From positions 1,922,001 through 1,986,000 of the forward strand of contig NZ_FOZM01000001.1 of NCBI RefSeq assembly GCF_900114675.1: a DNA stretch of 64,000 nt. The letters run 5' to 3'. The number at the start of each line of letters is the position of its first letter. The first letter of the stretch is position 1. Shown here piece by piece: positions 1 to 64,000 of the stretch. The position numbers and the translations under genes were made by a program. The notes beneath the pieces are model-generated. The model was not told where the DNA came from. It ran no database searches and saw only the letters and a list, made by a program, of their open reading frames with translations. Source of the stretch: Yoonia litorea (GTDB lineage: Bacteria; Pseudomonadota; Alphaproteobacteria; Rhodobacterales; Rhodobacteraceae).

Positions 1-303
1 AGTCAGACGGGCCTCGGTCGCATGACCGCGCAGCGCGAGGTCATACATATCATCGACGTGAAATCCGAAGCGATTTACCGATCCGATGATCCGCTACGGT
101 TCGCCACTGCTGATCTGGGAGGTGCACGGTCATTTGTGGCGATCCCCATGCTTGCCGCAGACCGCCTGGTTGGCGCATTCACCATCTATCGCCAGTCAGT
201 ACGTCCATTCTCTGATGACGCGCTGCGGTTGGCCCAAATCTTCGCCGCGCAAAGTGTCATCGCACTTGAAAATGCGCGTCTGCTCGGTGGGGCGAGACCG
301 TGA
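1..303 (+). CDS. GAF-domain sensor protein, C-terminal end (5' cut by window edge)
   Basis: The frame is open from the first base of the window, so the true start lies upstream. The visible 100 residues look like the second half of a GAF domain as found in histidine kinases and other signalling proteins: a hydrophobic strand with AIPML, then DRLVGAFTIYR, a PFSDDALRLAQIFAAQ helix and the typical ending VIALENARLL. There is no output domain after the GAF; the frame stops at 301-303. The next gene starts inside this stop (GTGA, 4-base overlap), so the two are probably translated together as sensor and transcriptional output. What lies before the GAF half cannot be seen, so ligand and full architecture are unknown. 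Confidence 0.75.
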   Translation, partial: SQTGLGRMTAQREVIHIIDVKSEAIYRSDDPLRFATADLGGARSFVAIPMLAADRLVGAFTIYRQSVRPFSDDALRLAQIFAAQSVIALENARLLGGARP

Positions 304-1730
304 CCGATGTCCTAACAGGTCGCGAGGCGCAAATTGCCAGGCATTATGCGGCAGGTCAGAACTACCAGCAAATTGCTGATGAACTTTGCCTTGCACCGTC
401 CACGGTGCGTACCCATTTGGCCGCGATCTACCGCAAACTTGAGGTCTCGTCGAAGCTAGAACTACGTGACGTGATGCGTGACAAGATCGACAACGGGCAA
501 CCGGCTACACATGTAGCCATCCCAGTCCCGCGATTGCCTGAACGGCCCTCAATCGCTGTTCTTGCTTTTGAGAATATGTCGCGAGATCCCGATCAGGATT
601 ATTTGTCAGATGGCATTGCCGATGACATCATCACCGCACTCTCCCGCTCGCCGTGGCTCTTCGTAATCGCGCGCAACACCACGTTCACCTATCGCGGCAC
701 AAACGTCGACCTCAGAAAGGTCGCAAATCAACTTGGCGTCCGATTTGTTCTGGAAGGCAGCGTGCAACGTGCAGCAAACCGCGTACGTGTCTCGGCTCAG
801 TTAATCGATGGCGCAACTGGAGGCCATCTCTGGTCAGAACGCTATGATGGACGGATCGAGGATGTCTTTGATTTGCAGGATGAGATCACACGCAAGGTCG
901 TCGCATCCATCCAAACCGTTGTTCAGCTCAACACAATCTCAGAACCCGTGGAACGCACGGCGCGTCCTGAACTGACCGTTTGGGAACTCACGATGCGTTC
1001 TTGGCGGCTGCTATATGAGTTTTCTCCCGAGGCTTACGCCCATGCCAAAGCGCTGCTTGAGCGCGCCTTGGCCCTGGATCCTGAAAGTGCCGAGGCGAAT
1101 ATGATGCTATCCTTGATCAATCATCATATTGCCTTGCTCGGGTTTGCGCCTGATCCGCGTCCGTCGGTCGAGGCCGCTTATGCTTTGGCCCGGCGCGCTG
1201 TCACGCTGGACGCCCGCAATGAGTATGCCCATTGGGCCTTAGGGATTAGTTGCTGGGGGCTCGAACGATTTGACGAGTCTCTTGCTGCGCTTGATCGGGC
1301 CGTCGCGCTCAATCCAAACTGTTCGCTCGCCTATGGCAGTCGAGGCACGCTGCTCGCCATCTTGGGGCAATCGGATGCAGCCATCGAAGACCAAGAGATT
1401 GCGATCAGATCCAATCCACTGGACCCCAGCATATTTTTTCGTTTTTCCGGCGTGGCTATGGCGCATTACGTGGCAAACCGTTTCGATCAGGCTATCGAGT
1501 GGTCAGACAAAGCGCTCCATCGCAATGATGAATGGTATCTCGCGCATTTCCTGAAAATAGCGTCATACGCAGCCATGGAAGACATGCCGAAAGCGCAGGG
1601 CGCAAGACGTGTCTGCCAAAAGTCACTCCCCGAGGTCAGCGCCGGGTTGTTGGAGAGAATGCCTTTGCAAAACAAAGCTGCGATGAACGAATTTCGGTCC
1701 AGACTGGCAAGCGCAGGCATGCCGAAGTAG
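300..1730 (+). CDS. LuxR-type HTH / TolB-like / TPR regulator
   Basis: Predicted 476-residue regulator. Residues about 5-60 form a LuxR/GerE helix-turn-helix (LTGREAQIARHYAAG, QQIADELCLAPSTVRTHLA). After a linker, residues about 80-200 match the TolB/FlgO-like N-domain usually seen in CadC- and adenylate-cyclase-like proteins (PSIAVLAFENMSRDP, YLSDGIADDIITALSR, VRFVLEGSVQR, GHLWSERYDG). The remainder is TPR-like helical repeats (ALALDPESAEANMMLSL, AVALNPNCSLAYGSRGTLLA). The start is GTG at 300, overlapping the upstream GAF gene by four bases; no in-frame ATG fits the HTH better. In the better known members the DNA-binding domain is OmpR-like; a LuxR HTH in front of TolB and TPR parts is a less common combination. 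No membrane segment is seen, so it should be cytoplasmic. Target genes are unknown. Confidence 0.8.
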   Translation: MTDVLTGREAQIARHYAAGQNYQQIADELCLAPSTVRTHLAAIYRKLEVSSKLELRDVMRDKIDNGQPATHVAIPVPRLPERPSIAVLAFENMSRDPDQDYLSDGIADDIITALSRSPWLFVIARNTTFTYRGTNVDLRKVANQLGVRFVLEGSVQRAANRVRVSAQLIDGATGGHLWSERYDGRIEDVFDLQDEITRKVVASIQTVVQLNTISEPVERTARPELTVWELTMRSWRLLYEFSPEAYAHAKALLERALALDPESAEANMMLSLINHHIALLGFAPDPRPSVEAAYALARRAVTLDARNEYAHWALGISCWGLERFDESLAALDRAVALNPNCSLAYGSRGTLLAILGQSDAAIEDQEIAIRSNPLDPSIFFRFSGVAMAHYVANRFDQAIEWSDKALHRNDEWYLAHFLKIASYAAMEDMPKAQGARRVCQKSLPEVSAGLLERMPLQNKAAMNEFRSRLASAGMPK

Positions 1731-2285
1731 GGCCAAACCGCAAGACTGTCTCGATACACCGAATAGTTGGGATCGGGGATGACTGGCACAGATCAACTGG
1801 TATCGCACTGCGCGCATTGATCATTGGTGTGAAACGTCAATTTGGTCGAGATCCGCTGTCTAGGCGCGAATTGAATGGTATTTCGGATCGACGTTCCTGA
1901 TCTTGCGAAATACGCCGCAAGCCGAGTCGCATTTGCTGCAGTGCGGCAATATTTGACTACCTTATTGACATGTCTCGTTTTGTTCAGGCGATCACTTTTT
2001 GTGCAACTGCAGAAAAGGCGTAGGATAATTGAGCGCAAATCCGTCAATACGCGCGAACAACAGCACACTTATTGGCATTGCAGCATCTGCTGTGTCTTCG
2101 TGCGAGTGCCCGTATCCGGGCGCTGAAACGTCCCGCAGGGCCCATCCTGGCAGATAGTATCCCCGCGAGACGACAACATCACTGCTGTGGGTCTCAGATA
2201 TGACGACTGTGACCGTTTTCAAAGTGCTACGAAGCATCTTTTGAAACTGCCCTCTTGGCCCATGGCACAACTTGGGACCTGAATA
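1731..2285. other. Intergenic region before urtA
   Basis: 555 bases without a convincing gene. Short open frames here lack ribosome binding sites and recognisable protein character. The only clear structure is the inverted repeat at 2217-2246. The promoter of the urea transporter operon must lie here, but I could not fix -35/-10 boxes with confidence, and I saw no obvious T-rich terminator for the preceding regulator. Confidence 0.5.
2217..2246 (+). promoter_or_regulatory. Interrupted inverted repeat 40 bases before urtA
   Basis: Arms TTTCAAA (2217-2223) and TTTGAAA (2240-2246) enclose a second arm pair TGCT (2225-2228) and AGCA (2233-2236) around a 4-base loop. It could be an operator or a leader hairpin in the urtA message. 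Which regulator, if any, binds is not visible. Confidence 0.4.
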
Positions 2286-3566
2286 ATGGCTAAAATCCTC
2301 CCCCTTGCATCTTTGCTGACCGCTGGGCTGCTCTCATCGACTGCTGCATTTGCATGCGATGACCCGATCAAAGTTGGTGTCTTGCACTCGCTTTCTGGCA
2401 CGATGGCGATTTCGGAAACTACGCTCAAAGACACAATGGAGCTTTTGATTGAAAACCAGAACGCAGCGGGCGGTTTGCTTGGTTGCGAAATCGAGGCTGT
2501 CGTCGTCGATCCGGCATCCGACTGGCCGCTTTTTGCTGAGAAAGCCCGTGAACTTCTGACGGTTTCAGAGGTCGATGTGATCTTTGGCTCCTGGACGTCT
2601 GTGTCGCGCAAATCGGCACTGCCCGTGCTGGAAGAGCTGAACGGCCTGATGTTCTACCCTGTCCAGTATGAAGGTGAAGAAAGCTCACGCAATGTGTTCT
2701 ATACGGGCGCTGCTCCAAACCAGCAGGCGATCCCGGCGACTGATTACTTTCTTGAGGAACTGGGCGTTGAAAAGTTTGCGCTGCTTGGGACGGACTATGT
2801 CTACCCACGGACAACCAACAACATCCTCGAAGCCTATCTGATGGATAATGGCATCGCCGCCGAAGATATCTTCGTGAACTATACGCCCTTCGGCCATTCT
2901 GACTGGGCAACCATCGTGGCCGACGTCGTAGCTCTCGGCGCTGACGGAAAGCAGGTCGGTGTCATCTCAACCATCAACGGTGACGCAAACATCGGTTTCT
3001 ACAAAGAGTTGGCGGCCGCCGGTGTCTCTGCCGATGATATTCCTGTTGTCGCGTTTTCGGTGGGAGAAGAGGAACTCTCTGGGCTGGACACAACCAACCT
3101 TGTCGGCCACTTGGCAGCTTGGAATTATTTCCAATCCGCTGAGTCAGAGCTGAACGACGAATGGGTCGCCGCCTGGAAAGCCAAAATGGGCGAGGATCGT
3201 GTCACCAACGACCCGATGGAAGCACATTATATCGGCTTTAACATGTGGGTGAACGCTGTGACTGACGCAGGCACGACCGATGTCGATGCCGTGCGTGAGG
3301 CCATGTACGGCCAAGAGTTTCCGAATTTAACGGGTGGTACGGCCGTGATGCTGCCAAACCACCACCTCGCCAAACCGGTACTGATTGGCGAGATCACAGC
3401 AGATGGTCAGTTCGACATTATCAGCCAGACCGAAGAAGTGCCTGGAGATGCATGGACAGACTATCTGCCAGAGTCGGCCGTTCTGGTCTCTGACTGGCAA
3501 GAGCTTGGCTGCGGTATGTACAATACCGAAACCGAGACCTGCGTTCAGCTGACGTCAAACTACTAA
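2286..3566 (+). CDS. urtA: Urea ABC transporter, periplasmic substrate-binding protein
   Basis: A 426-residue binding protein of the branched-chain amino acid/amide family (type I periplasmic fold), the expected length for UrtA. A signal peptide is clear: short basic start, hydrophobic core LPLASLLTAGLLSS and cleavage near AFA/CDD. The mature protein begins with IKVGVLHSLSGTMAISE, the hallmark opening of UrtA, followed by NAAGGLLGCEIEAVVVDP, IFGSWTSVSRKSALPV and FYPVQYEGEESS. It captures urea in the periplasm for the UrtBC channel and UrtDE ATPases encoded directly downstream. The family is usually induced by nitrogen limitation; no NtrC site was identified here. The assignment is firm because all five urt genes follow in canonical order. 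Confidence 0.95.
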   Translation: MAKILPLASLLTAGLLSSTAAFACDDPIKVGVLHSLSGTMAISETTLKDTMELLIENQNAAGGLLGCEIEAVVVDPASDWPLFAEKARELLTVSEVDVIFGSWTSVSRKSALPVLEELNGLMFYPVQYEGEESSRNVFYTGAAPNQQAIPATDYFLEELGVEKFALLGTDYVYPRTTNNILEAYLMDNGIAAEDIFVNYTPFGHSDWATIVADVVALGADGKQVGVISTINGDANIGFYKELAAAGVSADDIPVVAFSVGEEELSGLDTTNLVGHLAAWNYFQSAESELNDEWVAAWKAKMGEDRVTNDPMEAHYIGFNMWVNAVTDAGTTDVDAVREAMYGQEFPNLTGGTAVMLPNHHLAKPVLIGEITADGQFDIISQTEEVPGDAWTDYLPESAVLVSDWQELGCGMYNTETETCVQLTSNY

Positions 3567-3579
3567 GACAAAATGGCGT

Positions 3580-3597
3580 GCGGGCCGGTAGGCTCGC
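3580..3597 (+). terminator. Hairpin between urtA and urtB
   Basis: Arms GCGGGCC (3580-3586) and GGCTCGC (3591-3597), closed with one G-T wobble around the loop GGTA, sit in the 64-base gap between urtA and urtB. There is no T-run. Such hairpins behind binding-protein genes commonly protect the upstream message or damp read-through, giving more binding protein than permease. Confidence 0.4.
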
Positions 3598-3630
3598 GCG
3601 CCTGACTTCCTGAATAACAGGCCTCGCATA

Positions 3631-5562
3631 ATGCTCCGAAAACTGCTGATGGCACTCGCCTTATGTTGCGCCATGCCTGCTTTGGCGACAGCCCAAACAC
3701 TGCAATCCATCCTGCAAACCCATTCTGAAGAAGTGGCCAAACCCGGTCGCCGGACGGTAGGTGTGCTGCTTGATGATCTGGTCGCGAGCGAATTGCCACA
3801 GGCGGTGCCCTTCCTTGAGGCATGGCGTGACCGTGAGATCGTACTGCGCGAGGATGACGGTCTTTTCTTTCGTCAGCGTGACGGTGATCTCTTTGATCTG
3901 GATACTGGCGAGGTCGTAGGCGCTTCAGATGGGGTCGCCTTGGCTGAGGCCCGTCCCAATGGGGGTGTCCGCCGCGCCATTGGTGATGTTTTGGTCCAGT
4001 TCCAGCTTTCTGATCCGGATATTACCAAACGGCAGGCCGCAGTGGACGCAATCGCGCGGAGCATGGACGCCAGCCAGTTAGCGCCGCTTGCCGCTTCTGT
4101 GGCGGGAGAGCCAGATCCCACGCTGCGCGCCACCAAAGAACGCCTTATCGGTCTGCTGCAAGCCAGTTTCGCCCCAACCGCCGATGCGCGTATTCAAGCC
4201 ATTGCCGACCTAGGGAGCGATCTCTCAGTTGATACACGCGCGGTCCTGAGCAAGATACTCGCAACCGAGCCGGGCGTCGCCGTGACACTGCCGGAGGGCG
4301 CAAACATCGCTGCGATCCTCACACCTGGCGTCGATCTGGGGACGGATGAGGCCTATGCACAATTGGTTAAGGCGAGTCTTGCCCCGCCCGTCACCAGCGC
4401 AGCAGACGTACGGCGCGCACTAGAGGCCAATATCGTCGACGGCACGGTCGGTGGTCTGCCAGTGGCGACGATGGATACACAAGAGGCTCGCGCGGCAGCA
4501 TATCAGGTTTTGGCAGAAGCCGGGACAGTGCCGCCGCTTGTCACACCGGACGACCAAGCCGCCGCCCTGAACGCCCATGTCTTTTACCTCTCATACAGTG
4601 AACCCGACGTAGCAATCACCGATGCGGCGCGCGCCTCGCTCGATGCGATCGAGACGAAGGTGGCTCTCAGTCAAGCCGCCGATTTGGGGCTTGATGCGCT
4701 GTCGCTGGCGTCAATCTACTTTCTTGCAGCGATTGGCCTTGCAATCACCTTTGGTGTGATGGGGGTGATCAATATGGCCCATGGCGAATTTATTATGATG
4801 GGGGCCTATACCGGCTATGTCGTCCAGCTGTTTGTGCCGGACTACACGGTGTCGATCATCATTGCCTTGCCACTGGCGTTCGCGGTGACCTTTGGTGCAG
4901 GGGTGGCGATGGAACGCCTTGTCATCCGGCATCTCTATCATCGACCGCTTGAGACCCTGCTGGCCACATTCGGCATTTCAATCGCGCTGCAGCAGCTTGC
5001 CAAAAACATCTTTGGCACCCAAGCGCGGCCTCTAACCTCGCCGAGCTGGTTGGATGGCGCTTTGGTCTTCAACGATGTCATTGCAATCAGCTACATCAGG
5101 ATCGCGATTTTCGTGCTGGCGCTGATCTTTCTGGCATTGATTGTCTACGTCTTGCGCCGCACACGGCTAGGCCTCGAAGTCCGTGCGGTGACACAAAACC
5201 CAGGGATGGCCTCTTCGATGGGGATCAATCCCGACCGCATCAATATGATGACCTTCGGACTTGGGTCGGGCATCGCCGGGATCGCAGGTGTAGCGATTGG
5301 GCTCTTTGCACAGGTAACCTCGGAGATGGGACAAGCCTACATTGTGCAATCCTTCATGACCGTGGTGGTCGGCGGGGTCGGCAGCGTCTTTGGGACACTC
5401 GCCGGAGCCGGCCTGATCGGTGGTCTTCAAAAAGGGATCGAGTGGCTGAACCCCTCCAACACGCTGGCCGCCCAAACTTACATGATCCTGTTTATCATCC
5501 TTTTCATTCAATTCCGTCCCAAGGGCATCGTTGCCCTCAAAGGTCGGTCGTCGGCGGACTGA
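3631..5562 (+). CDS. urtB: Urea ABC transporter, permease subunit UrtB
   Basis: 643 residues: signal peptide (LLMALALCCAMPALATAQ), a long N-terminal region of about 340 residues outside the membrane, then a LivH-type permease domain from about residue 355. The permease opens with IYFLAAIGLAITFGVMG and carries VINMAHGEFIMMGAY, the signature stretch of LIV/urea permeases; about eight membrane helices follow to the C-terminus. The extra N-terminal region is normal for UrtB and separates it from LivH, which is about half the length. With UrtC it forms the inner-membrane channel for urea. It follows urtA by 64 bases and is followed by urtC after 3 bases, so it is part of one operon. Confidence 0.95.
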   Translation: MLRKLLMALALCCAMPALATAQTLQSILQTHSEEVAKPGRRTVGVLLDDLVASELPQAVPFLEAWRDREIVLREDDGLFFRQRDGDLFDLDTGEVVGASDGVALAEARPNGGVRRAIGDVLVQFQLSDPDITKRQAAVDAIARSMDASQLAPLAASVAGEPDPTLRATKERLIGLLQASFAPTADARIQAIADLGSDLSVDTRAVLSKILATEPGVAVTLPEGANIAAILTPGVDLGTDEAYAQLVKASLAPPVTSAADVRRALEANIVDGTVGGLPVATMDTQEARAAAYQVLAEAGTVPPLVTPDDQAAALNAHVFYLSYSEPDVAITDAARASLDAIETKVALSQAADLGLDALSLASIYFLAAIGLAITFGVMGVINMAHGEFIMMGAYTGYVVQLFVPDYTVSIIIALPLAFAVTFGAGVAMERLVIRHLYHRPLETLLATFGISIALQQLAKNIFGTQARPLTSPSWLDGALVFNDVIAISYIRIAIFVLALIFLALIVYVLRRTRLGLEVRAVTQNPGMASSMGINPDRINMMTFGLGSGIAGIAGVAIGLFAQVTSEMGQAYIVQSFMTVVVGGVGSVFGTLAGAGLIGGLQKGIEWLNPSNTLAAQTYMILFIILFIQFRPKGIVALKGRSSAD

Positions 5563-5565
5563 ACC

Positions 5566-6732
5566 ATGGGCAAATCATTCCTTTCTCAAAACCCCTCTGT
5601 CTTGTGGTTCCTGATAGGCCTGTCAGTCTTTACCCTTGTGGTGACACTGCTGTCAGAGGTCACCGGCATTGCCTTCATCTCGACCAGCTTTGTGAAGACA
5701 TTGGGCAAAACGCTTTGCTTGTGCCTAATCGCGGTCGCCATGGATGTGGTCTGGGGGTATTGCGGCATTCTGAGCCTTGGCCACTTCGCCTTTTTCGGGA
5801 TCGGCGGCTATGCCATCGGGATGTGGCTGATGTATGCGCGCACGGAAATCATCGTGCTTGAGAGCCTTGCGGGGCAAGTCCTCCCACCGACGCCGCAAGA
5901 GGTTTCGGACGCTATTGGGACGCAGATCTTTGGTGTCGTCGGCAGTTCGGAGTTTCCGCTGATCTGGGCGTTTGCTGACAGTCTGGCTTTGCAACTGCTG
6001 ATGGTTGTTCTTGTCCCGGGCGCGCTGGCGCTTGTCTTTGGATGGCTTGCCTTCCGCAGCCGCGTGACCGGCGTTTACCTTTCGATCCTCACGCAGGCGA
6101 TGACACTCGCCCTCGCTCTCTATTTGTTCCAGAATGACAGTGGATTGCGCGGCAACAACGGCCTTTCGGGTCTGCAGAACATCCCGGGGTTTGAGGACAC
6201 ATCGCAGGCCACCATTTCGATCATCTTCTTTTGGGCATCCGCACTCGCACTTGGGTTGGGGTATGTGTTCTTTGCCTGGGTCGTTTCCGGCAAGATGGGC
6301 AGCGTCATCAAGGGTATCCGCGATAATGAGGCGCGCGTGCGCTTTCTTGGGTATCACGTGGAAAGCTACAAGCTGTTTATCTTTACGATCACAGCCGTCG
6401 TTTCGGGCATCGCAGGCGCGCTTTATTATCCGCAGGCGGGCATCATCAATCCCGGAGAGATCGCCCCGATTGCCTCGATCTATCTGGCGGTCTGGGTAGC
6501 GATCGGCGGACGCGGCAGGCTTTACGGTGCTGTGATTGGCGCAGCTTTCGTCTCGCTTTTGTCGAGTTGGTTTACGGGCGGTGGTGCGCCCGATGTCCCG
6601 CTGGGGTTCTACACGATCAAATGGACAGATTGGTGGCTGGTGTTGCTGGGCCTGAGCTTTGTTGCTGTCACGCTCTTCTTTCCCAAGGGCATTGGCGGTC
6701 TGTTCGATAAATTGGTGAGGAAGCCATCATGA
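5566..6732 (+). CDS. urtC: Urea ABC transporter, permease subunit UrtC
   Basis: 388-residue LivM-type membrane protein with about ten hydrophobic segments. Family features are MDVVWGYCGILSLGHFAFFGIGGYAIGMWLM (given here only as the region near residues 60-95), the cytoplasmic loop GSVIKGIRDNEARVRFLGY around residue 245 that contacts the ATPase, and the end FPKGIGGLFDKL. It pairs with UrtB to form the translocation path. The start ATG at 5566 follows the urtB stop by three bases, and its own stop overlaps the urtD start (ATGA), so translation is coupled. Confidence 0.95.
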   Translation: MGKSFLSQNPSVLWFLIGLSVFTLVVTLLSEVTGIAFISTSFVKTLGKTLCLCLIAVAMDVVWGYCGILSLGHFAFFGIGGYAIGMWLMYARTEIIVLESLAGQVLPPTPQEVSDAIGTQIFGVVGSSEFPLIWAFADSLALQLLMVVLVPGALALVFGWLAFRSRVTGVYLSILTQAMTLALALYLFQNDSGLRGNNGLSGLQNIPGFEDTSQATISIIFFWASALALGLGYVFFAWVVSGKMGSVIKGIRDNEARVRFLGYHVESYKLFIFTITAVVSGIAGALYYPQAGIINPGEIAPIASIYLAVWVAIGGRGRLYGAVIGAAFVSLLSSWFTGGGAPDVPLGFYTIKWTDWWLVLLGLSFVAVTLFFPKGIGGLFDKLVRKPS

Positions 6733-7478
6733 CAACGCTCCTCGAAGTTTCAGGCGTCTCGGTCAGTTTTGACGGGTTTCGGGCGATCAACAACCTCTCA
6801 GTCCAATTTGCCGAGGCCGAATTGCGCGCCATCATCGGGCCCAACGGCGCGGGCAAAACGACATTTATGGACGTTGTGACCGGCAAGACGAAACCCGATG
6901 AAGGGAGGGTCATTTGGGGGGAAAAGAACATCTCGCTCTTGGGGATGTCGGAAAGTGAAATCGCGATGGAGGGGATCGGCCGGAAGTTCCAGAAACCCAC
7001 GGTCTTCGAGGATCAAACCGTCCGCCAGAACCTTGCCATGGCCCTGAAGAATCCGCGTGGGCCCTTTGCTGTGCTGTGGCACAAGCGCACCAAGGCAAAT
7101 GGCGCGCGTATCGAAGCCATCGCCGAGCAGATCGGCCTGACGGCGCAGCTGACTCGGATCGCGGGCGAACTGAGCCACGGACAAAAGCAGTGGCTTGAAA
7201 TCGGGATGCTGCTAGCCCAAGAGCCACGGCTGCTGCTTGTCGATGAGCCTGCTGCGGGCATGAGCGTCGAAGAACGCGAAAAGACCACCAACATCCTGCG
7301 CGAAGCAGCCAAAACACGGGCCGTTGTGGTCGTCGAACATGATATGGAATTTGTCCGCCGACTGGGCTGCAAAGTAACCGTTTTGCATGAAGGATCAGTG
7401 CTGGCCGAAGGCAGCCTTGATCATGTGACACGCAACCAAAAGGTCATCGACGTCTATCTGGGGCGCGGGCATGCTTAA
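6729..7478 (+). CDS. urtD: Urea ABC transporter, ATP-binding protein UrtD
   Basis: 249-residue LivG-like ABC ATPase. Walker A GPNGAGKTT lies at about residues 37-45, the ABC signature LSHGQKQWLEIG at about 147-158 and Walker B LLLVDEPAAGMS at about 167-178, followed by the H-loop VVEHDMEFV. It powers urea import together with UrtE on the cytoplasmic face of UrtBC. The signature is LSHGQ rather than LSGGQ, which is the normal form in UrtD. Its start overlaps the urtC stop by 4 bases, and its end overlaps urtE by 8 bases. Confidence 0.95.
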   Translation: MTTLLEVSGVSVSFDGFRAINNLSVQFAEAELRAIIGPNGAGKTTFMDVVTGKTKPDEGRVIWGEKNISLLGMSESEIAMEGIGRKFQKPTVFEDQTVRQNLAMALKNPRGPFAVLWHKRTKANGARIEAIAEQIGLTAQLTRIAGELSHGQKQWLEIGMLLAQEPRLLLVDEPAAGMSVEEREKTTNILREAAKTRAVVVVEHDMEFVRRLGCKVTVLHEGSVLAEGSLDHVTRNQKVIDVYLGRGHA

Positions 7479-8166
7479 AGTCGACAACCTCAGCCTGAAA
7501 TACGGTCAAAGCCAGATCCTCTTTGATGTTTCTTTGGTCGCAAAGCGCGGCGAGATCACCACCTTAATGGGCAACAATGGTGTCGGAAAAACCAGCTTTC
7601 TTAAGGCTATTGCAGGCAGGCATCCTTATAGCGCAGGCAAGCTTGAAGTTGACGGCACTCACCTGTCGCATCCAAGCGCGTTCGCGGCGGCCCGCGCGGG
7701 CATCGCCTATGTTCCGCAAGGGCGCGAGGTTTTTCCCCTGATGACCGTGCTGGAAAATCTTGAGACGGGCTTTGCCTGTCTGCCCAAATCCGAGCATGTG
7801 ATCCCTGACGAGATTTTCGCGCTCTTTCCGGTTCTCCAAGAGATGCAGGCAAGGCGTGGCGGGGATCTTTCAGGCGGGCAGCAACAGCAATTGGCGATCG
7901 CGCGCGCGTTAGTCACGCGCCCGAAGGTGCTGCTTTTGGATGAGCCGACCGAGGGCATCCAGCCCAATATTATCCAACAGATCGGCGATGCGCTACAACA
8001 ACTGCGCGGCAAAGGCGAGATGGCAATCCTTCTGGTCGAACAAAACGCAGACTTTGCTTACGGAAATGCGGATCAGATCTACGTCATGGAACGCGGGACC
8101 ATGAAACTGGATGTGCACAAATCGGAGATATCAAAAGCGTCGCTCTTGGAACACTTGTCGCTTTAG
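7471..8166 (+). CDS. urtE: Urea ABC transporter, ATP-binding protein UrtE
   Basis: 231-residue LivF-like ABC ATPase, the second nucleotide-binding subunit of the urea importer. Walker A GNNGVGKTS is near residue 33, the signature LSGGQQQQLAIARAL near 133 and Walker B VLLLDEPTEGIQPNI near 152; the segment VEQNADFA supplies the H-loop region, with Q in place of the usual H as is common in UrtE/LivF. The gene starts inside urtD and closes the operon. No urease or urease accessory gene follows in the window, so the enzyme that uses the imported urea must be encoded elsewhere. Confidence 0.95.
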   Translation: MLKVDNLSLKYGQSQILFDVSLVAKRGEITTLMGNNGVGKTSFLKAIAGRHPYSAGKLEVDGTHLSHPSAFAAARAGIAYVPQGREVFPLMTVLENLETGFACLPKSEHVIPDEIFALFPVLQEMQARRGGDLSGGQQQQLAIARALVTRPKVLLLDEPTEGIQPNIIQQIGDALQQLRGKGEMAILLVEQNADFAYGNADQIYVMERGTMKLDVHKSEISKASLLEHLSL

Positions 8167-8471
8167 TCCTTGGCAACTGGATCACGCGATTGCGTTTAGA
8201 GAATTCTAACAATGAGCAGAAGACGATTTGATGCAGGAATTGGGCCGAAGCCAAAATCTGATTTCTTTGCATCCAACTCTTCTCTTACAACTTCAGCGAA
8301 CGGCTTCTAGCTGCCCCATCACAGTCTTTCTGAGTTGGGAGCCGCCCGTCCAATCCGGTGTTAAGCCACATGACCTGTGGACAAACCAAGGTGATCTGCT
8401 CGCTTGCTTTGCCGCGTCCAACGACACGGTATGCAGCGCGATCGTGGCTGAAAGGAAAGTCAATAACGTGA
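8167..8471. other. Non-coding stretch between urtE and a decayed barrel gene
   Basis: About 305 bases after the urea operon in which I recognise no gene. An open frame running through it from 8228 has no ribosome binding site and changes character where it meets the barrel remnant at 8472, so I read it as chance. The missing first part of the barrel gene is not recognisable here in any frame, as expected for an old deletion junction. Confidence 0.4.
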
Positions 8472-8723
8472 TCGCCGACCGGCCCGGCACTTGTCTATGG
8501 GACAGCAGGGCTCGCCTACGCCGAACTGACCATCGAACAAGGCACAACCGAGATTGCGCTGAAAGACAGCGCGCCTTTCTTTGGCGTCGGTGCGGATTTG
8601 ATGGTGTCCGATAACTTCTCGGTCGGTGCAGAATACCTGATCCACAGCTTCGACAATATGGATGATAGCCAGGTCGATATCGATCTCAACACTGCCAGCT
8701 TGCGGGTGTCCTACCACTTCTGA
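8472..8723 (+). pseudogene. Remnant of an outer-membrane beta-barrel (porin-family) gene, C-terminal part only
   Basis: The frame ending at 8721-8723 encodes about 83 residues that look like the last strands of an OmpA-like/Omp25-type eight-stranded barrel. It contains LVYGTAGLAYAEL, the alternating pattern of APFFGVGADLMVSDNFSVG, then AEYLIHSFD, and ends in LRVSYHF with the terminal aromatic residue that barrel assembly needs. Upstream the frame is closed by TGA at 8469-8471. There is no start codon with a ribosome binding site and no signal peptide, so the first half of a normal protein of about 200 residues is missing. It could instead be a frameshifted gene whose 5' part has diverged beyond recognition. 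Confidence 0.6.
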
Positions 8724-8768
8724 TCCTGAAGTTGGCCGTCTTTCGCGCGGTCAACTTGACTACCGAAT

Positions 8769-8796
8769 TGTGCGATCCTTAAAGCAGGATCGCACA
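8769..8796. terminator. Perfect hairpin between the barrel remnant and the monooxygenase operon
   Basis: A perfect 10-base stem, TGTGCGATCC (8769-8778) and GGATCGCACA (8787-8796), with an 8-base loop. AATT before and GTTT after extend the pairing on either side. It lies between genes that converge, and probably ends transcription from one or both sides, although the T-tract is short. Confidence 0.55.
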
Positions 8797-8819
8797 GTTT
8801 GTCTGCTTGGCGAACGAAC

Positions 8820-8969
8820 CTAACCGCCAGCAGAGCGGCGTGCCAACAATCGCTTTCGCACGATCAAGACAAAGGCAATGACGCAGCCAAGCACTAGCAA
8901 TCCGCCAATGCCTTTCAGCATCATCCAGCCGAGCGTGAAGTAACTTGAAAACCAGCCTGACATAATCAT
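8820..8969 (-). CDS. Small single-span membrane protein (49 residues)
   Basis: A short frame immediately downstream of the monooxygenase on the same strand, 8 bases after its stop. It reads MIMSGWFSSYFTLGWMMLKG at the start, then a strongly hydrophobic stretch (IGGLLVLGCVIAFVLIV), then a basic tail with KRLLARR. This is one membrane helix with positive residues on the cytoplasmic side, giving an N-out, C-in topology. Close spacing to the upstream gene argues for cotranscription. I recognise no family; it could be an anchor or accessory to the flavoenzyme, or unrelated. The start could also be the second ATG, two codons in. Confidence 0.5.
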   Translation of the reverse strand: MIMSGWFSSYFTLGWMMLKGIGGLLVLGCVIAFVLIVRKRLLARRSAGG

Positions 8970-8977
8970 GGCTGCGC

Positions 8978-10498
8978 TCACGCCAACGGTGCGGCTTCGA
9001 CATCAAAGCGGTCTGCGATGCGATCCAGTGTTCTGCGGCAATGCGCGATATCAGCCGCAGCGGTTGATTTCATCCGCATCAGGCCAAGCATCCGGCGCGG
9101 AAAAGGGTACCAGCGGTCGAGATCCAGACCACACCGATCAAGCAACATCAACGGCAACGTCTGCACCGCAATGACCTGATTCATATAGGCCTGCGCCGCA
9201 GATGCACCGACCCAGGCATTCCTGTTCTGACGGAAGAGGCCCTCTTGATCGAGTGTATAGAACCCCTGCCCTCTCAGCGCATTGCGGAACCACAGATGCG
9301 TGGCAAAGAAACCCGAAACGCTGGTTAGAAAATGAAAGGCGGAACGCGCATTGATACTGAGGATACATCCTTCGGGGCTGAGAATGGGTTGATAATCGGC
9401 AAGCGTATCGTCCCGAAAGAAACTGCCGGTGCAGTTCACAAAGATTGCACCGTCATCGATTGGCATCGTCTGACCGGACCTCAGCACCATCTGCTGACCG
9501 TCCGGCGTCTCGACCACATCCTCAAGATAGTCAGATACGGCCTGCTCTACTCCTGATTTGATCTTCGTGTGTTCCTGCTCTGATTGGAGCCCATAAAGGA
9601 ATACACCATTGTTCGCACCTGGATCGGTTGAATAGTTTCGGCGAAAATGGGCGAGCGCCTCGTCTTCGTTATCGCCGTTGAAATTCAGCGCCATATCCCG
9701 AAACAGGCGTGAGACGAGTTCGCCTGATGTCCACCGTTTGATCCCTGTCGGAATATACTTCGTGCGGTTGAGGAAGTTTGTGCCACGCCCCTGAAACAGG
9801 ATAACCCTGCGGGCGGGATTGAAGGCGAGTGTCGCCAGGACCGTGTCCATCCCGGTTTTGCCACCGCCCACCACAACAACTGGCGCATGCGGATGCGCTT
9901 GCAAAGTCGCACGCAGGTCTTGCGGAATGATGGAGACAAGGTTGTCGCTCGAAAACTGCAGCGGTGTCGTCAGACCATAGTTCAATCCTGGGGCATGAAT
10001 TGCTTGCTTTGCGTGAACTTTTTGCGTTTCGCTTTGGTCATCATTTGCATGAAACACAATCTTCGCCATGGTCCCTTCGTCTGTTCTGACCTCGGCCAGC
10101 GACGACACGGTTTGCCCAAAAGCGGTCTGCAGACGCAGGCTCTGTCCGACAGGGCTCAGCGAACTTGCCAGATGCGATTGCACCTCGTCCCTTGCGGCAA
10201 GGTAGTCACGTGGTTTGCGCCAGTCCCATGCCATGTTGCCGACGGTGAACATCGGATGCGGTTGATGCAGCCGCACATAGTCATAAGCGGTGTTCCACAT
10301 GCCACCTGCTGCATCCTTTTGGTCCAGCAGCAAAACACGCGCGCCTTTAGGCAGGTATTCAGTTGCCGCATTCAGCGCATTCAGCCCGGCAATCCCTGCA
10401 CCGATGACCACAAGATCAAAATTCTGGCCGTCAAATTGATCCGCGCCGGACTTCACCGGTTGCTGCAACTGGTCAAGCATGAAATCCCTCCTGTTCAC
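8978..10498 (-). CDS. FAD-dependent monooxygenase-like oxidoreductase
   Basis: 506-residue flavoprotein of the flavin-containing monooxygenase/pyridine nucleotide oxidoreductase type. The FAD-binding Rossmann motif is VIGAGIAGLNA (glycines 33, 35, 38), followed by GGMWNTAYDYVRLHQPHPMF, a region like the substrate/FAD contact of monooxygenases. A second dinucleotide motif, VVVVGGGKTGMDT, lies near residue 210 and should bind NAD(P)H, and IFVNCTG near residue 360 is the usual late FAD contact. No signal peptide or membrane helix is present. Substrate is unknown. Start codon alternatives are M1 and M7. The gene is divergent from a LuxR-type regulator across 119 bases that hold two palindromes, which suggests that regulator controls it. 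Confidence 0.75.
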   Translation of the reverse strand: MNRRDFMLDQLQQPVKSGADQFDGQNFDLVVIGAGIAGLNALNAATEYLPKGARVLLLDQKDAAGGMWNTAYDYVRLHQPHPMFTVGNMAWDWRKPRDYLAARDEVQSHLASSLSPVGQSLRLQTAFGQTVSSLAEVRTDEGTMAKIVFHANDDQSETQKVHAKQAIHAPGLNYGLTTPLQFSSDNLVSIIPQDLRATLQAHPHAPVVVVGGGKTGMDTVLATLAFNPARRVILFQGRGTNFLNRTKYIPTGIKRWTSGELVSRLFRDMALNFNGDNEDEALAHFRRNYSTDPGANNGVFLYGLQSEQEHTKIKSGVEQAVSDYLEDVVETPDGQQMVLRSGQTMPIDDGAIFVNCTGSFFRDDTLADYQPILSPEGCILSINARSAFHFLTSVSGFFATHLWFRNALRGQGFYTLDQEGLFRQNRNAWVGASAAQAYMNQVIAVQTLPLMLLDRCGLDLDRWYPFPRRMLGLMRMKSTAAADIAHCRRTLDRIADRFDVEAAPLA

Positions 10499-10527
10499 TT
10501 TCAGGTTTTATGAGGACAGGGTCAGGC

Positions 10528-10578
10528 TGCCCCTAGGGCAATTTTACCCAAATCACCCTATAAATTGACCTTAGGTCA
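10528..10578. promoter_or_regulatory. Two similar palindromes between divergent monooxygenase and LuxR genes
   Basis: TGCCC-CTA-GGGCA (10528-10540) and TGACC-TTA-GGTCA (10566-10578) share the pattern TGnCC-N3-GGnCA, and their centres are 38 bases apart. Both fall between the start codons of the divergent genes, where an operator is expected. The dyads fit a dimeric HTH protein; the LuxR-type product encoded at 10618 is the natural candidate, but this is inferred from position. Confidence 0.5.
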
Positions 10579-10617
10579 TCCAGTCTCTAGCCTCGGGTGT
10601 GGACAGGGGGAAATTCA

Positions 10618-11820
10618 ATGACGCGAAGTTTGTCTGTGGCCGAGGCCAGCGATCTGATTGGCATCGTCTACGATGCCAGCTTGGAAAAGAACCAATGGGC
10701 AAGCCTTGTGGGCGCGCTCATTGCGCAATGTCCCGGTCATGTCGCGGCGGTTGTAACATTTGAAGATGCAAGGTGGGTCTCAAGCCATGTACCCACGTTG
10801 CCGGATGGCGAACACGGGGCGCAGATCAGCGAACTGATGGAAGATGTCGAGAAAGGAGATGTCGCCCAGCCCGATGATCTCAATGATACGCTGTTTCATC
10901 GCCAACCCCTTGAAATCGGAACGCTTTACAGCACACGGCGCATTTTTTCAGAAGAGGAGTTCCGCAACTTCGAAGGCTACAAAGCAACGATGAAACCGAT
11001 CGGTGCGGGGCATTGGACCGGCACCCACTTTTCCATCACAGGCGGTCGTCGCGCTGCAGTCATGGTCGTTGAAAACGACTTCGACGAGACACCGAAGGAC
11101 AATGCGCGCGTCGAAGATATCATCCGCCTGATCGCACCGCATATGATCCGTGCAAACACGTTCGCGCGCGCGCTCAGCATGGCAAAAGATGCCGCAGAAA
11201 CTTACTCGGCCTTCATCGACGCCATTGCGCTCCCCATGCTGATCATGACACGCGACGGTCAATTCCAAATGGCAAATACGATAGGTCAGCGATTGCTCGA
11301 CACCGGCGAACTGGTGCAGCTCGACACGGCAACAAACCGGATCGCACTGCCCGAAACACAGGATACGGCAAAGCTCAGCCACGCAATAGCACAGGCCCAG
11401 GAAGATGGTGGCCCCCACGCGTTTCAGGCGTTTGCTTCTGACACGAGCATCGCCGTTTGTGTGTGTCCTTACCGGCCTGCACTTGCCTTCGCGTCTGAAA
11501 TTGACCGTAAGCTTTTCAAAGGTCAGCAGCTTTTCGCGGTTTTTATTGGTGCGAAACCGCAAGGCGATGTCAGTTCACGCCTGTTGCAGGATGCGTTTGG
11601 GCTGACCCAGCGCGAAGCCGAGGTGTGTGGTGGGTTGCTCGGCGGACGAAAGCCCTCGCAGCTCGCCGTTGAGATGGGGCGTTCAGAAAAGACAATCCGC
11701 AACCAGATTCAGGCCGTGCACGAAAAGGTTGGCGTGACCAGCACACGCGACCTGACCGAGGCGCTGTCAGTTTTCCGGACTGTCGGCGCGATGTTTGCCG
11801 AAGACGGCGGAGCCGCTTGA
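10618..11820 (+). CDS. LuxR-family transcriptional regulator
   Basis: 400-residue protein with a C-terminal LuxR HTH at about residues 325-385 (LTQREAEVCGGLLGGRKPSQ, LAVEMGRSEKTIRNQIQAVH). The N-terminal 300 residues contain a possible PAS-like part around residue 200 (SAFIDAIALPMLIMTRDGQF, then QMANTIGQRLL), a pattern seen in many alphaproteobacterial LuxR regulators. I chose ATG 10618 because GGGGG lies 7 bases before it; a GTG at 10597 in the same frame has no such site. It is divergent from the flavin monooxygenase and ends 50 bases before the convergent ABM-like gene. The signal sensed is unknown. Confidence 0.75.
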   Translation: MTRSLSVAEASDLIGIVYDASLEKNQWASLVGALIAQCPGHVAAVVTFEDARWVSSHVPTLPDGEHGAQISELMEDVEKGDVAQPDDLNDTLFHRQPLEIGTLYSTRRIFSEEEFRNFEGYKATMKPIGAGHWTGTHFSITGGRRAAVMVVENDFDETPKDNARVEDIIRLIAPHMIRANTFARALSMAKDAAETYSAFIDAIALPMLIMTRDGQFQMANTIGQRLLDTGELVQLDTATNRIALPETQDTAKLSHAIAQAQEDGGPHAFQAFASDTSIAVCVCPYRPALAFASEIDRKLFKGQQLFAVFIGAKPQGDVSSRLLQDAFGLTQREAEVCGGLLGGRKPSQLAVEMGRSEKTIRNQIQAVHEKVGVTSTRDLTEALSVFRTVGAMFAEDGGAA

Positions 11821-11870
11821 ATTCAAGCGGCCCAGCAACGTTTTATTAGCACTCCCGCGGCGCTTGTCTG

Positions 11871-12158
11871 TCAGTTATGCCAGTCGGCAATTACGTCGAA
11901 GCCTTCTGGCGTGGGCGGCTGCTCCAAAAAGCCAGCAAACTGCCCCCACATGGCTTGCACGGTCTCATTATTGGCATCTGAAGTCTCTTTGCTGTCTACA
12001 ACTGAAACGACATAGCCTGCACCGGTTTCATCCATTGCGTTGATAAAATGGACCACGCCGGGCATGGCCATGATCTGTGGCTTCAGTTCTTCAAGCAGGG
12101 TTGTCGCCGCTGCGATGCTGTCTTCTTTCATCTTATAGTGGGTGATGCGTGCAAACAT
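11871..12158 (-). CDS. Small ABM-domain-like protein (dimeric alpha/beta barrel)
   Basis: 95 residues starting MFARITHYKMKEDSIAAA and continuing with ELKPQIMAMPGVVHFINAMD and GYVVSVVDSKETSDA. This is the size and strand/helix pattern of antibiotic-biosynthesis-monooxygenase-like proteins, which form dimeric ferredoxin-like barrels. The start at 12158 has a GGAGG site 8 bases upstream; a longer frame to 12254 lacks one. Members range from heme-degrading and quinone-forming oxygenases to proteins of unknown role, so no reaction is assigned. Its nearness to the flavin monooxygenase and LuxR gene hints at a shared oxidative pathway, but the strands and spacing do not prove it. Confidence 0.65.
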   Translation of the reverse strand: MFARITHYKMKEDSIAAATTLLEELKPQIMAMPGVVHFINAMDETGAGYVVSVVDSKETSDANNETVQAMWGQFAGFLEQPPTPEGFDVIADWHN

Positions 12159-12524
12159 TGTCTTTCCTCCAAATGTAGATCGGGCAGTGTGATCAATGCT
12201 GCGGCGGTGCCGTGGGCATCGCCAGTCCATTGGATCAACGTAGATTTCGCCCATACTTCCCTGTCATCGTGCCTCGCTTCGGTATTGCAAGGACAAGGAA
12301 TGCTAAGAATGTTTGTTGAAGCTTGGCTTGAGCAATCTTGCCTAAAAGCAAAGCTTTGGCCGCTGCCGCCGGAATGGCTGGTTTGACCCAGGCAACGCGA
12401 ATTCGCACCAGGGCGCAGACATTTTGGGGGATCATTCCCGACAGATTTGGGCAATCTTGCTCAATCCGGCGCGCCGCGACTTCCTTAACGTCACCCCATA
12501 AAGCCAAAGATTAAGGAATGACTC
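12159..12524. other. Gap with two copies of a GCAATCTTGC element
   Basis: 366 bases without a supported gene. GCAATCTTGC occurs at 12332-12341 and 12451-12460. Each copy is a small dyad (GCAA-TC-TTGC). The wider 15-base blocks 12328-12342 and 12450-12464 are inverted copies of one another except for the two central bases. This looks like a paired protein-binding site or a stem with a large loop in front of the small gene at 12525. No -35/-10 pair was assigned. Confidence 0.45.
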
Positions 12525-12761
12525 ATGCCGCGCCTCAGACCCTCTACCGCTTCCATGATTGCTGCCGTTTTCATTCTGGCAGCCGCCACACCTGAAAAAC
12601 CGCTCCTTGCGTTAGGTATCGGCGCTCCGTTTCCGCCGTCACTGGACTTCCCTCAAGAAGGTGCGTTCTCAAGCAAGAGCCTGTGGTGTGTTTTGCTATC
12701 ATGCCCCGAGATTCCGAGTTCTGAAACAACAGACGCGGCCGCGCAGGCCGAAGCTGAATAG
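12525..12761 (+). CDS. Small exported protein of unknown function
   Basis: 78 residues starting MPRLRPSTASMIAAVFILAA: a basic N-terminus and a hydrophobic core that could serve as a signal peptide. The rest is rich in Pro, Ser and Ala, with a cysteine pair (LWCVLLSC) and an acidic, alanine-rich tail. AAGGAA lies about 8 bases before the ATG. Codon use resembles the neighbours, but I recognise no family. A hairpin directly follows the stop. It could be a secreted peptide or a spurious frame; the ribosome binding site tips me towards real. Confidence 0.4.
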   Translation: MPRLRPSTASMIAAVFILAAATPEKPLLALGIGAPFPPSLDFPQEGAFSSKSLWCVLLSCPEIPSSETTDAAAQAEAE

Positions 12762-12768
12762 GAGGTCC

Positions 12769-12784
12769 GACCGGACAACCGGTC
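12769..12784 (+). terminator. Short GC-rich hairpin after the small exported protein gene
   Basis: GACCGG (12769-12774) and CCGGTC (12779-12784) around ACAA, 8 bases after the stop codon. There is no T-run, so termination would be weak or factor-dependent. Confidence 0.35.
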
Positions 12785-12914
12785 CCAAGGGCTCGGACGC
12801 AACAGTCGGAAAATGATGCGCAGGTCTACTCCGCCGCGAAGTTGCTTTGTCGTCCAAATCTTGCCACGAATTGAAATTATCTCGAATAAAGTTCTTTTCA
12901 TTTTGTGGGTTTAG

Positions 12915-15314
12915 ATGGCTGTTTTTGACGGAACAACTGACGCAGACCGATTAACTGGCGGCGCAGAAGATGATGTGTTTTTCGGCATGGCCGGGGACGA
13001 TACCATCAAGGGCGGTGGCGGCACTGACACTGCGCGCTTTAGCGGATTGCTTACACAGTATTCGTGGACGACCACGAACAAGGGCTATCAGATCACCGGG
13101 CCGGACGGCACGGATACGCTCGAAAGCATCGAGGTTCTTCAGTTCGATGATTTTACGTGGAACCTAGACGGACAGAACGACGCCGTTTTCAACTACGACG
13201 CGCTGGTGTTCGAGACAGACGTCAATACGCCGTTTACATTCGAGATCAGCGGTTATGACATTGATGATGCGGGATTTTTCGGCTTTACATATTCCACGCC
13301 CTACATCAACGAATTGCTTCGGACCTCGCTTGAGCAATACGATGTAGGCTATGGCAAAGGGTTTACGGCAACCTACGAATATGATCCCCGCAAGCGCGGC
13401 GATTATCAAAACCAGATCCTGGCCCAAGGCGAAACTGAGACGCTGAATTTTGTCTACCGCTACGGCTCAAGCTCTGCAGGCTACACTGATATTCCCGCAA
13501 GCATCGTCATAACAGGCGTGAACGACGCCCCTGAGGTCATCAAAACTGAACACGCGGACCTGACCACTTTTGTTGTCGAGGATGCGGGCGAGGTTGGCTT
13601 TGCGCTTGAGGCATTCGCGGATGATCCCGACAGCGATGACGACAGCGCGACCCTCTCATGGGAAGTCGTCAGCAAGCCTGACACAGTGTCAGCATGGTTT
13701 GACGGCAGCACATTGTTCGTCGATCCAGGCGCGAATTATCAGCTGTTGTCAGAGGACCAGTGGACCACCGAAACCATCGAAGTTCGCGCAATCGACAGAC
13801 ACGGCGCACCGTCAGAGACACTGGCTTACATGATCAGGATCTATGGGGCTGACGATCCACAACCAAACTATCTGACTGAAGGCGGTGCGCCGGATTACGC
13901 AGCCATCGGGATTGATCCGGCGAGCACCTCGAAGTTGGGCGTAATCTCAGGACTGATCAATGACCCTGCGAACCTTGACTATTTGGCGCATACGGCTGGA
14001 GACGACACACTCGTCGTTCACGCACAATCTTTTGCCTACTTCTACAGCAGGGACTTTCTTTACACTCAGTATGAACTGCCTTGGACCGATCTCTCGATCG
14101 ACATGGGGGATGGTAACGACAAAGCGGTCTTCAAGCTTTCAGGGATCGAATCCGCGCTGAGTGATGTTGAACTGGACATGGGTGCCGGTGAGAACCTGAT
14201 TTCCTTTGAAATTGAAGCGACGGGCTATGCCTATTTATCTGGTAATGAGTTCAATGCAGGGCAACACAGTAGCCAGATCATTGGCGATATAACCTCTGCC
14301 GGTGGTGCCCGGTTTGTCGGCAACAGCTTTGCCTTCGGCGACGGGAACGATCTGCTTCATCTTACATTCAACGTGAGAGGGACCAGTAGTCAAATTCCGC
14401 TGCCGTCCATCTTCAACTTCAACAACAGCTATTTCATGGGGAGCGGCAAAGACACCATCATCCTCGACTTCTTCGTCACGGACGGTGGTGAAATGGAGTT
14501 TAGCGACAGGATCTCGACCTGGGATGGTGATGACTATGTGCGCATGAATAACCTCGACTCCGTCATCGGCGCAGGCTTCCCTTACAGTGGCAACACAGGG
14601 TTCACCGGAAGCATCGATACAGGTCGCGGTGACGATGTCATCGATTTCTTCTGGACTGCGAACACAACCGAGACGGCACTTGGATATCTCAATGCAGGCG
14701 AAGGGACGGATACGCTGAACCTTTGGGGGGATGCGCAGGACTGGACGCTTGTTGAAGACATCGGATGGCGGATCACGCTGAAGAATGGTGGACAGAGCAT
14801 TGCGGTCTCGGGGGTTGAAGAAATCAACTACCTTGGAAACGCGCCCGTCGGGGGTGACCCCACAGACCCAACCGATCCGACAGACCCGACTGATCCGACC
14901 GACCCGACCGATCCCGTCGACCCCGGTCTTGGCACATCGGACGCAGACCGGCTGACCGGAACGGCCGCAGATGACACGCTGCAAGGCGCTGGCGGCCACG
15001 ACACGCTGTCAGGACTGGCTGGTGGCGACATGCTTTATGGTGGTCAGGGACATGACAGGCTTCTGGGTGGCGCGGGGGCCGACCAATTTGTTTTTGCAGC
15101 CGATGGTGGCTTTGACATCGTTTACGACTTTGAGGACGGCACTGACCAAATCGCACTTCTGAACCTGCAGTTTGCAGATTTGACGATTGCGGCACATCGC
15201 GAAACGGATACGCTGATCTCAAGCGGGGAGGCGCATATGATCTTACGTGGTGTTGATGTGGCAAAAGTTGATGCGATGGATTTCTTGACGATCACCGAAA
15301 GCGATATCGCATGA
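12915..15314 (+). CDS. RTX-type secreted protein with calcium-binding repeats
   Basis: 799 residues, acidic, without a classical signal peptide, as expected for type I secretion. Glycine/aspartate repeats occur at both ends: DADRLTGGAEDDVFFGMAGD near residue 15 and a longer block near 690-727 (GGHDTLSGLAGGD, MLYGGQGHDRLLGGAGAD), followed by the usual FVFAADGGFDIVYDF end domain. The middle holds a VNDAPEV segment typical of cadherin-like modules near residue 203, then beta-rich sequence with many Asp and Asn. A tandem DPT linker (residues about 648-671) separates the body from the C-terminal repeats. No enzyme domain is recognised; it may be an adhesin or surface-layer protein. The secretion genes are not adjacent. 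The stop overlaps the start of the lipoprotein gene, so the two are coupled. Confidence 0.8.
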   Translation: MAVFDGTTDADRLTGGAEDDVFFGMAGDDTIKGGGGTDTARFSGLLTQYSWTTTNKGYQITGPDGTDTLESIEVLQFDDFTWNLDGQNDAVFNYDALVFETDVNTPFTFEISGYDIDDAGFFGFTYSTPYINELLRTSLEQYDVGYGKGFTATYEYDPRKRGDYQNQILAQGETETLNFVYRYGSSSAGYTDIPASIVITGVNDAPEVIKTEHADLTTFVVEDAGEVGFALEAFADDPDSDDDSATLSWEVVSKPDTVSAWFDGSTLFVDPGANYQLLSEDQWTTETIEVRAIDRHGAPSETLAYMIRIYGADDPQPNYLTEGGAPDYAAIGIDPASTSKLGVISGLINDPANLDYLAHTAGDDTLVVHAQSFAYFYSRDFLYTQYELPWTDLSIDMGDGNDKAVFKLSGIESALSDVELDMGAGENLISFEIEATGYAYLSGNEFNAGQHSSQIIGDITSAGGARFVGNSFAFGDGNDLLHLTFNVRGTSSQIPLPSIFNFNNSYFMGSGKDTIILDFFVTDGGEMEFSDRISTWDGDDYVRMNNLDSVIGAGFPYSGNTGFTGSIDTGRGDDVIDFFWTANTTETALGYLNAGEGTDTLNLWGDAQDWTLVEDIGWRITLKNGGQSIAVSGVEEINYLGNAPVGGDPTDPTDPTDPTDPTDPTDPVDPGLGTSDADRLTGTAADDTLQGAGGHDTLSGLAGGDMLYGGQGHDRLLGGAGADQFVFAADGGFDIVYDFEDGTDQIALLNLQFADLTIAAHRETDTLISSGEAHMILRGVDVAKVDAMDFLTITESDIA
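14856..14927 (+). repeat. Tandem 9-base repeat encoding a DPT linker
   Basis: Eight 9-base units, each encoding Asp-Pro-Thr or a close variant (the last two encode DPV and DPG). The units differ at third positions (GAC/GAT, CCC/CCA/CCG, ACA/ACC/ACT), so the repeat is kept at protein level but has diverged as DNA. Such low-complexity linkers commonly vary in length between strains. Confidence 0.85.
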
Positions 15315-15907
15315 TGGGCAAGCATATGTCGTGCCGTGCAGTCGTGATCATGACACCGTTCCTGCTTGCAGCCTGCGGCGGCGGAGGTGGGGGCGGAGCC
15401 AACACCGAACCGGTGGACTTCAGCACAGCTGACGCTGCTGCTGCGGCATTGATCGATCAATATGTCGATGCAAATGGGAACGCGGCAACCGGACAGACGC
15501 GTAGCAACAGCTTCTTGCAGACCGGCACCGTCAATTATGCTGGAGCATTCAACGGCAACCTGGGCGGAAACGGTGTTGTCGGCGACGTCACGATTGCAGT
15601 TGCCTTTGGCGGTGGCGACGTCACCGGATCGTTGCGCAATCTGCAAAACGAGGCCAGCGGAGCCTATACGGGTAGTCTGCAGGCATCTGGTAGCCTGAAC
15701 AAAGACGCGACGGCACTAGAACCCCAGATGAGCCTGACCTTCGATGGCAGTCTGGGAAACAGCAGTGGTGCGCAGGCGGTGACGCTTTTGCTTGATGGCA
15801 ACTTCTTTGCCCACGATGGCAACCCCGAAGGCGCTGTGGCCGGACCCGTTGATGGCACGATCGGCGGCGTCCTGCTAGACGATGGCCTGTTCGCGGCCGA
15901 AGACTGA
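15311..15907 (+). CDS. Glycine-rich surface-type lipoprotein, TbpB-barrel-like
   Basis: 198 residues. Signal peptide with lipobox LLAAC (Cys22), followed by seven glycines and a short linker, so this should be a lipoprotein. The rest is beta-rich with FSTADAAAAALIDQY, NYAGAFNGNLGGNGVVGD and EGAVAGPVDGTIGGVLLD. The pattern of short strands and the motif near the end (NGEF/NPEGAVAGP...GTIGG style) resembles the barrel domain of transferrin-binding-protein-B-like and related host-factor lipoproteins, which also occur in environmental alphaproteobacteria. The ATG overlaps the RTX stop (ATGA). A second ATG three bases on is an alternative. Coupling to an RTX gene suggests the two act together at the surface. 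The ligand is unknown, and transferrin is unlikely for a marine bacterium. Confidence 0.6.
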   Translation: MMGKHMSCRAVVIMTPFLLAACGGGGGGGANTEPVDFSTADAAAAALIDQYVDANGNAATGQTRSNSFLQTGTVNYAGAFNGNLGGNGVVGDVTIAVAFGGGDVTGSLRNLQNEASGAYTGSLQASGSLNKDATALEPQMSLTFDGSLGNSSGAQAVTLLLDGNFFAHDGNPEGAVAGPVDGTIGGVLLDDGLFAAED

Positions 15908-15972
15908 GGGCAGATCGCGCTTGGCGCACGATGCCAGAACATATCTGCCCCGCTCGATGATCCAAAGGATCA
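15908..15972. terminator. Hairpins between convergent genes
   Basis: GGGCAGAT (15908-15915) pairs with ATCTGCCC (15943-15950), with a further TGGC/GCCA pair inside. A second hairpin TGATCC (15958-15963) / GGATCA (15967-15972) runs into the stop codon of the minus-strand LytTR gene. The first probably ends the lipoprotein message; neither has a long T-run. Confidence 0.45.
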
Positions 15973-16731
15973 GGACGTGATCGTACGCGCCTCAATCGTG
16001 GCCTCTACAGCCTTGAGATAGGTGTCGCTCACAGGCAGCTCGCGCCCATCGCTCAGCTTTGCAAAAGCGCGGTTGCCACGCCTTTTGGTGTCCACCAGAT
16101 GCTTCTCGGCAATCCAATGGGAGCGATGCAGGCGAAGACCATTGACCCCTTTCACCTCGTCAATTGCATCGGCAAAGCGGCTCAGGACCAGTTCTTTCCC
16201 AGCGCTCGTCGTCACCTCAACGTAATGGTCCTGCATCGACATCGAGATGATGTCAGCGGTCGTTGTTGAGCGAAACCGGTCATGCAGTTTCGTCCTCACA
16301 ACCGGCGTCGCGTCTTCCGCTGGCGGCAACACCCGCCAATCCATGTATTCAACAACACCGATAATGAAGCCGATCACGGTCACCTGCAGCCAAATCACCG
16401 GCATTCCGTCAGCAGAAACCAATGGGGGCCGAAAGACGGCATTTACAAAAACGACAATCGCAGCCCCTGGCAAGGCACCCAGAGCCGCGCTGATCAGCAA
16501 CCTGAAGGTCTTGGACATCCGGCCAAGAAGCGGTGTCTTGAGGCCCACGGTCATGGTGACATGCATGCAAAAGCCCACGCCACCAACAATCATCACCCAA
16601 AAGACGAACCGGCTCCAGAAGTCGAGGTCGGCGTAGGTGCCGAATGGTCCCAGCAGGGTCAAGACAATCAGCGCTCCGAAAAATACAAGCAGCTTCTTTT
16701 CCCAGCCTATGTCTCCGAAAATTTGGCGCAT
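15970..16731 (-). CDS. Membrane-anchored LytTR-family DNA-binding regulator
   Basis: 253 residues with four membrane helices in the first 145 residues (LLVFFGALIVLTLLGPFG; FVFWVMIVGGVGFCMHV; LLISAALGALPGAAIVVFV; WLQVTVIGFIIGVVEY), followed by a LytTR DNA-binding domain from about residue 160. That domain has ISMSMQDHYVEVTTSAGKE, VNGLRLHRSHWIAEKHLVD and GRELPVSDTYLKAVEA. The regulator would sense something at the membrane and bind DNA directly without a separate kinase, an arrangement frequent in alphaproteobacteria. The start at 16731 fits the first helix; an upstream extension to 16971 has a different composition and overlaps the divergent gene. Ribosome binding site weak. Targets unknown. 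Confidence 0.8.
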   Translation of the reverse strand: MRQIFGDIGWEKKLLVFFGALIVLTLLGPFGTYADLDFWSRFVFWVMIVGGVGFCMHVTMTVGLKTPLLGRMSKTFRLLISAALGALPGAAIVVFVNAVFRPPLVSADGMPVIWLQVTVIGFIIGVVEYMDWRVLPPAEDATPVVRTKLHDRFRSTTTADIISMSMQDHYVEVTTSAGKELVLSRFADAIDEVKGVNGLRLHRSHWIAEKHLVDTKRRGNRAFAKLSDGRELPVSDTYLKAVEATIEARTITS

Positions 16732-16907
16732 CGTGAATTCAAATGTTTCAGAACTCGCGAAGTCAAGCCGGATTTCACGAAGAACGCTTTGGTTTTGCTG
16801 GGTCTGCGTGGCTCTTTGTGCCCGTCTCTGGGCGGCGACGGTCCCCGACCGATCCAATTCTCCGTGCAGAGCCCAATCACACAAACTGGGCAACATGGGG
16901 TAAAGAT

Positions 16908-17540
16908 ATGCTTCGCAAAGCGCACCGAAATGCAGAGGCACTGAAGAAAGAATTGGTGTCTTTACGGCCAATGACTTCGCTTGTGGAAAAAGAACTGGCC
17001 ATCGTCACCGGGGCCATCAAAAGAGAAACGGTCAACTGGGTCCCCATGTGGGTCGATTGGGACAACGCGGTGCGCGCTGGGGCCTCTCTGGCGACGGCAG
17101 TCAGGGCCATCACAGACGCGGGCGAACTGCTTTGGTATGTCCGCCATGACACCAAGAAGCATGGCTATCACTCCAGTGCCGATGACCCTTTCCACGCCGT
17201 CGAGCAGGCAGAGGATGCATGGAACCACAGGCGGCGCGTTCGGCGGGACTGGGCAAGGGTCGAAGTCGTCCGAAAGGACCTGTTGTGGGGGCGGCGAAAA
17301 TTCAGAGTGTTGGTGCAGGATGCCTACGACAGTGCGCTCTGCTCTTTGGGGATTCAGTGGTTTTTGAAGCGCATGCGCTTGTCGCATGTCGACGGCATTT
17401 CAGGAAGAACTGCCGCAATCCTAATGAAAATCGAACCGCAATTGGGTTTTGTCATCCATCAGGCGCTCGAACGTGAAACGGCGGCGGTTCTCTTTCCTGA
17501 TGACCCAACCCCGGGAAGAGTGGATATCATCCCATCGTGA
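16908..17540 (+). CDS. Protein of unknown function
   Basis: 210 residues, not recognised. Start ATG 16908 has GGGG about 8 bases upstream; a longer frame from 16743 overlaps the start of the divergent LytTR gene and is less likely. The N-terminal third is charged and helical (MLRKAHRNAEALKKELVSLR), the middle has many Trp, Asp and Arg (WVPMWVDWDNAVRAG; WNHRRRVRRDWARVEVVRKD), and the end contains SALCSLGIQWFLKRMRLSHV. There is no signal peptide or clear membrane helix. The short repeat of W and basic residues could suit a nucleic-acid or membrane-surface contact, but this is a guess. It may share a divergent promoter region with the LytTR gene. Confidence 0.55.
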   Translation: MLRKAHRNAEALKKELVSLRPMTSLVEKELAIVTGAIKRETVNWVPMWVDWDNAVRAGASLATAVRAITDAGELLWYVRHDTKKHGYHSSADDPFHAVEQAEDAWNHRRRVRRDWARVEVVRKDLLWGRRKFRVLVQDAYDSALCSLGIQWFLKRMRLSHVDGISGRTAAILMKIEPQLGFVIHQALERETAAVLFPDDPTPGRVDIIPS

Positions 17541-17800
17541 TCCCTGGCCTTGCTTTTAACGTCTAGGCTTCGCCTGAAAGGTCAAAGCTCTTCCCGTCCG
17601 CACACCGCGACCTTCCGAAAGCGCAACGCAAGACAAACCTCAGTTACACGTCAAACAGATGTATGATTTATCACCCATCGATGTATGATTTCTTTATAGT
17701 CGACGGAAAGAATTTGAATAATTGGATCATCCCCGAAAATCAGGCAAAACTGACGTTAAGGTAAAAGCCTAGTATCTACAGCGTTGTTACAGAGTTTGTA
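17541..17800. other. AT-rich upstream region with a 12-base direct repeat
   Basis: This 260-base region before the 29-codon frame is clearly richer in A and T than its surroundings. GATGTATGATTT occurs twice, at 17658-17669 and 17680-17691, a period of 22 bases (about two helical turns), as expected for side-by-side protein binding. A TAGTAT at 17770-17775 could serve as a -10 box, but no well-spaced -35 box goes with it. No gene is seen before 17801. Confidence 0.45.
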
Positions 17801-17890
17801 ATGAGTGCTTCGTTGAACGAGTTTGTTTTTGGTTTGCTGGCTGGTTTTTGCTTTTGGGTCGCGTCTAATTTTGTGAGTGGACGGGCGTGA
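17801..17890 (+). CDS. Putative 29-residue membrane peptide
   Basis: A 30-codon frame, ATG 17801 to TGA 17890, reading MSASLNEFVFGLLAGFCFWV then ASNFVSGRA. It has one hydrophobic helix of about 17 residues with an acidic N-terminal side and an arginine at the end. Supporting evidence: it lies alone in an AT-rich gap, has a two-copy direct repeat upstream, and is followed by a strong forward terminator 73 bases on, which otherwise would have no gene to terminate. Against it: no good ribosome binding site (only CAGAG). The transcript could instead be a small RNA of roughly 200 bases, with this frame incidental. Confidence 0.4.
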   Translation: MSASLNEFVFGLLAGFCFWVASNFVSGRA

Positions 17891-17962
17891 TCTTTATATT
17901 GTTAGAGTAATTTGTGCTGCATCAGTCTCTGACGTCACGAATAAAAGCAGCCATCACGTTCA

Positions 17963-17999
17963 GGCAGCGACTTAGCTAGTCGCTGCCTTTTTTCTTTTC
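17963..17999 (+). terminator. Strong rho-independent terminator
   Basis: Perfect 10-base stem GGCAGCGACT (17963-17972) and AGTCGCTGCC (17978-17987), 5-base loop, then TTTTTT (17988-17993) and a further T-rich stretch. It reads forward and ends a transcript from the 17700-17960 region. Confidence 0.9.
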
Positions 18000-18010
18000 T
18001 TAATCAAATG

Positions 18011-18042
18011 AAAAAAATGCCGTGAGGCACTATTTCGCGGCA
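18011..18042 (-). terminator. Rho-independent terminator of the minus-strand gene
   Basis: Read on the minus strand, TGCCG (18042-18038) pairs with CGGCA (18022-18018), helped by inner GA/TC pairs, and is followed by seven T (18017-18011). The stem begins at the last codons of the gene ending at 18030. It lies back-to-back with the forward terminator at 17963. Confidence 0.75.
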
Positions 18043-18296
18043 CACCGCGCAAGTGCAGTCGCGGCCATCAGGGCATCGTGGATGCACTGTTGCGACATGT
18101 CGATCGCACAGACCTGTTTTTGGCCCGGACCAACCTGGAACAGGCTGGGGCAGTAAACGCCGTCTTCAACTTGCATGACGCATGGCACCCAGCGACCGCC
18201 CTGCCCTTCAACCGGCTTGCCACGCAAGACGTTAACGGCACCACTTGGCGGTTGGGTAAACCCAATGGAGATACGAAAAGACTCAATAGTACTCAT
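18030..18296 (-). CDS. Small protein of unknown function with conserved-looking cysteines
   Basis: 88 residues starting MSTIESFRISIGFTQPPSGA. It has cysteines in WVPCVMQVEDGVYCPSLFQV and IDMSQQCIHDALMAATALAR, with a terminal RCAAK. AGAGGA lies about 8 bases before the ATG, and a rho-independent terminator overlaps its end, so it is a monocistronic gene with its own signals. No signal peptide or membrane helix is seen, so it should be cytoplasmic. The cysteines could bind a metal or form disulfides. I do not recognise the family. Confidence 0.65.
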   Translation of the reverse strand: MSTIESFRISIGFTQPPSGAVNVLRGKPVEGQGGRWVPCVMQVEDGVYCPSLFQVGPGQKQVCAIDMSQQCIHDALMAATALARCAAK

Positions 18297-18549
18297 GACA
18301 GATCCTCTGCCCCCTAAAGAGACAGGGCAAATTGTCTAAACGAAGGCGGGAATTTGAAATCTCTGTTTCGAAAAACCACAATTTTCATGATCGTCCGGCA
18401 GTCCAAGGTATCTGCGCGGTCCCAAGAACTCCCTAACAAGGATAAGATTTCGACTTTTTTCCTCCATCTTTGCTACCTACTACTTTCAGTCGAGCTTGGG
18501 GCACCTTCGTATTGCAGCCCTTAGAGCGACTTTAGCGTTGAGGTATCAG

Positions 18550-19440
18550 GTGAATCAGTCCAAGGCGAACAGTGGCGTATCGGTTGCAATGATCCGCGCG
18601 TTTGTTTGCGTCAGCAAACATCTCAACATCTCGCAAGCATGCCTCGAACTTCGCGCGACCCGCCAGACCGTACGTCGCCACATCAATGACCTTGAATTCA
18701 TTCTTGGCGGTGACCTCTTTGAGGTCGTGGATCGCCAATACCAGTTGACCAGTTTCGGCGCAAAAATGCTGGAGGGTGCAAAATCCCTGCTAACGCAGAT
18801 TGATGCGTGGTCAGGGCAATCCCCGCTGACGCGGCACGCAACCGACGGTCTTGAAAGCCAACGCTACACTGATGCGCAGGGACGGGTTTATTATTCCCAG
18901 CAACACCCTGTGTCGCAGATCGCGCGGGAAGGCTTGCCGCTTATGAAACAGGCCTTCAAGGCCTGGGGCACTGCCGAAACGCAGATTGATCACGAAGCGA
19001 TGGACGCCATCCGCCCTTATGCCGTGCTCTACCGTAAGAGCGCGCTCGGCTGGGTTTATGTGCACGTTGGCGAAGAATCGGCTTACGCCAGATGGCTTGG
19101 TCCGACGATTGCGCGAAGTGTGATCGGTCGCTTGATCTCCGACGACAGTGCGAGCGAAGACTACGATGAGTTCATGGGCGGCGCTTATTCACGGATCTAC
19201 GAGGAAGGCGGCGTCCGCTTTGACCATATTCTGGCACACATGCCGCGCGAAAGCGGAGAGACGAAAGCCGGCTCGTTCCAGAGACTGCTGATGGGCGGCG
19301 TTTTCCCCGATGGAACCCACGGGCTTATCATCATCGCAGCGCTGACAGAAAACATCGTCATTGACGCGCTTTGCGCCGAAGATCGGCCAAAACTTCCTGA
19401 GTGTCTTTTGATGGACCGGGTTCTGCAGTCTGCAGACTAG
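18550..19440 (+). CDS. LysR-type winged-helix protein with an unusual C-terminal part
   Basis: 296 residues. The N-terminal 75 residues are a LysR-like winged HTH (SVAMIRAFVCVSKHLNISQA, RATRQTVRRHINDLEF, LGGDLFEVVDRQYQLTSFGA). After it there is no recognisable LysR co-inducer domain: the rest has RPYAVLYRKSALGWVYVHVG, ARWLGPTIARSVIGRLISDD and a predicted alpha/beta pattern unlike the periplasmic-binding-protein fold. I selected GTG 18550 because GAGG lies 6 bases before it; a TTG at 18496 gives a longer frame with no site. It is followed at 19573 by an unrecognised gene on the same strand, its likely partner or target. Confidence 0.65.
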   Translation: MNQSKANSGVSVAMIRAFVCVSKHLNISQACLELRATRQTVRRHINDLEFILGGDLFEVVDRQYQLTSFGAKMLEGAKSLLTQIDAWSGQSPLTRHATDGLESQRYTDAQGRVYYSQQHPVSQIAREGLPLMKQAFKAWGTAETQIDHEAMDAIRPYAVLYRKSALGWVYVHVGEESAYARWLGPTIARSVIGRLISDDSASEDYDEFMGGAYSRIYEEGGVRFDHILAHMPRESGETKAGSFQRLLMGGVFPDGTHGLIIIAALTENIVIDALCAEDRPKLPECLLMDRVLQSAD

Positions 19441-19572
19441 AGTGGTGCTTTCGCCACAATCTCGCTTCAATTACACCCAAGGGGCGAGAAAGTTATCCAC
19501 ATCTCCAATTTGCGTTGTATGACGATCAAAACAAACACGTCGATTTTGCAACGACTTACAGGGAGAAATTAA

Positions 19573-20331
19573 ATGTCGGCGCGCTCAGTCTTTAAGATGG
19601 CCAAGAATGTCTCCCTTATTGTCAGAGAGCTCGAGGATGCCGGTATGCGCATCGAGCTTGGTGATGATTTTGCGACTTATCGTGCATATCGCAGCAACTG
19701 CGCAGGGCGTTCCATCGATTTTCCGATCTTTGACGCGGCCACATCGTTTATCGATGCAAGCAACGGTTTCTGGATTTGTGGATTCGACAAAAACGATCAG
19801 CTGGTTCACACGCAAGCTGTGCGGCTGCTGGATCTCGGTGACCTGACTTTGGCGGAGCATCTGGACACACATCGTCACAAATACATTGTTGCAGACTCAA
19901 CGCCTGATCCCGATCAGACATTCTTTCGCGGCCCCGAAGCACTCCGTCTTGTGACAGGTCGCGTAGGGTATTGCGGCGATTTCTGGCTGGCACCACAAGG
20001 CTTGGGCGGACCGCGCAGTCAGGGTGCCACAAGTCTTCTGGCGCGCCTCGTCTTTGAGGTGATGGAAAAAACATGGCGTCCGGACTTTGCCTTTGCCTTT
20101 GTCCCCAAGCAACTGGCGGCCAAAGGAGCACACCTCAGATATGGCTATAGCCATTGCGAGCCCGGCCGGTGGATTGGCCCTGACCAGCAGATCACCCACG
20201 AAGAATATCTGATCTGGATGAGCGCATTCGATATCGACAATCTCGTCGCACGCGACCTGCCAACGTTGAAGACAGCGTCTCAGATCGCGAGCGTCGGGCT
20301 GTCGGTCGCAGCAACAGAAGGCAAAGGCTAA
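19573..20331 (+). CDS. Protein of unknown function, downstream of the LysR-like gene
   Basis: 252 residues with a good ribosome binding site (GGGAGA, 6 bases before ATG). No signal peptide or membrane span. The sequence has RIELGDDFATYRAYRSNCAG near the start, GFWICGFDKNDQLVHTQAVR around residue 75, RLVTGRVGYCGDFWLAP near 125, and FAFAFVPKQLAAKGAHLRYG / HCEPGRWIGP near 190. The late part with FVP, LRYGY and R-W-I-G-P is faintly like acyl- or aminoacyl-transferase folds of the GNAT type, but no acetyl-CoA motif is clear, so I leave it unassigned. It sits 132 bases after the LysR-like gene and may be controlled by it. Confidence 0.6.
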   Translation: MSARSVFKMAKNVSLIVRELEDAGMRIELGDDFATYRAYRSNCAGRSIDFPIFDAATSFIDASNGFWICGFDKNDQLVHTQAVRLLDLGDLTLAEHLDTHRHKYIVADSTPDPDQTFFRGPEALRLVTGRVGYCGDFWLAPQGLGGPRSQGATSLLARLVFEVMEKTWRPDFAFAFVPKQLAAKGAHLRYGYSHCEPGRWIGPDQQITHEEYLIWMSAFDIDNLVARDLPTLKTASQIASVGLSVAATEGKG

Positions 20332-20359
20332 ACCGTCTTTGCGATCCTGCGCACGGCTC

Positions 20360-21682
20360 TTAGATGCGCCGGTATATCATGTCCCTGACTGGCAGAGTGG
20401 CCTTCAAATTGGCCGCGATCAGAAAGACGCCTGCTAGTTTGCGCTGAATAAACAGCACATCTGCTGACACGGGCGGCGGAACAAAGCCCGCTTCTGCGAG
20501 CGCCATACCCTCTCGATTCAGGGTCTGCTGGAGGGTGCGATCGTTAAAATCGAACTGGGGGTTCTCGTTAATGGCGCCAAAGACCAGTCGCATCATCTGC
20601 ATCAGCTGCGCCACATGCGCAGGCGCGGAATCCGCACCCCAGACACCCAGCTTCTGCGAAACCCCGTACAAGGCATCACTATCGTCTTCCAGACCAGCGC
20701 GGATCAACTGGCGGTAAGTCTCGATTGTCTCTTCGTTTGGCCTGCGGGTCGCCCCGAAATCAAGAAGCACCAGCTTGCCACTGTCTGCATTGTAGCGGAA
20801 GTTCGCGAAGTTGGGGTCCGTCTGGACAATCCCGAACTCGAAAAGCTCTCTCAGCGCGAGATCAACCACGTCGGAGGCGATCTGATTCCGCGTCGCTTGA
20901 TCGCAACGCTCCGCCGCCTCCAGTGGATCGCTTTCGACAAACGACATGGTCAAAACGGACGGCACCGTCAGATCATCGTAGACGTCTGGCAATTCATAAC
21001 GTTCTGACCTGCCGAGAAGTCCTTTGAACGTGCGCAGATGATCCGCCTCGCGCAGGTAATCCGTTTCTTCATGCAGCTGAAGACGCGCTTCTTCCACATA
21101 TCTATCGATTTCAAAGCCGCGCGGAAGCAAACCGGAAAGCCTGATCAGACTGGCGACATTCGCAACGTCACTGTCAATCGAAGCTGCGACGCCGGGATAC
21201 TGGACCTTGATTGCCACATCCCGACCGTCACGAAGCGTCGCCCGATGCACCTGTCCGATCGACGCCGCCGCAATCGGCCGCACGTTGAAGGATTTGAAAC
21301 CTTTCAGCCAATCCGACCCCCACGCAGCAGTCAGCACCTTCTTGAGTTGTGACGGCGGCATAAAGTCAGCCTCAGCGCGCAGACGTGCCATGATTTGCGC
21401 CAACTCAGGCGGAAGGATATCGCCTGCATCCATCGAGACCAATTGGCCCAGCTTCATCGCAGCGCCACGCATCCGCGCCAACTCATTGGTCACGCGCCCG
21501 ATATTGGCAGGGGTCACGATCAAGTCCCGCAAGTTTGCAGGTTCGCCCGAAATGAGGCCTCGTGCGCGACCAGCCGCCACGTTCGTGGCGACCCCCAGCG
21601 CCATCCCACCAAGCCGCGCCGCCCGCCACGCACGGTGCCGCGGCACGGCAACTGCACGACCGAATTTTTCCGTCTCAGACAT
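20360..21682 (-). CDS. ABC1/UbiB-family atypical protein kinase
   Basis: 440 residues with the markers of the ABC1/AarF/ADCK family: KLGQLVSMDAGDILPPELAQ (the KxGQ motif before the kinase core), the alanine-rich loop AAASIGQVHRA, the lysine strand VAIKVQYPGV, QTDPNFANF in the catalytic loop and LLDFGATR as the DFG-like metal site. Family members bind ATP and are linked to ubiquinone biosynthesis or lipid handling; the length suits an ADCK3/COQ8-like protein rather than the 500-plus-residue UbiB with C-terminal membrane helices. Start 21682 has GGAGAGG upstream; an extension to 21823 does not. Whether it supports quinone synthesis here cannot be told from neighbours. Confidence 0.85.
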   Translation of the reverse strand: MSETEKFGRAVAVPRHRAWRAARLGGMALGVATNVAAGRARGLISGEPANLRDLIVTPANIGRVTNELARMRGAAMKLGQLVSMDAGDILPPELAQIMARLRAEADFMPPSQLKKVLTAAWGSDWLKGFKSFNVRPIAAASIGQVHRATLRDGRDVAIKVQYPGVAASIDSDVANVASLIRLSGLLPRGFEIDRYVEEARLQLHEETDYLREADHLRTFKGLLGRSERYELPDVYDDLTVPSVLTMSFVESDPLEAAERCDQATRNQIASDVVDLALRELFEFGIVQTDPNFANFRYNADSGKLVLLDFGATRRPNEETIETYRQLIRAGLEDDSDALYGVSQKLGVWGADSAPAHVAQLMQMMRLVFGAINENPQFDFNDRTLQQTLNREGMALAEAGFVPPPVSADVLFIQRKLAGVFLIAANLKATLPVRDMIYRRI

Positions 21683-21846
21683 TCGAGCCTCTCCGTTTGG
21701 GAAAGCAGCTAGCGGTTGTCCAGACCGGGGCAAGTTTGGGTTTTGCGACTGACCCCACGATGATCCTGGCAACGCGCGGACATCCAATCGTCGCTGAACA
21801 AAGTCCGAAGGGGCTGGAGGCATACCTTCAAAGATATGCCAGACGG

Positions 21847-22917
21847 TCAGTCCTTTGGGGCCAAGGTCGATCGCATGACCGGATACGCCAGAAGCTCGAC
21901 GGTGTTGGGAGGTGTGCCATCCTTGAGCCAGCCAATCAGAGCTGCGGCGGCCAGCCTGCCCATTTCGCGATGCGGTACATGAACCGTTGTCAGTGGCGGA
22001 TATGCCACTTGGGCCAGCTCGATATCGTCAAACCCGATGATCGACACGTCATCGGGCACATGAATGCCGCTATCACGCGCTTGCCTGAGCGCGCCGACCG
22101 CCAGAACATCGTTACCACAAAAGACGGCTGATGGTGGGTTGCTGGCGGACATCGCCTGCTTGAAGGCAATCGCCCCTTCCTCGATCCCGTAGCTTGTTTC
22201 GATGAACAACAGGTTCTCTTCAGGCAATCCTTTGTCCTGCATTGCCGCCTGAATACCAAGGTAGCGTTCCATCGCGCGGTCGTTTGAGGCGGTTTCAGCC
22301 GAAATGAGCGCCAACTGCCTGTGGCCCATGTCAATCACCTGACGTGCCATGTCGCGCATCGCAGCGGCGTTGTCGAAGCCCACTGACGGTCTGCCTGAGC
22401 TTGGATCGAAGGCCCATGTAATGATCGTAGGAATGCCTTGAGCTGCGAGAAAGTCATAAATGGCCTGATCGCGCTTATGTCCGATCAAAAGCAAGGCATC
22501 GGCGCCACGTGCGACCAGCGCCTTGACCTGTTCGGCTTCGTTCGCAGCACTGTATCCGGTACTGGCCACCAGCATCGTATAGCCATGCGCCGATAATTCG
22601 TCCTGAAACGCCTGCAGCCCCCTTGCGAAAACCGCGTTTTCCATCGTGGGGATAATCGCACCAACCGTGTTTGTTCTGCGTGCGGCCATCACGCGCGCAC
22701 CGAAGTGGGGCGAATAGCCCAATTGTGCGATTGTGGCTTCGACCTTTGCCCGCGTCGCCGGCGCGACCTGTGCAGGGAAATTGATCACCCTTGAGACCGT
22801 CGCAGTCGAGACGCCGGCCGCCGCTGCCACGTCCTGAAGCGTCGGTAGTGATGTGGTATTCGCCATAACTATTTCACATTGCCCATAAATTTCAATTCGT
22901 CCAGCCACTTCGGTCAT
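21847..22917 (-). CDS. LacI-family transcriptional repressor, divergent from the TRAP/sulfonate operon
   Basis: 356 residues (339 if the inner ATG at 22866 is used). The LacI HTH is TLQDVAAAAGVSTATVSRVI followed by PATRAKVEATIAQLGY, then a periplasmic-binding-type effector domain with VGAIIPTMENAVFARGLQAF, IPTIITWAF, SAVFCGNDVLAVGALRQARD and DDVSIIGFDDIELA. The upstream start has AGGG 7 bases away; the inner one lacks a site but gives the more usual distance to the HTH. Two LacI-type operators (22935-22971) lie between it and the gene at 23009. By position it should repress the TRAP-hps operon, with DHPS or a breakdown product as likely inducer; this is inference. Confidence 0.85.
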   Translation of the reverse strand: MTEVAGRIEIYGQCEIVMANTTSLPTLQDVAAAAGVSTATVSRVINFPAQVAPATRAKVEATIAQLGYSPHFGARVMAARRTNTVGAIIPTMENAVFARGLQAFQDELSAHGYTMLVASTGYSAANEAEQVKALVARGADALLLIGHKRDQAIYDFLAAQGIPTIITWAFDPSSGRPSVGFDNAAAMRDMARQVIDMGHRQLALISAETASNDRAMERYLGIQAAMQDKGLPEENLLFIETSYGIEEGAIAFKQAMSASNPPSAVFCGNDVLAVGALRQARDSGIHVPDDVSIIGFDDIELAQVAYPPLTTVHVPHREMGRLAAAALIGWLKDGTPPNTVELLAYPVMRSTLAPKD

Positions 22918-22934
22918 TATCTTACCCTACGGCA

Positions 22935-22971
22935 TGTAAAAGCTTGCACGAATCGCATGTAAGCGCTTACA
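22935..22971. promoter_or_regulatory. Pair of LacI-type operators
   Basis: TGTAAGCGCTTACA (22958-22971) is a perfect 14-base palindrome with the central CG of LacI-family operators. TGTAAAAGCTTGCA (22935-22948) is an imperfect copy with its centre 23 bases away. Both lie between the divergent LacI gene and the TRAP operon, so one dimer of dimers or two dimers could shut both promoters. Confidence 0.75.
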
Positions 22972-23008
22972 CTTTCTACACCGGACCATACATCAATGGA
23001 GATTCCTG

Positions 23009-23194
23009 ATGTTCCTTCTCGCTTCTGCTGCTGTCTTTGCGCTGTTTTTTACAAACGTCGCTTTGGGCGCATTTGCAGACAGCGCAATTCTTGGGGATGT
23101 CGGAGAGATGCTGGTTTTGTTTCTCGCGTCGCTGCTTTTCGTCGTCGCGATTTTGAAAAAGGAAGCTGATCGAAAGAATAAAAACGACAGCTAG
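23009..23194 (+). CDS. Small two-helix membrane protein at the head of the TRAP operon
   Basis: 61 residues: MFLLASAAVFALFFTNVALG is a first hydrophobic helix, MLVLFLASLLFVVAILKK the second, and the tail is highly charged (ADRKNKNDS). GGAG lies 9 bases before the ATG. It begins 37 bases after the LacI operator and ends 25 bases before the TRAP binding-protein gene, so it is the first gene of the operon. I recognise no family. An accessory to the TRAP transporter or a membrane sensor is possible. Confidence 0.65.
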   Translation: MFLLASAAVFALFFTNVALGAFADSAILGDVGEMLVLFLASLLFVVAILKKEADRKNKNDS

Positions 23195-23219
23195 GACGAT
23201 CCAATGGGAGGAGAACCAA

Positions 23220-24368
23220 ATGGATACCAAAGACCGCAATGAACTTGCGTCGGCAGAGCGCCGGAACTTTCTCAAGCTGACAGCAACAGGTGGCTTCACA
23301 GCCGCATTGGTTGCTGGCGCAGCAGGAACGCTCTGGTCAACAGAAGCAGCGGCACAATCTGCAAACGAAGAACGCGAGCGTGAAGCGGCAGCTGATCACG
23401 TGATGACGATTGCCACAGCCTATGTGCTGGGCGCATCACGCAGCTATCCGATCATGCAGCTGGATCTTAAAGAAAACATCCAGAACGCAACCAACGGTAA
23501 GGTCTACGTAAAACTCGCACCTGGTGGTCAGCTTGGTGCAGGCGGTGCGCTTGTTCAGGCGGTACAGGGTGGCACCATTCAGGCCGCACAGCACTCGCTT
23601 TCGAACTTTGCGCCTTTCGCATCGACCGTTGACCTGATCAACATGCCTTACCTTTGCGGCTCCAACCAGCGTTTCACCAACCTCGTGACATCCGACTTCT
23701 GGAACAGCAACGTCACTCCGCGCATCGAAGAGAACGGCTTTAAGCCACTGTTCTATGTCAACATCGACCCACGTGTCGTTGCGGTACGCAAGGGCGGTAA
23801 CGCCGTCATCACACCGGGCGATATGGAAGGGATCAAGTTCCGCGTTCCCGGTTCCGCGATGCTGCAGCAGTACTACCGCCTTGTCGGTGCAAACCCGACA
23901 CCTGTTGCATGGGGCGAAACGCCGTCCGCGATCCAGCAGGGTGTTGCAGACGCCCTCGACCCATCGGTTGGCGCGCTCTTCGTCTTTGGCTTCAAGGACA
24001 TCTTGTCCCACGTGACCTTCACGCAGGCGGTGCCGGACAGCCAAGTTTATTCTTGTAACCTTGAGTGGTTCAACTCAATGCCATCCGACGTACAGGAAGG
24101 CATTATGTGGGGTTCAGAGATGACAGCCCATCAGAACCTCGCCAAAGTTCCATCAGCCCGCGCCTATGCGATGGCCGAACTGGTCAAGGCCGGCGTAGAG
24201 TTCCATTCGCTGACCGACGACCAGCTGGCCGAATGGCAGGAAGCTGGTGGCTACCAGCGCTCCGAATGGGACGAGTTCAAAGTCGAGCTGGCCGGTTCCA
24301 TGGACAACTTTGCCCAGATGGAAGAGGCCGCAGGCACGATGGGCAAGTATTTCGTCCACGACGCCTAA
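23220..24368 (+). CDS. dctP: TRAP transporter substrate-binding protein (likely DHPS)
   Basis: 382-residue DctP-type periplasmic protein. It has a twin-arginine signal, ERRNFLKLTA (Arg14-Arg15), followed by the hydrophobic stretch GGFTAALVAGAAGTLW and an AAAQ cleavage region, so it is exported folded by Tat. The mature part has YPIMQLDLKENIQNATNGKV, GGTIQAAQHSLSNFAPF, GIKFRVPGSAMLQQYYRLVG and NPTPVAWGETPSAIQQGVAD, the usual TRAP-P landmarks including the Arg of KFRVP that binds the acidic group of the ligand. GGGAGGAG precedes the ATG. Placed before hpsNOP-like genes, it is most likely the DHPS-binding component. Confidence 0.9.
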   Translation: MDTKDRNELASAERRNFLKLTATGGFTAALVAGAAGTLWSTEAAAQSANEEREREAAADHVMTIATAYVLGASRSYPIMQLDLKENIQNATNGKVYVKLAPGGQLGAGGALVQAVQGGTIQAAQHSLSNFAPFASTVDLINMPYLCGSNQRFTNLVTSDFWNSNVTPRIEENGFKPLFYVNIDPRVVAVRKGGNAVITPGDMEGIKFRVPGSAMLQQYYRLVGANPTPVAWGETPSAIQQGVADALDPSVGALFVFGFKDILSHVTFTQAVPDSQVYSCNLEWFNSMPSDVQEGIMWGSEMTAHQNLAKVPSARAYAMAELVKAGVEFHSLTDDQLAEWQEAGGYQRSEWDEFKVELAGSMDNFAQMEEAAGTMGKYFVHDA

Positions 24369-24377
24369 AAGACCCGA

Positions 24378-24413
24378 GGGGTGCCCGTTCGGGGCGCCCC
24401 CACCCCCCTTTTT
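24378..24413 (+). terminator. GC-rich hairpin with T-run between TRAP binding protein and permease genes
   Basis: Stem GGGGTGCCC (24378-24386) and GGGCGCCCC (24392-24400) with one G-T wobble and loop GTTCG, followed by C-run and TTTTT (24409-24413). It probably ends or pauses most transcripts after the binding-protein gene, giving more of it than of the permeases downstream. Confidence 0.65.
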
Positions 24414-24479
24414 CAAGCATGTCAGATTGAACGCGCCGCCGGTGCCGTCTCTTGATGTGCGAACTGATCGGGATCCGCC

Positions 24480-24992
24480 ATGGAAACCTTGCGCAAAATT
24501 GACAAGAACGCCGAGCGCTGGATGCTTCTGACCTTCTACGTGATGCTCGTCATCACGATGGCCATCGAAGTGCTGCGCCGCGAGATCTTTGCTTACTCGT
24601 CAATCTGGGGCGAAGAGATCGTCCGCTACTCATTCATCTACCTTGCCTGGATCGGTGCTGCTGCTGCGGTCAAAGAACGTGCACACATCCGTATTGATGT
24701 GATCATGCACTATCTGCCGACCCGCCCGAAGGCAGTTCTCTATATTTTCGGGGACATCGTGATGCTCGTCGTCGCGCTGATTGCAGTCTACTGGTCGTGG
24801 GAAGCGGTTCACGTCTCTTGGAAGTTTGGCTCTGTGACAGACGGGCTGCGCATTTCCAAAGTGTGGTTCCTGTTGGCCGTGCCACTGGGCTTTGCCCTGA
24901 TGATCTGGAGACTTCTCCAGTCCATGCGCCGTGACTTTATTTCGCTCAAGACAGGCAAGCCTGTCTACGAGGGCGACACTCTCTTCGATTAG
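24480..24992 (+). CDS. dctQ: TRAP transporter small permease subunit
   Basis: 170 residues with four membrane helices, the standard DctQ layout. Landmarks are LTFYVMLVITMAIEVLRREI, IWGEEIVRYSFIYLAWIGAA (the EE-x-x-R motif that marks DctQ proteins), KERAHIRIDVIMHYLP and a last helix WFLLAVPLGFALMIWRLLQS. It stabilises the large subunit and helps dock the binding protein in the inner membrane. It begins after the hairpin at 24378 and ends 11 bases before the large-subunit gene. Confidence 0.9.
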   Translation: METLRKIDKNAERWMLLTFYVMLVITMAIEVLRREIFAYSSIWGEEIVRYSFIYLAWIGAAAAVKERAHIRIDVIMHYLPTRPKAVLYIFGDIVMLVVALIAVYWSWEAVHVSWKFGSVTDGLRISKVWFLLAVPLGFALMIWRLLQSMRRDFISLKTGKPVYEGDTLFD

Positions 24993-25003
24993 GGGCCAGC
25001 CAG

Positions 25004-26332
25004 ATGCTTTGGAATACTGTTCAACAAACCGTCGAGCTGGGCTGGGACTTCTATGTTCCCGTCATCCTCTTCGTTGCTCTAATCGCGCTCGCAGTCCCTG
25101 TCTGGGCCGCTATCGGCTCTTCGGCGATCCTGATGCTGCTCATGTCCGGCGACTTGCCGCTCAGCCTTGTCGGTGAGCGTCTCTTTACTGGCATTGATGC
25201 CTTTGCCCTCACGGCGATCCCCCTCTTTATTCTGACCGGCGACGTGTTGGTGCGGACGGGGTTGTCGCGAAAATTCCTCGACGTGGCCGAGGCGCTCACC
25301 TGCTTTACCAAGGGCGGCTTCGGCTCTGCGACTGTTCTTGTCTGCGGTATGTTTGCTGCCATTTCCGGTTCTGACGCGGCGGGTGCGGCTGCGGTGGGAC
25401 GCATGACCATCGCGCGGCTGGTCGAGGCGGGATATCCTCGTCCATATGCATGTGCGCTGGTGGCTGCGGGTGCCTGTACCGGCATTCTGATCCCGCCATC
25501 CATCGCCTATATCATCATCGGCCTTGTTCTGGGGATATCGGCATCAACCCTGTTTCTGGCCGCATTGATCCCCGGGCTTTGCATTCTCTTTGCGATCCTG
25601 ATCACCAACCTCGTGATGAACCGCATCTACGCCTACGAAGGCGGCGGCAACATGACATTTGGTGAATGGCTGGCCAACCTTGGCCGTTCGCTGAAGTCAG
25701 GCTGGTATGCCTTCATCGTCCCTGGCATCATCTTTTACGGCATCTTTTCGGGCCGTCTGACCCCGACCGAAGCCGGTGCGACGGCGGTGGTCGTGACGAT
25801 CATCATGGGCTTTATCCTAGGCACGCTGAAATTTGCCGACTTCCCGGCGATGTTGGTCAGCTCGGCCAAGGTGAACGGTGTCATCCTGCCGATCATCGCC
25901 TTCTCGGCACCACTCGCCGAGGCGCTGGCGATCATGGGCGTGCCACAGGGCTTCGTGACAGCTGCAACAGGTCTCTCAGACGAGCCTTGGGTTCTGATCC
26001 TGCTGATGATCGGCATCCTGATTGCTGCAGGCTGTGTGATGGAAACCACCCCGAACATCGTGATCCTCGCACCGATCCTGATGCCACTGGCCGAAAACAT
26101 CGGCATGAACGAAATCCAGTTCTGCGTGATGATGATCACCGCGCTGGGGGTCGGTTTCATCACGCCGCCGCTTGGCCTCAACCTCTTTGTTGTCTCCGGG
26201 ATTACGGGTGAATCGATCCTCAAGATCGCAGTAAAGGCCGTGCCCTTTGTGCTGTGTATGTTCGTGGTCGTTCTCTTCATCGCCTACGTTCCGGCCGTTT
26301 CGACAACGCTTCTTCCTGACATCTACAAGTAG
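25004..26332 (+). CDS. dctM: TRAP transporter large permease subunit
   Basis: 442 residues with about 12-13 membrane segments. DctM landmarks are ALTAIPLFILTGDVLVRTGL, AISGSDAAGAAAVGRMTIAR, GACTGILIPPSIAYIIIGLV (an elevator-domain loop), TPTEAGATAVVVTIIMGFIL and GFITPPLGLNLFVVSGITGE. It carries out sodium-coupled uptake of the ligand delivered by the binding protein. It starts 11 bases after dctQ and is followed 11 bases later by the hpsN-like gene, tying transport to sulfonate oxidation. Confidence 0.92.
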   Translation: MLWNTVQQTVELGWDFYVPVILFVALIALAVPVWAAIGSSAILMLLMSGDLPLSLVGERLFTGIDAFALTAIPLFILTGDVLVRTGLSRKFLDVAEALTCFTKGGFGSATVLVCGMFAAISGSDAAGAAAVGRMTIARLVEAGYPRPYACALVAAGACTGILIPPSIAYIIIGLVLGISASTLFLAALIPGLCILFAILITNLVMNRIYAYEGGGNMTFGEWLANLGRSLKSGWYAFIVPGIIFYGIFSGRLTPTEAGATAVVVTIIMGFILGTLKFADFPAMLVSSAKVNGVILPIIAFSAPLAEALAIMGVPQGFVTAATGLSDEPWVLILLMIGILIAAGCVMETTPNIVILAPILMPLAENIGMNEIQFCVMMITALGVGFITPPLGLNLFVVSGITGESILKIAVKAVPFVLCMFVVVLFIAYVPAVSTTLLPDIYK

Positions 26333-26343
26333 GACCAAACCCA

Positions 26344-27651
26344 ATGACACGCGAATACCTCAAGAAAGCGACCCTGACGGCGCAGTCCGGTGCTTCTGAT
26401 GTGCACGAGCTCGTGCAGGGCATTCTCAACGACATCGAGGCTGGCGGCGATGCCAAGGCGATGGAATATGCGGCCAAGTTCGACAAATACGATGGCAATG
26501 TCATCCTGACCGACGAAGAAGTCGCGGCTGCCGAAGCTTTGGTTCCTGCAAAGCTGAAAGAAGACATTCAGTTCGCCCATGACAACGTCAAGCGATTTGC
26601 AGAGGCGCAGAAAGCAACGGTCAGCGATATTCAGTACGAAATCGCACCAGGTTTCATCGCAGGCCAAAAGGCAATCCCCGTCGATGCAGCCGGTTGCTAC
26701 GTCCCCGGTGGGCGTTACAGCCACATCGCATCGGCTATCATGACCGTGACAACTGCCAAGGTCGCAGGCTGCAATCATATCGCTGTGGCGTCACCTCCCC
26801 GCCCCGGTGTCGGGATTGCGCCTGCGATCGTTTATGCCGCCAAGATTTGCGGTGCTGACAAAATCATCGCCATGGGCGGTGTGCAGGGTGTTGCCGCAAT
26901 GACGTTCGGCCTCTTTGGTCTGCCGAAGGCCAACATCCTTGTTGGCCCGGGAAATCAGTTTGTCGCCGAGGCAAAGCGTATTCTGTTTGGCCGTGTCGGT
27001 ATCGATATGATCGCTGGGCCAACAGACAGCCTGATCCTCGCCGACAAGACCGCCGATCCGCATATCGTCGCAACTGACCTCGTGAGCCAGGCCGAACATG
27101 GCTACAACAGCCCCGTCTGGCTGGTCACCGACGACCGTGCTCTGGCTGAGGACGTCATGAACCGCGTCCCTGAACTGATCGAGGATCTGCCCGAGCTCAA
27201 CCGCGACAATGCCCGCGCTGCTTGGCGCGACTATGCCGAGGTGATCGTCTGCAAGGATCGTGAAGACATGGCAGCCTGTTCCGACGAATACGCGCCAGAG
27301 CACCTGACAGTGCAGGCCGAAGACCTGCCTTGGTGGCTGGAGCGTCTGTCCTGCTACGGCTCGCTCTTTCTTGGTGAGGAGACCACCGTGTCCTATGGCG
27401 ACAAGGCATCCGGGACGAACCACGTACTGCCTACCTCGCGCGCGGCGTCCTATACGGGTGGCTTGTCGGTGCACAAGTACATGAAGATCGTCACGTGGCA
27501 GCAGACCACCCGTGAGGCCTCCAAGCGTGTTGCCGAGGCGACTGCCCGCATTTCACGTCTGGAAGGTATGGAAGGGCACGCCCGCGCAGCAGATGTGCGT
27601 CTGGCCAAATACTTCCCCGGCGAGAACTTCGACCTGACACCCCATGAGTGA
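26344..27651 (+). CDS. hpsN: DHPS/sulfolactaldehyde dehydrogenase HpsN (histidinol-dehydrogenase family)
   Basis: 435-residue zinc enzyme of the HisD fold. By comparison with histidinol dehydrogenase the metal ligands are Gln249 and His252 (QAEHG), Asp353 and His412, and the catalytic pair is Glu319-His320 (EYAPEHLTV). The late segment is YTGGLSVHKYMK instead of the SSGLSVWDFL of true HisD, and the gene lies in a TRAP/dehydrogenase cluster rather than a his operon. HpsN oxidises (R)-2,3-dihydroxypropane-1-sulfonate to (R)-sulfolactate in two NAD-dependent steps through the aldehyde. AGGA precedes the ATG; the end overlaps the next gene by 8 bases. Other HisD paralogs oxidise other polyols, but the ComDE genes below favour a sulfonate substrate. 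Confidence 0.85.
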   Translation: MTREYLKKATLTAQSGASDVHELVQGILNDIEAGGDAKAMEYAAKFDKYDGNVILTDEEVAAAEALVPAKLKEDIQFAHDNVKRFAEAQKATVSDIQYEIAPGFIAGQKAIPVDAAGCYVPGGRYSHIASAIMTVTTAKVAGCNHIAVASPPRPGVGIAPAIVYAAKICGADKIIAMGGVQGVAAMTFGLFGLPKANILVGPGNQFVAEAKRILFGRVGIDMIAGPTDSLILADKTADPHIVATDLVSQAEHGYNSPVWLVTDDRALAEDVMNRVPELIEDLPELNRDNARAAWRDYAEVIVCKDREDMAACSDEYAPEHLTVQAEDLPWWLERLSCYGSLFLGEETTVSYGDKASGTNHVLPTSRAASYTGGLSVHKYMKIVTWQQTTREASKRVAEATARISRLEGMEGHARAADVRLAKYFPGENFDLTPHE

Positions 27652-28405
27652 CCCTGCCCAACTCTTCGACCTTACAGGCCGTGTTGCTTGCGTCACCGGC
27701 GCAAGTGCGGGTCTGGGCCAGCGCGCGGCAACCGTGCTTGCCGCCGCGGGGGCAAAGGTCGTCGGCGTGGCACGCCGCGCCGAGATGCTGGACGACTGGG
27801 TCGCCGGTATCGGGGACAACGCGGCAGCAGTTTCGGCTGATCTGTCCAAGCGTGCGGAAATTAGTACGATATCGAACGAAATTGCCGAGTCTTTCGGGCC
27901 GCCAGATATTCTCGTGCATGCCGCAGGCATCAACACCAGAGAAACAGCCGATGAGGTGACGCCAGAAGGGTGGGACATCACAATTGATCTCAACCTTGCA
28001 GCGCCGTTCTTTCTGTCTCAAGCCTTCGCGCCAGCGATGAAGGCCAAAGGCTGGGGGCGGATTGTGAATTTCGCATCACTCCAGACCACACGGGCCTTCC
28101 CGGGCGGGATCGCCTATGGTGCCTCAAAGGCAGGGATCGGTCAGCTGACCCGCGCCATGGCAGAGGCATGGTCCAAGGACGGGATCACCGCCAATGCCAT
28201 TGGTCCGGGGTTCTTTCCGACAGAACTAACGGGTCCAGTTTTTGCCGACCCTGAACGCGCGGCGCGCAATGCTGCACAGACCTGCATCGGCCGCAACGGG
28301 GAACTGTCAGATATTGACGGGCCGATCCTGTTTCTGTGCTCTGAAGCATCGTCCTACGTGACCGGTCAGGTGCTGATGGTGGACGGGGGGTTCACGGCAA
28401 AATGA
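27644..28405 (+). CDS. hpsO: HpsO-like short-chain dehydrogenase
   Basis: 253-residue classical SDR: TGASAGLG nucleotide-binding turn at residues 18-25, the strand/loop ILVHAAGINT, and Tyr158-x3-Lys162 (YGASK) as catalytic pair, with GPGFFPTELT after it. In DHPS-degrading bacteria HpsO works with HpsP to convert the enantiomer that HpsN cannot use, through a keto intermediate. The gene starts 8 bases inside hpsN and its stop overlaps hpsP by 4 (ATGA), so the three are translated together. Taken alone the sequence would only justify 'SDR oxidoreductase'; the symbol comes from context. Confidence 0.75.
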   Translation: MSDPAQLFDLTGRVACVTGASAGLGQRAATVLAAAGAKVVGVARRAEMLDDWVAGIGDNAAAVSADLSKRAEISTISNEIAESFGPPDILVHAAGINTRETADEVTPEGWDITIDLNLAAPFFLSQAFAPAMKAKGWGRIVNFASLQTTRAFPGGIAYGASKAGIGQLTRAMAEAWSKDGITANAIGPGFFPTELTGPVFADPERAARNAAQTCIGRNGELSDIDGPILFLCSEASSYVTGQVLMVDGGFTAK

Positions 28406-29382
28406 AAGCGCTGGTTTACGACGGTGTTGAAGAACTCGGGTTCCGCGATGTGCCTGACGCGGTGCCGCAGGATGGAGAGCACCTCATCAAGATCGCGGCG
28501 GTCGGCATATGCGGGTCCGACATGCACGCCTATCTGGGCCATGATGCACGTCGCCCTGCCCCGCTGATCTTGGGTCATGAGGCTGCTGGCACGATTATTG
28601 GTGGTCAACACGACGGAATGCGCGTGACGGTCAATCCGCTAGTCACCTGCATGGAATGTCCTGCCTGCAAAGCCGGGCGCGAGAACCTTTGCCCCAACCG
28701 GCAGATCATCTCGATGCAGCCGCGCGAAGGGGCCTTTGCACAATACGTCGCCATGCCGATGCGCAATCTGGTCGAAGTGCCCGACGAGGTACCGCTCGAC
28801 AAAGCCGCCCTCGCCGAACCTCTGGCTGTCAGTTGGCACACGGCACGTCTGGCCATCGAAGCGCTGCATCCCACGATGGAGCGCCGTGCGATCGTGATTG
28901 GCGGCGGTGCGATCGGTCTCGCGGCAGCACTGGCGCTGAAAGCGATGGGTCTCGACGACGTAACCATTGCCGAGCCAAATGACACCCGCCGCGCTTTCCT
29001 GACCGAACGGTGTGGCCAGAAGGCCGTCGCGAAGGCCGAAGGTGATGCTCCAATGGTGATTGATGCCGTTGGTTTCGGCGGCACGCGCGCCATTGCCTCT
29101 GCCATTGTTCAACCCGGCGGCGTCATTGCTCATGTTGGCCTTGGTGACAGCAAAGAAGGCTTTGACGTGCGCCGCGCGACGCTACAGGAAATCATCTTCA
29201 TCGGGACCTATACCTACACGGCGCAGGATTTCCGTGATACCGCAGCAGCGATCTTCGACGGGCGGCTTGGCTCGCTTGACTGGACCGAGGAGCGGCCCCT
29301 TTCCGAAGGCGCGCAAGCCTTTGCCGATATCCGCGCGGGTGTTGTTGCTGCCCCCAAGATCATCCTTTCACCCTGGCCATAG
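28402..29382 (+). CDS. hpsP: HpsP-like zinc-dependent alcohol dehydrogenase
   Basis: 326-residue medium-chain dehydrogenase. Catalytic zinc contacts are Cys37 (GICGSD) and His59-Glu60 (GHEAAG); the structural zinc is held by Cys83, Cys86, Cys89 and Cys97 (CMECPACKAGRENLC). The Rossmann motif is IGGGAIGLAAALALK. This pattern fits the sorbitol/threonine dehydrogenase branch. With HpsO it should interconvert DHPS enantiomers via 3-hydroxy-2-oxopropanesulfonate. It overlaps hpsO by 4 bases and is followed after 24 bases by a universal stress gene. Confidence 0.78.
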   Translation: MKALVYDGVEELGFRDVPDAVPQDGEHLIKIAAVGICGSDMHAYLGHDARRPAPLILGHEAAGTIIGGQHDGMRVTVNPLVTCMECPACKAGRENLCPNRQIISMQPREGAFAQYVAMPMRNLVEVPDEVPLDKAALAEPLAVSWHTARLAIEALHPTMERRAIVIGGGAIGLAAALALKAMGLDDVTIAEPNDTRRAFLTERCGQKAVAKAEGDAPMVIDAVGFGGTRAIASAIVQPGGVIAHVGLGDSKEGFDVRRATLQEIIFIGTYTYTAQDFRDTAAAIFDGRLGSLDWTEERPLSEGAQAFADIRAGVVAAPKIILSPWP

Positions 29383-29406
29383 GCCTACTCAGACGAACTG
29401 GAGCGT

Positions 29407-29823
29407 ATGATGTACAACAAAATTCTTGTTCCCATGGCCCTCGATCATGGTGTGTCAGAGCAAACCATCAAAATTGCGCAGGGTCTTTCGGGTGGCACTG
29501 GCGAGATTATCGCACTGCACGTCTATGAGGCACCGCAGCGTTCCGTGGCCGCCTATCTTGACGAAGCAGCCGTCAAGGAGAGCATGGCAACGGCCAAATC
29601 CAACCTTGCCGAGAAGACCGCGCAATATGCGGGCGTGCGTGCTGAACTGGTGCAGGGCCATAGCGCCCGCACGATCATCGACTATGCCGCTGACAACGGG
29701 ATCGACTGCATTGTCATGGGCTCCCACAAACCGGGGCTGAGCGATTATTTCCTCGGCTCGACCGCGGCCCGCGTCGTCCAGCATGCACCTTGCGCGGTGC
29801 ATGTTGTCCGCGACCGGCCATAA
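29407..29823 (+). CDS. Universal stress protein (UspA family)
   Basis: 138-residue single Usp domain. It starts YNKILVPMALDHG and ends with the ATP-binding motif MGSHKPGLSDYFLGSTAARV followed by VQHAPCAVHVV, with the glycines and Ser-Thr of the nucleotide-binding type. Two adjacent ATGs exist (29407 and 29410); GGAG fits the second slightly better. Usp genes frequently ride in TRAP transporter operons, sometimes modulating the transporter, and this one lies between hpsP and comD. Confidence 0.88.
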   Translation: MMYNKILVPMALDHGVSEQTIKIAQGLSGGTGEIIALHVYEAPQRSVAAYLDEAAVKESMATAKSNLAEKTAQYAGVRAELVQGHSARTIIDYAADNGIDCIVMGSHKPGLSDYFLGSTAARVVQHAPCAVHVVRDRP

Positions 29824-29875
29824 CCCTCAATTCGTCACTCAGGCCATTTCCGGCTCAATCAGGAGAGTAAGACCC

Positions 29876-30382
29876 TTGAACATCGATAAGAAAATCGTGG
29901 ACGATCTGGTCGCCAACGATGTTTCGTTTGTGACCACCGTCCCTTGCAAGCAACTTGCAGGCGTGATCGAAGAAGTCGATCAACGCCCTGAAATCTTTCA
30001 CATTCCATCCAACAAGGAAGACGAGGGCATGGGCCTTTGCGCCGGTGCTTTCATGGGCGGCAAGCGCCCTGCGATCATCATGCAGAACACCGCCATTGGT
30101 GTGACCATCAATACGCTGGCCACTTTGACCCAGTTCTACAGGATGCCTTTGCCCATGATCATCAGCTACCGGGGCGAGTTGCGTGAACCCGTCGCCTGTC
30201 AGGTGGAAATGGCTGTGCATACCAAAGCACTGCTGGAACAGATGCTGATACCGACCTACCACTTCCACTGGCAAAAGGATGTCGAGGAATTCGACAACAT
30301 CCTGAAATACACATTCATGGCGAATAAACCTGTGGCGATCCTGACCGACGCCAATTTCTGGGGAGGCTACGGCGACCAATGA
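29876..30382 (+). CDS. comD: Sulfopyruvate decarboxylase, alpha subunit
   Basis: 168 residues, the TPP-pyrimidine domain of a split thiamine enzyme. Landmarks are SFVTTVPCKQLAGVIEEVD, HIPSNKEDEGMGLCAGAFMG (with the Glu that activates TPP in this region), MQNTAIGVTINTLATLTQFY and MPLPMIISYRGE. I chose TTG 29876 because AGGAGA lies 9 bases before it and the protein then begins as ComD proteins do; an ATG at 29783 lies inside the upstream gene. ComD with ComE decarboxylates 3-sulfopyruvate to sulfoacetaldehyde. Phosphonopyruvate decarboxylase is the near relative, but it is usually one chain, and no phosphonate genes are nearby. The stop overlaps comE (ATGA). Confidence 0.85.
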   Translation: MNIDKKIVDDLVANDVSFVTTVPCKQLAGVIEEVDQRPEIFHIPSNKEDEGMGLCAGAFMGGKRPAIIMQNTAIGVTINTLATLTQFYRMPLPMIISYRGELREPVACQVEMAVHTKALLEQMLIPTYHFHWQKDVEEFDNILKYTFMANKPVAILTDANFWGGYGDQ

Positions 30383-30933
30383 TCCGTTCCGAAATTCTCA
30401 AAGAGATCGCACCGATCCTGAAAGACCAGCTTATCGTCTGCAATATCGGTATTCCAAGCCAGGAATTGCATGCCATCATGGACCAGCCCAGCAACTTCTA
30501 CATGTTGGGCACAATGGGTCTGGCGTCGTCGATTGGTCTGGGTCTGGCGCTCGCACAACCAAAGACCGTGATTTCCATCGATGGTGACGGCTCGATCCTG
30601 ACAAACCTGGGCACATTGCCGACCATCGGTAACAACTGCCCCAGCAACTACATCCTGATGATCATCGACAACGGGTCTTACGGATCAACCGGTGACCAAC
30701 CGACCTACACGGGGCGCAAGACCGACCTTGCCGGTATGGCGCGTGCGGCTGGCTGCGACAACGTTGTTGAAGTGCAGGACGTAGATTGCGGCAAGGCGCT
30801 GCAAGAGGCGATCGATGCCCAGAACGGCACTGTACTGGTCGTCAAATGCGATAGCGGCAACGCCAAGATGCCTGTCATCACAATGGATCCTGTAGTGATC
30901 CGCCACCGCTTTATGGAAGCTGTCAAAGCGTAA
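30379..30933 (+). CDS. comE: Sulfopyruvate decarboxylase, beta subunit
   Basis: 184 residues forming the TPP-diphosphate domain. The thiamine motif runs from ISIDGDGSILTNLG to IIDNGSYGSTGDQPTYT, with GDG and Asn as the magnesium-diphosphate ligands; the opening LIVCNIGIPSQELHAI and MLGTMGLASSIGLGLALAQ are typical of ComE. Separate alpha and beta genes of about 170-185 residues in this order is the ComDE layout. The product, sulfoacetaldehyde, is normally cleaved by Xsc to sulfite and acetyl phosphate; xsc is not in this window. One base separates its stop from the next gene. Confidence 0.87.
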   Translation: MIRSEILKEIAPILKDQLIVCNIGIPSQELHAIMDQPSNFYMLGTMGLASSIGLGLALAQPKTVISIDGDGSILTNLGTLPTIGNNCPSNYILMIIDNGSYGSTGDQPTYTGRKTDLAGMARAAGCDNVVEVQDVDCGKALQEAIDAQNGTVLVVKCDSGNAKMPVITMDPVVIRHRFMEAVKA

Positions 30934-30934
30934 G

Positions 30935-32017
30935 ATGGCACCAAAGATCCACTCCAGCGCGGATGCCCGCCGTCTTGCACGCCGCCGTCTGCCCTGGATG
31001 GTCTTTGACTATATCGACGGTGCCGCAGGCACCGAAACAGGGGCCGCACGCAATCGTGCGGCCTTTGACGCGATCGACCTGACACCGCGCGTTCTGCGCG
31101 ATGTAAGCAAACGGTCACTTTCTGTCCCTCTTTGGGGCAAGCCAACCAAAGCCCCCTTCGGCATCAGCCCGATGGGGATGTGCAACCTCTCAGGACCTGG
31201 CGCCGATCTGATGTTGGCCCGCCTTGCCGCGCGCGAAGAGGTGCCGGTGGGCGTCTCGACCGTCGCCTCTACCCCGATGGAAAAGATGATAGAGGTGGCG
31301 CAAGGGCATGCGTGGTTTCAGCTCTATTTCTCGGGTGATGGCACTGGCACGTTCAAACTGGTCGAGCGGGCCAAGGCGGCAGGTTATGAAACCATCGTTC
31401 TGACAGTCGACGTGGCCGAGGTGGGACGCCGTCCGCGTGAGTTGCGTCACGGGTTCACCATGCCTTTCAAGATTGGTGTCAAACAGTTCATCGACTTTGC
31501 CCTACACCCGCAGTGGTCGATTTCCTCGCTGATTGCCGGCAAACCGCAAATGGCGAACTTTCTGATGGATGGCTACGATTTCGATCGCACGGAAAGCCGC
31601 GCGAAAGCCGATTTCGAGACGCTCAAGCGCCTGCGCGCGATGTGGCCGGGCAAGCTGGTCGTGAAAGGTGTGCTTGACGTCGATGACGCGCGGATGCTCA
31701 AGGCTGAAGGCGTGGATGCCATACAGGTCTCCAGCCACGGCTCAAGACAGCTCGACAGCGCGCCGCCCCCGATCCTGAAACTTGCCGAGATCCGCGAGGC
31801 GCTAGGCGCGGACTACCCGCTGTTCTACGACACCGGCTTGCGCGGCGGCGAGGACATCGTCAAAGCCTATAGGCAGGGTGCGAACTTTACCTTCTTCGGG
31901 CGAGTCCTACAGTTCGCGATTGCAGCAGGCGGAGAAGAAGGTCTGCGTCAGCTCTGGGATGTGCTCAAATCGGAAACCAGCATCACCCTCGCACAAGTCG
32001 GCGAAACGCGCTTGTAG
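30935..32017 (+). CDS. FMN-dependent alpha-hydroxy-acid dehydrogenase, candidate sulfolactate dehydrogenase
   Basis: 360-residue member of the L-lactate dehydrogenase/glycolate oxidase family. Family landmarks are VFDYIDGAAGTETG (the active-site Tyr region), APFGISPMGMCNL, WFQLYFSGD, VDVAEVGRRPRELRHGF, KGVLDVDDARML, and the catalytic His268 with Arg271 in SSHGSRQLDSAPPPI (usual form SNHGGRQLD), then GLRGGEDIVKAYRQGA at the FMN phosphate site. It begins 1 base after comE, so it is very probably the last gene of this operon. The step missing between HpsN (sulfolactate) and ComDE (sulfopyruvate) is exactly an alpha-hydroxy-acid oxidation, so sulfolactate is the best candidate substrate. This is inferred from context; lactate or glycolate cannot be excluded. 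Confidence 0.75.
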   Translation: MAPKIHSSADARRLARRRLPWMVFDYIDGAAGTETGAARNRAAFDAIDLTPRVLRDVSKRSLSVPLWGKPTKAPFGISPMGMCNLSGPGADLMLARLAAREEVPVGVSTVASTPMEKMIEVAQGHAWFQLYFSGDGTGTFKLVERAKAAGYETIVLTVDVAEVGRRPRELRHGFTMPFKIGVKQFIDFALHPQWSISSLIAGKPQMANFLMDGYDFDRTESRAKADFETLKRLRAMWPGKLVVKGVLDVDDARMLKAEGVDAIQVSSHGSRQLDSAPPPILKLAEIREALGADYPLFYDTGLRGGEDIVKAYRQGANFTFFGRVLQFAIAAGGEEGLRQLWDVLKSETSITLAQVGETRL

Positions 32018-33811
32018 TCACCGATCCATGTCTGGCGACATTAAACGTCCGCTCTCATCGATCACGTAATAGCCGGCCAACTCTCTCAGCGCATCAGCCG
32101 CCGGTTTCTCATTCTGCCACGCCATCATGGACAGTCCTAACATGCGTGGCATGAGCATGGGCCACATCTGGGAATCCTCGGTGGTGAACTCCGACCAGAA
32201 TGCCCCCTGCACGCCAATGATACGGTCTGACAAATCTTCCTCTGGCACGGGATCCCAGTTCACGGTGTCTTCGAGATCGACAAACGCAGCCCAGCTTGCA
32301 CCCCAATCATCGGGATCGCCTGTGTGGGCCATGTCAAAGTAAAGATGTTGCGCAGGGGTCATCACCACGTCATAGCCCGCTCTCGCGGCCTCCAGTCCTG
32401 GCCCCTGACCTGTCCAACTGAACAGGATCGCATTGCTTCCGATCCCGCCATTCGATCCTTGCGCGGCTTCTTCCCAGGCTGCGGGTCGAAGCCCCTTGCT
32501 TGACGCGTATGCTGCAAGTTTCGCAATGGTCCAGCCTTGCAGGTCCTGAGTTGTCTGCAGGTCGTGCTCCTGCATGAGTGCCAAGGCGCGCGGCGTATGC
32601 ATCCATGTGTTCTTAGGAAGTTCATCACATCCTAGGTGCAGATGACCGAACGGAAACAACGCCGAGATGCCATCAACCAGTTTTTCAAGGACGTCCCAAG
32701 TCTTGGGCATCGCGGGGTTCAATACATTGCCGCGATACCCCTGTACCGACGTCTCACCGCCGGTGTCGTCAGGGTCGCGGGTGTCAGGATAAACGGCGGC
32801 AAGGCCAAGCGCATGGGCCGGTGCTTCGATTTCAGGCAGTACCTCGATATTGAGCGCCGCGGCATGTGCGATGATCTGTCTGACAGTCTCATGGTCATAA
32901 CTGCCACCTTGCATCGGTGCCGCCGTGAAGAGGCCCGGAAGGAATTGGCCTTCTCCGCGAAAGGTCAGGTGCTGTTCCAGTTCAGGCAGGGCCGGCACTG
33001 GTATTCGGAAAGCTTCGTCATCGGCAAAGTGCCAGTGAAACCGGTTCAACTTCAGCATGGCCATCAGATCAAGAAGCGCGCAGATCGTATCAGGTGCATA
33101 AAAATGCCGCGCTGTATCGAGATGCTGGCCGCGCCAATCAAAACGAGGCCCATCAGAGATTTCTCCGATCGGTAACTCCCCCGATCTCAGCAACGTCATC
33201 AGGGTGACTAGCGCATAAAATTCGCCGCCGTATGAGGCCGTTTCGATGATGACCTGCTCTGGCGTGTTGCGAAGACGATAGGCATCCTGAGGGAGATCAC
33301 GCTTGTTCACGACCACCGGGAACGTGCCTCGAAAAGCCAGTTTCTGGCGGTCTGCAAGCGCGGCTGCGTTTTCGTAGGCGCGGCCCGAACCCGACACGCC
33401 ATCGACGGCAATCGTTTCTCCTTGAGGGTCCCAACTTGTCGGTTGCGGAACGACTGCGAGGCCATCAATGGGTAAGACAGGCAGGTTTCGTGACACGTCA
33501 CGGCCAGCATGAGTTGGCGGCAAAGGCAGCAGCTCTCCGCCCATGCGGATCGCGGGGCCGATAGGCAACCACGCGCGATTGGCAGGCGTGAAACCTCCTG
33601 CATAGCGCAATGTGAAATGATGGACCTCGCCGGGGTTCAGATCGGGCAACGAGACCTCGATATAGCTGCCAAGCGCACGTTTTTCGGTGCCACCAGAGAC
33701 GACCTGCAAAGGCGCCATCCCCGAACAGCAAAATACTGCGGCCTGCAACTTGCGGTCAGGGATCAGCGAACAAAGCAGATCATCCCCGTCTATGTGACAG
33801 TTGTAGTCCAT
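32018..33811 (-). CDS. GH20 beta-N-acetylhexosaminidase
   Basis: 597 residues. The GH20 barrel is marked by FDWRGQHLDTARHFY, LNRFHWHFADDEAFRIPV, EVLPEIEAPAHALGLAAVYP and the catalytic Asp396-Glu397 in LHLGCDELPK. The usual HxGGDE reads H-L-G-C-D-E, a Gly-to-Cys change beside the catalytic pair. The N-terminal 150 residues are beta-rich, as in other members, and no signal peptide is seen, which points to cytoplasmic cleavage of imported chitobiose-type disaccharides by terminal GlcNAc or GalNAc release. It starts one base after the stop of the GntR gene, and its own stop directly abuts the stop of the convergent FMN enzyme. Confidence 0.88.
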   Translation of the reverse strand: MDYNCHIDGDDLLCSLIPDRKLQAAVFCCSGMAPLQVVSGGTEKRALGSYIEVSLPDLNPGEVHHFTLRYAGGFTPANRAWLPIGPAIRMGGELLPLPPTHAGRDVSRNLPVLPIDGLAVVPQPTSWDPQGETIAVDGVSGSGRAYENAAALADRQKLAFRGTFPVVVNKRDLPQDAYRLRNTPEQVIIETASYGGEFYALVTLMTLLRSGELPIGEISDGPRFDWRGQHLDTARHFYAPDTICALLDLMAMLKLNRFHWHFADDEAFRIPVPALPELEQHLTFRGEGQFLPGLFTAAPMQGGSYDHETVRQIIAHAAALNIEVLPEIEAPAHALGLAAVYPDTRDPDDTGGETSVQGYRGNVLNPAMPKTWDVLEKLVDGISALFPFGHLHLGCDELPKNTWMHTPRALALMQEHDLQTTQDLQGWTIAKLAAYASSKGLRPAAWEEAAQGSNGGIGSNAILFSWTGQGPGLEAARAGYDVVMTPAQHLYFDMAHTGDPDDWGASWAAFVDLEDTVNWDPVPEEDLSDRIIGVQGAFWSEFTTEDSQMWPMLMPRMLGLSMMAWQNEKPAADALRELAGYYVIDESGRLMSPDMDR

Positions 33812-33812
33812 C

Positions 33813-34568
33813 TCAGTCCAATCTCAGTTCAGATACAAAGTCGTAGAGGTCAGAGCGGTAATAGCCGCTGGTGAACTCGACAGGTCGGCCCGATTGCAAA
33901 TATCCCGTACGTTCGATTTGCAGGATCGCTGTTCCTTCTGGCAGCTCCAGCAACTCCGCAACGGAGGCCGTCGCGTTTATCGCGGTGACGCGCTGTATCG
34001 CCCGGTTAGGGGCCATGCCGCGGGCGCGAAGGAGCTCATAGAGCGACACATCGACTTTGTCGGGACGCGGCAAGACATCTTCTGGCAGCGAAGAGTGCTC
34101 AAGCGCCATTGGAACCGCATCACCGCTACGCAAACGATGGATGCGCGCAACCCGATGATGCGGCGATAAGCCGAGCACCATCGCCTCGGTCGGGGTCGGC
34201 ACAAACAACCCTTTGAGAAGTACACGGCTTGATGACTGTAGCCCGCGGGCTTGCAGGTTTTCCGTAAAGGACACCAGCGAGGTCAGCGATTGCTCTGTTC
34301 TTTCGCCTGTCTTGCGGACAAATGATCCCGCACCTTGTCGCTGTTCAATCATGCCATCTGCGACGAGTTCGGCGATGGCCTTGCGCACTGTGACGCGACT
34401 GACATCGGCGATGTCCGCGATCTCGCGTTCTGAAGGAAGCTGATCTTCGGCAGCAAGTGCGCCCGAGGCCACCATGGCGCTGATATGACGACAAAGCTGC
34501 TTGTACCGTGGACCGCGCCCTTCGCGGTACCATTCGCTTTGCTCCAGCGCATCAACAAGGTCAGTCAT
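33813..34568 (-). CDS. GntR/HutC-family repressor of the amino-sugar cluster
   Basis: 251 residues. Winged HTH at about residues 20-85 (RYKQLCRHISAMVASGAL, QLPSEREIADIADVSRVTVR, KAIAELVADGMIEQRQGAGS), then a UTRA effector domain with QSLTSLVSFTENLQARGLQS, VPTPTEAMVLGL and ILQIERTGYLQSGRPVEFTS. UTRA regulators such as NagR/DasR respond to amino-sugar phosphates, so GlcNAc-6-P or GalNAc-6-P is the likely effector. GGAAAGGAA precedes the ATG at 34568; an extension to 34613 would run into the operator. It is transcribed with the hexosaminidase and is divergent from the transporter operon. Confidence 0.85.
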   Translation of the reverse strand: MTDLVDALEQSEWYREGRGPRYKQLCRHISAMVASGALAAEDQLPSEREIADIADVSRVTVRKAIAELVADGMIEQRQGAGSFVRKTGERTEQSLTSLVSFTENLQARGLQSSSRVLLKGLFVPTPTEAMVLGLSPHHRVARIHRLRSGDAVPMALEHSSLPEDVLPRPDKVDVSLYELLRARGMAPNRAIQRVTAINATASVAELLELPEGTAILQIERTGYLQSGRPVEFTSGYYRSDLYDFVSELRLD

Positions 34569-34591
34569 GGCCGTTTCCTTTCCGCAATGGC

Positions 34592-34711
34592 TGGTATGCA
34601 AAAACAATACCATTCGCAGACCAATTTACAATCATGTATTTACATGCAAACGTCAATACGCTGATATAAAATACTTTTTTCGAGATTTTCTAGACTGGTA
34701 TTATATTGGTA
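34592..34711. promoter_or_regulatory. Operator-like dyads between GntR gene and sugar transporter operon
   Basis: Three elements: TGGTAT (34592-34597) and ATACCA (34607-34612) as an inverted repeat; the perfect palindrome CATGTATTTACATG (34633-34646); and two TGGTA copies at 34696-34700 and 34707-34711. The region is strikingly AT-rich and holds the divergent promoters. The TGGTAT/ATACCA dyad is the most NagR/DasR-like, as those sites are built on TGGT/ACCA halves. Confidence 0.5.
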
Positions 34712-34783
34712 GCAAAATGGCATTTGTCGAGTAACCTTGATTCAACAAGGTCGATTCGTCGACAAACACCGGGGGGGATCACA

Positions 34784-35716
34784 ATGACAGAGATGACGCA
34801 GTCTTTGCCGCAGGGTGTTGCAAAGCCAAAGACAAAGACGCTGTCAGAGGCCGTTTTTGCGTGGCTGCTCATTGGCCCTGCCATGCTCTTCATTGCTGTC
34901 ATCGTGGCATGGCCACTTGCCGAAACAATCCGGCTTTCGTTCATGGAAGCTGGGTTGGGCGGCGAAGAGTATGTAGGCCTTGCCAACTACCAGGATCTCG
35001 TCGAAAGCCGGAAGTTCCGTGATACGATTGTCCGGACGTTCTACTGGATGTTTCTCTCCGTCGCGCTCAAGCTCGTGCTTGGCCTTATCGGTGCGACGCT
35101 TTTGAATGCCGCCGTTCCCGGTCGCGGTCTGTTCCGCGTTCTGGTCATGCCGCCTTGGATCATCCCGATGGCGATCGGCATGATCGGCTGGCTGTGGCTC
35201 TATAACGGATATTTTGGTGTGCTCTCCGGCACGATGATGACCCTTGGCATCACGGACGGACCGTTTGAGTTTCTGGCCTACAAGCAATCCGCCTTCTATT
35301 CGGCCGTCGTCGCTGACGTCTGGGTGGGCACACCCATGGTGACGCTCTTTTTCCTTGCCGCGATGCAAGGTGTCAGCCGTGACCTTTACGAGGCCGCATG
35401 GGTCGATGGTGCAGGTCGCTGGTACCGTTTCCGTCGCATCACGATCCCGCAGATCATGCCGGTGATCGTGTCAATGTCCCTGCTTTCTGCCATTTTCACC
35501 TTCAACAGCTTCGAGATCATCTGGATCCTGACCGAAGGCGGACCGCGCGGCGCCACAACGACGCTGATCGTGGACACCTACAAGACCGCTATCGGCAACT
35601 TCAAATTCGGCGAAGGCTCCGCCCGCGCTGTGATCATCGTGATCCTGCTGGGGGTGTTCTCGCTGCTTTACCTGAATGTGCTCAAGTTCGTGAACCGCAA
35701 GTACGGGACCAAGTAA
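34784..35716 (+). CDS. Sugar ABC transporter permease 1 (CUT1 family)
   Basis: 310 residues, six membrane helices, MalF-like. The first helix is FAWLLIGPAMLFIAVIVAWP; the conserved ATPase-contact loop is EAAWVDGAGRWYRFRRITIP, the EAA motif. Start ATG 34784 was preferred because GGGGGGG precedes it by 6 bases; the longer frame from 34706 begins inside the promoter region. It forms the inner-membrane channel with the next gene product. First gene of a ten-gene operon for amino-sugar uptake and use. Confidence 0.9.
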   Translation: MTEMTQSLPQGVAKPKTKTLSEAVFAWLLIGPAMLFIAVIVAWPLAETIRLSFMEAGLGGEEYVGLANYQDLVESRKFRDTIVRTFYWMFLSVALKLVLGLIGATLLNAAVPGRGLFRVLVMPPWIIPMAIGMIGWLWLYNGYFGVLSGTMMTLGITDGPFEFLAYKQSAFYSAVVADVWVGTPMVTLFFLAAMQGVSRDLYEAAWVDGAGRWYRFRRITIPQIMPVIVSMSLLSAIFTFNSFEIIWILTEGGPRGATTTLIVDTYKTAIGNFKFGEGSARAVIIVILLGVFSLLYLNVLKFVNRKYGTK

Positions 35717-35717
35717 G

Positions 35718-36560
35718 ATGATGGACAAATACACAAAACTTCAGCTTGTCGGCATCTATGCAGCGGTCACGGTGTTCCTGATCTTCATCCTGCTGCCATT
35801 CTTCGAGATGTTCATGGCGTCACTGCGCCCTCTCGAGCACCTGTTTCGCAGCCCTTATCAGTTCTGGTCAGATGACTTCAGCTTTCAGGCCTACAGCGAC
35901 ATGTGGGAGACGGTGCCGCTCTTGGGTCGCTACATCTTCAACTCGGTATTCATCGCAACTGCCGTCACGCTGCTCACGATGATCTTTGTAGTGCCAGCCG
36001 CCTATGCCTATGCCCGTCTCGATTTTCCGTTCAAGAACGGCTCTCTCGCGATTTTTCTGGGCGTCAACATGTTCACTGGTGCGGTTCTGCTGATCCCGCT
36101 TTACCGTGTGTTGCGCAGCATAGGCCTGTTGAACACCTACTGGGCCATGATCATTCCGGGCGTCGCGTTCCTGATCCCGACCGGCATCTGGCTGCTGCGG
36201 TCTTACCTTGAAAAGATCCCGCGCGAGCTTGAAGAAGCTGCTTTCGTCGATGGTGCGAGCCGCTTGTACACCCTGCGCCGTGTTGTCCTGCCGCTGGCAA
36301 CGCCTGGCCTGATCGTCGTCGGTACCGCCGTCTTCATCGGCGCTTATGCCCAGCAATTCCTCTTTGCGATCACGTTCAACCAGCAACGTGAACTGCAACC
36401 CCTGCCAGCCGGCCTCTTTGAGTTCATCGGCTATCAGGATGTCACCTGGAACCAGATGATGGCCGCTGCCCTGACAGGCATCCTGCCAGTCATGGTCATC
36501 TTCCTGTTCCTTCAGAAATACCTCGTGGCGGGTCTAACGGCCGGTGCGGTCAAAGAATAG
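35718..36560 (+). CDS. Sugar ABC transporter permease 2 (CUT1 family)
   Basis: 280-residue MalG-like permease. Landmarks are FEMFMASLRPLEHLFRSPYQ, LPLATPGLIVVGTAVFIGAY and the EAA loop EEAAFVDGASRLYTLRRVVL, followed by the terminal KYLVAGLTAGAVKE characteristic of MalG-type partners. It starts 1 base after permease 1; two ATGs are adjacent (35718 and 35721). With permease 1 it translocates the sugar delivered by the binding protein downstream. Confidence 0.9.
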   Translation: MMDKYTKLQLVGIYAAVTVFLIFILLPFFEMFMASLRPLEHLFRSPYQFWSDDFSFQAYSDMWETVPLLGRYIFNSVFIATAVTLLTMIFVVPAAYAYARLDFPFKNGSLAIFLGVNMFTGAVLLIPLYRVLRSIGLLNTYWAMIIPGVAFLIPTGIWLLRSYLEKIPRELEEAAFVDGASRLYTLRRVVLPLATPGLIVVGTAVFIGAYAQQFLFAITFNQQRELQPLPAGLFEFIGYQDVTWNQMMAAALTGILPVMVIFLFLQKYLVAGLTAGAVKE

Positions 36561-36586
36561 CCAACAACCAACTTAGGGAGACTACT

Positions 36587-37798
36587 ATGAAATTCACGAA
36601 ACTGACACTTGGTGCGGTGCTTTTGTCCAGCGGGGCCAGCATGGTCTTTGCCGACAGCCACGCGACAGAATTGCACTTTATCATGTGCGGCGGCGAAGTT
36701 CGCGAAGCGGACCAGGCCGTGGTTGACCAGTTCATCGCCGACCATGAAGGCGTGACCGTCAATCTGGAGGCTGTGCCATGGGGTACCTGCCAGGACAAGT
36801 CGCTGACGCTCGCCGCAGCCGGTGATCCGCCATCCATCGCCTACATGGGTTCGCGCACCCTGCGCCAGTTGGCAAACAACGACCTGATTGTGCCTGCTGA
36901 GATCCCTGCAGACGCCCCCTACCAGCCTGGTGTTCTGAACACGGTCACCATCGAAGGCACAACATGGGGCTACCCGCACGCTTTCTCGACCAAGGCGCTT
37001 TATATCAACTGTGATCTGGTCGAGGCCTCCGGTCAGGAATGTGTCGCGCCAACCACTTGGGACGAGATGTTCGCAATGGCACAGGGCGTTGTCGATAACA
37101 CTGACGCCGCCGGTGTTGGCCTTGCTGGGAAGGACTTCGACAACACGATGCACCAGTTCCTGAACTACCTCTATTCCAACGGTGGTGTGGTGATTGATCC
37201 GGTAACCGGCGAAAACAAGCTCGACAGCCAGCAGACACGCGAAACGCTTGACTTCTATGGCCGTCTGGCAACCGTTTCTCAGGAAGGTCCGACCGCTTGG
37301 GAACGTGACCAGCTCAAGGATCTGTTCAACGACGGCCAGATCGCAATGTATGTCCAGGGTCCTTGGGGCTATGGCCAGCACAACGAAGACATCAACCAGC
37401 TGGTTGTCCCGGTCCCTGCAGGCCCTTCCGGTGAAAGCGGTTCGATCCTGATCACAGACTCGATTGTTGTCTTCAAAGGCTCCGGCCATGAAGAACTGGC
37501 ACAGGAACTGGCACAGCGGATCACGTCCGGTGATGCACAGTATGACCTTGACAGCTCATGGGGTCTGACACCGATCTTTGACTATGCCGCGATGGGCAAA
37601 ACAGACCTCTACTATGAAAGCGGTGTCTGGCCGAACTTCACAGCGTCAATCTCGACCGGTGGTCCAGAGCCAATCGTAGAGGACTTCAAGTCACTGCAGT
37701 CCGTCTTCACCAACATGGTGCAGGGCATCCTGCTGGAAGACGACACCGTCGACAATCTGGTGACAATCGCCGGAGAAGAGCTGGACGAAGCTCTCTAA
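36587..37798 (+). CDS. Sugar ABC transporter substrate-binding protein
   Basis: 403-residue extracellular binding protein of family 1. Signal peptide with core LTLGAVLLSSGASMVFA and cleavage before DSHA. Mature landmarks are LEAVPWGTCQDKSLTLAAAG, DPPSIAYMGSRTLRQLANND, TTWGYPHAFSTKALYIN and QIAMYVQGPWGYGQH, all usual in oligosaccharide binders. AGGGAG precedes the ATG. From the neighbouring hexosaminidase, NagA and kinase the ligand is expected to be chitobiose, GlcNAc or GalNAc. A hairpin follows the gene. Confidence 0.9.
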   Translation: MKFTKLTLGAVLLSSGASMVFADSHATELHFIMCGGEVREADQAVVDQFIADHEGVTVNLEAVPWGTCQDKSLTLAAAGDPPSIAYMGSRTLRQLANNDLIVPAEIPADAPYQPGVLNTVTIEGTTWGYPHAFSTKALYINCDLVEASGQECVAPTTWDEMFAMAQGVVDNTDAAGVGLAGKDFDNTMHQFLNYLYSNGGVVIDPVTGENKLDSQQTRETLDFYGRLATVSQEGPTAWERDQLKDLFNDGQIAMYVQGPWGYGQHNEDINQLVVPVPAGPSGESGSILITDSIVVFKGSGHEELAQELAQRITSGDAQYDLDSSWGLTPIFDYAAMGKTDLYYESGVWPNFTASISTGGPEPIVEDFKSLQSVFTNMVQGILLEDDTVDNLVTIAGEELDEAL

Positions 37799-37811
37799 GT
37801 TTCCTCCCGAG

Positions 37812-37839
37812 TTGGGGCGGCGGTGCGCTGCCGCCTCAA
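37812..37839 (+). terminator. Hairpin after the sugar-binding protein gene
   Basis: TTGGGGCGGC (37812-37821) and GCCGCCTCAA (37830-37839) form a 10-base stem with one G-T wobble and an 8-base loop. No T-run follows. Placed behind the binding-protein gene, it should protect that part of the message or attenuate read-through. Confidence 0.55.
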
Positions 37840-37874
37840 TATACGCCAACAAATTCAGATAGGTAGACAACGCC

Positions 37875-38981
37875 ATGGCCACCCTTGACCTAATGTCCAT
37901 CAGCAAGTCCTTCGGTTCTGCAAAAGTGCTGCATGACATCAGTCTTGCGATCAATGACAAGGAATTTGTGGTTTTCGTCGGCCCTTCAGGTTGCGGCAAG
38001 TCCACCCTGCTACGGATCATCGCCGGGCTGGAAGAGGCAACCTCAGGTCAGATCATGATCGGCGGCGAGGATGTCAGTACCGCGCATCCCGTTGATCGTG
38101 GCATCTCGATGGTCTTCCAGTCTTACGCGCTCTACCCTCATCTGAGCGTCTATGAAAACATCGCCTTCCCGCTGCGCGTGCAAAAGATGGAAAAGGCGGA
38201 ACTCGACGCCCGCGTGCAGCAGGCCGCCGGCATCCTGCAACTGACCGACAAGTTGCAGTTGAAGCCCGGCCAACTTTCTGGTGGTCAGCGCCAGCGCGTT
38301 GCGATCGGCCGTTCGATTGTGCGCAACCCCAAGGTTTTCTTGTTTGACGAGCCTCTTTCCAACCTCGACGCCGCTTTACGCGGTGACATGCGGGTTGAAC
38401 TCAGCCAATTGCACCGCAGTCTTGACGCCACGATGGTTTACGTAACCCACGACCAGATTGAGGCGATGACCATGGCCGACCGGATCGTGGTTCTAAATGG
38501 TGGCCGTGTCGAACAGTTCGGCACACCTATGGAGCTTTATCATCATCCAAAGACAAAGTTCGTGGCCCAGTTCATCGGGCAACCGAACATGAATCTCATC
38601 CCAGCAACGGTCAGTGCTGCTGATCCGACGGGCGTGAAAGTCGCCCTCTCCGGCGGTCACGAGATGGTCCTTCCGGTAGACGGGGGTCACATCTCAACCG
38701 GAGATCGCGTCGAAGTCGGCATTCGCCCAGAGCATGTCCATATTGGCGACGGGGGCTTCCCGATTTCCGTCAATGTGCTTGAGCGCCTCGGCGGCGTGTC
38801 GATCACTTATGGCACCGTCGGCGACGGCGTGCGTTTCTGCGCATCGCTTCCCGGTGATGCGCAAGTGCAAGAGGGCCAGCCGCTTGCGCTGAACGTGTCG
38901 CCGGAAGACTGCCATGTATTTGATGCCTCAGGCGATGTTCTGCGTCGCAAAGCGGCCCCTGCAATCGCCGTAAACGGATAA
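37875..38981 (+). CDS. Sugar ABC transporter ATP-binding protein (UgpC/MsmK type)
   Basis: 368 residues. The nucleotide-binding domain has Walker A GPSGCGKST near residue 36, Q-loop MVFQSYALYPHLSVYENI, signature LSGGQRQRVAIGRSIVR near 135 and Walker B VFLFDEPLSNLDAALR, then VYVTHDQIEAMTMADR. The C-terminal 120 residues are the regulatory OB/TOBE domain (MNLIPATVS, VEVGIRPEHVHIGDGGF). It energises the two permeases before it. It ends 4 bases before the oxidoreductase gene. Confidence 0.93.
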   Translation: MATLDLMSISKSFGSAKVLHDISLAINDKEFVVFVGPSGCGKSTLLRIIAGLEEATSGQIMIGGEDVSTAHPVDRGISMVFQSYALYPHLSVYENIAFPLRVQKMEKAELDARVQQAAGILQLTDKLQLKPGQLSGGQRQRVAIGRSIVRNPKVFLFDEPLSNLDAALRGDMRVELSQLHRSLDATMVYVTHDQIEAMTMADRIVVLNGGRVEQFGTPMELYHHPKTKFVAQFIGQPNMNLIPATVSAADPTGVKVALSGGHEMVLPVDGGHISTGDRVEVGIRPEHVHIGDGGFPISVNVLERLGGVSITYGTVGDGVRFCASLPGDAQVQEGQPLALNVSPEDCHVFDASGDVLRRKAAPAIAVNG

Positions 38982-38985
38982 GATC

Positions 38986-40245
38986 ATGCGCGTCGTGACA
39001 GCCGGACTGGGCCTGCGTGCAGGACATGTCCTTTCGATTCTTTGTGAGGCGATGCCGGAAGCTGAGTTGGTGGGTTACTACGACCCTGCCAAGGATAACG
39101 CTCTTGACCTTCATGGCGCGACTCTCAGCGATGCCGCAATTGCGGAGTTGGTGGCCGACCAGACCTTCCCCGGCTTTCCAACGGCACAGGCAATCAGCCA
39201 GCAACGCAAGAGCTTTCAGGCCTGCGGCAAGATGCGGCGCGAAACGCCACGATTTGACGATCTTGAAACGATGCTGGCCGAGACAAAGCCCGATCTGTTC
39301 TTTGTTGGCTCGCCGAATATGTACCATCTGGAACACATCAAGTTAGGGCTGGCCGCTGGGGTCCGCATCTTCACAGAAAAGCCTGTCGTGACAACGAAGG
39401 CCGAAACGATGGAACTGGCCGCACTTTTGGCTAAGCATGGGACTGACAGTGTCATGGTGGGTCTGGTGCTGCGTTATTCCCAGCACATGGTCGACCTGCG
39501 GGCTGTGCTGGACGACCTAGGAGAGATCACCTCGCTTGAGGCCAATGAACACATTGCCCCCTATCACGGCGCATTCTTTATGCGGGACTGGCGACGTATG
39601 GTGTCTTGGTCTGGCGGCTTCATGCTTGAGAAATGCTGCCACGACATTGATATCTACAACATGGTGACCGGCTCGCGGCCCACGAGGGTCGCAAGTTTTG
39701 GTGGCCGAAAGTCCTTCGTGCCTGCCAATGCGCCCAGCGCGAACGTTGAAAACCAGATCATGCACCAGAAGCCTTCGATCTGGAACAGCGCACCTGACGC
39801 ATTTCATTCCGACGGCGACATCATCGATTTCCAGACAGCACTATTGCAATACGAAAGCGGCGCATCCCTGGCGTTCCACACCAACCTCAACGTCCCCGAC
39901 GAGCACCGCCGCTTTTGCGTGATGGGCACGCATGGCATGGCCGAGGGTGATTTCGTCCGTGGCACACTGAAGGCCACGGCGCGTGACGGCAGCACGATTG
40001 CAGCCCATGACTATACACAGATGGATCAGGCCCGTGCCTCTTCGCACTACGGTGCCGATCACATGATGATCGACGACATTGCCGCCTTCTTGCGTGGACA
40101 GACCGACACACTCCCCGTTGGTGTCGTTGATGCGATGGAGGCGGGTCTGGTGGCGATGGCACTCGACGAAGCACGGATTAAAGGTTCCATGATCGACCTT
40201 ACCGCGACATGGCAGGAATTTGATGGATATGGACTGCGCGGATGA
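38986..40245 (+). CDS. Gfo/Idh/MocA-family oxidoreductase
   Basis: 419 residues. N-terminal Rossmann domain starting MRVVTAGLGLRAGHVLSILC, with the family motif TEKPVVTT (Glu131-Lys132-Pro133). The C-terminal domain carries LEKCCHDIDIYN (His219, Asp220, Asp222), LRYSQHMVDLRAVLDDLG, and NLNVPDEHRRFCVMGTHGM. Members oxidise or reduce sugars, or act as NAD-dependent glycosidases (GH109 alpha-N-acetylgalactosaminidases belong to the same fold). In this cluster it could oxidise or epimerise an amino sugar, or cleave an alpha-GalNAc linkage. The sequence does not decide. It overlaps the next gene by 4 bases. Confidence 0.8.
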   Translation: MRVVTAGLGLRAGHVLSILCEAMPEAELVGYYDPAKDNALDLHGATLSDAAIAELVADQTFPGFPTAQAISQQRKSFQACGKMRRETPRFDDLETMLAETKPDLFFVGSPNMYHLEHIKLGLAAGVRIFTEKPVVTTKAETMELAALLAKHGTDSVMVGLVLRYSQHMVDLRAVLDDLGEITSLEANEHIAPYHGAFFMRDWRRMVSWSGGFMLEKCCHDIDIYNMVTGSRPTRVASFGGRKSFVPANAPSANVENQIMHQKPSIWNSAPDAFHSDGDIIDFQTALLQYESGASLAFHTNLNVPDEHRRFCVMGTHGMAEGDFVRGTLKATARDGSTIAAHDYTQMDQARASSHYGADHMMIDDIAAFLRGQTDTLPVGVVDAMEAGLVAMALDEARIKGSMIDLTATWQEFDGYGLRG

Positions 40246-41243
40246 CACTTGAGAACAACACGCCCGGCCGGCTGATGGCAGCAGAGTCCGCACAGAGTTT
40301 TGCTGTGTTTGCAGCCTCAGCGGTCCAAGAGATTGAAAACCCGCTTAGCGTGCCGAGGGCTATCTACACGGTGGCGCGGGGGTCATCCGATGCGGCGGCC
40401 AACGTGCTGTCCTACGAATTTATGCGAGAGCTTGGCATTCCTGTCACATCGCTGCCGCCTTCTGTGTTTTCGCGCGGTCAGGGTGTGGACCTGAACGGGT
40501 GTGCTGCACTGGTGATAAGCCAATCTGGTGCCAGTCACGATCTGGTTTTGTCAGCAAAAGGCGCGGCAAAATCAGGGGCAACCGTCATGGCGTTGACAAA
40601 TCAGCCAGACAGCGCGGTTGAAGGCGCATCAGACGTCACCCTTTCGATCGGGGCCGGACCCGAACTTGCGGTTCCAGCCACAAAATCAGTCATCGGCTCA
40701 ATCGGGGCAGGTATGGCACTGCTTGGTAAACTTAAACCCGCATATGCCGAAGATGCCGCGCGATCAGCAAAAGCTTTTGCCACCATGAAGCCAGAACACC
40801 CTGAGGCCGAAAAGCTGCAGTCTGCTTTTCTCAGAGCGCGCCATGTCTACGTGATCGGTCGTGATACAGGTTATGGCGCAGCTCATGAGGTTGCATTAAA
40901 GCTCAAGGAATGCTGCGCAATCCACGCGGAAGCCTATTCCAGTTCAGAGGTTCTGCACGGCCCGCTGCAGCTTGCGACAAACCCATTGATGGTCTTGATG
41001 CTTGATACCGGTCTGCCACAAACACAGGAAAGCCTCGATCAAGCCGAAGCCCGCTTTCAGCAAGCTGGCTGCGATGTGCACCGCATCCGCGTCAGCGATC
41101 TGAACCTTGATAACCTCACACCTGCCGCTGCAGCAGCGGCCCTGCTCGCTGTCATCTATCCTGTTATTCTGCGCACGGCTCTTGCATTGGGCCTTGATCC
41201 AGATGCGCCTGAGACGCTGTCCAAGGTCACGCAAACGACATGA
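40242..41243 (+). CDS. SIS-domain glucosamine-6-phosphate deaminase (NagB-II type)
   Basis: 333 residues with two SIS domains and no glutaminase domain. The sequence follows the isomerase half of GlmS: IYTVARGSSDAAANVLSYEF, LVISQSGASHDLVLSAKGA, ELAVPATKSVIGSIG, YVIGRDTGYGAAHEVALKLK, and HAEAYSSSEVLHGP (His228, Glu230, Tyr232), ending DPDAPETLSKVTQT. This is the pattern of NagB-II deaminases, which convert GlcN-6-P to fructose-6-P and ammonia and replace the classical NagB in several proteobacteria. No NagB is present in the cluster. It overlaps both neighbours by four bases. Confidence 0.82.
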   Translation: MTLENNTPGRLMAAESAQSFAVFAASAVQEIENPLSVPRAIYTVARGSSDAAANVLSYEFMRELGIPVTSLPPSVFSRGQGVDLNGCAALVISQSGASHDLVLSAKGAAKSGATVMALTNQPDSAVEGASDVTLSIGAGPELAVPATKSVIGSIGAGMALLGKLKPAYAEDAARSAKAFATMKPEHPEAEKLQSAFLRARHVYVIGRDTGYGAAHEVALKLKECCAIHAEAYSSSEVLHGPLQLATNPLMVLMLDTGLPQTQESLDQAEARFQQAGCDVHRIRVSDLNLDNLTPAAAAAALLAVIYPVILRTALALGLDPDAPETLSKVTQTT

Positions 41244-42292
41244 GGGAACCGTTAGACAAATGGGCAACCTGGCGCGAGATCCATCGCCAACCGGATATCT
41301 GGCGGGCCTGGGGTCAAACGTTCGACGTGACCGCAGTCCGCGCATGGATTGCCGATCAGGACTTCGACACAGTTTGGTTCTGCGGCGCTGGCACAAGCGC
41401 CTACATCGGTGACATCATCGCAACGCAGGTCAAAGGGACCCGCTCCGTCCCGACAACGGACATTGTAGCGAACCCATCGCTTGTTTTGCGCGGCGAGCGC
41501 CCTCTGGTCGTCAGCTTTGGCCGGTCCGGAAACAGCGCCGAAACGCTCGGCACGCTTGATGCGCTCGACGTGTTGGCTCCCAAAGCGCCACGCCTTAACA
41601 TCACGTGCAACAAGGATGGCGCTCTGGCGACGCGCGCTTCGGACGCTCCGACAAAGGTGATCCTGCTGCCGGATGAGACGCACGACGCGGGGTTTGCGAT
41701 GACATCCAGCTTTTCGACAATGCTGCTGACGGCTCTCGCTGTGTTTGATGAACCCTGTGATCTGAACGAACGCATGCTGGCACTTGCCTCGGAGCTGGAG
41801 CGATTGCTTCCCCTCTTTCAAAGCAGCAACCTTCCTGCCCGCGCGGTCTTTGTCGGCTCTGGCCCGCTCGCCTTTGCTGCAAGAGAAAGCGCGCTGAAGG
41901 TGATGGAGCTCTCTGCTGGGCAGATTGCAGCCCTTTGGGACAGCAGCCTCGGTTTCCGGCACGGCCCAAAGTCCTTTGTCGATCCTGCAACCCATATCAC
42001 GATATTCACAAGCCCGGATGCACCAACTGGCCGCTATGACCATGATCTGGCAGCCGAACTCCGCGCGCAGTTTCCATCGGTGGATGTCCAGACAATCGGG
42101 GCAGATGGCGATATCGCCATTGCAATGCCGTTCGGACCTGCATGGTCAGCACCGCTTTGCGTTGCCGCAGCGCAGGTGCGCGGTGCAATGTGGTCGCAGG
42201 ACCTCAAGCTAGATGTTGACAACCCCTTTGACGGCCAAGGCACGCTGAGCCGGGTCGTCGCTGGCGTCACACTTTACCCGGTGACCCCATGA
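41240..42292 (+). CDS. agaS: AgaS-like SIS-domain galactosamine-6-phosphate deaminase
   Basis: 350 residues, a second SIS protein, clearly of the AgaS type: VWFCGAGTSAYIGDIIATQV, VPTTDIVANPSLVLRGERP, VVSFGRSGNSAETLGTLDAL, LNITCNKDGALA, ETHDAGFAMTSSFSTMLL, ARESALKVMELSAGQIAALW, and GFRHGPKS at residues 238-245, ending TLSRVVAGVTLYP. AgaS converts galactosamine-6-P to tagatose-6-P with loss of ammonia in N-acetylgalactosamine use. It starts 4 bases inside the NagB-II-like gene; two deaminases of different type in one operon imply two amino-sugar substrates. Activity with GlcN-6-P as well cannot be excluded. Confidence 0.82.
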   Translation: MREPLDKWATWREIHRQPDIWRAWGQTFDVTAVRAWIADQDFDTVWFCGAGTSAYIGDIIATQVKGTRSVPTTDIVANPSLVLRGERPLVVSFGRSGNSAETLGTLDALDVLAPKAPRLNITCNKDGALATRASDAPTKVILLPDETHDAGFAMTSSFSTMLLTALAVFDEPCDLNERMLALASELERLLPLFQSSNLPARAVFVGSGPLAFAARESALKVMELSAGQIAALWDSSLGFRHGPKSFVDPATHITIFTSPDAPTGRYDHDLAAELRAQFPSVDVQTIGADGDIAIAMPFGPAWSAPLCVAAAQVRGAMWSQDLKLDVDNPFDGQGTLSRVVAGVTLYPVTP

Positions 42293-43194
42293 CAGCTGTT
42301 GGGATCGACCTTGGCGGCACGAAGATCGAAACACAGGTCTTTGATGGCAACTGGAACGTCGTTGCGCGAAACCGGCAGAATACGCCTGCGGACTACGCTG
42401 ATCTTGTGGCCGCAATGGCAGCACAAATCGCATGGGCTGACGGCCAGAGCGACGGCCCAGCGCCAGTGGGGATCGGCGCGGCAGGCTTGGTCAATCCTGT
42501 CGATGGGCGTGCGCTGACCGCCAATCTGGCGGCAACCGGTCGACCGTTTCCCGCAGATATCATGCAAGCGGCGGGGCGGCGCATTACCTACATCAATGAT
42601 TGCCGCGCTCTGGCACTGTCAGAGGCTGTCTTTGGCCAAGGCCGGGGATATCGCACTGTGATGGCGTTGATCCTTGGCACGGGTGTCGGTGGCGGTATCT
42701 GCGTTGACGGACGCATCCTGCAAGGGCCGACACTTACTGGGGGCGAGTTTGGTCATACGGCGGCTCCGGCGCATCTGGTCCAACAATATGATTTGCCGAT
42801 CGTCACCTGTGGATGTGGGCGCCAAGGGTGTATCGAGACCTATATTGCCGGTCCCGGCCTCAGCCGGTTGGCGAAGCGGTTCACAGGCGAAGATGTCTCC
42901 CCACCCCAGATTGCGGCCAGACGTGATGCTGACCTTTCCGAAACCTGGCAGGTCTGGTGCAAGCTGACAGCCGAGCTGCTGCATACGCTCACGCTGACAG
43001 CCGACCCTGACATTATCGTGCTGGGCGGTGGGTTGAGCCAGATCGATGGGATTCTGAAAGACCTCTCAGCCGCCACCAAATCTGCCCAACTGGATGGTTT
43101 TGCCATTCCCAAACTGGCCCTTGCAGAAGGTGGCAATACCAGCGGTGCACGTGGTGCGGCCTATGCGGCATGGCAGGCAGAGCAAGATGGTTGA
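42289..43194 (+). CDS. ROK-family amino-sugar kinase
   Basis: 301 residues. ATP-binding GIDLGGTK at residues 4-11, LGTGVGGGICVDG near 127, and the ROK zinc site from His156 (GGEFGH) plus Cys174, Cys176 and Cys181 (CGCGRQGCIE), then DIIVLGGGLSQID. NagK-type ROK kinases phosphorylate N-acetylglucosamine; a relaxed enzyme could also serve N-acetylgalactosamine. It supplies the 6-phosphate for NagA encoded two genes downstream. It overlaps agaS by 4 bases and the next gene by 8 bases. Confidence 0.88.
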   Translation: MTAVGIDLGGTKIETQVFDGNWNVVARNRQNTPADYADLVAAMAAQIAWADGQSDGPAPVGIGAAGLVNPVDGRALTANLAATGRPFPADIMQAAGRRITYINDCRALALSEAVFGQGRGYRTVMALILGTGVGGGICVDGRILQGPTLTGGEFGHTAAPAHLVQQYDLPIVTCGCGRQGCIETYIAGPGLSRLAKRFTGEDVSPPQIAARRDADLSETWQVWCKLTAELLHTLTLTADPDIIVLGGGLSQIDGILKDLSAATKSAQLDGFAIPKLALAEGGNTSGARGAAYAAWQAEQDG

Positions 43195-44416
43195 GCAGTT
43201 GCGCAATATCATCCGGCGCAACCGCGCAGGCGAAGCCGTCGCCATTCCATCCGTCTGTTCGGCACATCCCGACGTTCTGCGGGCCTCACTATCGCTTGCT
43301 GCCGACCTTGGACGGCCTGTCGTGATCGAGGCCACATCCAATCAGGTTAATCAGGACGGCGGTTACACCGGGATGACGCCGTTGTCATTTGTTGACTTCG
43401 TTCATGCGAGGGCTGACGAAACGGCCATTGATCGCGCCCAGATTATCTTTGGCGGCGATCATTTGGGGCCGCAGGCATGGCGCGCAAATGAAGCATCCAT
43501 TGCAATGGCCAAGGCGGAACAATTGGTCAAAGACTACGTTGCCGCAGGCTTCCACAAGATTCATCTCGACTGCTCAGAAGGCTGTGCGGGAGAGCCGGCA
43601 CAACTCGGTGACGATGTCACTGCAGCACGCTCCGCTCGGCTCGCAAAGGTGTGCGCAGAGGTTCACGATGATCTTCTATTCGTGGTCGGGACAGAAGTGC
43701 CTCCTCCCGGCGGGGCGCGCGTTGATGAAGATGGAGACATTCCAGCCACCTCACCCGATGCAGCACGAGAGACACTCGTTGCCCATGACGCAGCCTTCGG
43801 CAGTCTTGCGGATCAGATTGGCGGTTTGGTTGTGCAGCCGGGAGTGGAATTCAGCCCGACAAAGGTCCATGACTTGCCACGCGACCGTGACCCCAAGTTG
43901 CTTGCAGCCTTAGCCGACCATCCACACATCTGTCTGGAAGCGCACTCCACAGACTATCAGGACGCGTGTGTGTACCCGCGACTTGCAGAACTCGGCTTTG
44001 CGTTTCAGAAGGTCGGCCCTGCCCTGACGTTTGCCTACCGCAAGGCGCTTTATGCCTTAGATCAGCTACGGGACAACAAAGGCGCGCTTGAGAGGGCAAT
44101 GGAGACGGTAATGCAGGGTGATCCATCAAAGTGGAACGGCCACTACAGCGGCAACGCAGCCGAGTTGTATCATCAGCGCCACTTCGGCCTTGCTGATCGG
44201 ATCAGATACTATTGGCCACAAAAGGCAGCGCAGGCGGCCGTTCAGGACTTGATTGCCGATTTCAGCGGCACACTCCCAGATCATGCACTGGCAGAGGTTT
44301 TCTCACCTGACGTTCTGGCAAGAGCCGAAAAGCTCAACGGGCCACAAACACAACGGCTGATTGACGCGGAAATCCAATCCGCCTTGGCCCCCTATTTCTT
44401 TGAGGAAGCGGCATGA
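43187..44416 (+). CDS. kbaZ: KbaZ/GatZ-family protein, candidate tagatose-6-phosphate 4-epimerase
   Basis: 409 residues, a full-length KbaZ/GatZ homolog: AVAIPSVCSAHPDVLRASLS, VVIEATSNQVNQDGGYTGMT, IIFGGDHLGPQAWRAN, KIHLDCSEGCAGEPAQLGDD, VVGTEVPPPGGARVDEDG, EAHSTDYQ and FQKVGPALTFAYRKALYALD. The start at 43187 overlaps the ROK gene by 8 bases; a frame from 43094 lies within it. In enteric bacteria these proteins accompany the class II aldolases KbaY/GatY, but no such aldolase is seen here. Related proteins in alphaproteobacteria act as tagatose-6-P 4-epimerases, forming fructose-6-P. That activity would join AgaS to glycolysis without an aldolase. Confidence 0.85.
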   Translation: MVEQLRNIIRRNRAGEAVAIPSVCSAHPDVLRASLSLAADLGRPVVIEATSNQVNQDGGYTGMTPLSFVDFVHARADETAIDRAQIIFGGDHLGPQAWRANEASIAMAKAEQLVKDYVAAGFHKIHLDCSEGCAGEPAQLGDDVTAARSARLAKVCAEVHDDLLFVVGTEVPPPGGARVDEDGDIPATSPDAARETLVAHDAAFGSLADQIGGLVVQPGVEFSPTKVHDLPRDRDPKLLAALADHPHICLEAHSTDYQDACVYPRLAELGFAFQKVGPALTFAYRKALYALDQLRDNKGALERAMETVMQGDPSKWNGHYSGNAAELYHQRHFGLADRIRYYWPQKAAQAAVQDLIADFSGTLPDHALAEVFSPDVLARAEKLNGPQTQRLIDAEIQSALAPYFFEEAA

Positions 44417-45552
44417 AAGACACATGGATCGCACCGCAGACGCTATTTGATGGCCAGCAAGTCCTGACAGATCAAGCCATTCGGATCATAGACAACCGCG
44501 TCTCTGAAATCGCTCCGGCACCAAAGGGTGCGATTTCTGTTGATGGCTGCCTGTCCCCCGGCTTCATCGACTTGCAGGTCAATGGCGGTGGCGGCGTCAT
44601 GGTCAACAGCACCCCCACCAGAAAAGGAATGGCCGCAATTGCGGCCGCTCACCGGCAATTTGGCACGGTTGGCATTCTACCGACTGTCATCACAGATGCG
44701 CCCGACGTACTTGATCAGGCAGCGACCGCAGCCATTGAGGCCCGCAACGACCCGGGCGTGCTGGGATTGCATATCGAAGGCCCGCATATCTCGGTTGCGC
44801 GACGGGGCACACATGATGCGCGGTTTATCCGCGATCTGGATGACCGGACCATTGGTGTCGTTGAAAACCTGCGACGCCATGATGTGTCCGTGATGATCAC
44901 CGTCGCGCCCGAGGCCGCGACGCCTGAGCAGATTGCGAAACTTGTTGCATTCGGCGCCGTGGTGTCGATCGGACACACAGACGCTGACGCAAAGACTGTC
45001 GAGCAAACCATCCGTGCCGGTGCGTCTTGCGCGACACATCTTTTCAACGCCATGTCCCCCATGATCGGACGTGCGCCCGGAGCGGTGGGTGCCATCATCA
45101 ACTCTCACCTGTCTGCAGGGATCATCTGCGACGGCCATCACGTTGACGATCGCATGATTGCACTGGCCTGCCGAGCACGGCCCGCGCCAGACCTGATGTT
45201 TCTGGTCTCAGACTCCATGGCGACGGTCGGCGGACCGGATGAGTTCGATCTTTACGGTCACGAAATTCATCTTGAGAACGGACGTCTGATCAATGCCGAG
45301 GGAAGCCTTGCTGGCGCGCACGTCACCCAAGCGCAAGGCGTCGCCCGATTGGTGTCAAAGGTCGGCCTGACTTTGCAAGAGGCTTTGCGCATGGCCATCA
45401 CGACGCCAGCACGTGTCGTGCAGCAGCCGCATCGGGCGCAGCTTGTCGGACGCGACATTCGTGATCTTGTCGTGCTGTCTGATGGTGGCTCGGAAACGAT
45501 CGCCTTTGCAGATGCCGTCGCCCTGGCTATTACCCAAGATGCCGCGGAATAA
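44413..45552 (+). CDS. nagA: N-acetylglucosamine-6-phosphate deacetylase
   Basis: 379-residue amidohydrolase. Landmarks are LSPGFIDLQVNGGGGVM, VLGLHIEGPHISVARRGTHD (metal-binding Glu/His), VVSIGHTDADAKTV, CATHLFNAMSPMIGRAPG, ICDGHHVDDRMIAL and LVSDSMATVGG with the catalytic Asp. It removes the acetyl group from GlcNAc-6-P, and by family breadth possibly GalNAc-6-P (as AgaA does). It overlaps kbaZ by 4 bases and cutC by 14. As the only deacetylase here, it should feed both deaminases upstream. Confidence 0.92.
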   Translation: MKDTWIAPQTLFDGQQVLTDQAIRIIDNRVSEIAPAPKGAISVDGCLSPGFIDLQVNGGGGVMVNSTPTRKGMAAIAAAHRQFGTVGILPTVITDAPDVLDQAATAAIEARNDPGVLGLHIEGPHISVARRGTHDARFIRDLDDRTIGVVENLRRHDVSVMITVAPEAATPEQIAKLVAFGAVVSIGHTDADAKTVEQTIRAGASCATHLFNAMSPMIGRAPGAVGAIINSHLSAGIICDGHHVDDRMIALACRARPAPDLMFLVSDSMATVGGPDEFDLYGHEIHLENGRLINAEGSLAGAHVTQAQGVARLVSKVGLTLQEALRMAITTPARVVQQPHRAQLVGRDIRDLVVLSDGGSETIAFADAVALAITQDAAE

Positions 45553-46282
45553 CGCGTACACGTTCGAGATTTGCGTGAGCACGTCGCAGGCACTGATAGC
45601 CGCCGCGCCTTATGCCGACCGCATTGAATTGTGCATCGGCCTCGATATCGGTGGGCTGACGCCGGACTACGGTCTGATGGCGCAAGCCGCCGCATCAGGA
45701 CTTGAGACCCACGTCCTGATCAGGGCGCGCGCCGGTGACTTCACAATGAACGCCGAGGACCTCGAAGCCGCCTGCGCGAATATCAAAGTGGTTCGCGATC
45801 TCGGCCTCAAAGGTATCGTGATCGGTGCCGAACGCGGTGGGCAACTTGATCTCGATCCATTGCGCGTGATGGCAGATGCGGCGGGCCACCTTGATCTGAC
45901 GCTTCACCGTGTGATTGATGTCGTGGATGACCCGCTATCGGCTCTTGATGCGGCGATATCCTTAGGCTTCAGCCGTATTCTGACATCAGGTGGTGCCCCT
46001 TCTGCGCCGGAAGGTTTGACAGGACTTCGGCAACTGCACGATGCGGCGGCTGGCAGGATCGAGATCATGGCCGGCGGCGGGATCCGAAGCGCAAATCTTG
46101 GCGAACTCATCGAAAATCTGCCAGTGACGTCATTTCACGCGTCATGCACCGCGTCTCGACCTCTCGCCCAGCGCTACCAAAGTTTCGGGTTTGGGCGAGA
46201 GCAACGCCGCTTTGACGAAGACGAGGCGCGCGCGATTGCACAGATCCTGGGTAGACCGATACGTGATGGACGACACGCATGA
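45539..46282 (+). CDS. cutC: CutC-family protein
   Basis: 247-residue TIM-barrel protein of the CutC family: FEICVSTSQALIAAAPYADR, IELCIGLDIGGLTPDYGLM, HVLIRARAGDFTMNAEDLEA, LHRVIDVVDDPL, RILTSGGAPSAPEGLTGL and IEIMAGGGIRSANLGELIE. CutC was first described in connection with copper homeostasis, but the role is doubtful and the fold suggests an enzyme. Start ATG 45539 gives the standard length, and overlaps nagA by 14 bases, so it is translated as part of the amino-sugar operon. This context suggests a function in sugar metabolism rather than copper. Confidence 0.88.
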   Translation: MPRNNAYTFEICVSTSQALIAAAPYADRIELCIGLDIGGLTPDYGLMAQAAASGLETHVLIRARAGDFTMNAEDLEAACANIKVVRDLGLKGIVIGAERGGQLDLDPLRVMADAAGHLDLTLHRVIDVVDDPLSALDAAISLGFSRILTSGGAPSAPEGLTGLRQLHDAAAGRIEIMAGGGIRSANLGELIENLPVTSFHASCTASRPLAQRYQSFGFGREQRRFDEDEARAIAQILGRPIRDGRHA

Positions 46283-47421
46283 ATGATGTCGCCGCAATCC
46301 GTTGGGTTTTCCTGCTACAACCCCTTATCCTGGGGGCGTGGTTTCCGCGTATTCCGCAGGTCCAGCAGACCATAGGGCTGAGCGAAGGGGCTCTGGCATT
46401 TGCCTTGATCGGCATGCCCATTGGGCTTCTGATCGCGCTTTCTTTCGGCAGCAAAATCGCTGAAAGACTTGGCTCCAGATCGCTCCTGACCCTCGGACTG
46501 GGTGGCTACGTGATCTTGATGCCCATTCCGGCTTTCACGACGAGCTGGCTGACGCTCTTCGGGACTTTGATGCTGGCCGGTGTCGCGATGGCAATCGCAC
46601 AACTTAGCCTGAATGTGACCGCTTCAGAGGTCGAGGAACGCAGCGACAAGCTCATCATGAACGGCTGCCACGGCTTCTGGTCGGTGGGTGTTCTCTGCGG
46701 TGCAATCATCGGATCCTTCATGGCGGGGCTTGCGGTGCAACCCGGTCCGGCTCTTGTCGGGGTGGCGGTATTGAGCGGCGGTCCTCTTTTGTATGCGGCC
46801 AGAGCCATCACCGATTTCGATCTCAAATCGAATGACGCCGTCGGGGCGCCCACAAAGAAACCGTCACGCCAATTAATCAACATCGCTCTCTTTGGCTTTG
46901 GTGCCGCGACCACCGAGGGTGCCATGGCGGATTGGCTCGCCGTCTTTATGACAAATACCTTTTCAGCCGCGCCCGGTATCGCCGGTGCAAGCTATGCAGT
47001 GTTTGCGCTTTGTCTGGCTGCGGGACGCTTTTCGGGCGACAGTCTGAAAGCCCGCTTCCGCGTGGAGGCACTTGCGCAGGCGCTTGTCATGCTCGCGCTT
47101 GCCGGACTGTTTGTGGCGATTGCCAGCCCTGTTCTGTGGCTTTCCTTTTTCGGAGTGGCGATGATCGGGTTTGGCGTGTCGATCGGTTTTCCAGTTGCAG
47201 TCAGCGCAGCCAGCGCACTGAAAGACCGATCAAGCGCCGCGAACGTGGCAGTGCTCACCCAGATCACACTTTGCGGGTTTCTTGTCGGACCGCCTGTCAT
47301 CGGACTGATCGCAGAAGCATCAAACATGCGCATCGGTTTGGCCGGTTTGGTGCCGGCACTGCTACTCGCCTTTCTGATGGCCCCTGCATTGAAGCCCGCG
47401 TCGCGACCTGTACTCGCCTGA
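46279..47421 (+). CDS. MFS permease at the end of the amino-sugar operon
   Basis: 380 residues, 12 predicted helices, YbjJ/FucP-like major facilitator. Landmarks are ILGAWFPRIPQVQQTIGLSE, LIALSFGSKIAERLGSRSLL, MNGCHGFWSVGVLCGAIIGS, EGAMADWLAVFMTN and GFGVSIGFPVAVSAASALKD. The motif NGCHGFWSVG is common in this MFS branch, which includes sugar and sugar-efflux transporters. It overlaps cutC by 4 bases and is the last gene of the operon. It could take up the free monosaccharide (GlcNAc or GalNAc) or export a by-product. Confidence 0.85.
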   Translation: MNDVAAIRWVFLLQPLILGAWFPRIPQVQQTIGLSEGALAFALIGMPIGLLIALSFGSKIAERLGSRSLLTLGLGGYVILMPIPAFTTSWLTLFGTLMLAGVAMAIAQLSLNVTASEVEERSDKLIMNGCHGFWSVGVLCGAIIGSFMAGLAVQPGPALVGVAVLSGGPLLYAARAITDFDLKSNDAVGAPTKKPSRQLINIALFGFGAATTEGAMADWLAVFMTNTFSAAPGIAGASYAVFALCLAAGRFSGDSLKARFRVEALAQALVMLALAGLFVAIASPVLWLSFFGVAMIGFGVSIGFPVAVSAASALKDRSSAANVAVLTQITLCGFLVGPPVIGLIAEASNMRIGLAGLVPALLLAFLMAPALKPASRPVLA

Positions 47422-47476
47422 CTTCAACAGCCGGACTGCCTTGAGGTAGCGATGGAACGTCCAGCGAGGATGGCCG

Positions 47477-47845
47477 TTGTCCTACAAATCTGAATGGGAG
47501 AACGCTGTGTCATCATCGAAATCGCATGAGCAAATCTGGGATGAGTGGAAAGACCTCGTCAATATGCAGCCAGCAGAACTGGAAGACTGGTTGGACACCG
47601 AAGAGTCCAAATCAGTCGGTGATAGCGATGATGGGGAAAGCACAGGCCACAAATCGGGCCGCCGCATTGTCAAGATCAAGCGGACAAACAAGGATGACCT
47701 GTCCGATGATCAATGGGATCACATGGGCAAGGTAGTCGGCTACATCAAACGGCATCTTTCTCAAGGAGGGCCGGAGGATGACGTCAAAGACTCAAGCTGG
47801 CGCTATTCATTGATGAACTGGGGGCATGATCCTCTCAAGGACTAA
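47477..47845 (+). CDS. DUF3140 family protein
   Basis: 122 residues from TTG 47477, or 112 from GTG 47507, which has GGGAG 6 bases before it. The body reads IWDEWKDLVNMQPAELEDWL, then ESTGHKSGRRIVKIKRTNKD and MGKVVGYIKRHLSQGG, ending SSWRYSLMNWGHDPLKD. This matches the DUF3140 family, small cytoplasmic proteins whose function is unknown and that often lie beside DNA-repair or stress genes. It stands alone between the amino-sugar operon and the RND pair, followed by a double hairpin. Confidence 0.85.
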   Translation: MSYKSEWENAVSSSKSHEQIWDEWKDLVNMQPAELEDWLDTEESKSVGDSDDGESTGHKSGRRIVKIKRTNKDDLSDDQWDHMGKVVGYIKRHLSQGGPEDDVKDSSWRYSLMNWGHDPLKD

Positions 47846-47886
47846 GCAAACCAGGGCTCGGTTTGCTCAGGCCGCAGCCCCTGAGC
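47845..47886 (+). terminator. Two overlapping hairpins after the DUF3140 gene
   Basis: AGCAAACC (47845-47852) pairs with GGTTTGCT (47860-47867), and GCTCAGG (47865-47871) pairs with CCTGAGC (47880-47886). The two stems share GCT (47865-47867), so only one can be fully formed at a time. The first begins within the stop codon. No T-run is present, so termination, if any, may need Rho. Confidence 0.45.
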
Positions 47887-48046
47887 GCAGCGCCTTCGAA
47901 GCATGAAAAATGCAGAACCGGATTGATCGCATCCAATCCCGTCGCTGCCCATTTGTCCGCGCCCCTGTCAAAAACGCGCATTCGTTCTAGTTCAACCTCA
48001 GTTAGTTGGTTTTCACCTGTCTCCAAAACTGAGCTCGAGGTTTTAC

Positions 48047-49240
48047 ATGCGCATTCATTCCGTGATTGCAGGCATTCTCTTGGCCGTTGCTTTACCCTCC
48101 CTCGCCTTCGCGCAGGGACGCCCCGCTGGTGTGCAGACGAAAGTCATCGAAATGGAAGAAATGACCGAAACCGTAAGCGTTTTCGGTCAAATCGTGGCTG
48201 TCCGACAAAGTGCAGTCGCGACACGTGTTTCGGGCGTGATTGCATCCGTGCCCATTCAGATCGGCTCAACAGTCGCGGCGGGCGACACACTGGCCCAGAT
48301 GGACACCTCGCGCCTACAAATTGAGCTTGCCAGCGCTCAGGCACAGCTTGAAATAGCCATTGCTGGCCTGGAGGTCGCGCAAGCCGTATCGGATCGCGCA
48401 ACAAAAGCTTTCGAGCGGGCGGACGAACTTGCGGCCAGTGCATCCATCTCAAGTGCGGCTCTCGAAGAACGTGCAAGTGCCGTGGCGGAGGCGCAGGGCG
48501 GATTGGCACAGGCAGAGGCGCGGATCGCGGCGGCCCAGAATGCGATCTCGCTGGCAGAGTATAACCTTTCCAATGCAACTATTCGCGCACCCTTCGATGG
48601 GGTGGTCTTGGATATTTTCGCCCAGCCAGGGCAGTTCGCCGCAACCGGCAGCCAGATCACAACGCTTCTGGACATCAGCAACGTCGAGGTAGAAGCAAAC
48701 ATCCCCGCCAGATATGTCGCTTCGCTTTCACCCGATCGGACGGTCGCCGGAGCAACTGGGGGTGGCGCCACCTTTACAACAACGCTGCGTGCGGTCTTGC
48801 CGACGGAATTTTCCGAAACGCGCACACGTCCTGTCCGCTTTGCTGTCGACACTTTCGACCCCAGCTTTGCCATTGGACAGCCGGTAACACTTGATGTGCC
48901 CATCGGTGACGCAAGAGAGGTACTCGCCGTTCCGAAAGATGCATTGGTGCAGGCGCGCGGGGGCTGGACAGCCTATGTCAACGACGGCGGCAAAGCCTCG
49001 CCGCGCACCGTGACCGTTGGTGCACCGATTGGCGACAACTTCGAAGTTCTCTCAGGATTGGCGCCTGGCGATGAAGTTGTGGTGCGTGGCAACGAACGCT
49101 TGAGACCTGGACAGGACATCGCGCCGATGGGTGCAGGCGGCCCTCCGGGTGGACGGCCAGGTGGCGGGCCCCCGGCTGCCGCAAGCGCGCCTGAAGGCGG
49201 CGGTGGCCCCGATGATGAAGCCAGCACCGAGGAGGGTTAA
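48047..49240 (+). CDS. RND efflux periplasmic adaptor
   Basis: 397 residues. Signal peptide with core VIAGILLAVALPSLAFA; lipoyl halves flank a coiled-coil hairpin of about 60 residues (IELASAQAQLEIAIAGLEVA to AEARIAAAQNAISLAEYNLS), then NATIRAPFDGVVLDIFAQPG, a beta-barrel domain and LAPGDEVVVRGNERLRPGQD. The end is an unusual Gly/Pro/Ala-rich tail of about 35 residues after residue 360, with repeated GGPPGG/GGRPGG units, then an acidic finish. GAGG lies 7 bases before the ATG. It bridges the inner-membrane pump next to it and an outer-membrane channel whose gene is not in the window. Confidence 0.9.
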   Translation: MRIHSVIAGILLAVALPSLAFAQGRPAGVQTKVIEMEEMTETVSVFGQIVAVRQSAVATRVSGVIASVPIQIGSTVAAGDTLAQMDTSRLQIELASAQAQLEIAIAGLEVAQAVSDRATKAFERADELAASASISSAALEERASAVAEAQGGLAQAEARIAAAQNAISLAEYNLSNATIRAPFDGVVLDIFAQPGQFAATGSQITTLLDISNVEVEANIPARYVASLSPDRTVAGATGGGATFTTTLRAVLPTEFSETRTRPVRFAVDTFDPSFAIGQPVTLDVPIGDAREVLAVPKDALVQARGGWTAYVNDGGKASPRTVTVGAPIGDNFEVLSGLAPGDEVVVRGNERLRPGQDIAPMGAGGPPGGRPGGGPPAAASAPEGGGGPDDEASTEEG

Positions 49241-49243
49241 ACC

Positions 49244-52200
49244 ATGAACCCGATCCGCCTTGCCATTGAGCGCCCCACCGCCGTGATGGCCGTTGTCATC
49301 ATGGCCGTCCTTTTCGGTGCGCTGGCACTGACACGCATTCCTGTGCAGCTTGCACCGGACGTGCGCAAACCGGTGGTTGTGGTGCAAACCAGCTGGCCTG
49401 GCGCTGCTCCAGCCGAAATCGAGCGCGAAATCGTCAATCCTCAAGAAGATGCCTTCCGAGGCCTCGAAGGGTTGGAGCGTATGACAAGCCGCTCACGCAG
49501 CGGGCAGGGATCTGTGTCACTGGAGTTCGCCGTAGGCTCTGACATGGGTGATGTGCTGTTGCTCGTGTCCAACCGCCTCGATCGCGTCGGCGGATATCCG
49601 GCCGAGGCTGGCGAACCGACGCTTAACACCTCTGGTTCTGACGACAGCCCGATTGCCTGGGTGATGGTGAGCGCTGGCGAAGGCAATACGCGCCCGCTGC
49701 AGGAATATGGCGACTTTCTGGAAGATGAAATCAAAGAACGTCTTGAGCGCATTGATGGCGTCTCGACGGTCAACGTTTTCGGCGGCGTGGCGCGTGAGTT
49801 GCAAATTGTTATCAACCCCGAAGACCTCGCAAGATACAACCTGACCATCCCTGCTGTCGTCGCAACTTTGCGCTCAGAGAATATCAGCGTCTCCGCCGGG
49901 GAGGTCGATGAGGGCAAGAGGCGCTACATCGTGCGCGCTGACGGCAAGCTCGACACGGTCGAGGCGATTGAAAACGTGGTTTTGCGCAGTGAAGGTCAAG
50001 GCAATACCGGTATCCTCGGGCGGGTTTTGGTCTCTGATATCGCTGACGTCACCTTTGCCTATAAGGAAAACTCCGCTCAACTGCGTTTCAGAGGAGAGCC
50101 TGCGCTCGCCTTCAACCTGATCCGTGAGCAAGGCGCCAACGTGATCTCGACGATGGAAGAGGTCAAAGCTGTTCTGACTGAACTTGAGGCCGGACCAATA
50201 GCGCGCGAAAACCTTGTCCTAGAACAGATCTACGATGAGACGATCTATATCGAGGCCGCGATTGATCTTGTTGTTCAGAATATCTGGATTGGCGGCCTAC
50301 TCGCCGCGATCATCTTGCTTTTGTTCCTGCGAAGCCCGCGCGCGACACTCGTTATCAGCCTCGCGATCCCTGTCTCGATTGTTGCAACTTTCGTGGCGAT
50401 GGCTGCAACCGGACGCACATTGAACGTGATCTCCTTGGCAGGCATCGCCTTTGCGATCGGCATGATCGTCGATGCTGCGATCGTTGTCCTCGAAAATATT
50501 TATCGCCTGCGTGAAAAAGGCATGAGCCGACGTGAGGCCGCCTACCATGGCGCCCGTCAGGTTTGGGGGGCGATCCTTGTTTCGGCTCTGACAACGGTGA
50601 TGGTTTTCATCCCTATCCTTATCATGGAGTTGGAAGCCGGCCAGTTGTTCAGGGATATCGCGGTCGCCATTTCCGTTTCGGTCCTTTTGTCGCTTGTCGT
50701 CGCAGTTACGGTTATCCCGGCACTCTCCAGCCGCTTGTTTGCCGATGGCGAAACCAAGACGCTTGGCATTCCGGTCGTGGATCACATTGCCCGCGGCTTC
50801 AGTCGGATGGTCATGGCCTATGTTAAGCTGACCGTCCGCTTCCGTGTCGTGGGCCTGATATTTGTGTCTGCCATTGCGACAGGTGCTGCCGCAGCGGCCT
50901 TACTCTTCCTGCCCAAGCTTGAATATCTCCCCGAAGGCAATCGCAACCTCGTCTTCGGTCTGTTGATCCCGCCGCCGGGCTACAATCTGGCAACGACCGA
51001 AACGATTGCAGAGCGGATTGAGGGGGTTGCACGCCCCTTGTGGGAAGCAGCGCCAGCACCCGCAACCGAAGAGGGCGTGCCATCCCTCGACAGCTTTTTC
51101 TTCGTGGCCACGCCCGGCAACAGTTTCGTCGGCGCGGCCGCAGTTGACAGTGACCGCGTGGGTGAACTGATCCCCGTTTTGTCGCGTCCAATCTTTGCTG
51201 AGCCCGGGACATTCGGGTTTATGACCCAACCCTCGCTCTTTGGCCGTGGTGTCGGCGGTGGACGCACGATCGAGCTCAATATCACCGGTAACGAGCTTGA
51301 AGAGATCCTCGAAGTGGCCGGTCAGGCAGCCGGTGTCGTCGCACGACTTCTTCCACGCTCCGAGGGTCACCAGTTCAGGCCGATCCCTGGATTGGAGCTT
51401 GGCGCGCCTGAGGTCCGCCTGATCCCGGACCGTGTCAGGTTGGCGGACGCCGGTCTGACGACACAATCGCTTGCCGCGACAGTCGACGCCTATAATGACG
51501 GTATCAGGGTCGCAGAGATCAGTGTCGGAAACCGCCGCATCGACCTGACATTGAAAGGCGATGAGACGGTGCAAAGCGCATTGCGCACGCAAGACATCGG
51601 CTCTTTTCCTGTCGTCACGCCTTCCGGCCAGATCGTTCCTGCATCAGAACTCGCAGAAGTCCGCGTGACCGCCGGACCGACAGAGATCAGGCATCTCGAA
51701 CGGCTCAGAACCGTGACGCTTGAAGTCAGGCCGTCTGACGCGCTGCCATTGGAAGCGGCTGTTGAACTGCTCGAAAACGAAGTCATCGCCCCGCTTGAAG
51801 AACAAGGTCTGCCCCCTGGTGTCAGGCTGTCTGTATCAGGGACCGCCGATCAGCTTTCGCAGACATGGAACGCGATCCAGATCAATCTGATCGTCGCGCT
51901 TTTGATTGTATACCTTGTCATGGCCATCCTGTTTGAAAGCTTTGTACTGCCGCTTGTTGTGCTGATTTCAGTGCCCGTCGCAGCCGCTGGCGGCGTCGGG
52001 GGGCTGGCAGTATTGAATCTGATAGGGACCCAACCCCTTGATATGCTCACGCTTCTCGGATTCGTCATTCTCGTCGGGATTGTTGTTAACAACGCGATCC
52101 TGATTGTGCATCAATCGCTCTATCTGCTGCGGGAGGAAGGGCTGCAACCCGTCGATGCCATCGAGGAGGCAACGCGCAACCGCATCAGGCCGATCTTCAT

Positions 52201-52411
52201 GTCGACGCTCACGTCCGTCTTTGGAATGTTGCCCTTGGTGATATTCCCCGGGGCTGGCTCTGAACTCTATCGTGGATTGGGCGCCGTAGTCGTTGGTGGG
52301 CTGTCAATGTCAGCCTTCCTTACGCTGCTAACGGTGCCGCCTTTGCTGCGCCTTGTCCTGACATCCAATCAGGCCAAGGAAACTGCCGCAGCGCCCGTCC
52401 CTGCTGAGTGA
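49244..52411 (+). CDS. RND efflux pump, inner-membrane permease
   Basis: 1055-residue pump with two repeats of six membrane helices and large periplasmic loops. First helix IERPTAVMAVVIMAVLFGAL; middle helices with SLAGIAFAIGMIVDAAIVVL / ENIYRLREKGMSRREAAYHG; second half IVALLIVYLVMAILFESFVL and LLGFVILVGIVVNNAILIV. In the proton relay of helix 4 the pair reads Asp-Ala (IVDAAIVV) where AcrB has Asp-Asp, a form also seen in heavy-metal-type pumps. Length and order resemble HAE1/MMPL-free RND exporters of unknown substrate. It starts 3 bases after the adaptor gene stop. No local regulator is present. Confidence 0.92.
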   Translation: MNPIRLAIERPTAVMAVVIMAVLFGALALTRIPVQLAPDVRKPVVVVQTSWPGAAPAEIEREIVNPQEDAFRGLEGLERMTSRSRSGQGSVSLEFAVGSDMGDVLLLVSNRLDRVGGYPAEAGEPTLNTSGSDDSPIAWVMVSAGEGNTRPLQEYGDFLEDEIKERLERIDGVSTVNVFGGVARELQIVINPEDLARYNLTIPAVVATLRSENISVSAGEVDEGKRRYIVRADGKLDTVEAIENVVLRSEGQGNTGILGRVLVSDIADVTFAYKENSAQLRFRGEPALAFNLIREQGANVISTMEEVKAVLTELEAGPIARENLVLEQIYDETIYIEAAIDLVVQNIWIGGLLAAIILLLFLRSPRATLVISLAIPVSIVATFVAMAATGRTLNVISLAGIAFAIGMIVDAAIVVLENIYRLREKGMSRREAAYHGARQVWGAILVSALTTVMVFIPILIMELEAGQLFRDIAVAISVSVLLSLVVAVTVIPALSSRLFADGETKTLGIPVVDHIARGFSRMVMAYVKLTVRFRVVGLIFVSAIATGAAAAALLFLPKLEYLPEGNRNLVFGLLIPPPGYNLATTETIAERIEGVARPLWEAAPAPATEEGVPSLDSFFFVATPGNSFVGAAAVDSDRVGELIPVLSRPIFAEPGTFGFMTQPSLFGRGVGGGRTIELNITGNELEEILEVAGQAAGVVARLLPRSEGHQFRPIPGLELGAPEVRLIPDRVRLADAGLTTQSLAATVDAYNDGIRVAEISVGNRRIDLTLKGDETVQSALRTQDIGSFPVVTPSGQIVPASELAEVRVTAGPTEIRHLERLRTVTLEVRPSDALPLEAAVELLENEVIAPLEEQGLPPGVRLSVSGTADQLSQTWNAIQINLIVALLIVYLVMAILFESFVLPLVVLISVPVAAAGGVGGLAVLNLIGTQPLDMLTLLGFVILVGIVVNNAILIVHQSLYLLREEGLQPVDAIEEATRNRIRPIFMSTLTSVFGMLPLVIFPGAGSELYRGLGAVVVGGLSMSAFLTLLTVPPLLRLVLTSNQAKETAAAPVPAE

Positions 52412-52498
52412 TCGTCCATGCGCGTTGAATTGAAAACTGCTTGCGCTAACATATCCAAAGCGCTTTAAAACGTGCGATGAACCACAAGAAGAGGCTTT

Positions 52499-54676
<2,178 letters not shown>

Positions 54677-54689
54677 GGAGGAAGACTGA

Positions 54690-55949
54690 ATGGCTGACAC
54701 GACGCGCTTGTCGCAACGATCAATGGCTTTTGTGCTTGCTGGAGGACGCGGGTCGCGCCTTAAGGAACTGACAGATCGTCGCGTGAAACCAGCCGTCTAC
54801 TTTGGCGGCAAAACGCGGATTATCGACTTCGCACTCTCCAACGCGGTGAATTCGGGTATCCGGCGTATGGCTGTTGCGACGCAATACAAGGCGCATTCGC
54901 TGATCCGCCATTGCCAGCGCGGCTGGAACTTCTTCCGTGCGGAAAGAAATGAATTTCTTGATATTCTGCCTGCATCGCAACGCGTCTCGGAAGACATGTG
55001 GTATCGCGGCACAGCAGATGCGGTAACACAGAACATCGATATCGTCGACAGCTATGGGATCGAGTATATCGTGATCCTTGCCGGTGACCACATCTACAAG
55101 ATGGATTACGAAAAGATGCTGGTGCAGCACGTTGAATCGGGTGCCGATGTGACCGTCGGCTGCCTGACCGTACCGCGCGAGGAAGCAACGGCATTTGGTG
55201 TGATGGCCGTCGATGAGACAAGCCGCATCACGTCCTTTCTCGAAAAGCCTGCTGATCCCCCGGCAACGCCAGAGGACCCGTCCAAAGCCCTCGCCTCGAT
55301 GGGGATTTACGTCTTTAGCTGGAAATATTTGCGCGAGCTTCTTCTGGCCGATGCGGATGATCCGAATTCGGCACATGATTTCGGCAACGATCTGATCCCT
55401 GACATCGTGAAGAACGGCAAGGCGGTCGCGCACCGTTTTGACGACAGTTGTGTAAAGGCAGATGGTGCGCCAAGCTATTGGCGTGACGTCGGCACCATTG
55501 ACGCCTTCTGGCAGGCCAATATCGACCTGACAGATTTTACGCCCGAGCTTGATTTGTGGGATCGGCAATGGCCAATCTGGACGTATTCCGAGACTGCGCC
55601 GCCGGCAAAGTTCATCCATGACGAAAGCGACCGTCGCGGGATCGCGATTTCATCCATGGTGTCTGGTGGGTGCGTGATTTCGGGGACCGAAGTCCGAAAT
55701 TCGCTGCTGTTCACGCAGGTCCACACCAATTCATACGCGGTTCTGGACCAGTCGGTCGTTTTGCCGAATGTGACCGTCAACAGATCAGCGCGATTGCGGA
55801 AGTGTGTTATTGACCGCGGCGTGGTCATTCCGGCTGGTCTGATCGTTGGCGAGGACCCGCAGGAAGATGCCAAGTTCTTCCGCGTCACCGACAAGGGGAC
55901 AACACTTGTCACCCAGCCGATGGTTGATGCCTGGTCTGCCGCACAATGA
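54690..55949 (+). CDS. glgC: Glucose-1-phosphate adenylyltransferase
   Basis: 419 residues. N-terminal nucleotidyltransferase domain with [20 protein letters not shown] and [60 protein letters not shown], and a C-terminal left-handed helix domain with [20 protein letters not shown]. The N-terminal arginines and lysine fit the fructose-bisphosphate/fructose-6-P-activated bacterial class. It makes ADP-glucose for GlgA. GGGAGG lies about 9 bases before the ATG. Its stop overlaps glgA by 4. Confidence 0.96.
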
Positions 55950-57366
55950 TCCAAGCTCTGTCAGTCACGTCTGAATGCGCCCCGCTGGTGAAAACCGGCG
56001 GGCTCGCTGACGTGGCTGGCGCGCTCCCTGCCGCCTTGCAGGAGCACGGCGTTGCGATGCGGACGCTTCTTCCGGGGTACCCTGCCGTCTTGGGACAAAT
56101 CGGGACGACCGAGGTTGTCTTGACCTATGACGACCTCTTCGGGGGGCACGCGCAAGTTCTCGCGGTAGAGGCATCCGGTCTTGACCTGTTACTGCTCGAC
56201 GCACCGCATCTCTTTCAACGCGAGGGAAGCATCTATCTGGGGCCTGACGGGAAAGACTGGCACGACAATCCGCAGCGCTTCGCCGCTCTCTGTCAGGTCG
56301 CAGCCGACATTGCGGCGCGTGGGGCATCGGGTTGGCAACCCGATCTGGTCCATTGCCATGACTGGCAAGCAGGCTGGGTGCCTTACTACCTCAAACGGGA
56401 CGGTGTCGCGACGCCAAGCATTCTGACGATCCACAATATCGCCTTCCAAGGTCTTGCGCCGATGGGCCTGGCTGCCGAGCTTGGCCTGATGGGCCACGAC
56501 CTGCACCGCGACGGCGTCGAATACTGGGGGCACGTGTCCGCACTCAAAGCAGGACTGGTTTACGCGGATCACCTGACAACCGTTTCACCGACATACGCCG
56601 AAGAGCTGATGACACCGGCCTTCGGAATGGGCCTTGATGGCGTGCTCAAGATGCGGCGCGGCGCGTTGAGTGGTATTCTCAACGGCATAGACCTGTCGAC
56701 ATGGTCGCCTGAGGTTGATGCCCATATCCGCAATTTCAAGTCGCCGCGCGGCAAAGCTGCCAATCGCAAGGCGCTGCGGGATGAGTTTGACTTACCTGAA
56801 TCTGACGGCCCGCTTTGTGTTGTCGTCTCGCGTCTGACCGAACAAAAGGGGTTGGACCTGCTGCTAGAGGCTTTGCCAGCGCTTTTGTCGCGTGGGGGAC
56901 AACTTGCTTTGCTGGGTTCAGGTAACCCCGCACTGGAAGATGCCTTCAAGAATTACGACCACCCGAACGTGGCGGTCAAAATCGGGTATGATGAACCGCT
57001 CTCCCACAGGATGATTGCAGGGGCCGACGCAATTCTTGTGCCATCGCGGTTTGAACCCTGCGGTCTCACCCAGCTTTACGGCCTGCGCTACGGAACCCTT
57101 CCGGTGGTCGCGCTGACTGGCGGACTGGCCGACACGATCATCCCCGACACGCATGCGACGCGCGTGCGTGGTGTCGCCACGGGCCTCCAGTTTTACCCGA
57201 TTACAGCACAGGCGCTTTCGTCGGCACTGACAAGACTTTGTGACATTTTCGCAGACGCCAAGCTCTTGTCAAAAATGCAGCGCAATGCCATGGCCCACCC
57301 TGTCGGCTGGGAACAGTCGGCGTCAGACTATGCGGCACTTTATGCCCAACTACTTGGGACCGACTG

Positions 57367-57367
<1 letters not shown>
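55946..57367 (+). CDS. glgA: Glycogen synthase (ADP-glucose)
   Basis: 473-residue GT5 enzyme. The N-terminal lysine motif reads [20 protein letters not shown] (KTGGL binds ADP-glucose); then [37 protein letters not shown] and [32 protein letters not shown], and the C-terminal acceptor region [20 protein letters not shown] / [20 protein letters not shown]. It elongates alpha-1,4-glucan from ADP-glucose. It overlaps glgC by 4 bases, and its stop shares one base with the glgX start (TGATG), so all are coupled. Confidence 0.96.
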
Positions 57368-61130
<3,763 letters not shown>

Positions 61131-61136
61131 TCCAAG

Positions 61137-63017
61137 ATGACTGGCGATATCTCGGGAAATAGCCTCTTTGAGCTGCGTCTGGAACGCAGCGCCGAAGACC
61201 TCTGGCCGATGCTAGAGACGCTCTATGGGGTGCGTGACGACTTCGACGCCTTCAAGTCAGACCTACTAAATGCGCTCAAGTCATCATGGCAGCGTCGGTC
61301 GCGGGCGTTGAAATTGCGCGATCTGAAGCGAGACCTGCAACCTGACTGGTTCCAGCGCGCAGAAATGGTCGGCTACGCCTGCTATGCTGACCGCTTTGCC
61401 GGTGGCATTGGCCAAATCAGCGGCAAGCTGCCTTACCTCAAAAGCCTCGGTGTGAATTATCTGCATATCATGCCCTGCCTGAAGCCACGGCCACGCCCGA
61501 ACGATGGCGGCTATTCGGTCATGGATTATCGCAAGATCAATCCTGAGCTTGGGACCATGCAGGACTTGGAAGCTTTGACCGCTGAAATGCGCGACGCGGA
61601 TATGTCGCTTTGCATTGATCTGGTTCTGAACCACACCGCGCGGGAACACGAATGGGCGCAAAAGGCGCTGGCCGGTGATCCCTACTATCGAGATTTCTAT
61701 CACTTCTTTGACGACAACAGCACACCGCGCGCCTATGAACGCACGCTGGTTGAGATCTTCCCCAATGATGCTCCAGGCAACTTCACCTATCTGACGGAGC
61801 ACGACAGATGGGTCTGGACGACCTTTAACGATCATCAATGGGATCTGAACTGGTCCAACCCTTGGGTATTTCTTGAGATCGTGAAGGTCATGCTGTTCCT
61901 CGCCAACAAAGGCGTCGATATTCTCAGGCTGGATGCCGTCGCATTCATGTGGAAGCGCATGGGGACACGTTGCCAGTCCGAGCCGGAGGTGCATCTTCTG
62001 CTGCGTGCGCTGCGTGCCGCAACGCGCATTGCCGCGCCAGCCGTCATCCATCTCGAAGAAGCAATCGTCGGCCCAGCCGAAATGCTGACCTATCTGGGAC
62101 GGGGTGAGCATGAGGGCCGTGAAGGCAACCTCGCCTATCACAACAATCTGATGGTCCACTATTGGTCGGCACTGGCGACGCGCGACACGCGCTTGATGAC
62201 AAAGGTTTTGTCGGAAAACTTCCCCGAAACGCTGCCGAACGCCACCTATACAACCTATCTTCGATGCCATGACGATATCGGTTGGGCGATCACGGACGAA
62301 GATGCCGGTGCCATGGGTTTTTCAGGGCAGGCCCACCGTGAATTTCTATCCAGGTTCTACGCTGGAGACTTCGCCGGCAGTTTTGCATCCGGTGCCTATT
62401 TTCAGGTGAATGAAGAGACTGGCGATAGCCGGATTTCCGGCACCTTGGCGGCATTGGCCGGTCTGGAGAAATCACAGGCTGAGGATGACGAGCGCGGAGT
62501 TGCGCTGGCAATCCATCGCATCCTGATGGGCAACGCGCTGATCGCATCATTCGGCGGAATCCCCCTGATCTACATGGGCGACGAGGCCGCCCTGCTGAAC
62601 GATCACAGCTATCGCGACGATCCCTTTCGTGCCGACGACAGCCGCTGGTTGCATCGCCCCGTCATGGATTGGACACGAGTTGAAAATGCGGAAAGCTCCG
62701 ATGGACCAGAGGGGCAGATCCTGTCTGGAACCCGACAGATCATGTTACGCCGCAAAAACACGCCCCAATTCCACGCTGCCATTCCCACGCGCATTCTTTT
62801 TCCAGAGGTGCCGCAGGTCTTTGCCTTCTGTCGCTTCGCACCGACAGGGCCGGTAATCTGTCTTTTCAACTTTTCGGAAGAAACGGTGACACTGCGCGCT
62901 GATTGGCTCAGAGATCAAGGCGTCAGCAGGTTCGAGGACCTCCTCTCCGGCCATCAAATGCAGCTTGATGGGCCAGACTATCACCTGCTTCCTTATGGTC
63001 GGGTCTGGGCCGTCTGA
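61137..63017 (+). CDS. Amylosucrase-like GH13 enzyme (GH13_4)
   Basis: 626 residues. The order of landmarks follows amylosucrase: an N-terminal helical domain of about 70 residues, MVGYACYADRFAGGIGQISG / KLPYLKSLGVNYLHIMPCLK, IDLVLNHTAREHEWAQKALA, DLNWSNPWVFLEIVKVMLFL, nucleophile Asp266 in ILRLDAVAF, acid/base Glu308 in LEEAIVGPAE, and RCHDDIGWAI with Asp379. Amylosucrase splits sucrose and adds the glucose to an alpha-1,4-glucan, releasing fructose. Sucrose hydrolase and sucrose isomerase are nearby alternatives in the same subfamily. It sits at the end of the glycogen operon, so it may feed glycogen directly from sucrose. Confidence 0.82.
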   Translation: MTGDISGNSLFELRLERSAEDLWPMLETLYGVRDDFDAFKSDLLNALKSSWQRRSRALKLRDLKRDLQPDWFQRAEMVGYACYADRFAGGIGQISGKLPYLKSLGVNYLHIMPCLKPRPRPNDGGYSVMDYRKINPELGTMQDLEALTAEMRDADMSLCIDLVLNHTAREHEWAQKALAGDPYYRDFYHFFDDNSTPRAYERTLVEIFPNDAPGNFTYLTEHDRWVWTTFNDHQWDLNWSNPWVFLEIVKVMLFLANKGVDILRLDAVAFMWKRMGTRCQSEPEVHLLLRALRAATRIAAPAVIHLEEAIVGPAEMLTYLGRGEHEGREGNLAYHNNLMVHYWSALATRDTRLMTKVLSENFPETLPNATYTTYLRCHDDIGWAITDEDAGAMGFSGQAHREFLSRFYAGDFAGSFASGAYFQVNEETGDSRISGTLAALAGLEKSQAEDDERGVALAIHRILMGNALIASFGGIPLIYMGDEAALLNDHSYRDDPFRADDSRWLHRPVMDWTRVENAESSDGPEGQILSGTRQIMLRRKNTPQFHAAIPTRILFPEVPQVFAFCRFAPTGPVICLFNFSEETVTLRADWLRDQGVSRFEDLLSGHQMQLDGPDYHLLPYGRVWAV

Positions 63018-63027
63018 GAACGCTCAG
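63014..63027. terminator. Small hairpin across convergent stop codons
   Basis: CTGAG (63014-63018) and CTCAG (63023-63027) around AACG, spanning both stop codons of the convergent glycogen-operon and aldehyde-dehydrogenase genes. Only 6 bases separate the two coding regions. Weak, but placed where a shared terminator is expected. Confidence 0.3.
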
Positions 63028-64000
63028 CGTCCGTGCTTGGCCGCTACCGTCTTGAGCGTTGAAAAGCCGTAAAGCGCCTCGAACCCTTTTTCACGCCCAT
63101 GGCCTGACAGTCCGGTGCCGCCGAACGGAAGCTCCACGCCGCCTCCAGCGCCATAGTTGTTGAGGAAAACCTGACCAGCCCGCAAAGCCCGCGCCATGCG
63201 CATCTGCCGCCCACCGTTTTCCGTCCAACAAGAGGCGACCAACCCATAATCTGTGCCGTTCGCAATCGCGACTGCCTCATCCTCATCATCAAAGGGAGTG
63301 ATCACCTGAACCGGGCCGAAAATCTCGTCCTGTGCGAGAGGGTGGGACGCCGAAACGCCAGCAAAGAGGGTCGGCGTCACATAGGCCCCTGATTGGGGTG
63401 CATCGCCTGCGATTTGGCCTTCGCCCGCGATGTCCAGATCACTGCCTTTTTCCAGAAAACCATGCACGATCTCCTGCTGACGGCGTGACACAAGTGGTCC
63501 CAGATCAAGGTCATTAAGGGCCGGACCGGCCCGCAGCGCATTGTATCTTTCGGCCATCAGCTGTGTCACGCGATCGTAAATTTCGCGCTGCACAAGAATG
63601 CGTGACGATGCCGAACACGTCTGGCCTGCATTCTGAATGCCGGCGTTGACCAGAAACGGCAAAGCAGCCTCAAGATCAGCGTCGTCAAACACGACCTGAG
63701 GAGATTTCCCGCCAAGCTCCAAAGTGACCGGCACGACATTCTCGCCCGCCGCTTTTTGGATCAGTTTGCCAACCCCGACTGAACCAGTGAAGGACACATG
63801 CTGCACGCCTTTGTGAGACGCCAACGCAGCGCCCGCTTCTGCCCCGAGTCCGGGGATCACGTTGAGTGCCCCGTCAGGCAGCCCCGCACGCCTCGCGATC
63901 TCGGCAAAGGCAAGTGCCGTGAGACAGGCCTCTTCGGCAGGTTTCAGAACACAGGCATTCCCCATCGCCAAAGCCGCACCGACAGACCTTCCGATGATCT
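63024..64000 (-). CDS. Aldehyde dehydrogenase family protein (5' part beyond window)
   Basis: The minus-strand frame remains open to base 64000, so the N-terminus lies outside; about 325 residues are visible. Landmarks are ALAMGNACVLKPAEEACLTA, VSFTGSVGVGKLIQKAAGEN, the catalytic Glu in TLELGGKSPQVVFDDADLEA, the catalytic Cys in NAGQTCSASSRILVQREI, and the late EIFGPVQVITPF. This is a NAD(P)-dependent aldehyde dehydrogenase; the substrate cannot be determined from the part seen. It converges on the amylosucrase gene with a 6-base gap. The upstream context is outside the window. Confidence 0.9.
   Translation of the reverse strand, partial: IIGRSVGAALAMGNACVLKPAEEACLTALAFAEIARRAGLPDGALNVIPGLGAEAGAALASHKGVQHVSFTGSVGVGKLIQKAAGENVVPVTLELGGKSPQVVFDDADLEAALPFLVNAGIQNAGQTCSASSRILVQREIYDRVTQLMAERYNALRAGPALNDLDLGPLVSRRQQEIVHGFLEKGSDLDIAGEGQIAGDAPQSGAYVTPTLFAGVSASHPLAQDEIFGPVQVITPFDDEDEAVAIANGTDYGLVASCWTENGGRQMRMARALRAGQVFLNNYGAGGGVELPFGGTGLSGHGREKGFEALYGFSTLKTVAAKHGR

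Follow-up and report, generated by a model that had tools for sequence, protein, structure and literature searches.

Positions 17729-17993 (+ strand) of the window, the 64,000-nucleotide stretch of DNA analyzed here, most probably (about 90%) encode a small non-coding RNA of ~265 nt, with an estimated 5' end, a 3' end within a T-run and homologous units in related genomes. As judged from sequence comparison, the RNA is a member of an undescribed family in marine roseobacters, present in part of the genus and rare outside it. The gene is probably controlled by the LysR-type regulator encoded next to it. The RNA family is conserved and structured, is missing from Rfam 15, and is tied to a conserved, unnamed regulatory module in marine roseobacters.

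Architecture of the locus

The RNA gene lies in an AT-rich island, recognized as such in the first-pass annotation, in which G+C is 0.41 (17640-18000) against 0.57 for the window. Upstream of it, on the + strand, is a predicted operator (17660-17688) that combines the imperfect palindrome TGTATGA-N4-TCACCCA (17660-17677) with a further half-site, TGTATGA (17682-17688). The 12-base direct repeat that had been pointed out here, GATGTATGATTT at 17658-17669 and 17680-17691, is real and is explained as part of this putative regulator-binding site. A promoter box, AATTTGAATAATTGG, follows at 17711-17725, with a -10-like AATAAT at 17717-17722, from which transcription would start at ~17729. The unit closes with an intrinsic terminator (17962-17993, +), an 11-bp stem with a 5-nt loop (17962-17988) followed by a T-rich run. 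Beyond it lie a convergent gene for an 88-aa protein (18030-18296, - strand), a LysR-type regulator gene (18496-19440, +) and a conserved gene for a 252-aa protein (19573-20331, +), all of them conserved neighbors of the RNA. Because the next gene is convergent, a role of the unit as leader or attenuator of a downstream gene was ruled out.

The perfect 10-base stem with T-run noted previously is thus present, and when the 489-nt intergenic stretch was simulated 1000 times with a Markov model, a perfect 10-bp stem with a T-tail never arose. The accompanying claim that the terminator faces away from every neighboring gene was mistaken: a + strand frame that begins at 16743, or at the ATG of 16908, and stops at 17540 reads toward it, and its codon-position G+C (0.61/0.44/0.64, counted from 16908) is gene-like. 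The argument for independent transcription therefore comes from the conserved operator-promoter-RNA-terminator unit and not from gene orientation. It is very improbable that the terminator only ends the transcript of this gene-like upstream frame, since the unit recurs, complete with an operator and a promoter box of its own at a constant distance from each other, where the frame has no match (tblastn, 0 matches in the 28 related loci searched, in sets of 8 and 20).

Homologous units in related genomes

A blastn search with 17640-18000 against 99 relatives recovered, besides the window itself, the operator stretch alone, at two places in genome G006 and one in G045, with 94-97% identity; two matches of 20-21 nt (G049, G075) were taken as chance. 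Each of these operator matches is followed by a similar unit of ~330 nt that ends in a terminator-like hairpin. With one such unit as query, a search of the 56 genus genomes found it in G006 (two copies), G008, G018, G027, G045, G047 and G052, short matches in G010, G022, G031 and G051 being treated as chance. Apart from the second G006 copy, these copies share the module with the window, at identities of 45-56% for the 88-aa gene, 58-64% for the LysR-type gene and 60-70% for the 252-aa gene.

A covariance model, R1, built from eight homologous units with the window excluded, identified further copies adjoining the module in G035 (102 bits), G046 (86), G003 (36) and, in another genus, G407 (30). 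It matched the window itself at 17756-17899 with 10.7 bits and an E of 0.001, a value that holds within the 489-nt intergenic stretch only. Run across the genus, R1 reported 10 of the 11 genomes that carry the RNA, the window's own copy being missing at E 0.1. We ascribe the weak matches that it gave elsewhere, in G010 and G030 (E 0.077), to chance. RNA, operator and neighbor genes occur together in 10 of the 55 other genus genomes, and these are exactly the ones with the 252-aa gene, which is thus found, like the RNA, in 11 of 56.

Across the family, 47 of 394 genomes, counting that of the window, have the 252-aa gene (E up to 1e-10), usually beside a LysR-type gene. The family-wide R1 search, in which only seven candidates were scored per genome, gave weak matches in three of the 394: G407 at the module, G312 ~100 kb from its module, and G239. 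Strong 252-aa matches (E up to 7e-59) came from 19 further genomes of the family, of which we examined 17 (all but G193 and G119); the RNA was identified by the model in G407, and an RNA-like unit by eye in G312. The RNA-like unit in the latter (locus L051) lies upstream of the 88-aa gene, inverted, on the strand opposite to the module, and has an operator, an AATTG box and a terminator-like stem of 13 bp, with several copies of GAGT; R1 did not recognize it.

The second copy in G006 (locus L037, G006:C4:9000-25000) has its RNA at G006:C4:16531-16891, beside a NusG-family gene. This copy has operator and RNA, yet none of the nine window neighbors searched for, an arrangement consistent with action and control in trans.

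Rfam 15 gave no match at gathering score for the window and seven homologous loci, only matches below threshold. No known RNA family or tRNA was found at the locus, plasmid records yielded no match, and the literature, as judged from search results, offered no account of the family. In our view this is a small-RNA family that is new but of a known kind, and whose mode of action is possibly novel.

A covarying structure with a perfect terminator

The structure was derived from an unfitted alignment of eight sequences, in which 12 of 32 pairs have changed on both sides and 89.8% pairing is kept (0 of 500 shuffles). L023 was set aside as a duplicate of L009, to which it is near-identical over the aligned stretch. 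A 13-sequence alignment that includes the window was fitted to that structure. In the alignment so fitted, 24 of the 32 pairs have changed on both sides (0 of 500 shuffles), and 86.5% of cells pair, as against 35-43% with the partners slid, a level that again no shuffle among 500 reached. Hairpin P4 covaries across copies, and in 12 of 14 of them its loop carries UGUGAG at a distance of 117-123 nt from the end of the terminator. In the window it occupies 17856-17893 (+), with the UGUGAG loop 117 nt from the end of the RNA.

No other copy in the genus is as diverged as that of the window. Its overall fold is modestly stable (z -1.83), helix P1 does not form, and its R1 score is the lowest among the genus copies. 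The lost helix and the low score are what a decaying remnant of an RNA gene, nonfunctional in this genome, would display. We consider decay improbable, however, as operator, spacing and P4 with its loop are all kept, and the terminator stem, though wholly different, is still perfect.

The 29-codon frame

The first-pass annotation had left two readings of the island standing, a small RNA or a small membrane peptide. Homologous, covarying units with operator, promoter box and terminator at the same position in relatives bear out the former; the latter finds no support. The proposed frame is present at 17801-17890 (+) and does have one hydrophobic stretch. When it was aligned with 11 genus copies from ten genomes (L051 and L054 omitted), all 11 showed an insertion of 14-16 nt just 3' of the start codon, together with further 1-nt or other small indels. 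The window's ATG at 17801 aligns with GTG in ten of the copies and with TTG in one, and none of the 11 encodes a similar peptide. Comparison with relatives had been suggested earlier as a check, with frame-breaking changes as the outcome favoring RNA only, and that is the outcome we obtained; conservation of the frame among relatives, the mark of a small membrane protein, was not seen.

The length of the frame is what chance would provide: 64% of 2000 simulations of the 489-nt stretch contained a + strand ATG frame of at least 29 codons, and the actual stretch also contains one of 33 codons. The codon-position G+C (0.43/0.50/0.47) is unlike that of the surrounding genes. Since the frame is broken by the 14-16-nt indel in every copy compared, we judge it not to be a gene. 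Despite the hydrophobic stretch, a 29-residue membrane peptide starting at 17801 is extremely improbable, and this reading was dropped on account of the frame breaks and the chance length.

Operator, promoter and candidate regulator

In 13 of 13 copies, the promoter box begins 51 nt after the start of the operator. The inverted unit in L051 has a differing box that begins at 49 nt, and the common AATTG stands at 60 nt in all 14. The operator site is single in its genome; a matrix made from the RNA-bearing loci, window excluded, scores 27.9 at 17660 against 9.3 at the next-best other place in the window. Relative to the estimated transcription start, the operator centre would fall at about -60 and the further half-site at about -43, a spacing found in many LysR-type promoters.

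Among the LysR-bearing loci of other genera, eight of 11 have an operator site that scores above the maximum of 60 simulations. In L059, L061 and L063-L066, where no RNA was recognized, the site is found 42-85 nt ahead of the LysR start; that of L051 precedes the inverted unit, and that of L062 is 999 nt away. No operator was found within the 1 kb searched in L050, L053 and L060, nor in any of the five module loci that lack a LysR gene. Because the operator tracks the LysR gene, and stands upstream of it where no RNA is recognized, the LysR-type protein is the likely activator. We propose that the adjacent LysR-type protein would bind the TGTATGA-N4-TCAYMCA operator and, once bound, would activate transcription of the RNA. 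Since XRE-like frames adjoin the operator in several distant loci without the RNA (read by eye), an XRE-type protein could instead be the binder, leaving the RNA outside LysR control. This is unlikely, if less so than the alternatives considered above, given that in the window, as in its relatives within the genus, it is the LysR gene that is conserved as a regulator next to the RNA, and that the operator is absent from all of the module loci without one.

The window's LysR-type protein is recognized by its HTH_1 domain (PF00126, E 6e-10), with no match for the C-terminal part, and HTH_1 is found in all 23 members of the LysR-type set. The LysR substrate-binding domain was absent from the six families that the window protein matched with E up to 1, and from the 25, out of 34, that are listed for the set.

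In Agrobacterium, small RNAs are under the direct control of the LysR-type protein VtlR (PMC7486931), and the small RNAs of VtlR/LsrB in Rhizobiales include AbcR1 and VrsA. The present locus resembles that system in associating an alphaproteobacterial LysR-type protein with small RNA, the control here being predicted from operator linkage. It differs in that only the HTH part of the regulator is recognized, and in that the RNA matches no Rfam family and adjoins both its presumed regulator and the conserved 252-aa gene. An AbcR-like RNA was not found at the locus, there being no Rfam match (assuming that an AbcR model is among the 4227 searched). Since the locus offers a specific operator, a candidate for the regulator and a motif that is repeated, the activator and the partner of the RNA become directly testable.

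A repeated RYGAGU motif and possible modes of action

The window RNA contains three RYGAGT copies (17801-17806, 17818-17823 and 17873-17878, all +) and extra GAGT at ~17792 and ~17905. Across 14 RNAs, RYGAGU occurs 54 times, at 2-6 copies per RNA, against 10.3 expected and a maximum of 22 in 500 shuffles, figures to be read in the light of a motif chosen after inspection and RNAs that are related. For the window RNA alone the count is 3 against 0.39 expected, which 3 of 500 shuffles reached. The motif has a density of 13.4 per kb in the RNAs versus 0.43 per strand-kb in the window; its reverse complement is absent from the RNAs, and there are 26 instances of TGAGYR, the reversed pattern, which overlaps it. 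For the GAGU of the motif the unpaired fraction is above average (0.48 vs 0.35), so that the RNA displays what is expected of a decoy, a short repeated motif that is preferentially unpaired. In L054, three tandem hairpin-like repeats are arranged around UUGAGUG or GUGAGUG.

These repeats suggest either a decoy that binds a protein or an RNA that pairs at several sites. The RNA may act in trans, presenting several RYGAGU copies in loops and linkers, and an RNA-binding protein might be sequestered by these copies in the manner of CsrB/RsmZ, with a different motif; we offer the decoy mechanism tentatively. CsrB and RsmZ likewise end in a terminator and repeat a short motif in their loops and linkers. 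Their motif is GGA, unlike the RYGAGU seen here; the RNA described here has no Rfam match, and its partner protein is hypothetical. Most trans-acting small RNAs of such size pair with mRNAs, and an ordinary base-pairing RNA, whose GAGU single strands would be seeds for several mRNAs instead of protein sites, is a serious contender at somewhat short of even odds. The stretch GTAGTGAGTGGGTGTAGTGAG, identical in five RNA copies, speaks for pairing. Beyond the closest relatives, however, only short RYGAGU cores persist, varying in number and position, which fits a protein site better without being decisive.

Returning to the decoy mechanism, its fullest form would be a new protein-sponge RNA in which RYGAGU titrates an RNA-binding protein and the LysR-HTH/252-aa sensing module sets the RNA level, a scheme we regard as doubtful in its entirety. 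Should a protein bind the motif, a new post-transcriptional regulator would come to light in these marine roseobacters; if the sponge scheme were true, these roseobacters would have a CsrB-like switch built from unrelated parts.

Neighboring proteins

The 252-aa family has no relative in Pfam, NCBIfam or among solved structures. It is tempting to speculate that small RNA, regulator and putative enzyme gene could form a signaling module like those of the LuxI type (PF00765), although the 252-aa family, unlike LuxI, has no profile relation to PF00765. A LuxI relationship was rejected, as hhalign gave a probability of 0.5% against LuxI synthases from the genus and class (12 of 20 extracted LuxI frames aligned). 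Structures predicted from single sequences, those of the window, had a mean pLDDT of 35 for the 252-aa protein and 38 for the LysR-type protein, too low to be of use.

The 88-aa family has an invariant W and two invariant C residues, and matches no database entry, Pfam and NCBIfam included; its gene is often in the same module also where the RNA is not recognized. In L052, L055, L056 and L058, which have the module and no LysR gene, an EAL-domain-like frame, read by eye, lies upstream of the 88-aa gene. Elsewhere in the window, 12915-15314 (+) encodes a 799-aa RTX-type protein with calcium-binding repeats (PF00353), beside a short lipoprotein-like frame, and 15970-16971 (-) encodes a LytTR-type regulator (PF04397) with an N-terminal part that is predicted to be membrane-like.

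Follow-up and report, generated by a model that had tools for sequence, protein, structure and literature searches.

The closest described counterpart of the gene analyzed here is slcD, which is part of the hps operon in R. pomeroyi. In the re-annotation of this organism, the genes SPO0590-0598 were assigned to hpsRKLMNOPQ and slcD, with SPO0598, located right after hpsQ, being designated 'membrane-bound sulfolactate dehydrogenase slcD', and comC being annotated at SPO3187 (PMC4334477). Clusters encoding HpsNOP, SlcD, ComDE, and Xsc were reported in 2024 for Jannaschia CCS1, Ruegeria ANG-S4, and Granulosicoccus, and a CuyA group comprising R. pomeroyi and R. nubinhibens was described to feature HpsNOP, SlcD, and CuyA, the product of HpsN being R-sulfolactate (PMC11382572). 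Furthermore, SlcD was listed as an R-sulfolactate dehydrogenase, and HpsO and HpsP were described to be specific for R-DHPS and S-DHPS, respectively (PMC11131964). Literature describing SlcD as FMN-dependent was not found; the single 'FMN-dependent' passage in PMC13372026 refers to sulfoquinovose monooxygenase. ComC and SlcC catalyze the reaction that is proposed below for an FMN protein, but they are NAD(P)-linked and belong to unrelated families, ComC being a member of Ldh_2. SlcC is a member of the D-2-hydroxyacid dehydrogenase family.

An operon of this type, serving the utilization of the algal sulfonate DHPS, was found in the window, a stretch of 64,000 nucleotides from the genome of Yoonia litorea (contig NZ_FOZM01000001.1), and terminates with a gene for an FMN-dependent enzyme (hereafter FMN gene and FMN protein). 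Compared to SlcD of R. pomeroyi (SPO0598), Roseovarius nubinhibens, Jannaschia CCS1, and Ruegeria ANG-S4, this gene occupies the same slot, has the same neighbors (hpsNOPQ and comDE), and is proposed to serve the same step. The membrane-bound character of SlcD also fits the predicted attachment of the FMN protein, and this comparison by gene position revealed no difference.

Organization of the DHPS operon

The following features were assigned in the window:

21847..22917, minus strand: hpsR, divergent LacI-family regulator (PF00356 and PF13377; same place and orientation in relatives; cf. SPO0590 hpsR)
23220..26332, plus strand: hpsKLM, TRAP transporter with DctP (23220-24368, PF03480), small permease (24480-24992), and large permease (25004-26332) (orthologs 57-95% identical in relatives, most of them >70%; cf. 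SPO0591-0593)
26344..27651, plus strand: hpsN, HisD-like DHPS-3-dehydrogenase (PF00815; HpsN 81-95% identical in most relatives)
27644..28405, plus strand: hpsO, SDR, R-DHPS dehydrogenase (PF13561; synteny; stereospecificity according to PMC11131964)
28402..29382, plus strand: hpsP, Zn dehydrogenase, S-DHPS dehydrogenase (PF08240; synteny; stereospecificity according to PMC11131964)
29407..29823, plus strand: hpsQ, UspA-like protein (PF00582; cf. SPO0597)
29876..30382, plus strand: comD, sulfopyruvate decarboxylase alpha (TIGR03845)
30379..30933, plus strand: comE, sulfopyruvate decarboxylase beta (TIGR03846, 241.9 bits against a cutoff of 221.5)
30935..32017, plus strand: slcD, predicted FMN-dependent (R)-sulfolactate dehydrogenase (PF01070, catalytic residues, clade, gene context, and literature)

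The operon content originally read from the sequence was thus borne out, since HpsN, HpsO, HpsP, HpsQ, ComD, and ComE were each matched by Pfam or TIGR profiles, ComD barely exceeding its cutoff (148.3 vs. 147.95 bits). A TTG codon at 29876 probably represents the start of comD, as suggested by a ribosome-binding-like AGGAGAG and by homologs. The stop of comE at 30933 and the ATG of the FMN gene at 30935 are separated by a single base (30934), exactly as had been noted before. Because an unrelated GH20 hexosaminidase gene on the opposite strand ends at 32018, the FMN gene is the last gene of the operon. A scan for promoters and terminators yielded nothing above chance.

The position of the FMN gene matches the published SlcD slot in hpsNOPQ(-comDE) operons, and all other enzyme genes of the operon have assignments of their own. 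As the sole unassigned enzyme gene in an SlcD-type operon, the FMN gene is therefore in all likelihood slcD, encoding an FMN-dependent (R)-sulfolactate dehydrogenase, with the link between SlcD and the FMN family being drawn from operon position in relatives.

Family, residues, and predicted fold of the FMN protein

The FMN gene encodes 360 amino acids and yielded a full-length match to the Pfam family FMN_dh (PF01070; 372.4 bits against a cutoff of 24.9, E-value 2.8e-111, residues 15-359). PF01070 is its sole Pfam domain, and the ComC-type domain PF02615 (Ldh_2) was not detected in the protein. The catalytic set is complete (Y26, Y131, D159, R166, K244, H268, R271, D299, and R323), all of these residues being conserved among the sampled clade members. 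The motif around His268, SSHGSRQLDSAPPPI, had been singled out in the original prediction and is indeed present; its Ser267 (SSHG vs. SNHG) is a signature of the clade, being found in 35 out of 39 sampled members and in none of 16 paralogs, which all carry Asn at this site. Ser270, considered as a second signature, was rejected, as S, A, G, C, and N all occur at this position. Further clade-specific residues, mostly different in paralogs, include Cys83, Asn84, Ser112, Glu162, Pro167, and Gln264. The protein further features Gly81, as does (S)-mandelate dehydrogenase. Oxidases of the FMN family possess Ala at the matching position.

LldD, the FMN-dependent L-lactate dehydrogenase, shares family and chemistry with the FMN protein, but is only approximately 30% identical to it. 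The scores of the FMN protein were below the curated cutoffs of both LldD models (196 vs. 550 bits for NF033901 and 229 vs. 376 bits for PRK11197), and the genome separately encodes its own LldD (L081, 416.9 bits vs. the cutoff of 376) in addition to one further paralog (L082). An identification of the FMN gene as a plain LldD was rejected on these grounds. In a FastTree phylogeny including paralogs, all 39 slcD-type tips formed one clade (support 0.975) on a stem of 0.70 substitutions per site. A gap in identity was also visible in the match tables, slcD-type proteins reaching down to approximately 59% and others starting from approximately 43%. In the NCBI annotation, the slcD-type gene is described just as 'alpha-hydroxy acid oxidase', a label that hides slcD; annotation would benefit from a curated model of this clade.

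The AlphaFold model of the FMN protein (mean pLDDT 84, pTM 0.87) found its top fold match in the membrane-bound (S)-mandelate dehydrogenase 6bfg of Pseudomonas putida (Z 43.4, rmsd 2.2, 353 residues aligned), the runner-up reaching 40.5 over 321 residues. The two proteins are 38% identical and share the catalytic residues and Gly81, whereas the substrate of the mandelate enzyme differs from the one proposed here. The segment matching the membrane-binding region aligns without a large gap, the model having a pLDDT <50 at the adjacent residues 161-174. The best fold match, 6bfg, would fit a quinone-linked, membrane-bound enzyme, and the FMN protein is tentatively predicted to be membrane-attached and to pass its electrons to quinone.

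Gene context in related Rhodobacteraceae

The arrangement of hps, comDE, and FMN genes in the window is not a chance product, since approximately 90 other Rhodobacteraceae loci show the same block. Loci were collected from protein-similarity matches and from stretches of other genomes, and the order hpsR/KLMNOPQ-comDE-FMN prevailed among them. Specifically, of the 157 loci that contained at least one gene of the pathway, 90 hold hps, comDE, and the FMN gene, followed by loci with comDE and FMN (27), hps and FMN (7), and FMN alone (13, mostly at contig ends); loci lacking the FMN gene comprised hps with suyB (6), hps alone (4), hps with comDE (3), and comDE alone (7), these counts not representing frequencies, as the loci were partly picked for holding FMN, hpsN, or comE, and a few sites entered the set twice. 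No overlap was found between the 137 loci carrying the FMN gene and the six hps loci carrying suyB (SuyB being recognized by PF04295/PF20629). The roseobacter DHPS operon thus appears to possess two interchangeable tails, namely comDE-slcD or suyAB.

Among 395 evenly sampled Rhodobacteraceae genomes, the FMN gene was detected in 56 and comE in 83, with 48 genomes carrying both (Fisher p 1e-30, uncorrected for phylogeny). The comE gene was located ≤200 bp from the FMN gene in 44 of the 56 genomes. Conversely, 35 out of the 83 comE-bearing genomes lack the FMN gene, and these must therefore either possess another enzyme or use ComDE in a different role. Modules consisting of comDE and the FMN gene occur on stretches free of hps (L110-L112 and L129-L132), located beside a LysR gene and with otherwise varied neighbors; they tie the FMN gene to sulfopyruvate, not to DHPS. 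The complete hps-comDE-FMN block is also borne by annotated, named plasmids; in strain M382, the block is preceded by xsc at a distance of a few kb. In Jannaschia and Ruegeria loci (L008, L019, L033, and L060), the FMN gene was found in the slot where published maps place SlcD.

Several loci deviate from the common arrangement. Operons with hps and comDE, but without the FMN slcD gene, were observed in L176, L179, and L181. In SuyAB-type hps operons (L165, L167, and L169), an Ldh_2 (ComC-like) gene is located right after suyB; its product (335 aa in L169) is nearest to the L-sulfolactate dehydrogenase model, under its cutoff. Positions of comD and/or comE away from hps and slcD were noted for L173-L175, L177, L178, L180, and L182, in the case of L173 directly after NiFe-hydrogenase-type genes. 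L163 harbors an hps operon together with a three-gene tripartite-tricarboxylate-like transporter, and no slcD or suyB gene was seen in the same stretch. Moreover, L032, L067, L071, and L148 contain slcD-type genes with no hps or comDE nearby, the match in L148 being devoid of the N-terminal part.

Probable sulfolactate oxidation and alternative assignments

Xsc is encoded elsewhere in the Yoonia litorea genome (920 bits vs. the cutoff of 676), and a single-family profile search of this genome returned no match for SuyB (PF04295), in agreement with the original prediction. Sulfolactate must therefore pass via sulfopyruvate to ComDE and Xsc, a route requiring a sulfolactate dehydrogenase; the operon-linked candidate for this role is the FMN gene. 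The function suggested originally, i.e., oxidation of sulfolactate yielding sulfopyruvate, is very likely correct and receives strong support from the gene context, the logic of the pathway, and the stereochemistry.

The same prediction regarded the gene as a non-orthologous replacement, meaning an FMN enzyme performing the task of the published SlcD without being related to it, and noted that no separate slcD was found in the operon. This statement was in all probability mistaken, since the FMN gene itself resides in the published SlcD slot. SlcD has been published in exactly such clusters and, in R. pomeroyi, just after hpsQ (PMC11382572, PMC4334477). In relatives, the gene after hpsQ, hpsP, or comE is the FMN gene (L076, L140, and approximately 90 others), and a second candidate enzyme gene was not seen in their operons of that order. 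A replacement is thus unsupported and very improbable; the gene is very probably slcD in a known operon type, and as such already known. That SlcD of R. nubinhibens derives from another family, and that the FMN clade constitutes an independent type of quinone-linked sulfolactate dehydrogenase, widespread in roseobacters and not yet described, is considered extremely unlikely.

The membership of the FMN protein in the family of LldD and glycolate oxidase would also be compatible with a dehydrogenase for lactate, glycolate, or another hydroxy acid merely traveling with the operon, and balancing of pyruvate and lactate could be needed for growth on DHPS. However, the genome encodes its own LldD and a paralog, the FMN protein falls well short of the LldD cutoff, and its clade has a long, well-supported stem, is linked to comDE, and is missing from loci with suyAB, which makes this explanation hardly credible. 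A different candidate for the main sulfolactate enzyme, with the FMN enzyme as an accessory, is the one Ldh_2/ComC-like gene detected in the genome (L090), which is unlinked to the operon. A comC gene is annotated in R. pomeroyi, the best NCBIfam match of L090 is L-sulfolactate dehydrogenase, and Ldh_2 genes accompany suyB in SuyAB-type operons. Its score, however, is far under the cutoff of this model (157 vs. 500 bits); moreover, L090 shares only 38% identity with Ldh_2 of the operon type and adjoins an ABC-transporter ATPase gene, no connection to the pathway being apparent. A leading role of L090 is accordingly a distant prospect, and it could serve as a backup for sulfolactate oxidation.

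For the preferred assignment of the FMN gene as slcD, we infer the substrate and its configuration, the attachment to the membrane, and the electron acceptor as follows. SlcD would be a monotopic, membrane-attached FMN enzyme oxidizing (R)-3-sulfolactate, which HpsN makes from R-DHPS, to 3-sulfopyruvate. As deduced from knowledge of the family, His268 would accept the proton of the C2-hydroxyl while the hydride is transferred to FMN, the carboxylate would be held by Arg271 and Tyr26/Tyr131, and FMNH2 would be reoxidized by the quinone pool. ComDE would then decarboxylate sulfopyruvate to sulfoacetaldehyde, which Xsc would convert to acetyl phosphate and sulfite. Since CH2SO3 takes precedence over COOH in stereochemical nomenclature, R-sulfolactate is spatially like (S)-lactate, the enantiomer used by the FMN family; action of SlcD on the product of HpsN would fit this. 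The gap noted in the original prediction would hereby be closed, with this genome having a gene for each step that leads from DHPS via sulfolactate, sulfopyruvate, and sulfoacetaldehyde to sulfite and acetyl phosphate, the HpsO/HpsP branches being considered apart from their sulfolactaldehyde step.

Two further gene clusters were observed in the window. Directly 3' of the operon (32018-46282), an apparent amino-sugar utilization cluster comprises the GH20 hexosaminidase, a GntR/UTRA regulator, a sugar ABC transporter, and sugar-phosphate/N-acetylglucosamine-metabolism-like genes. At 52499-63017, a glycogen-metabolism-like cluster was recognized from translations, containing glgB, glgC, glgA, glgX, and pgm-like ORFs together with an amylase-type ORF.
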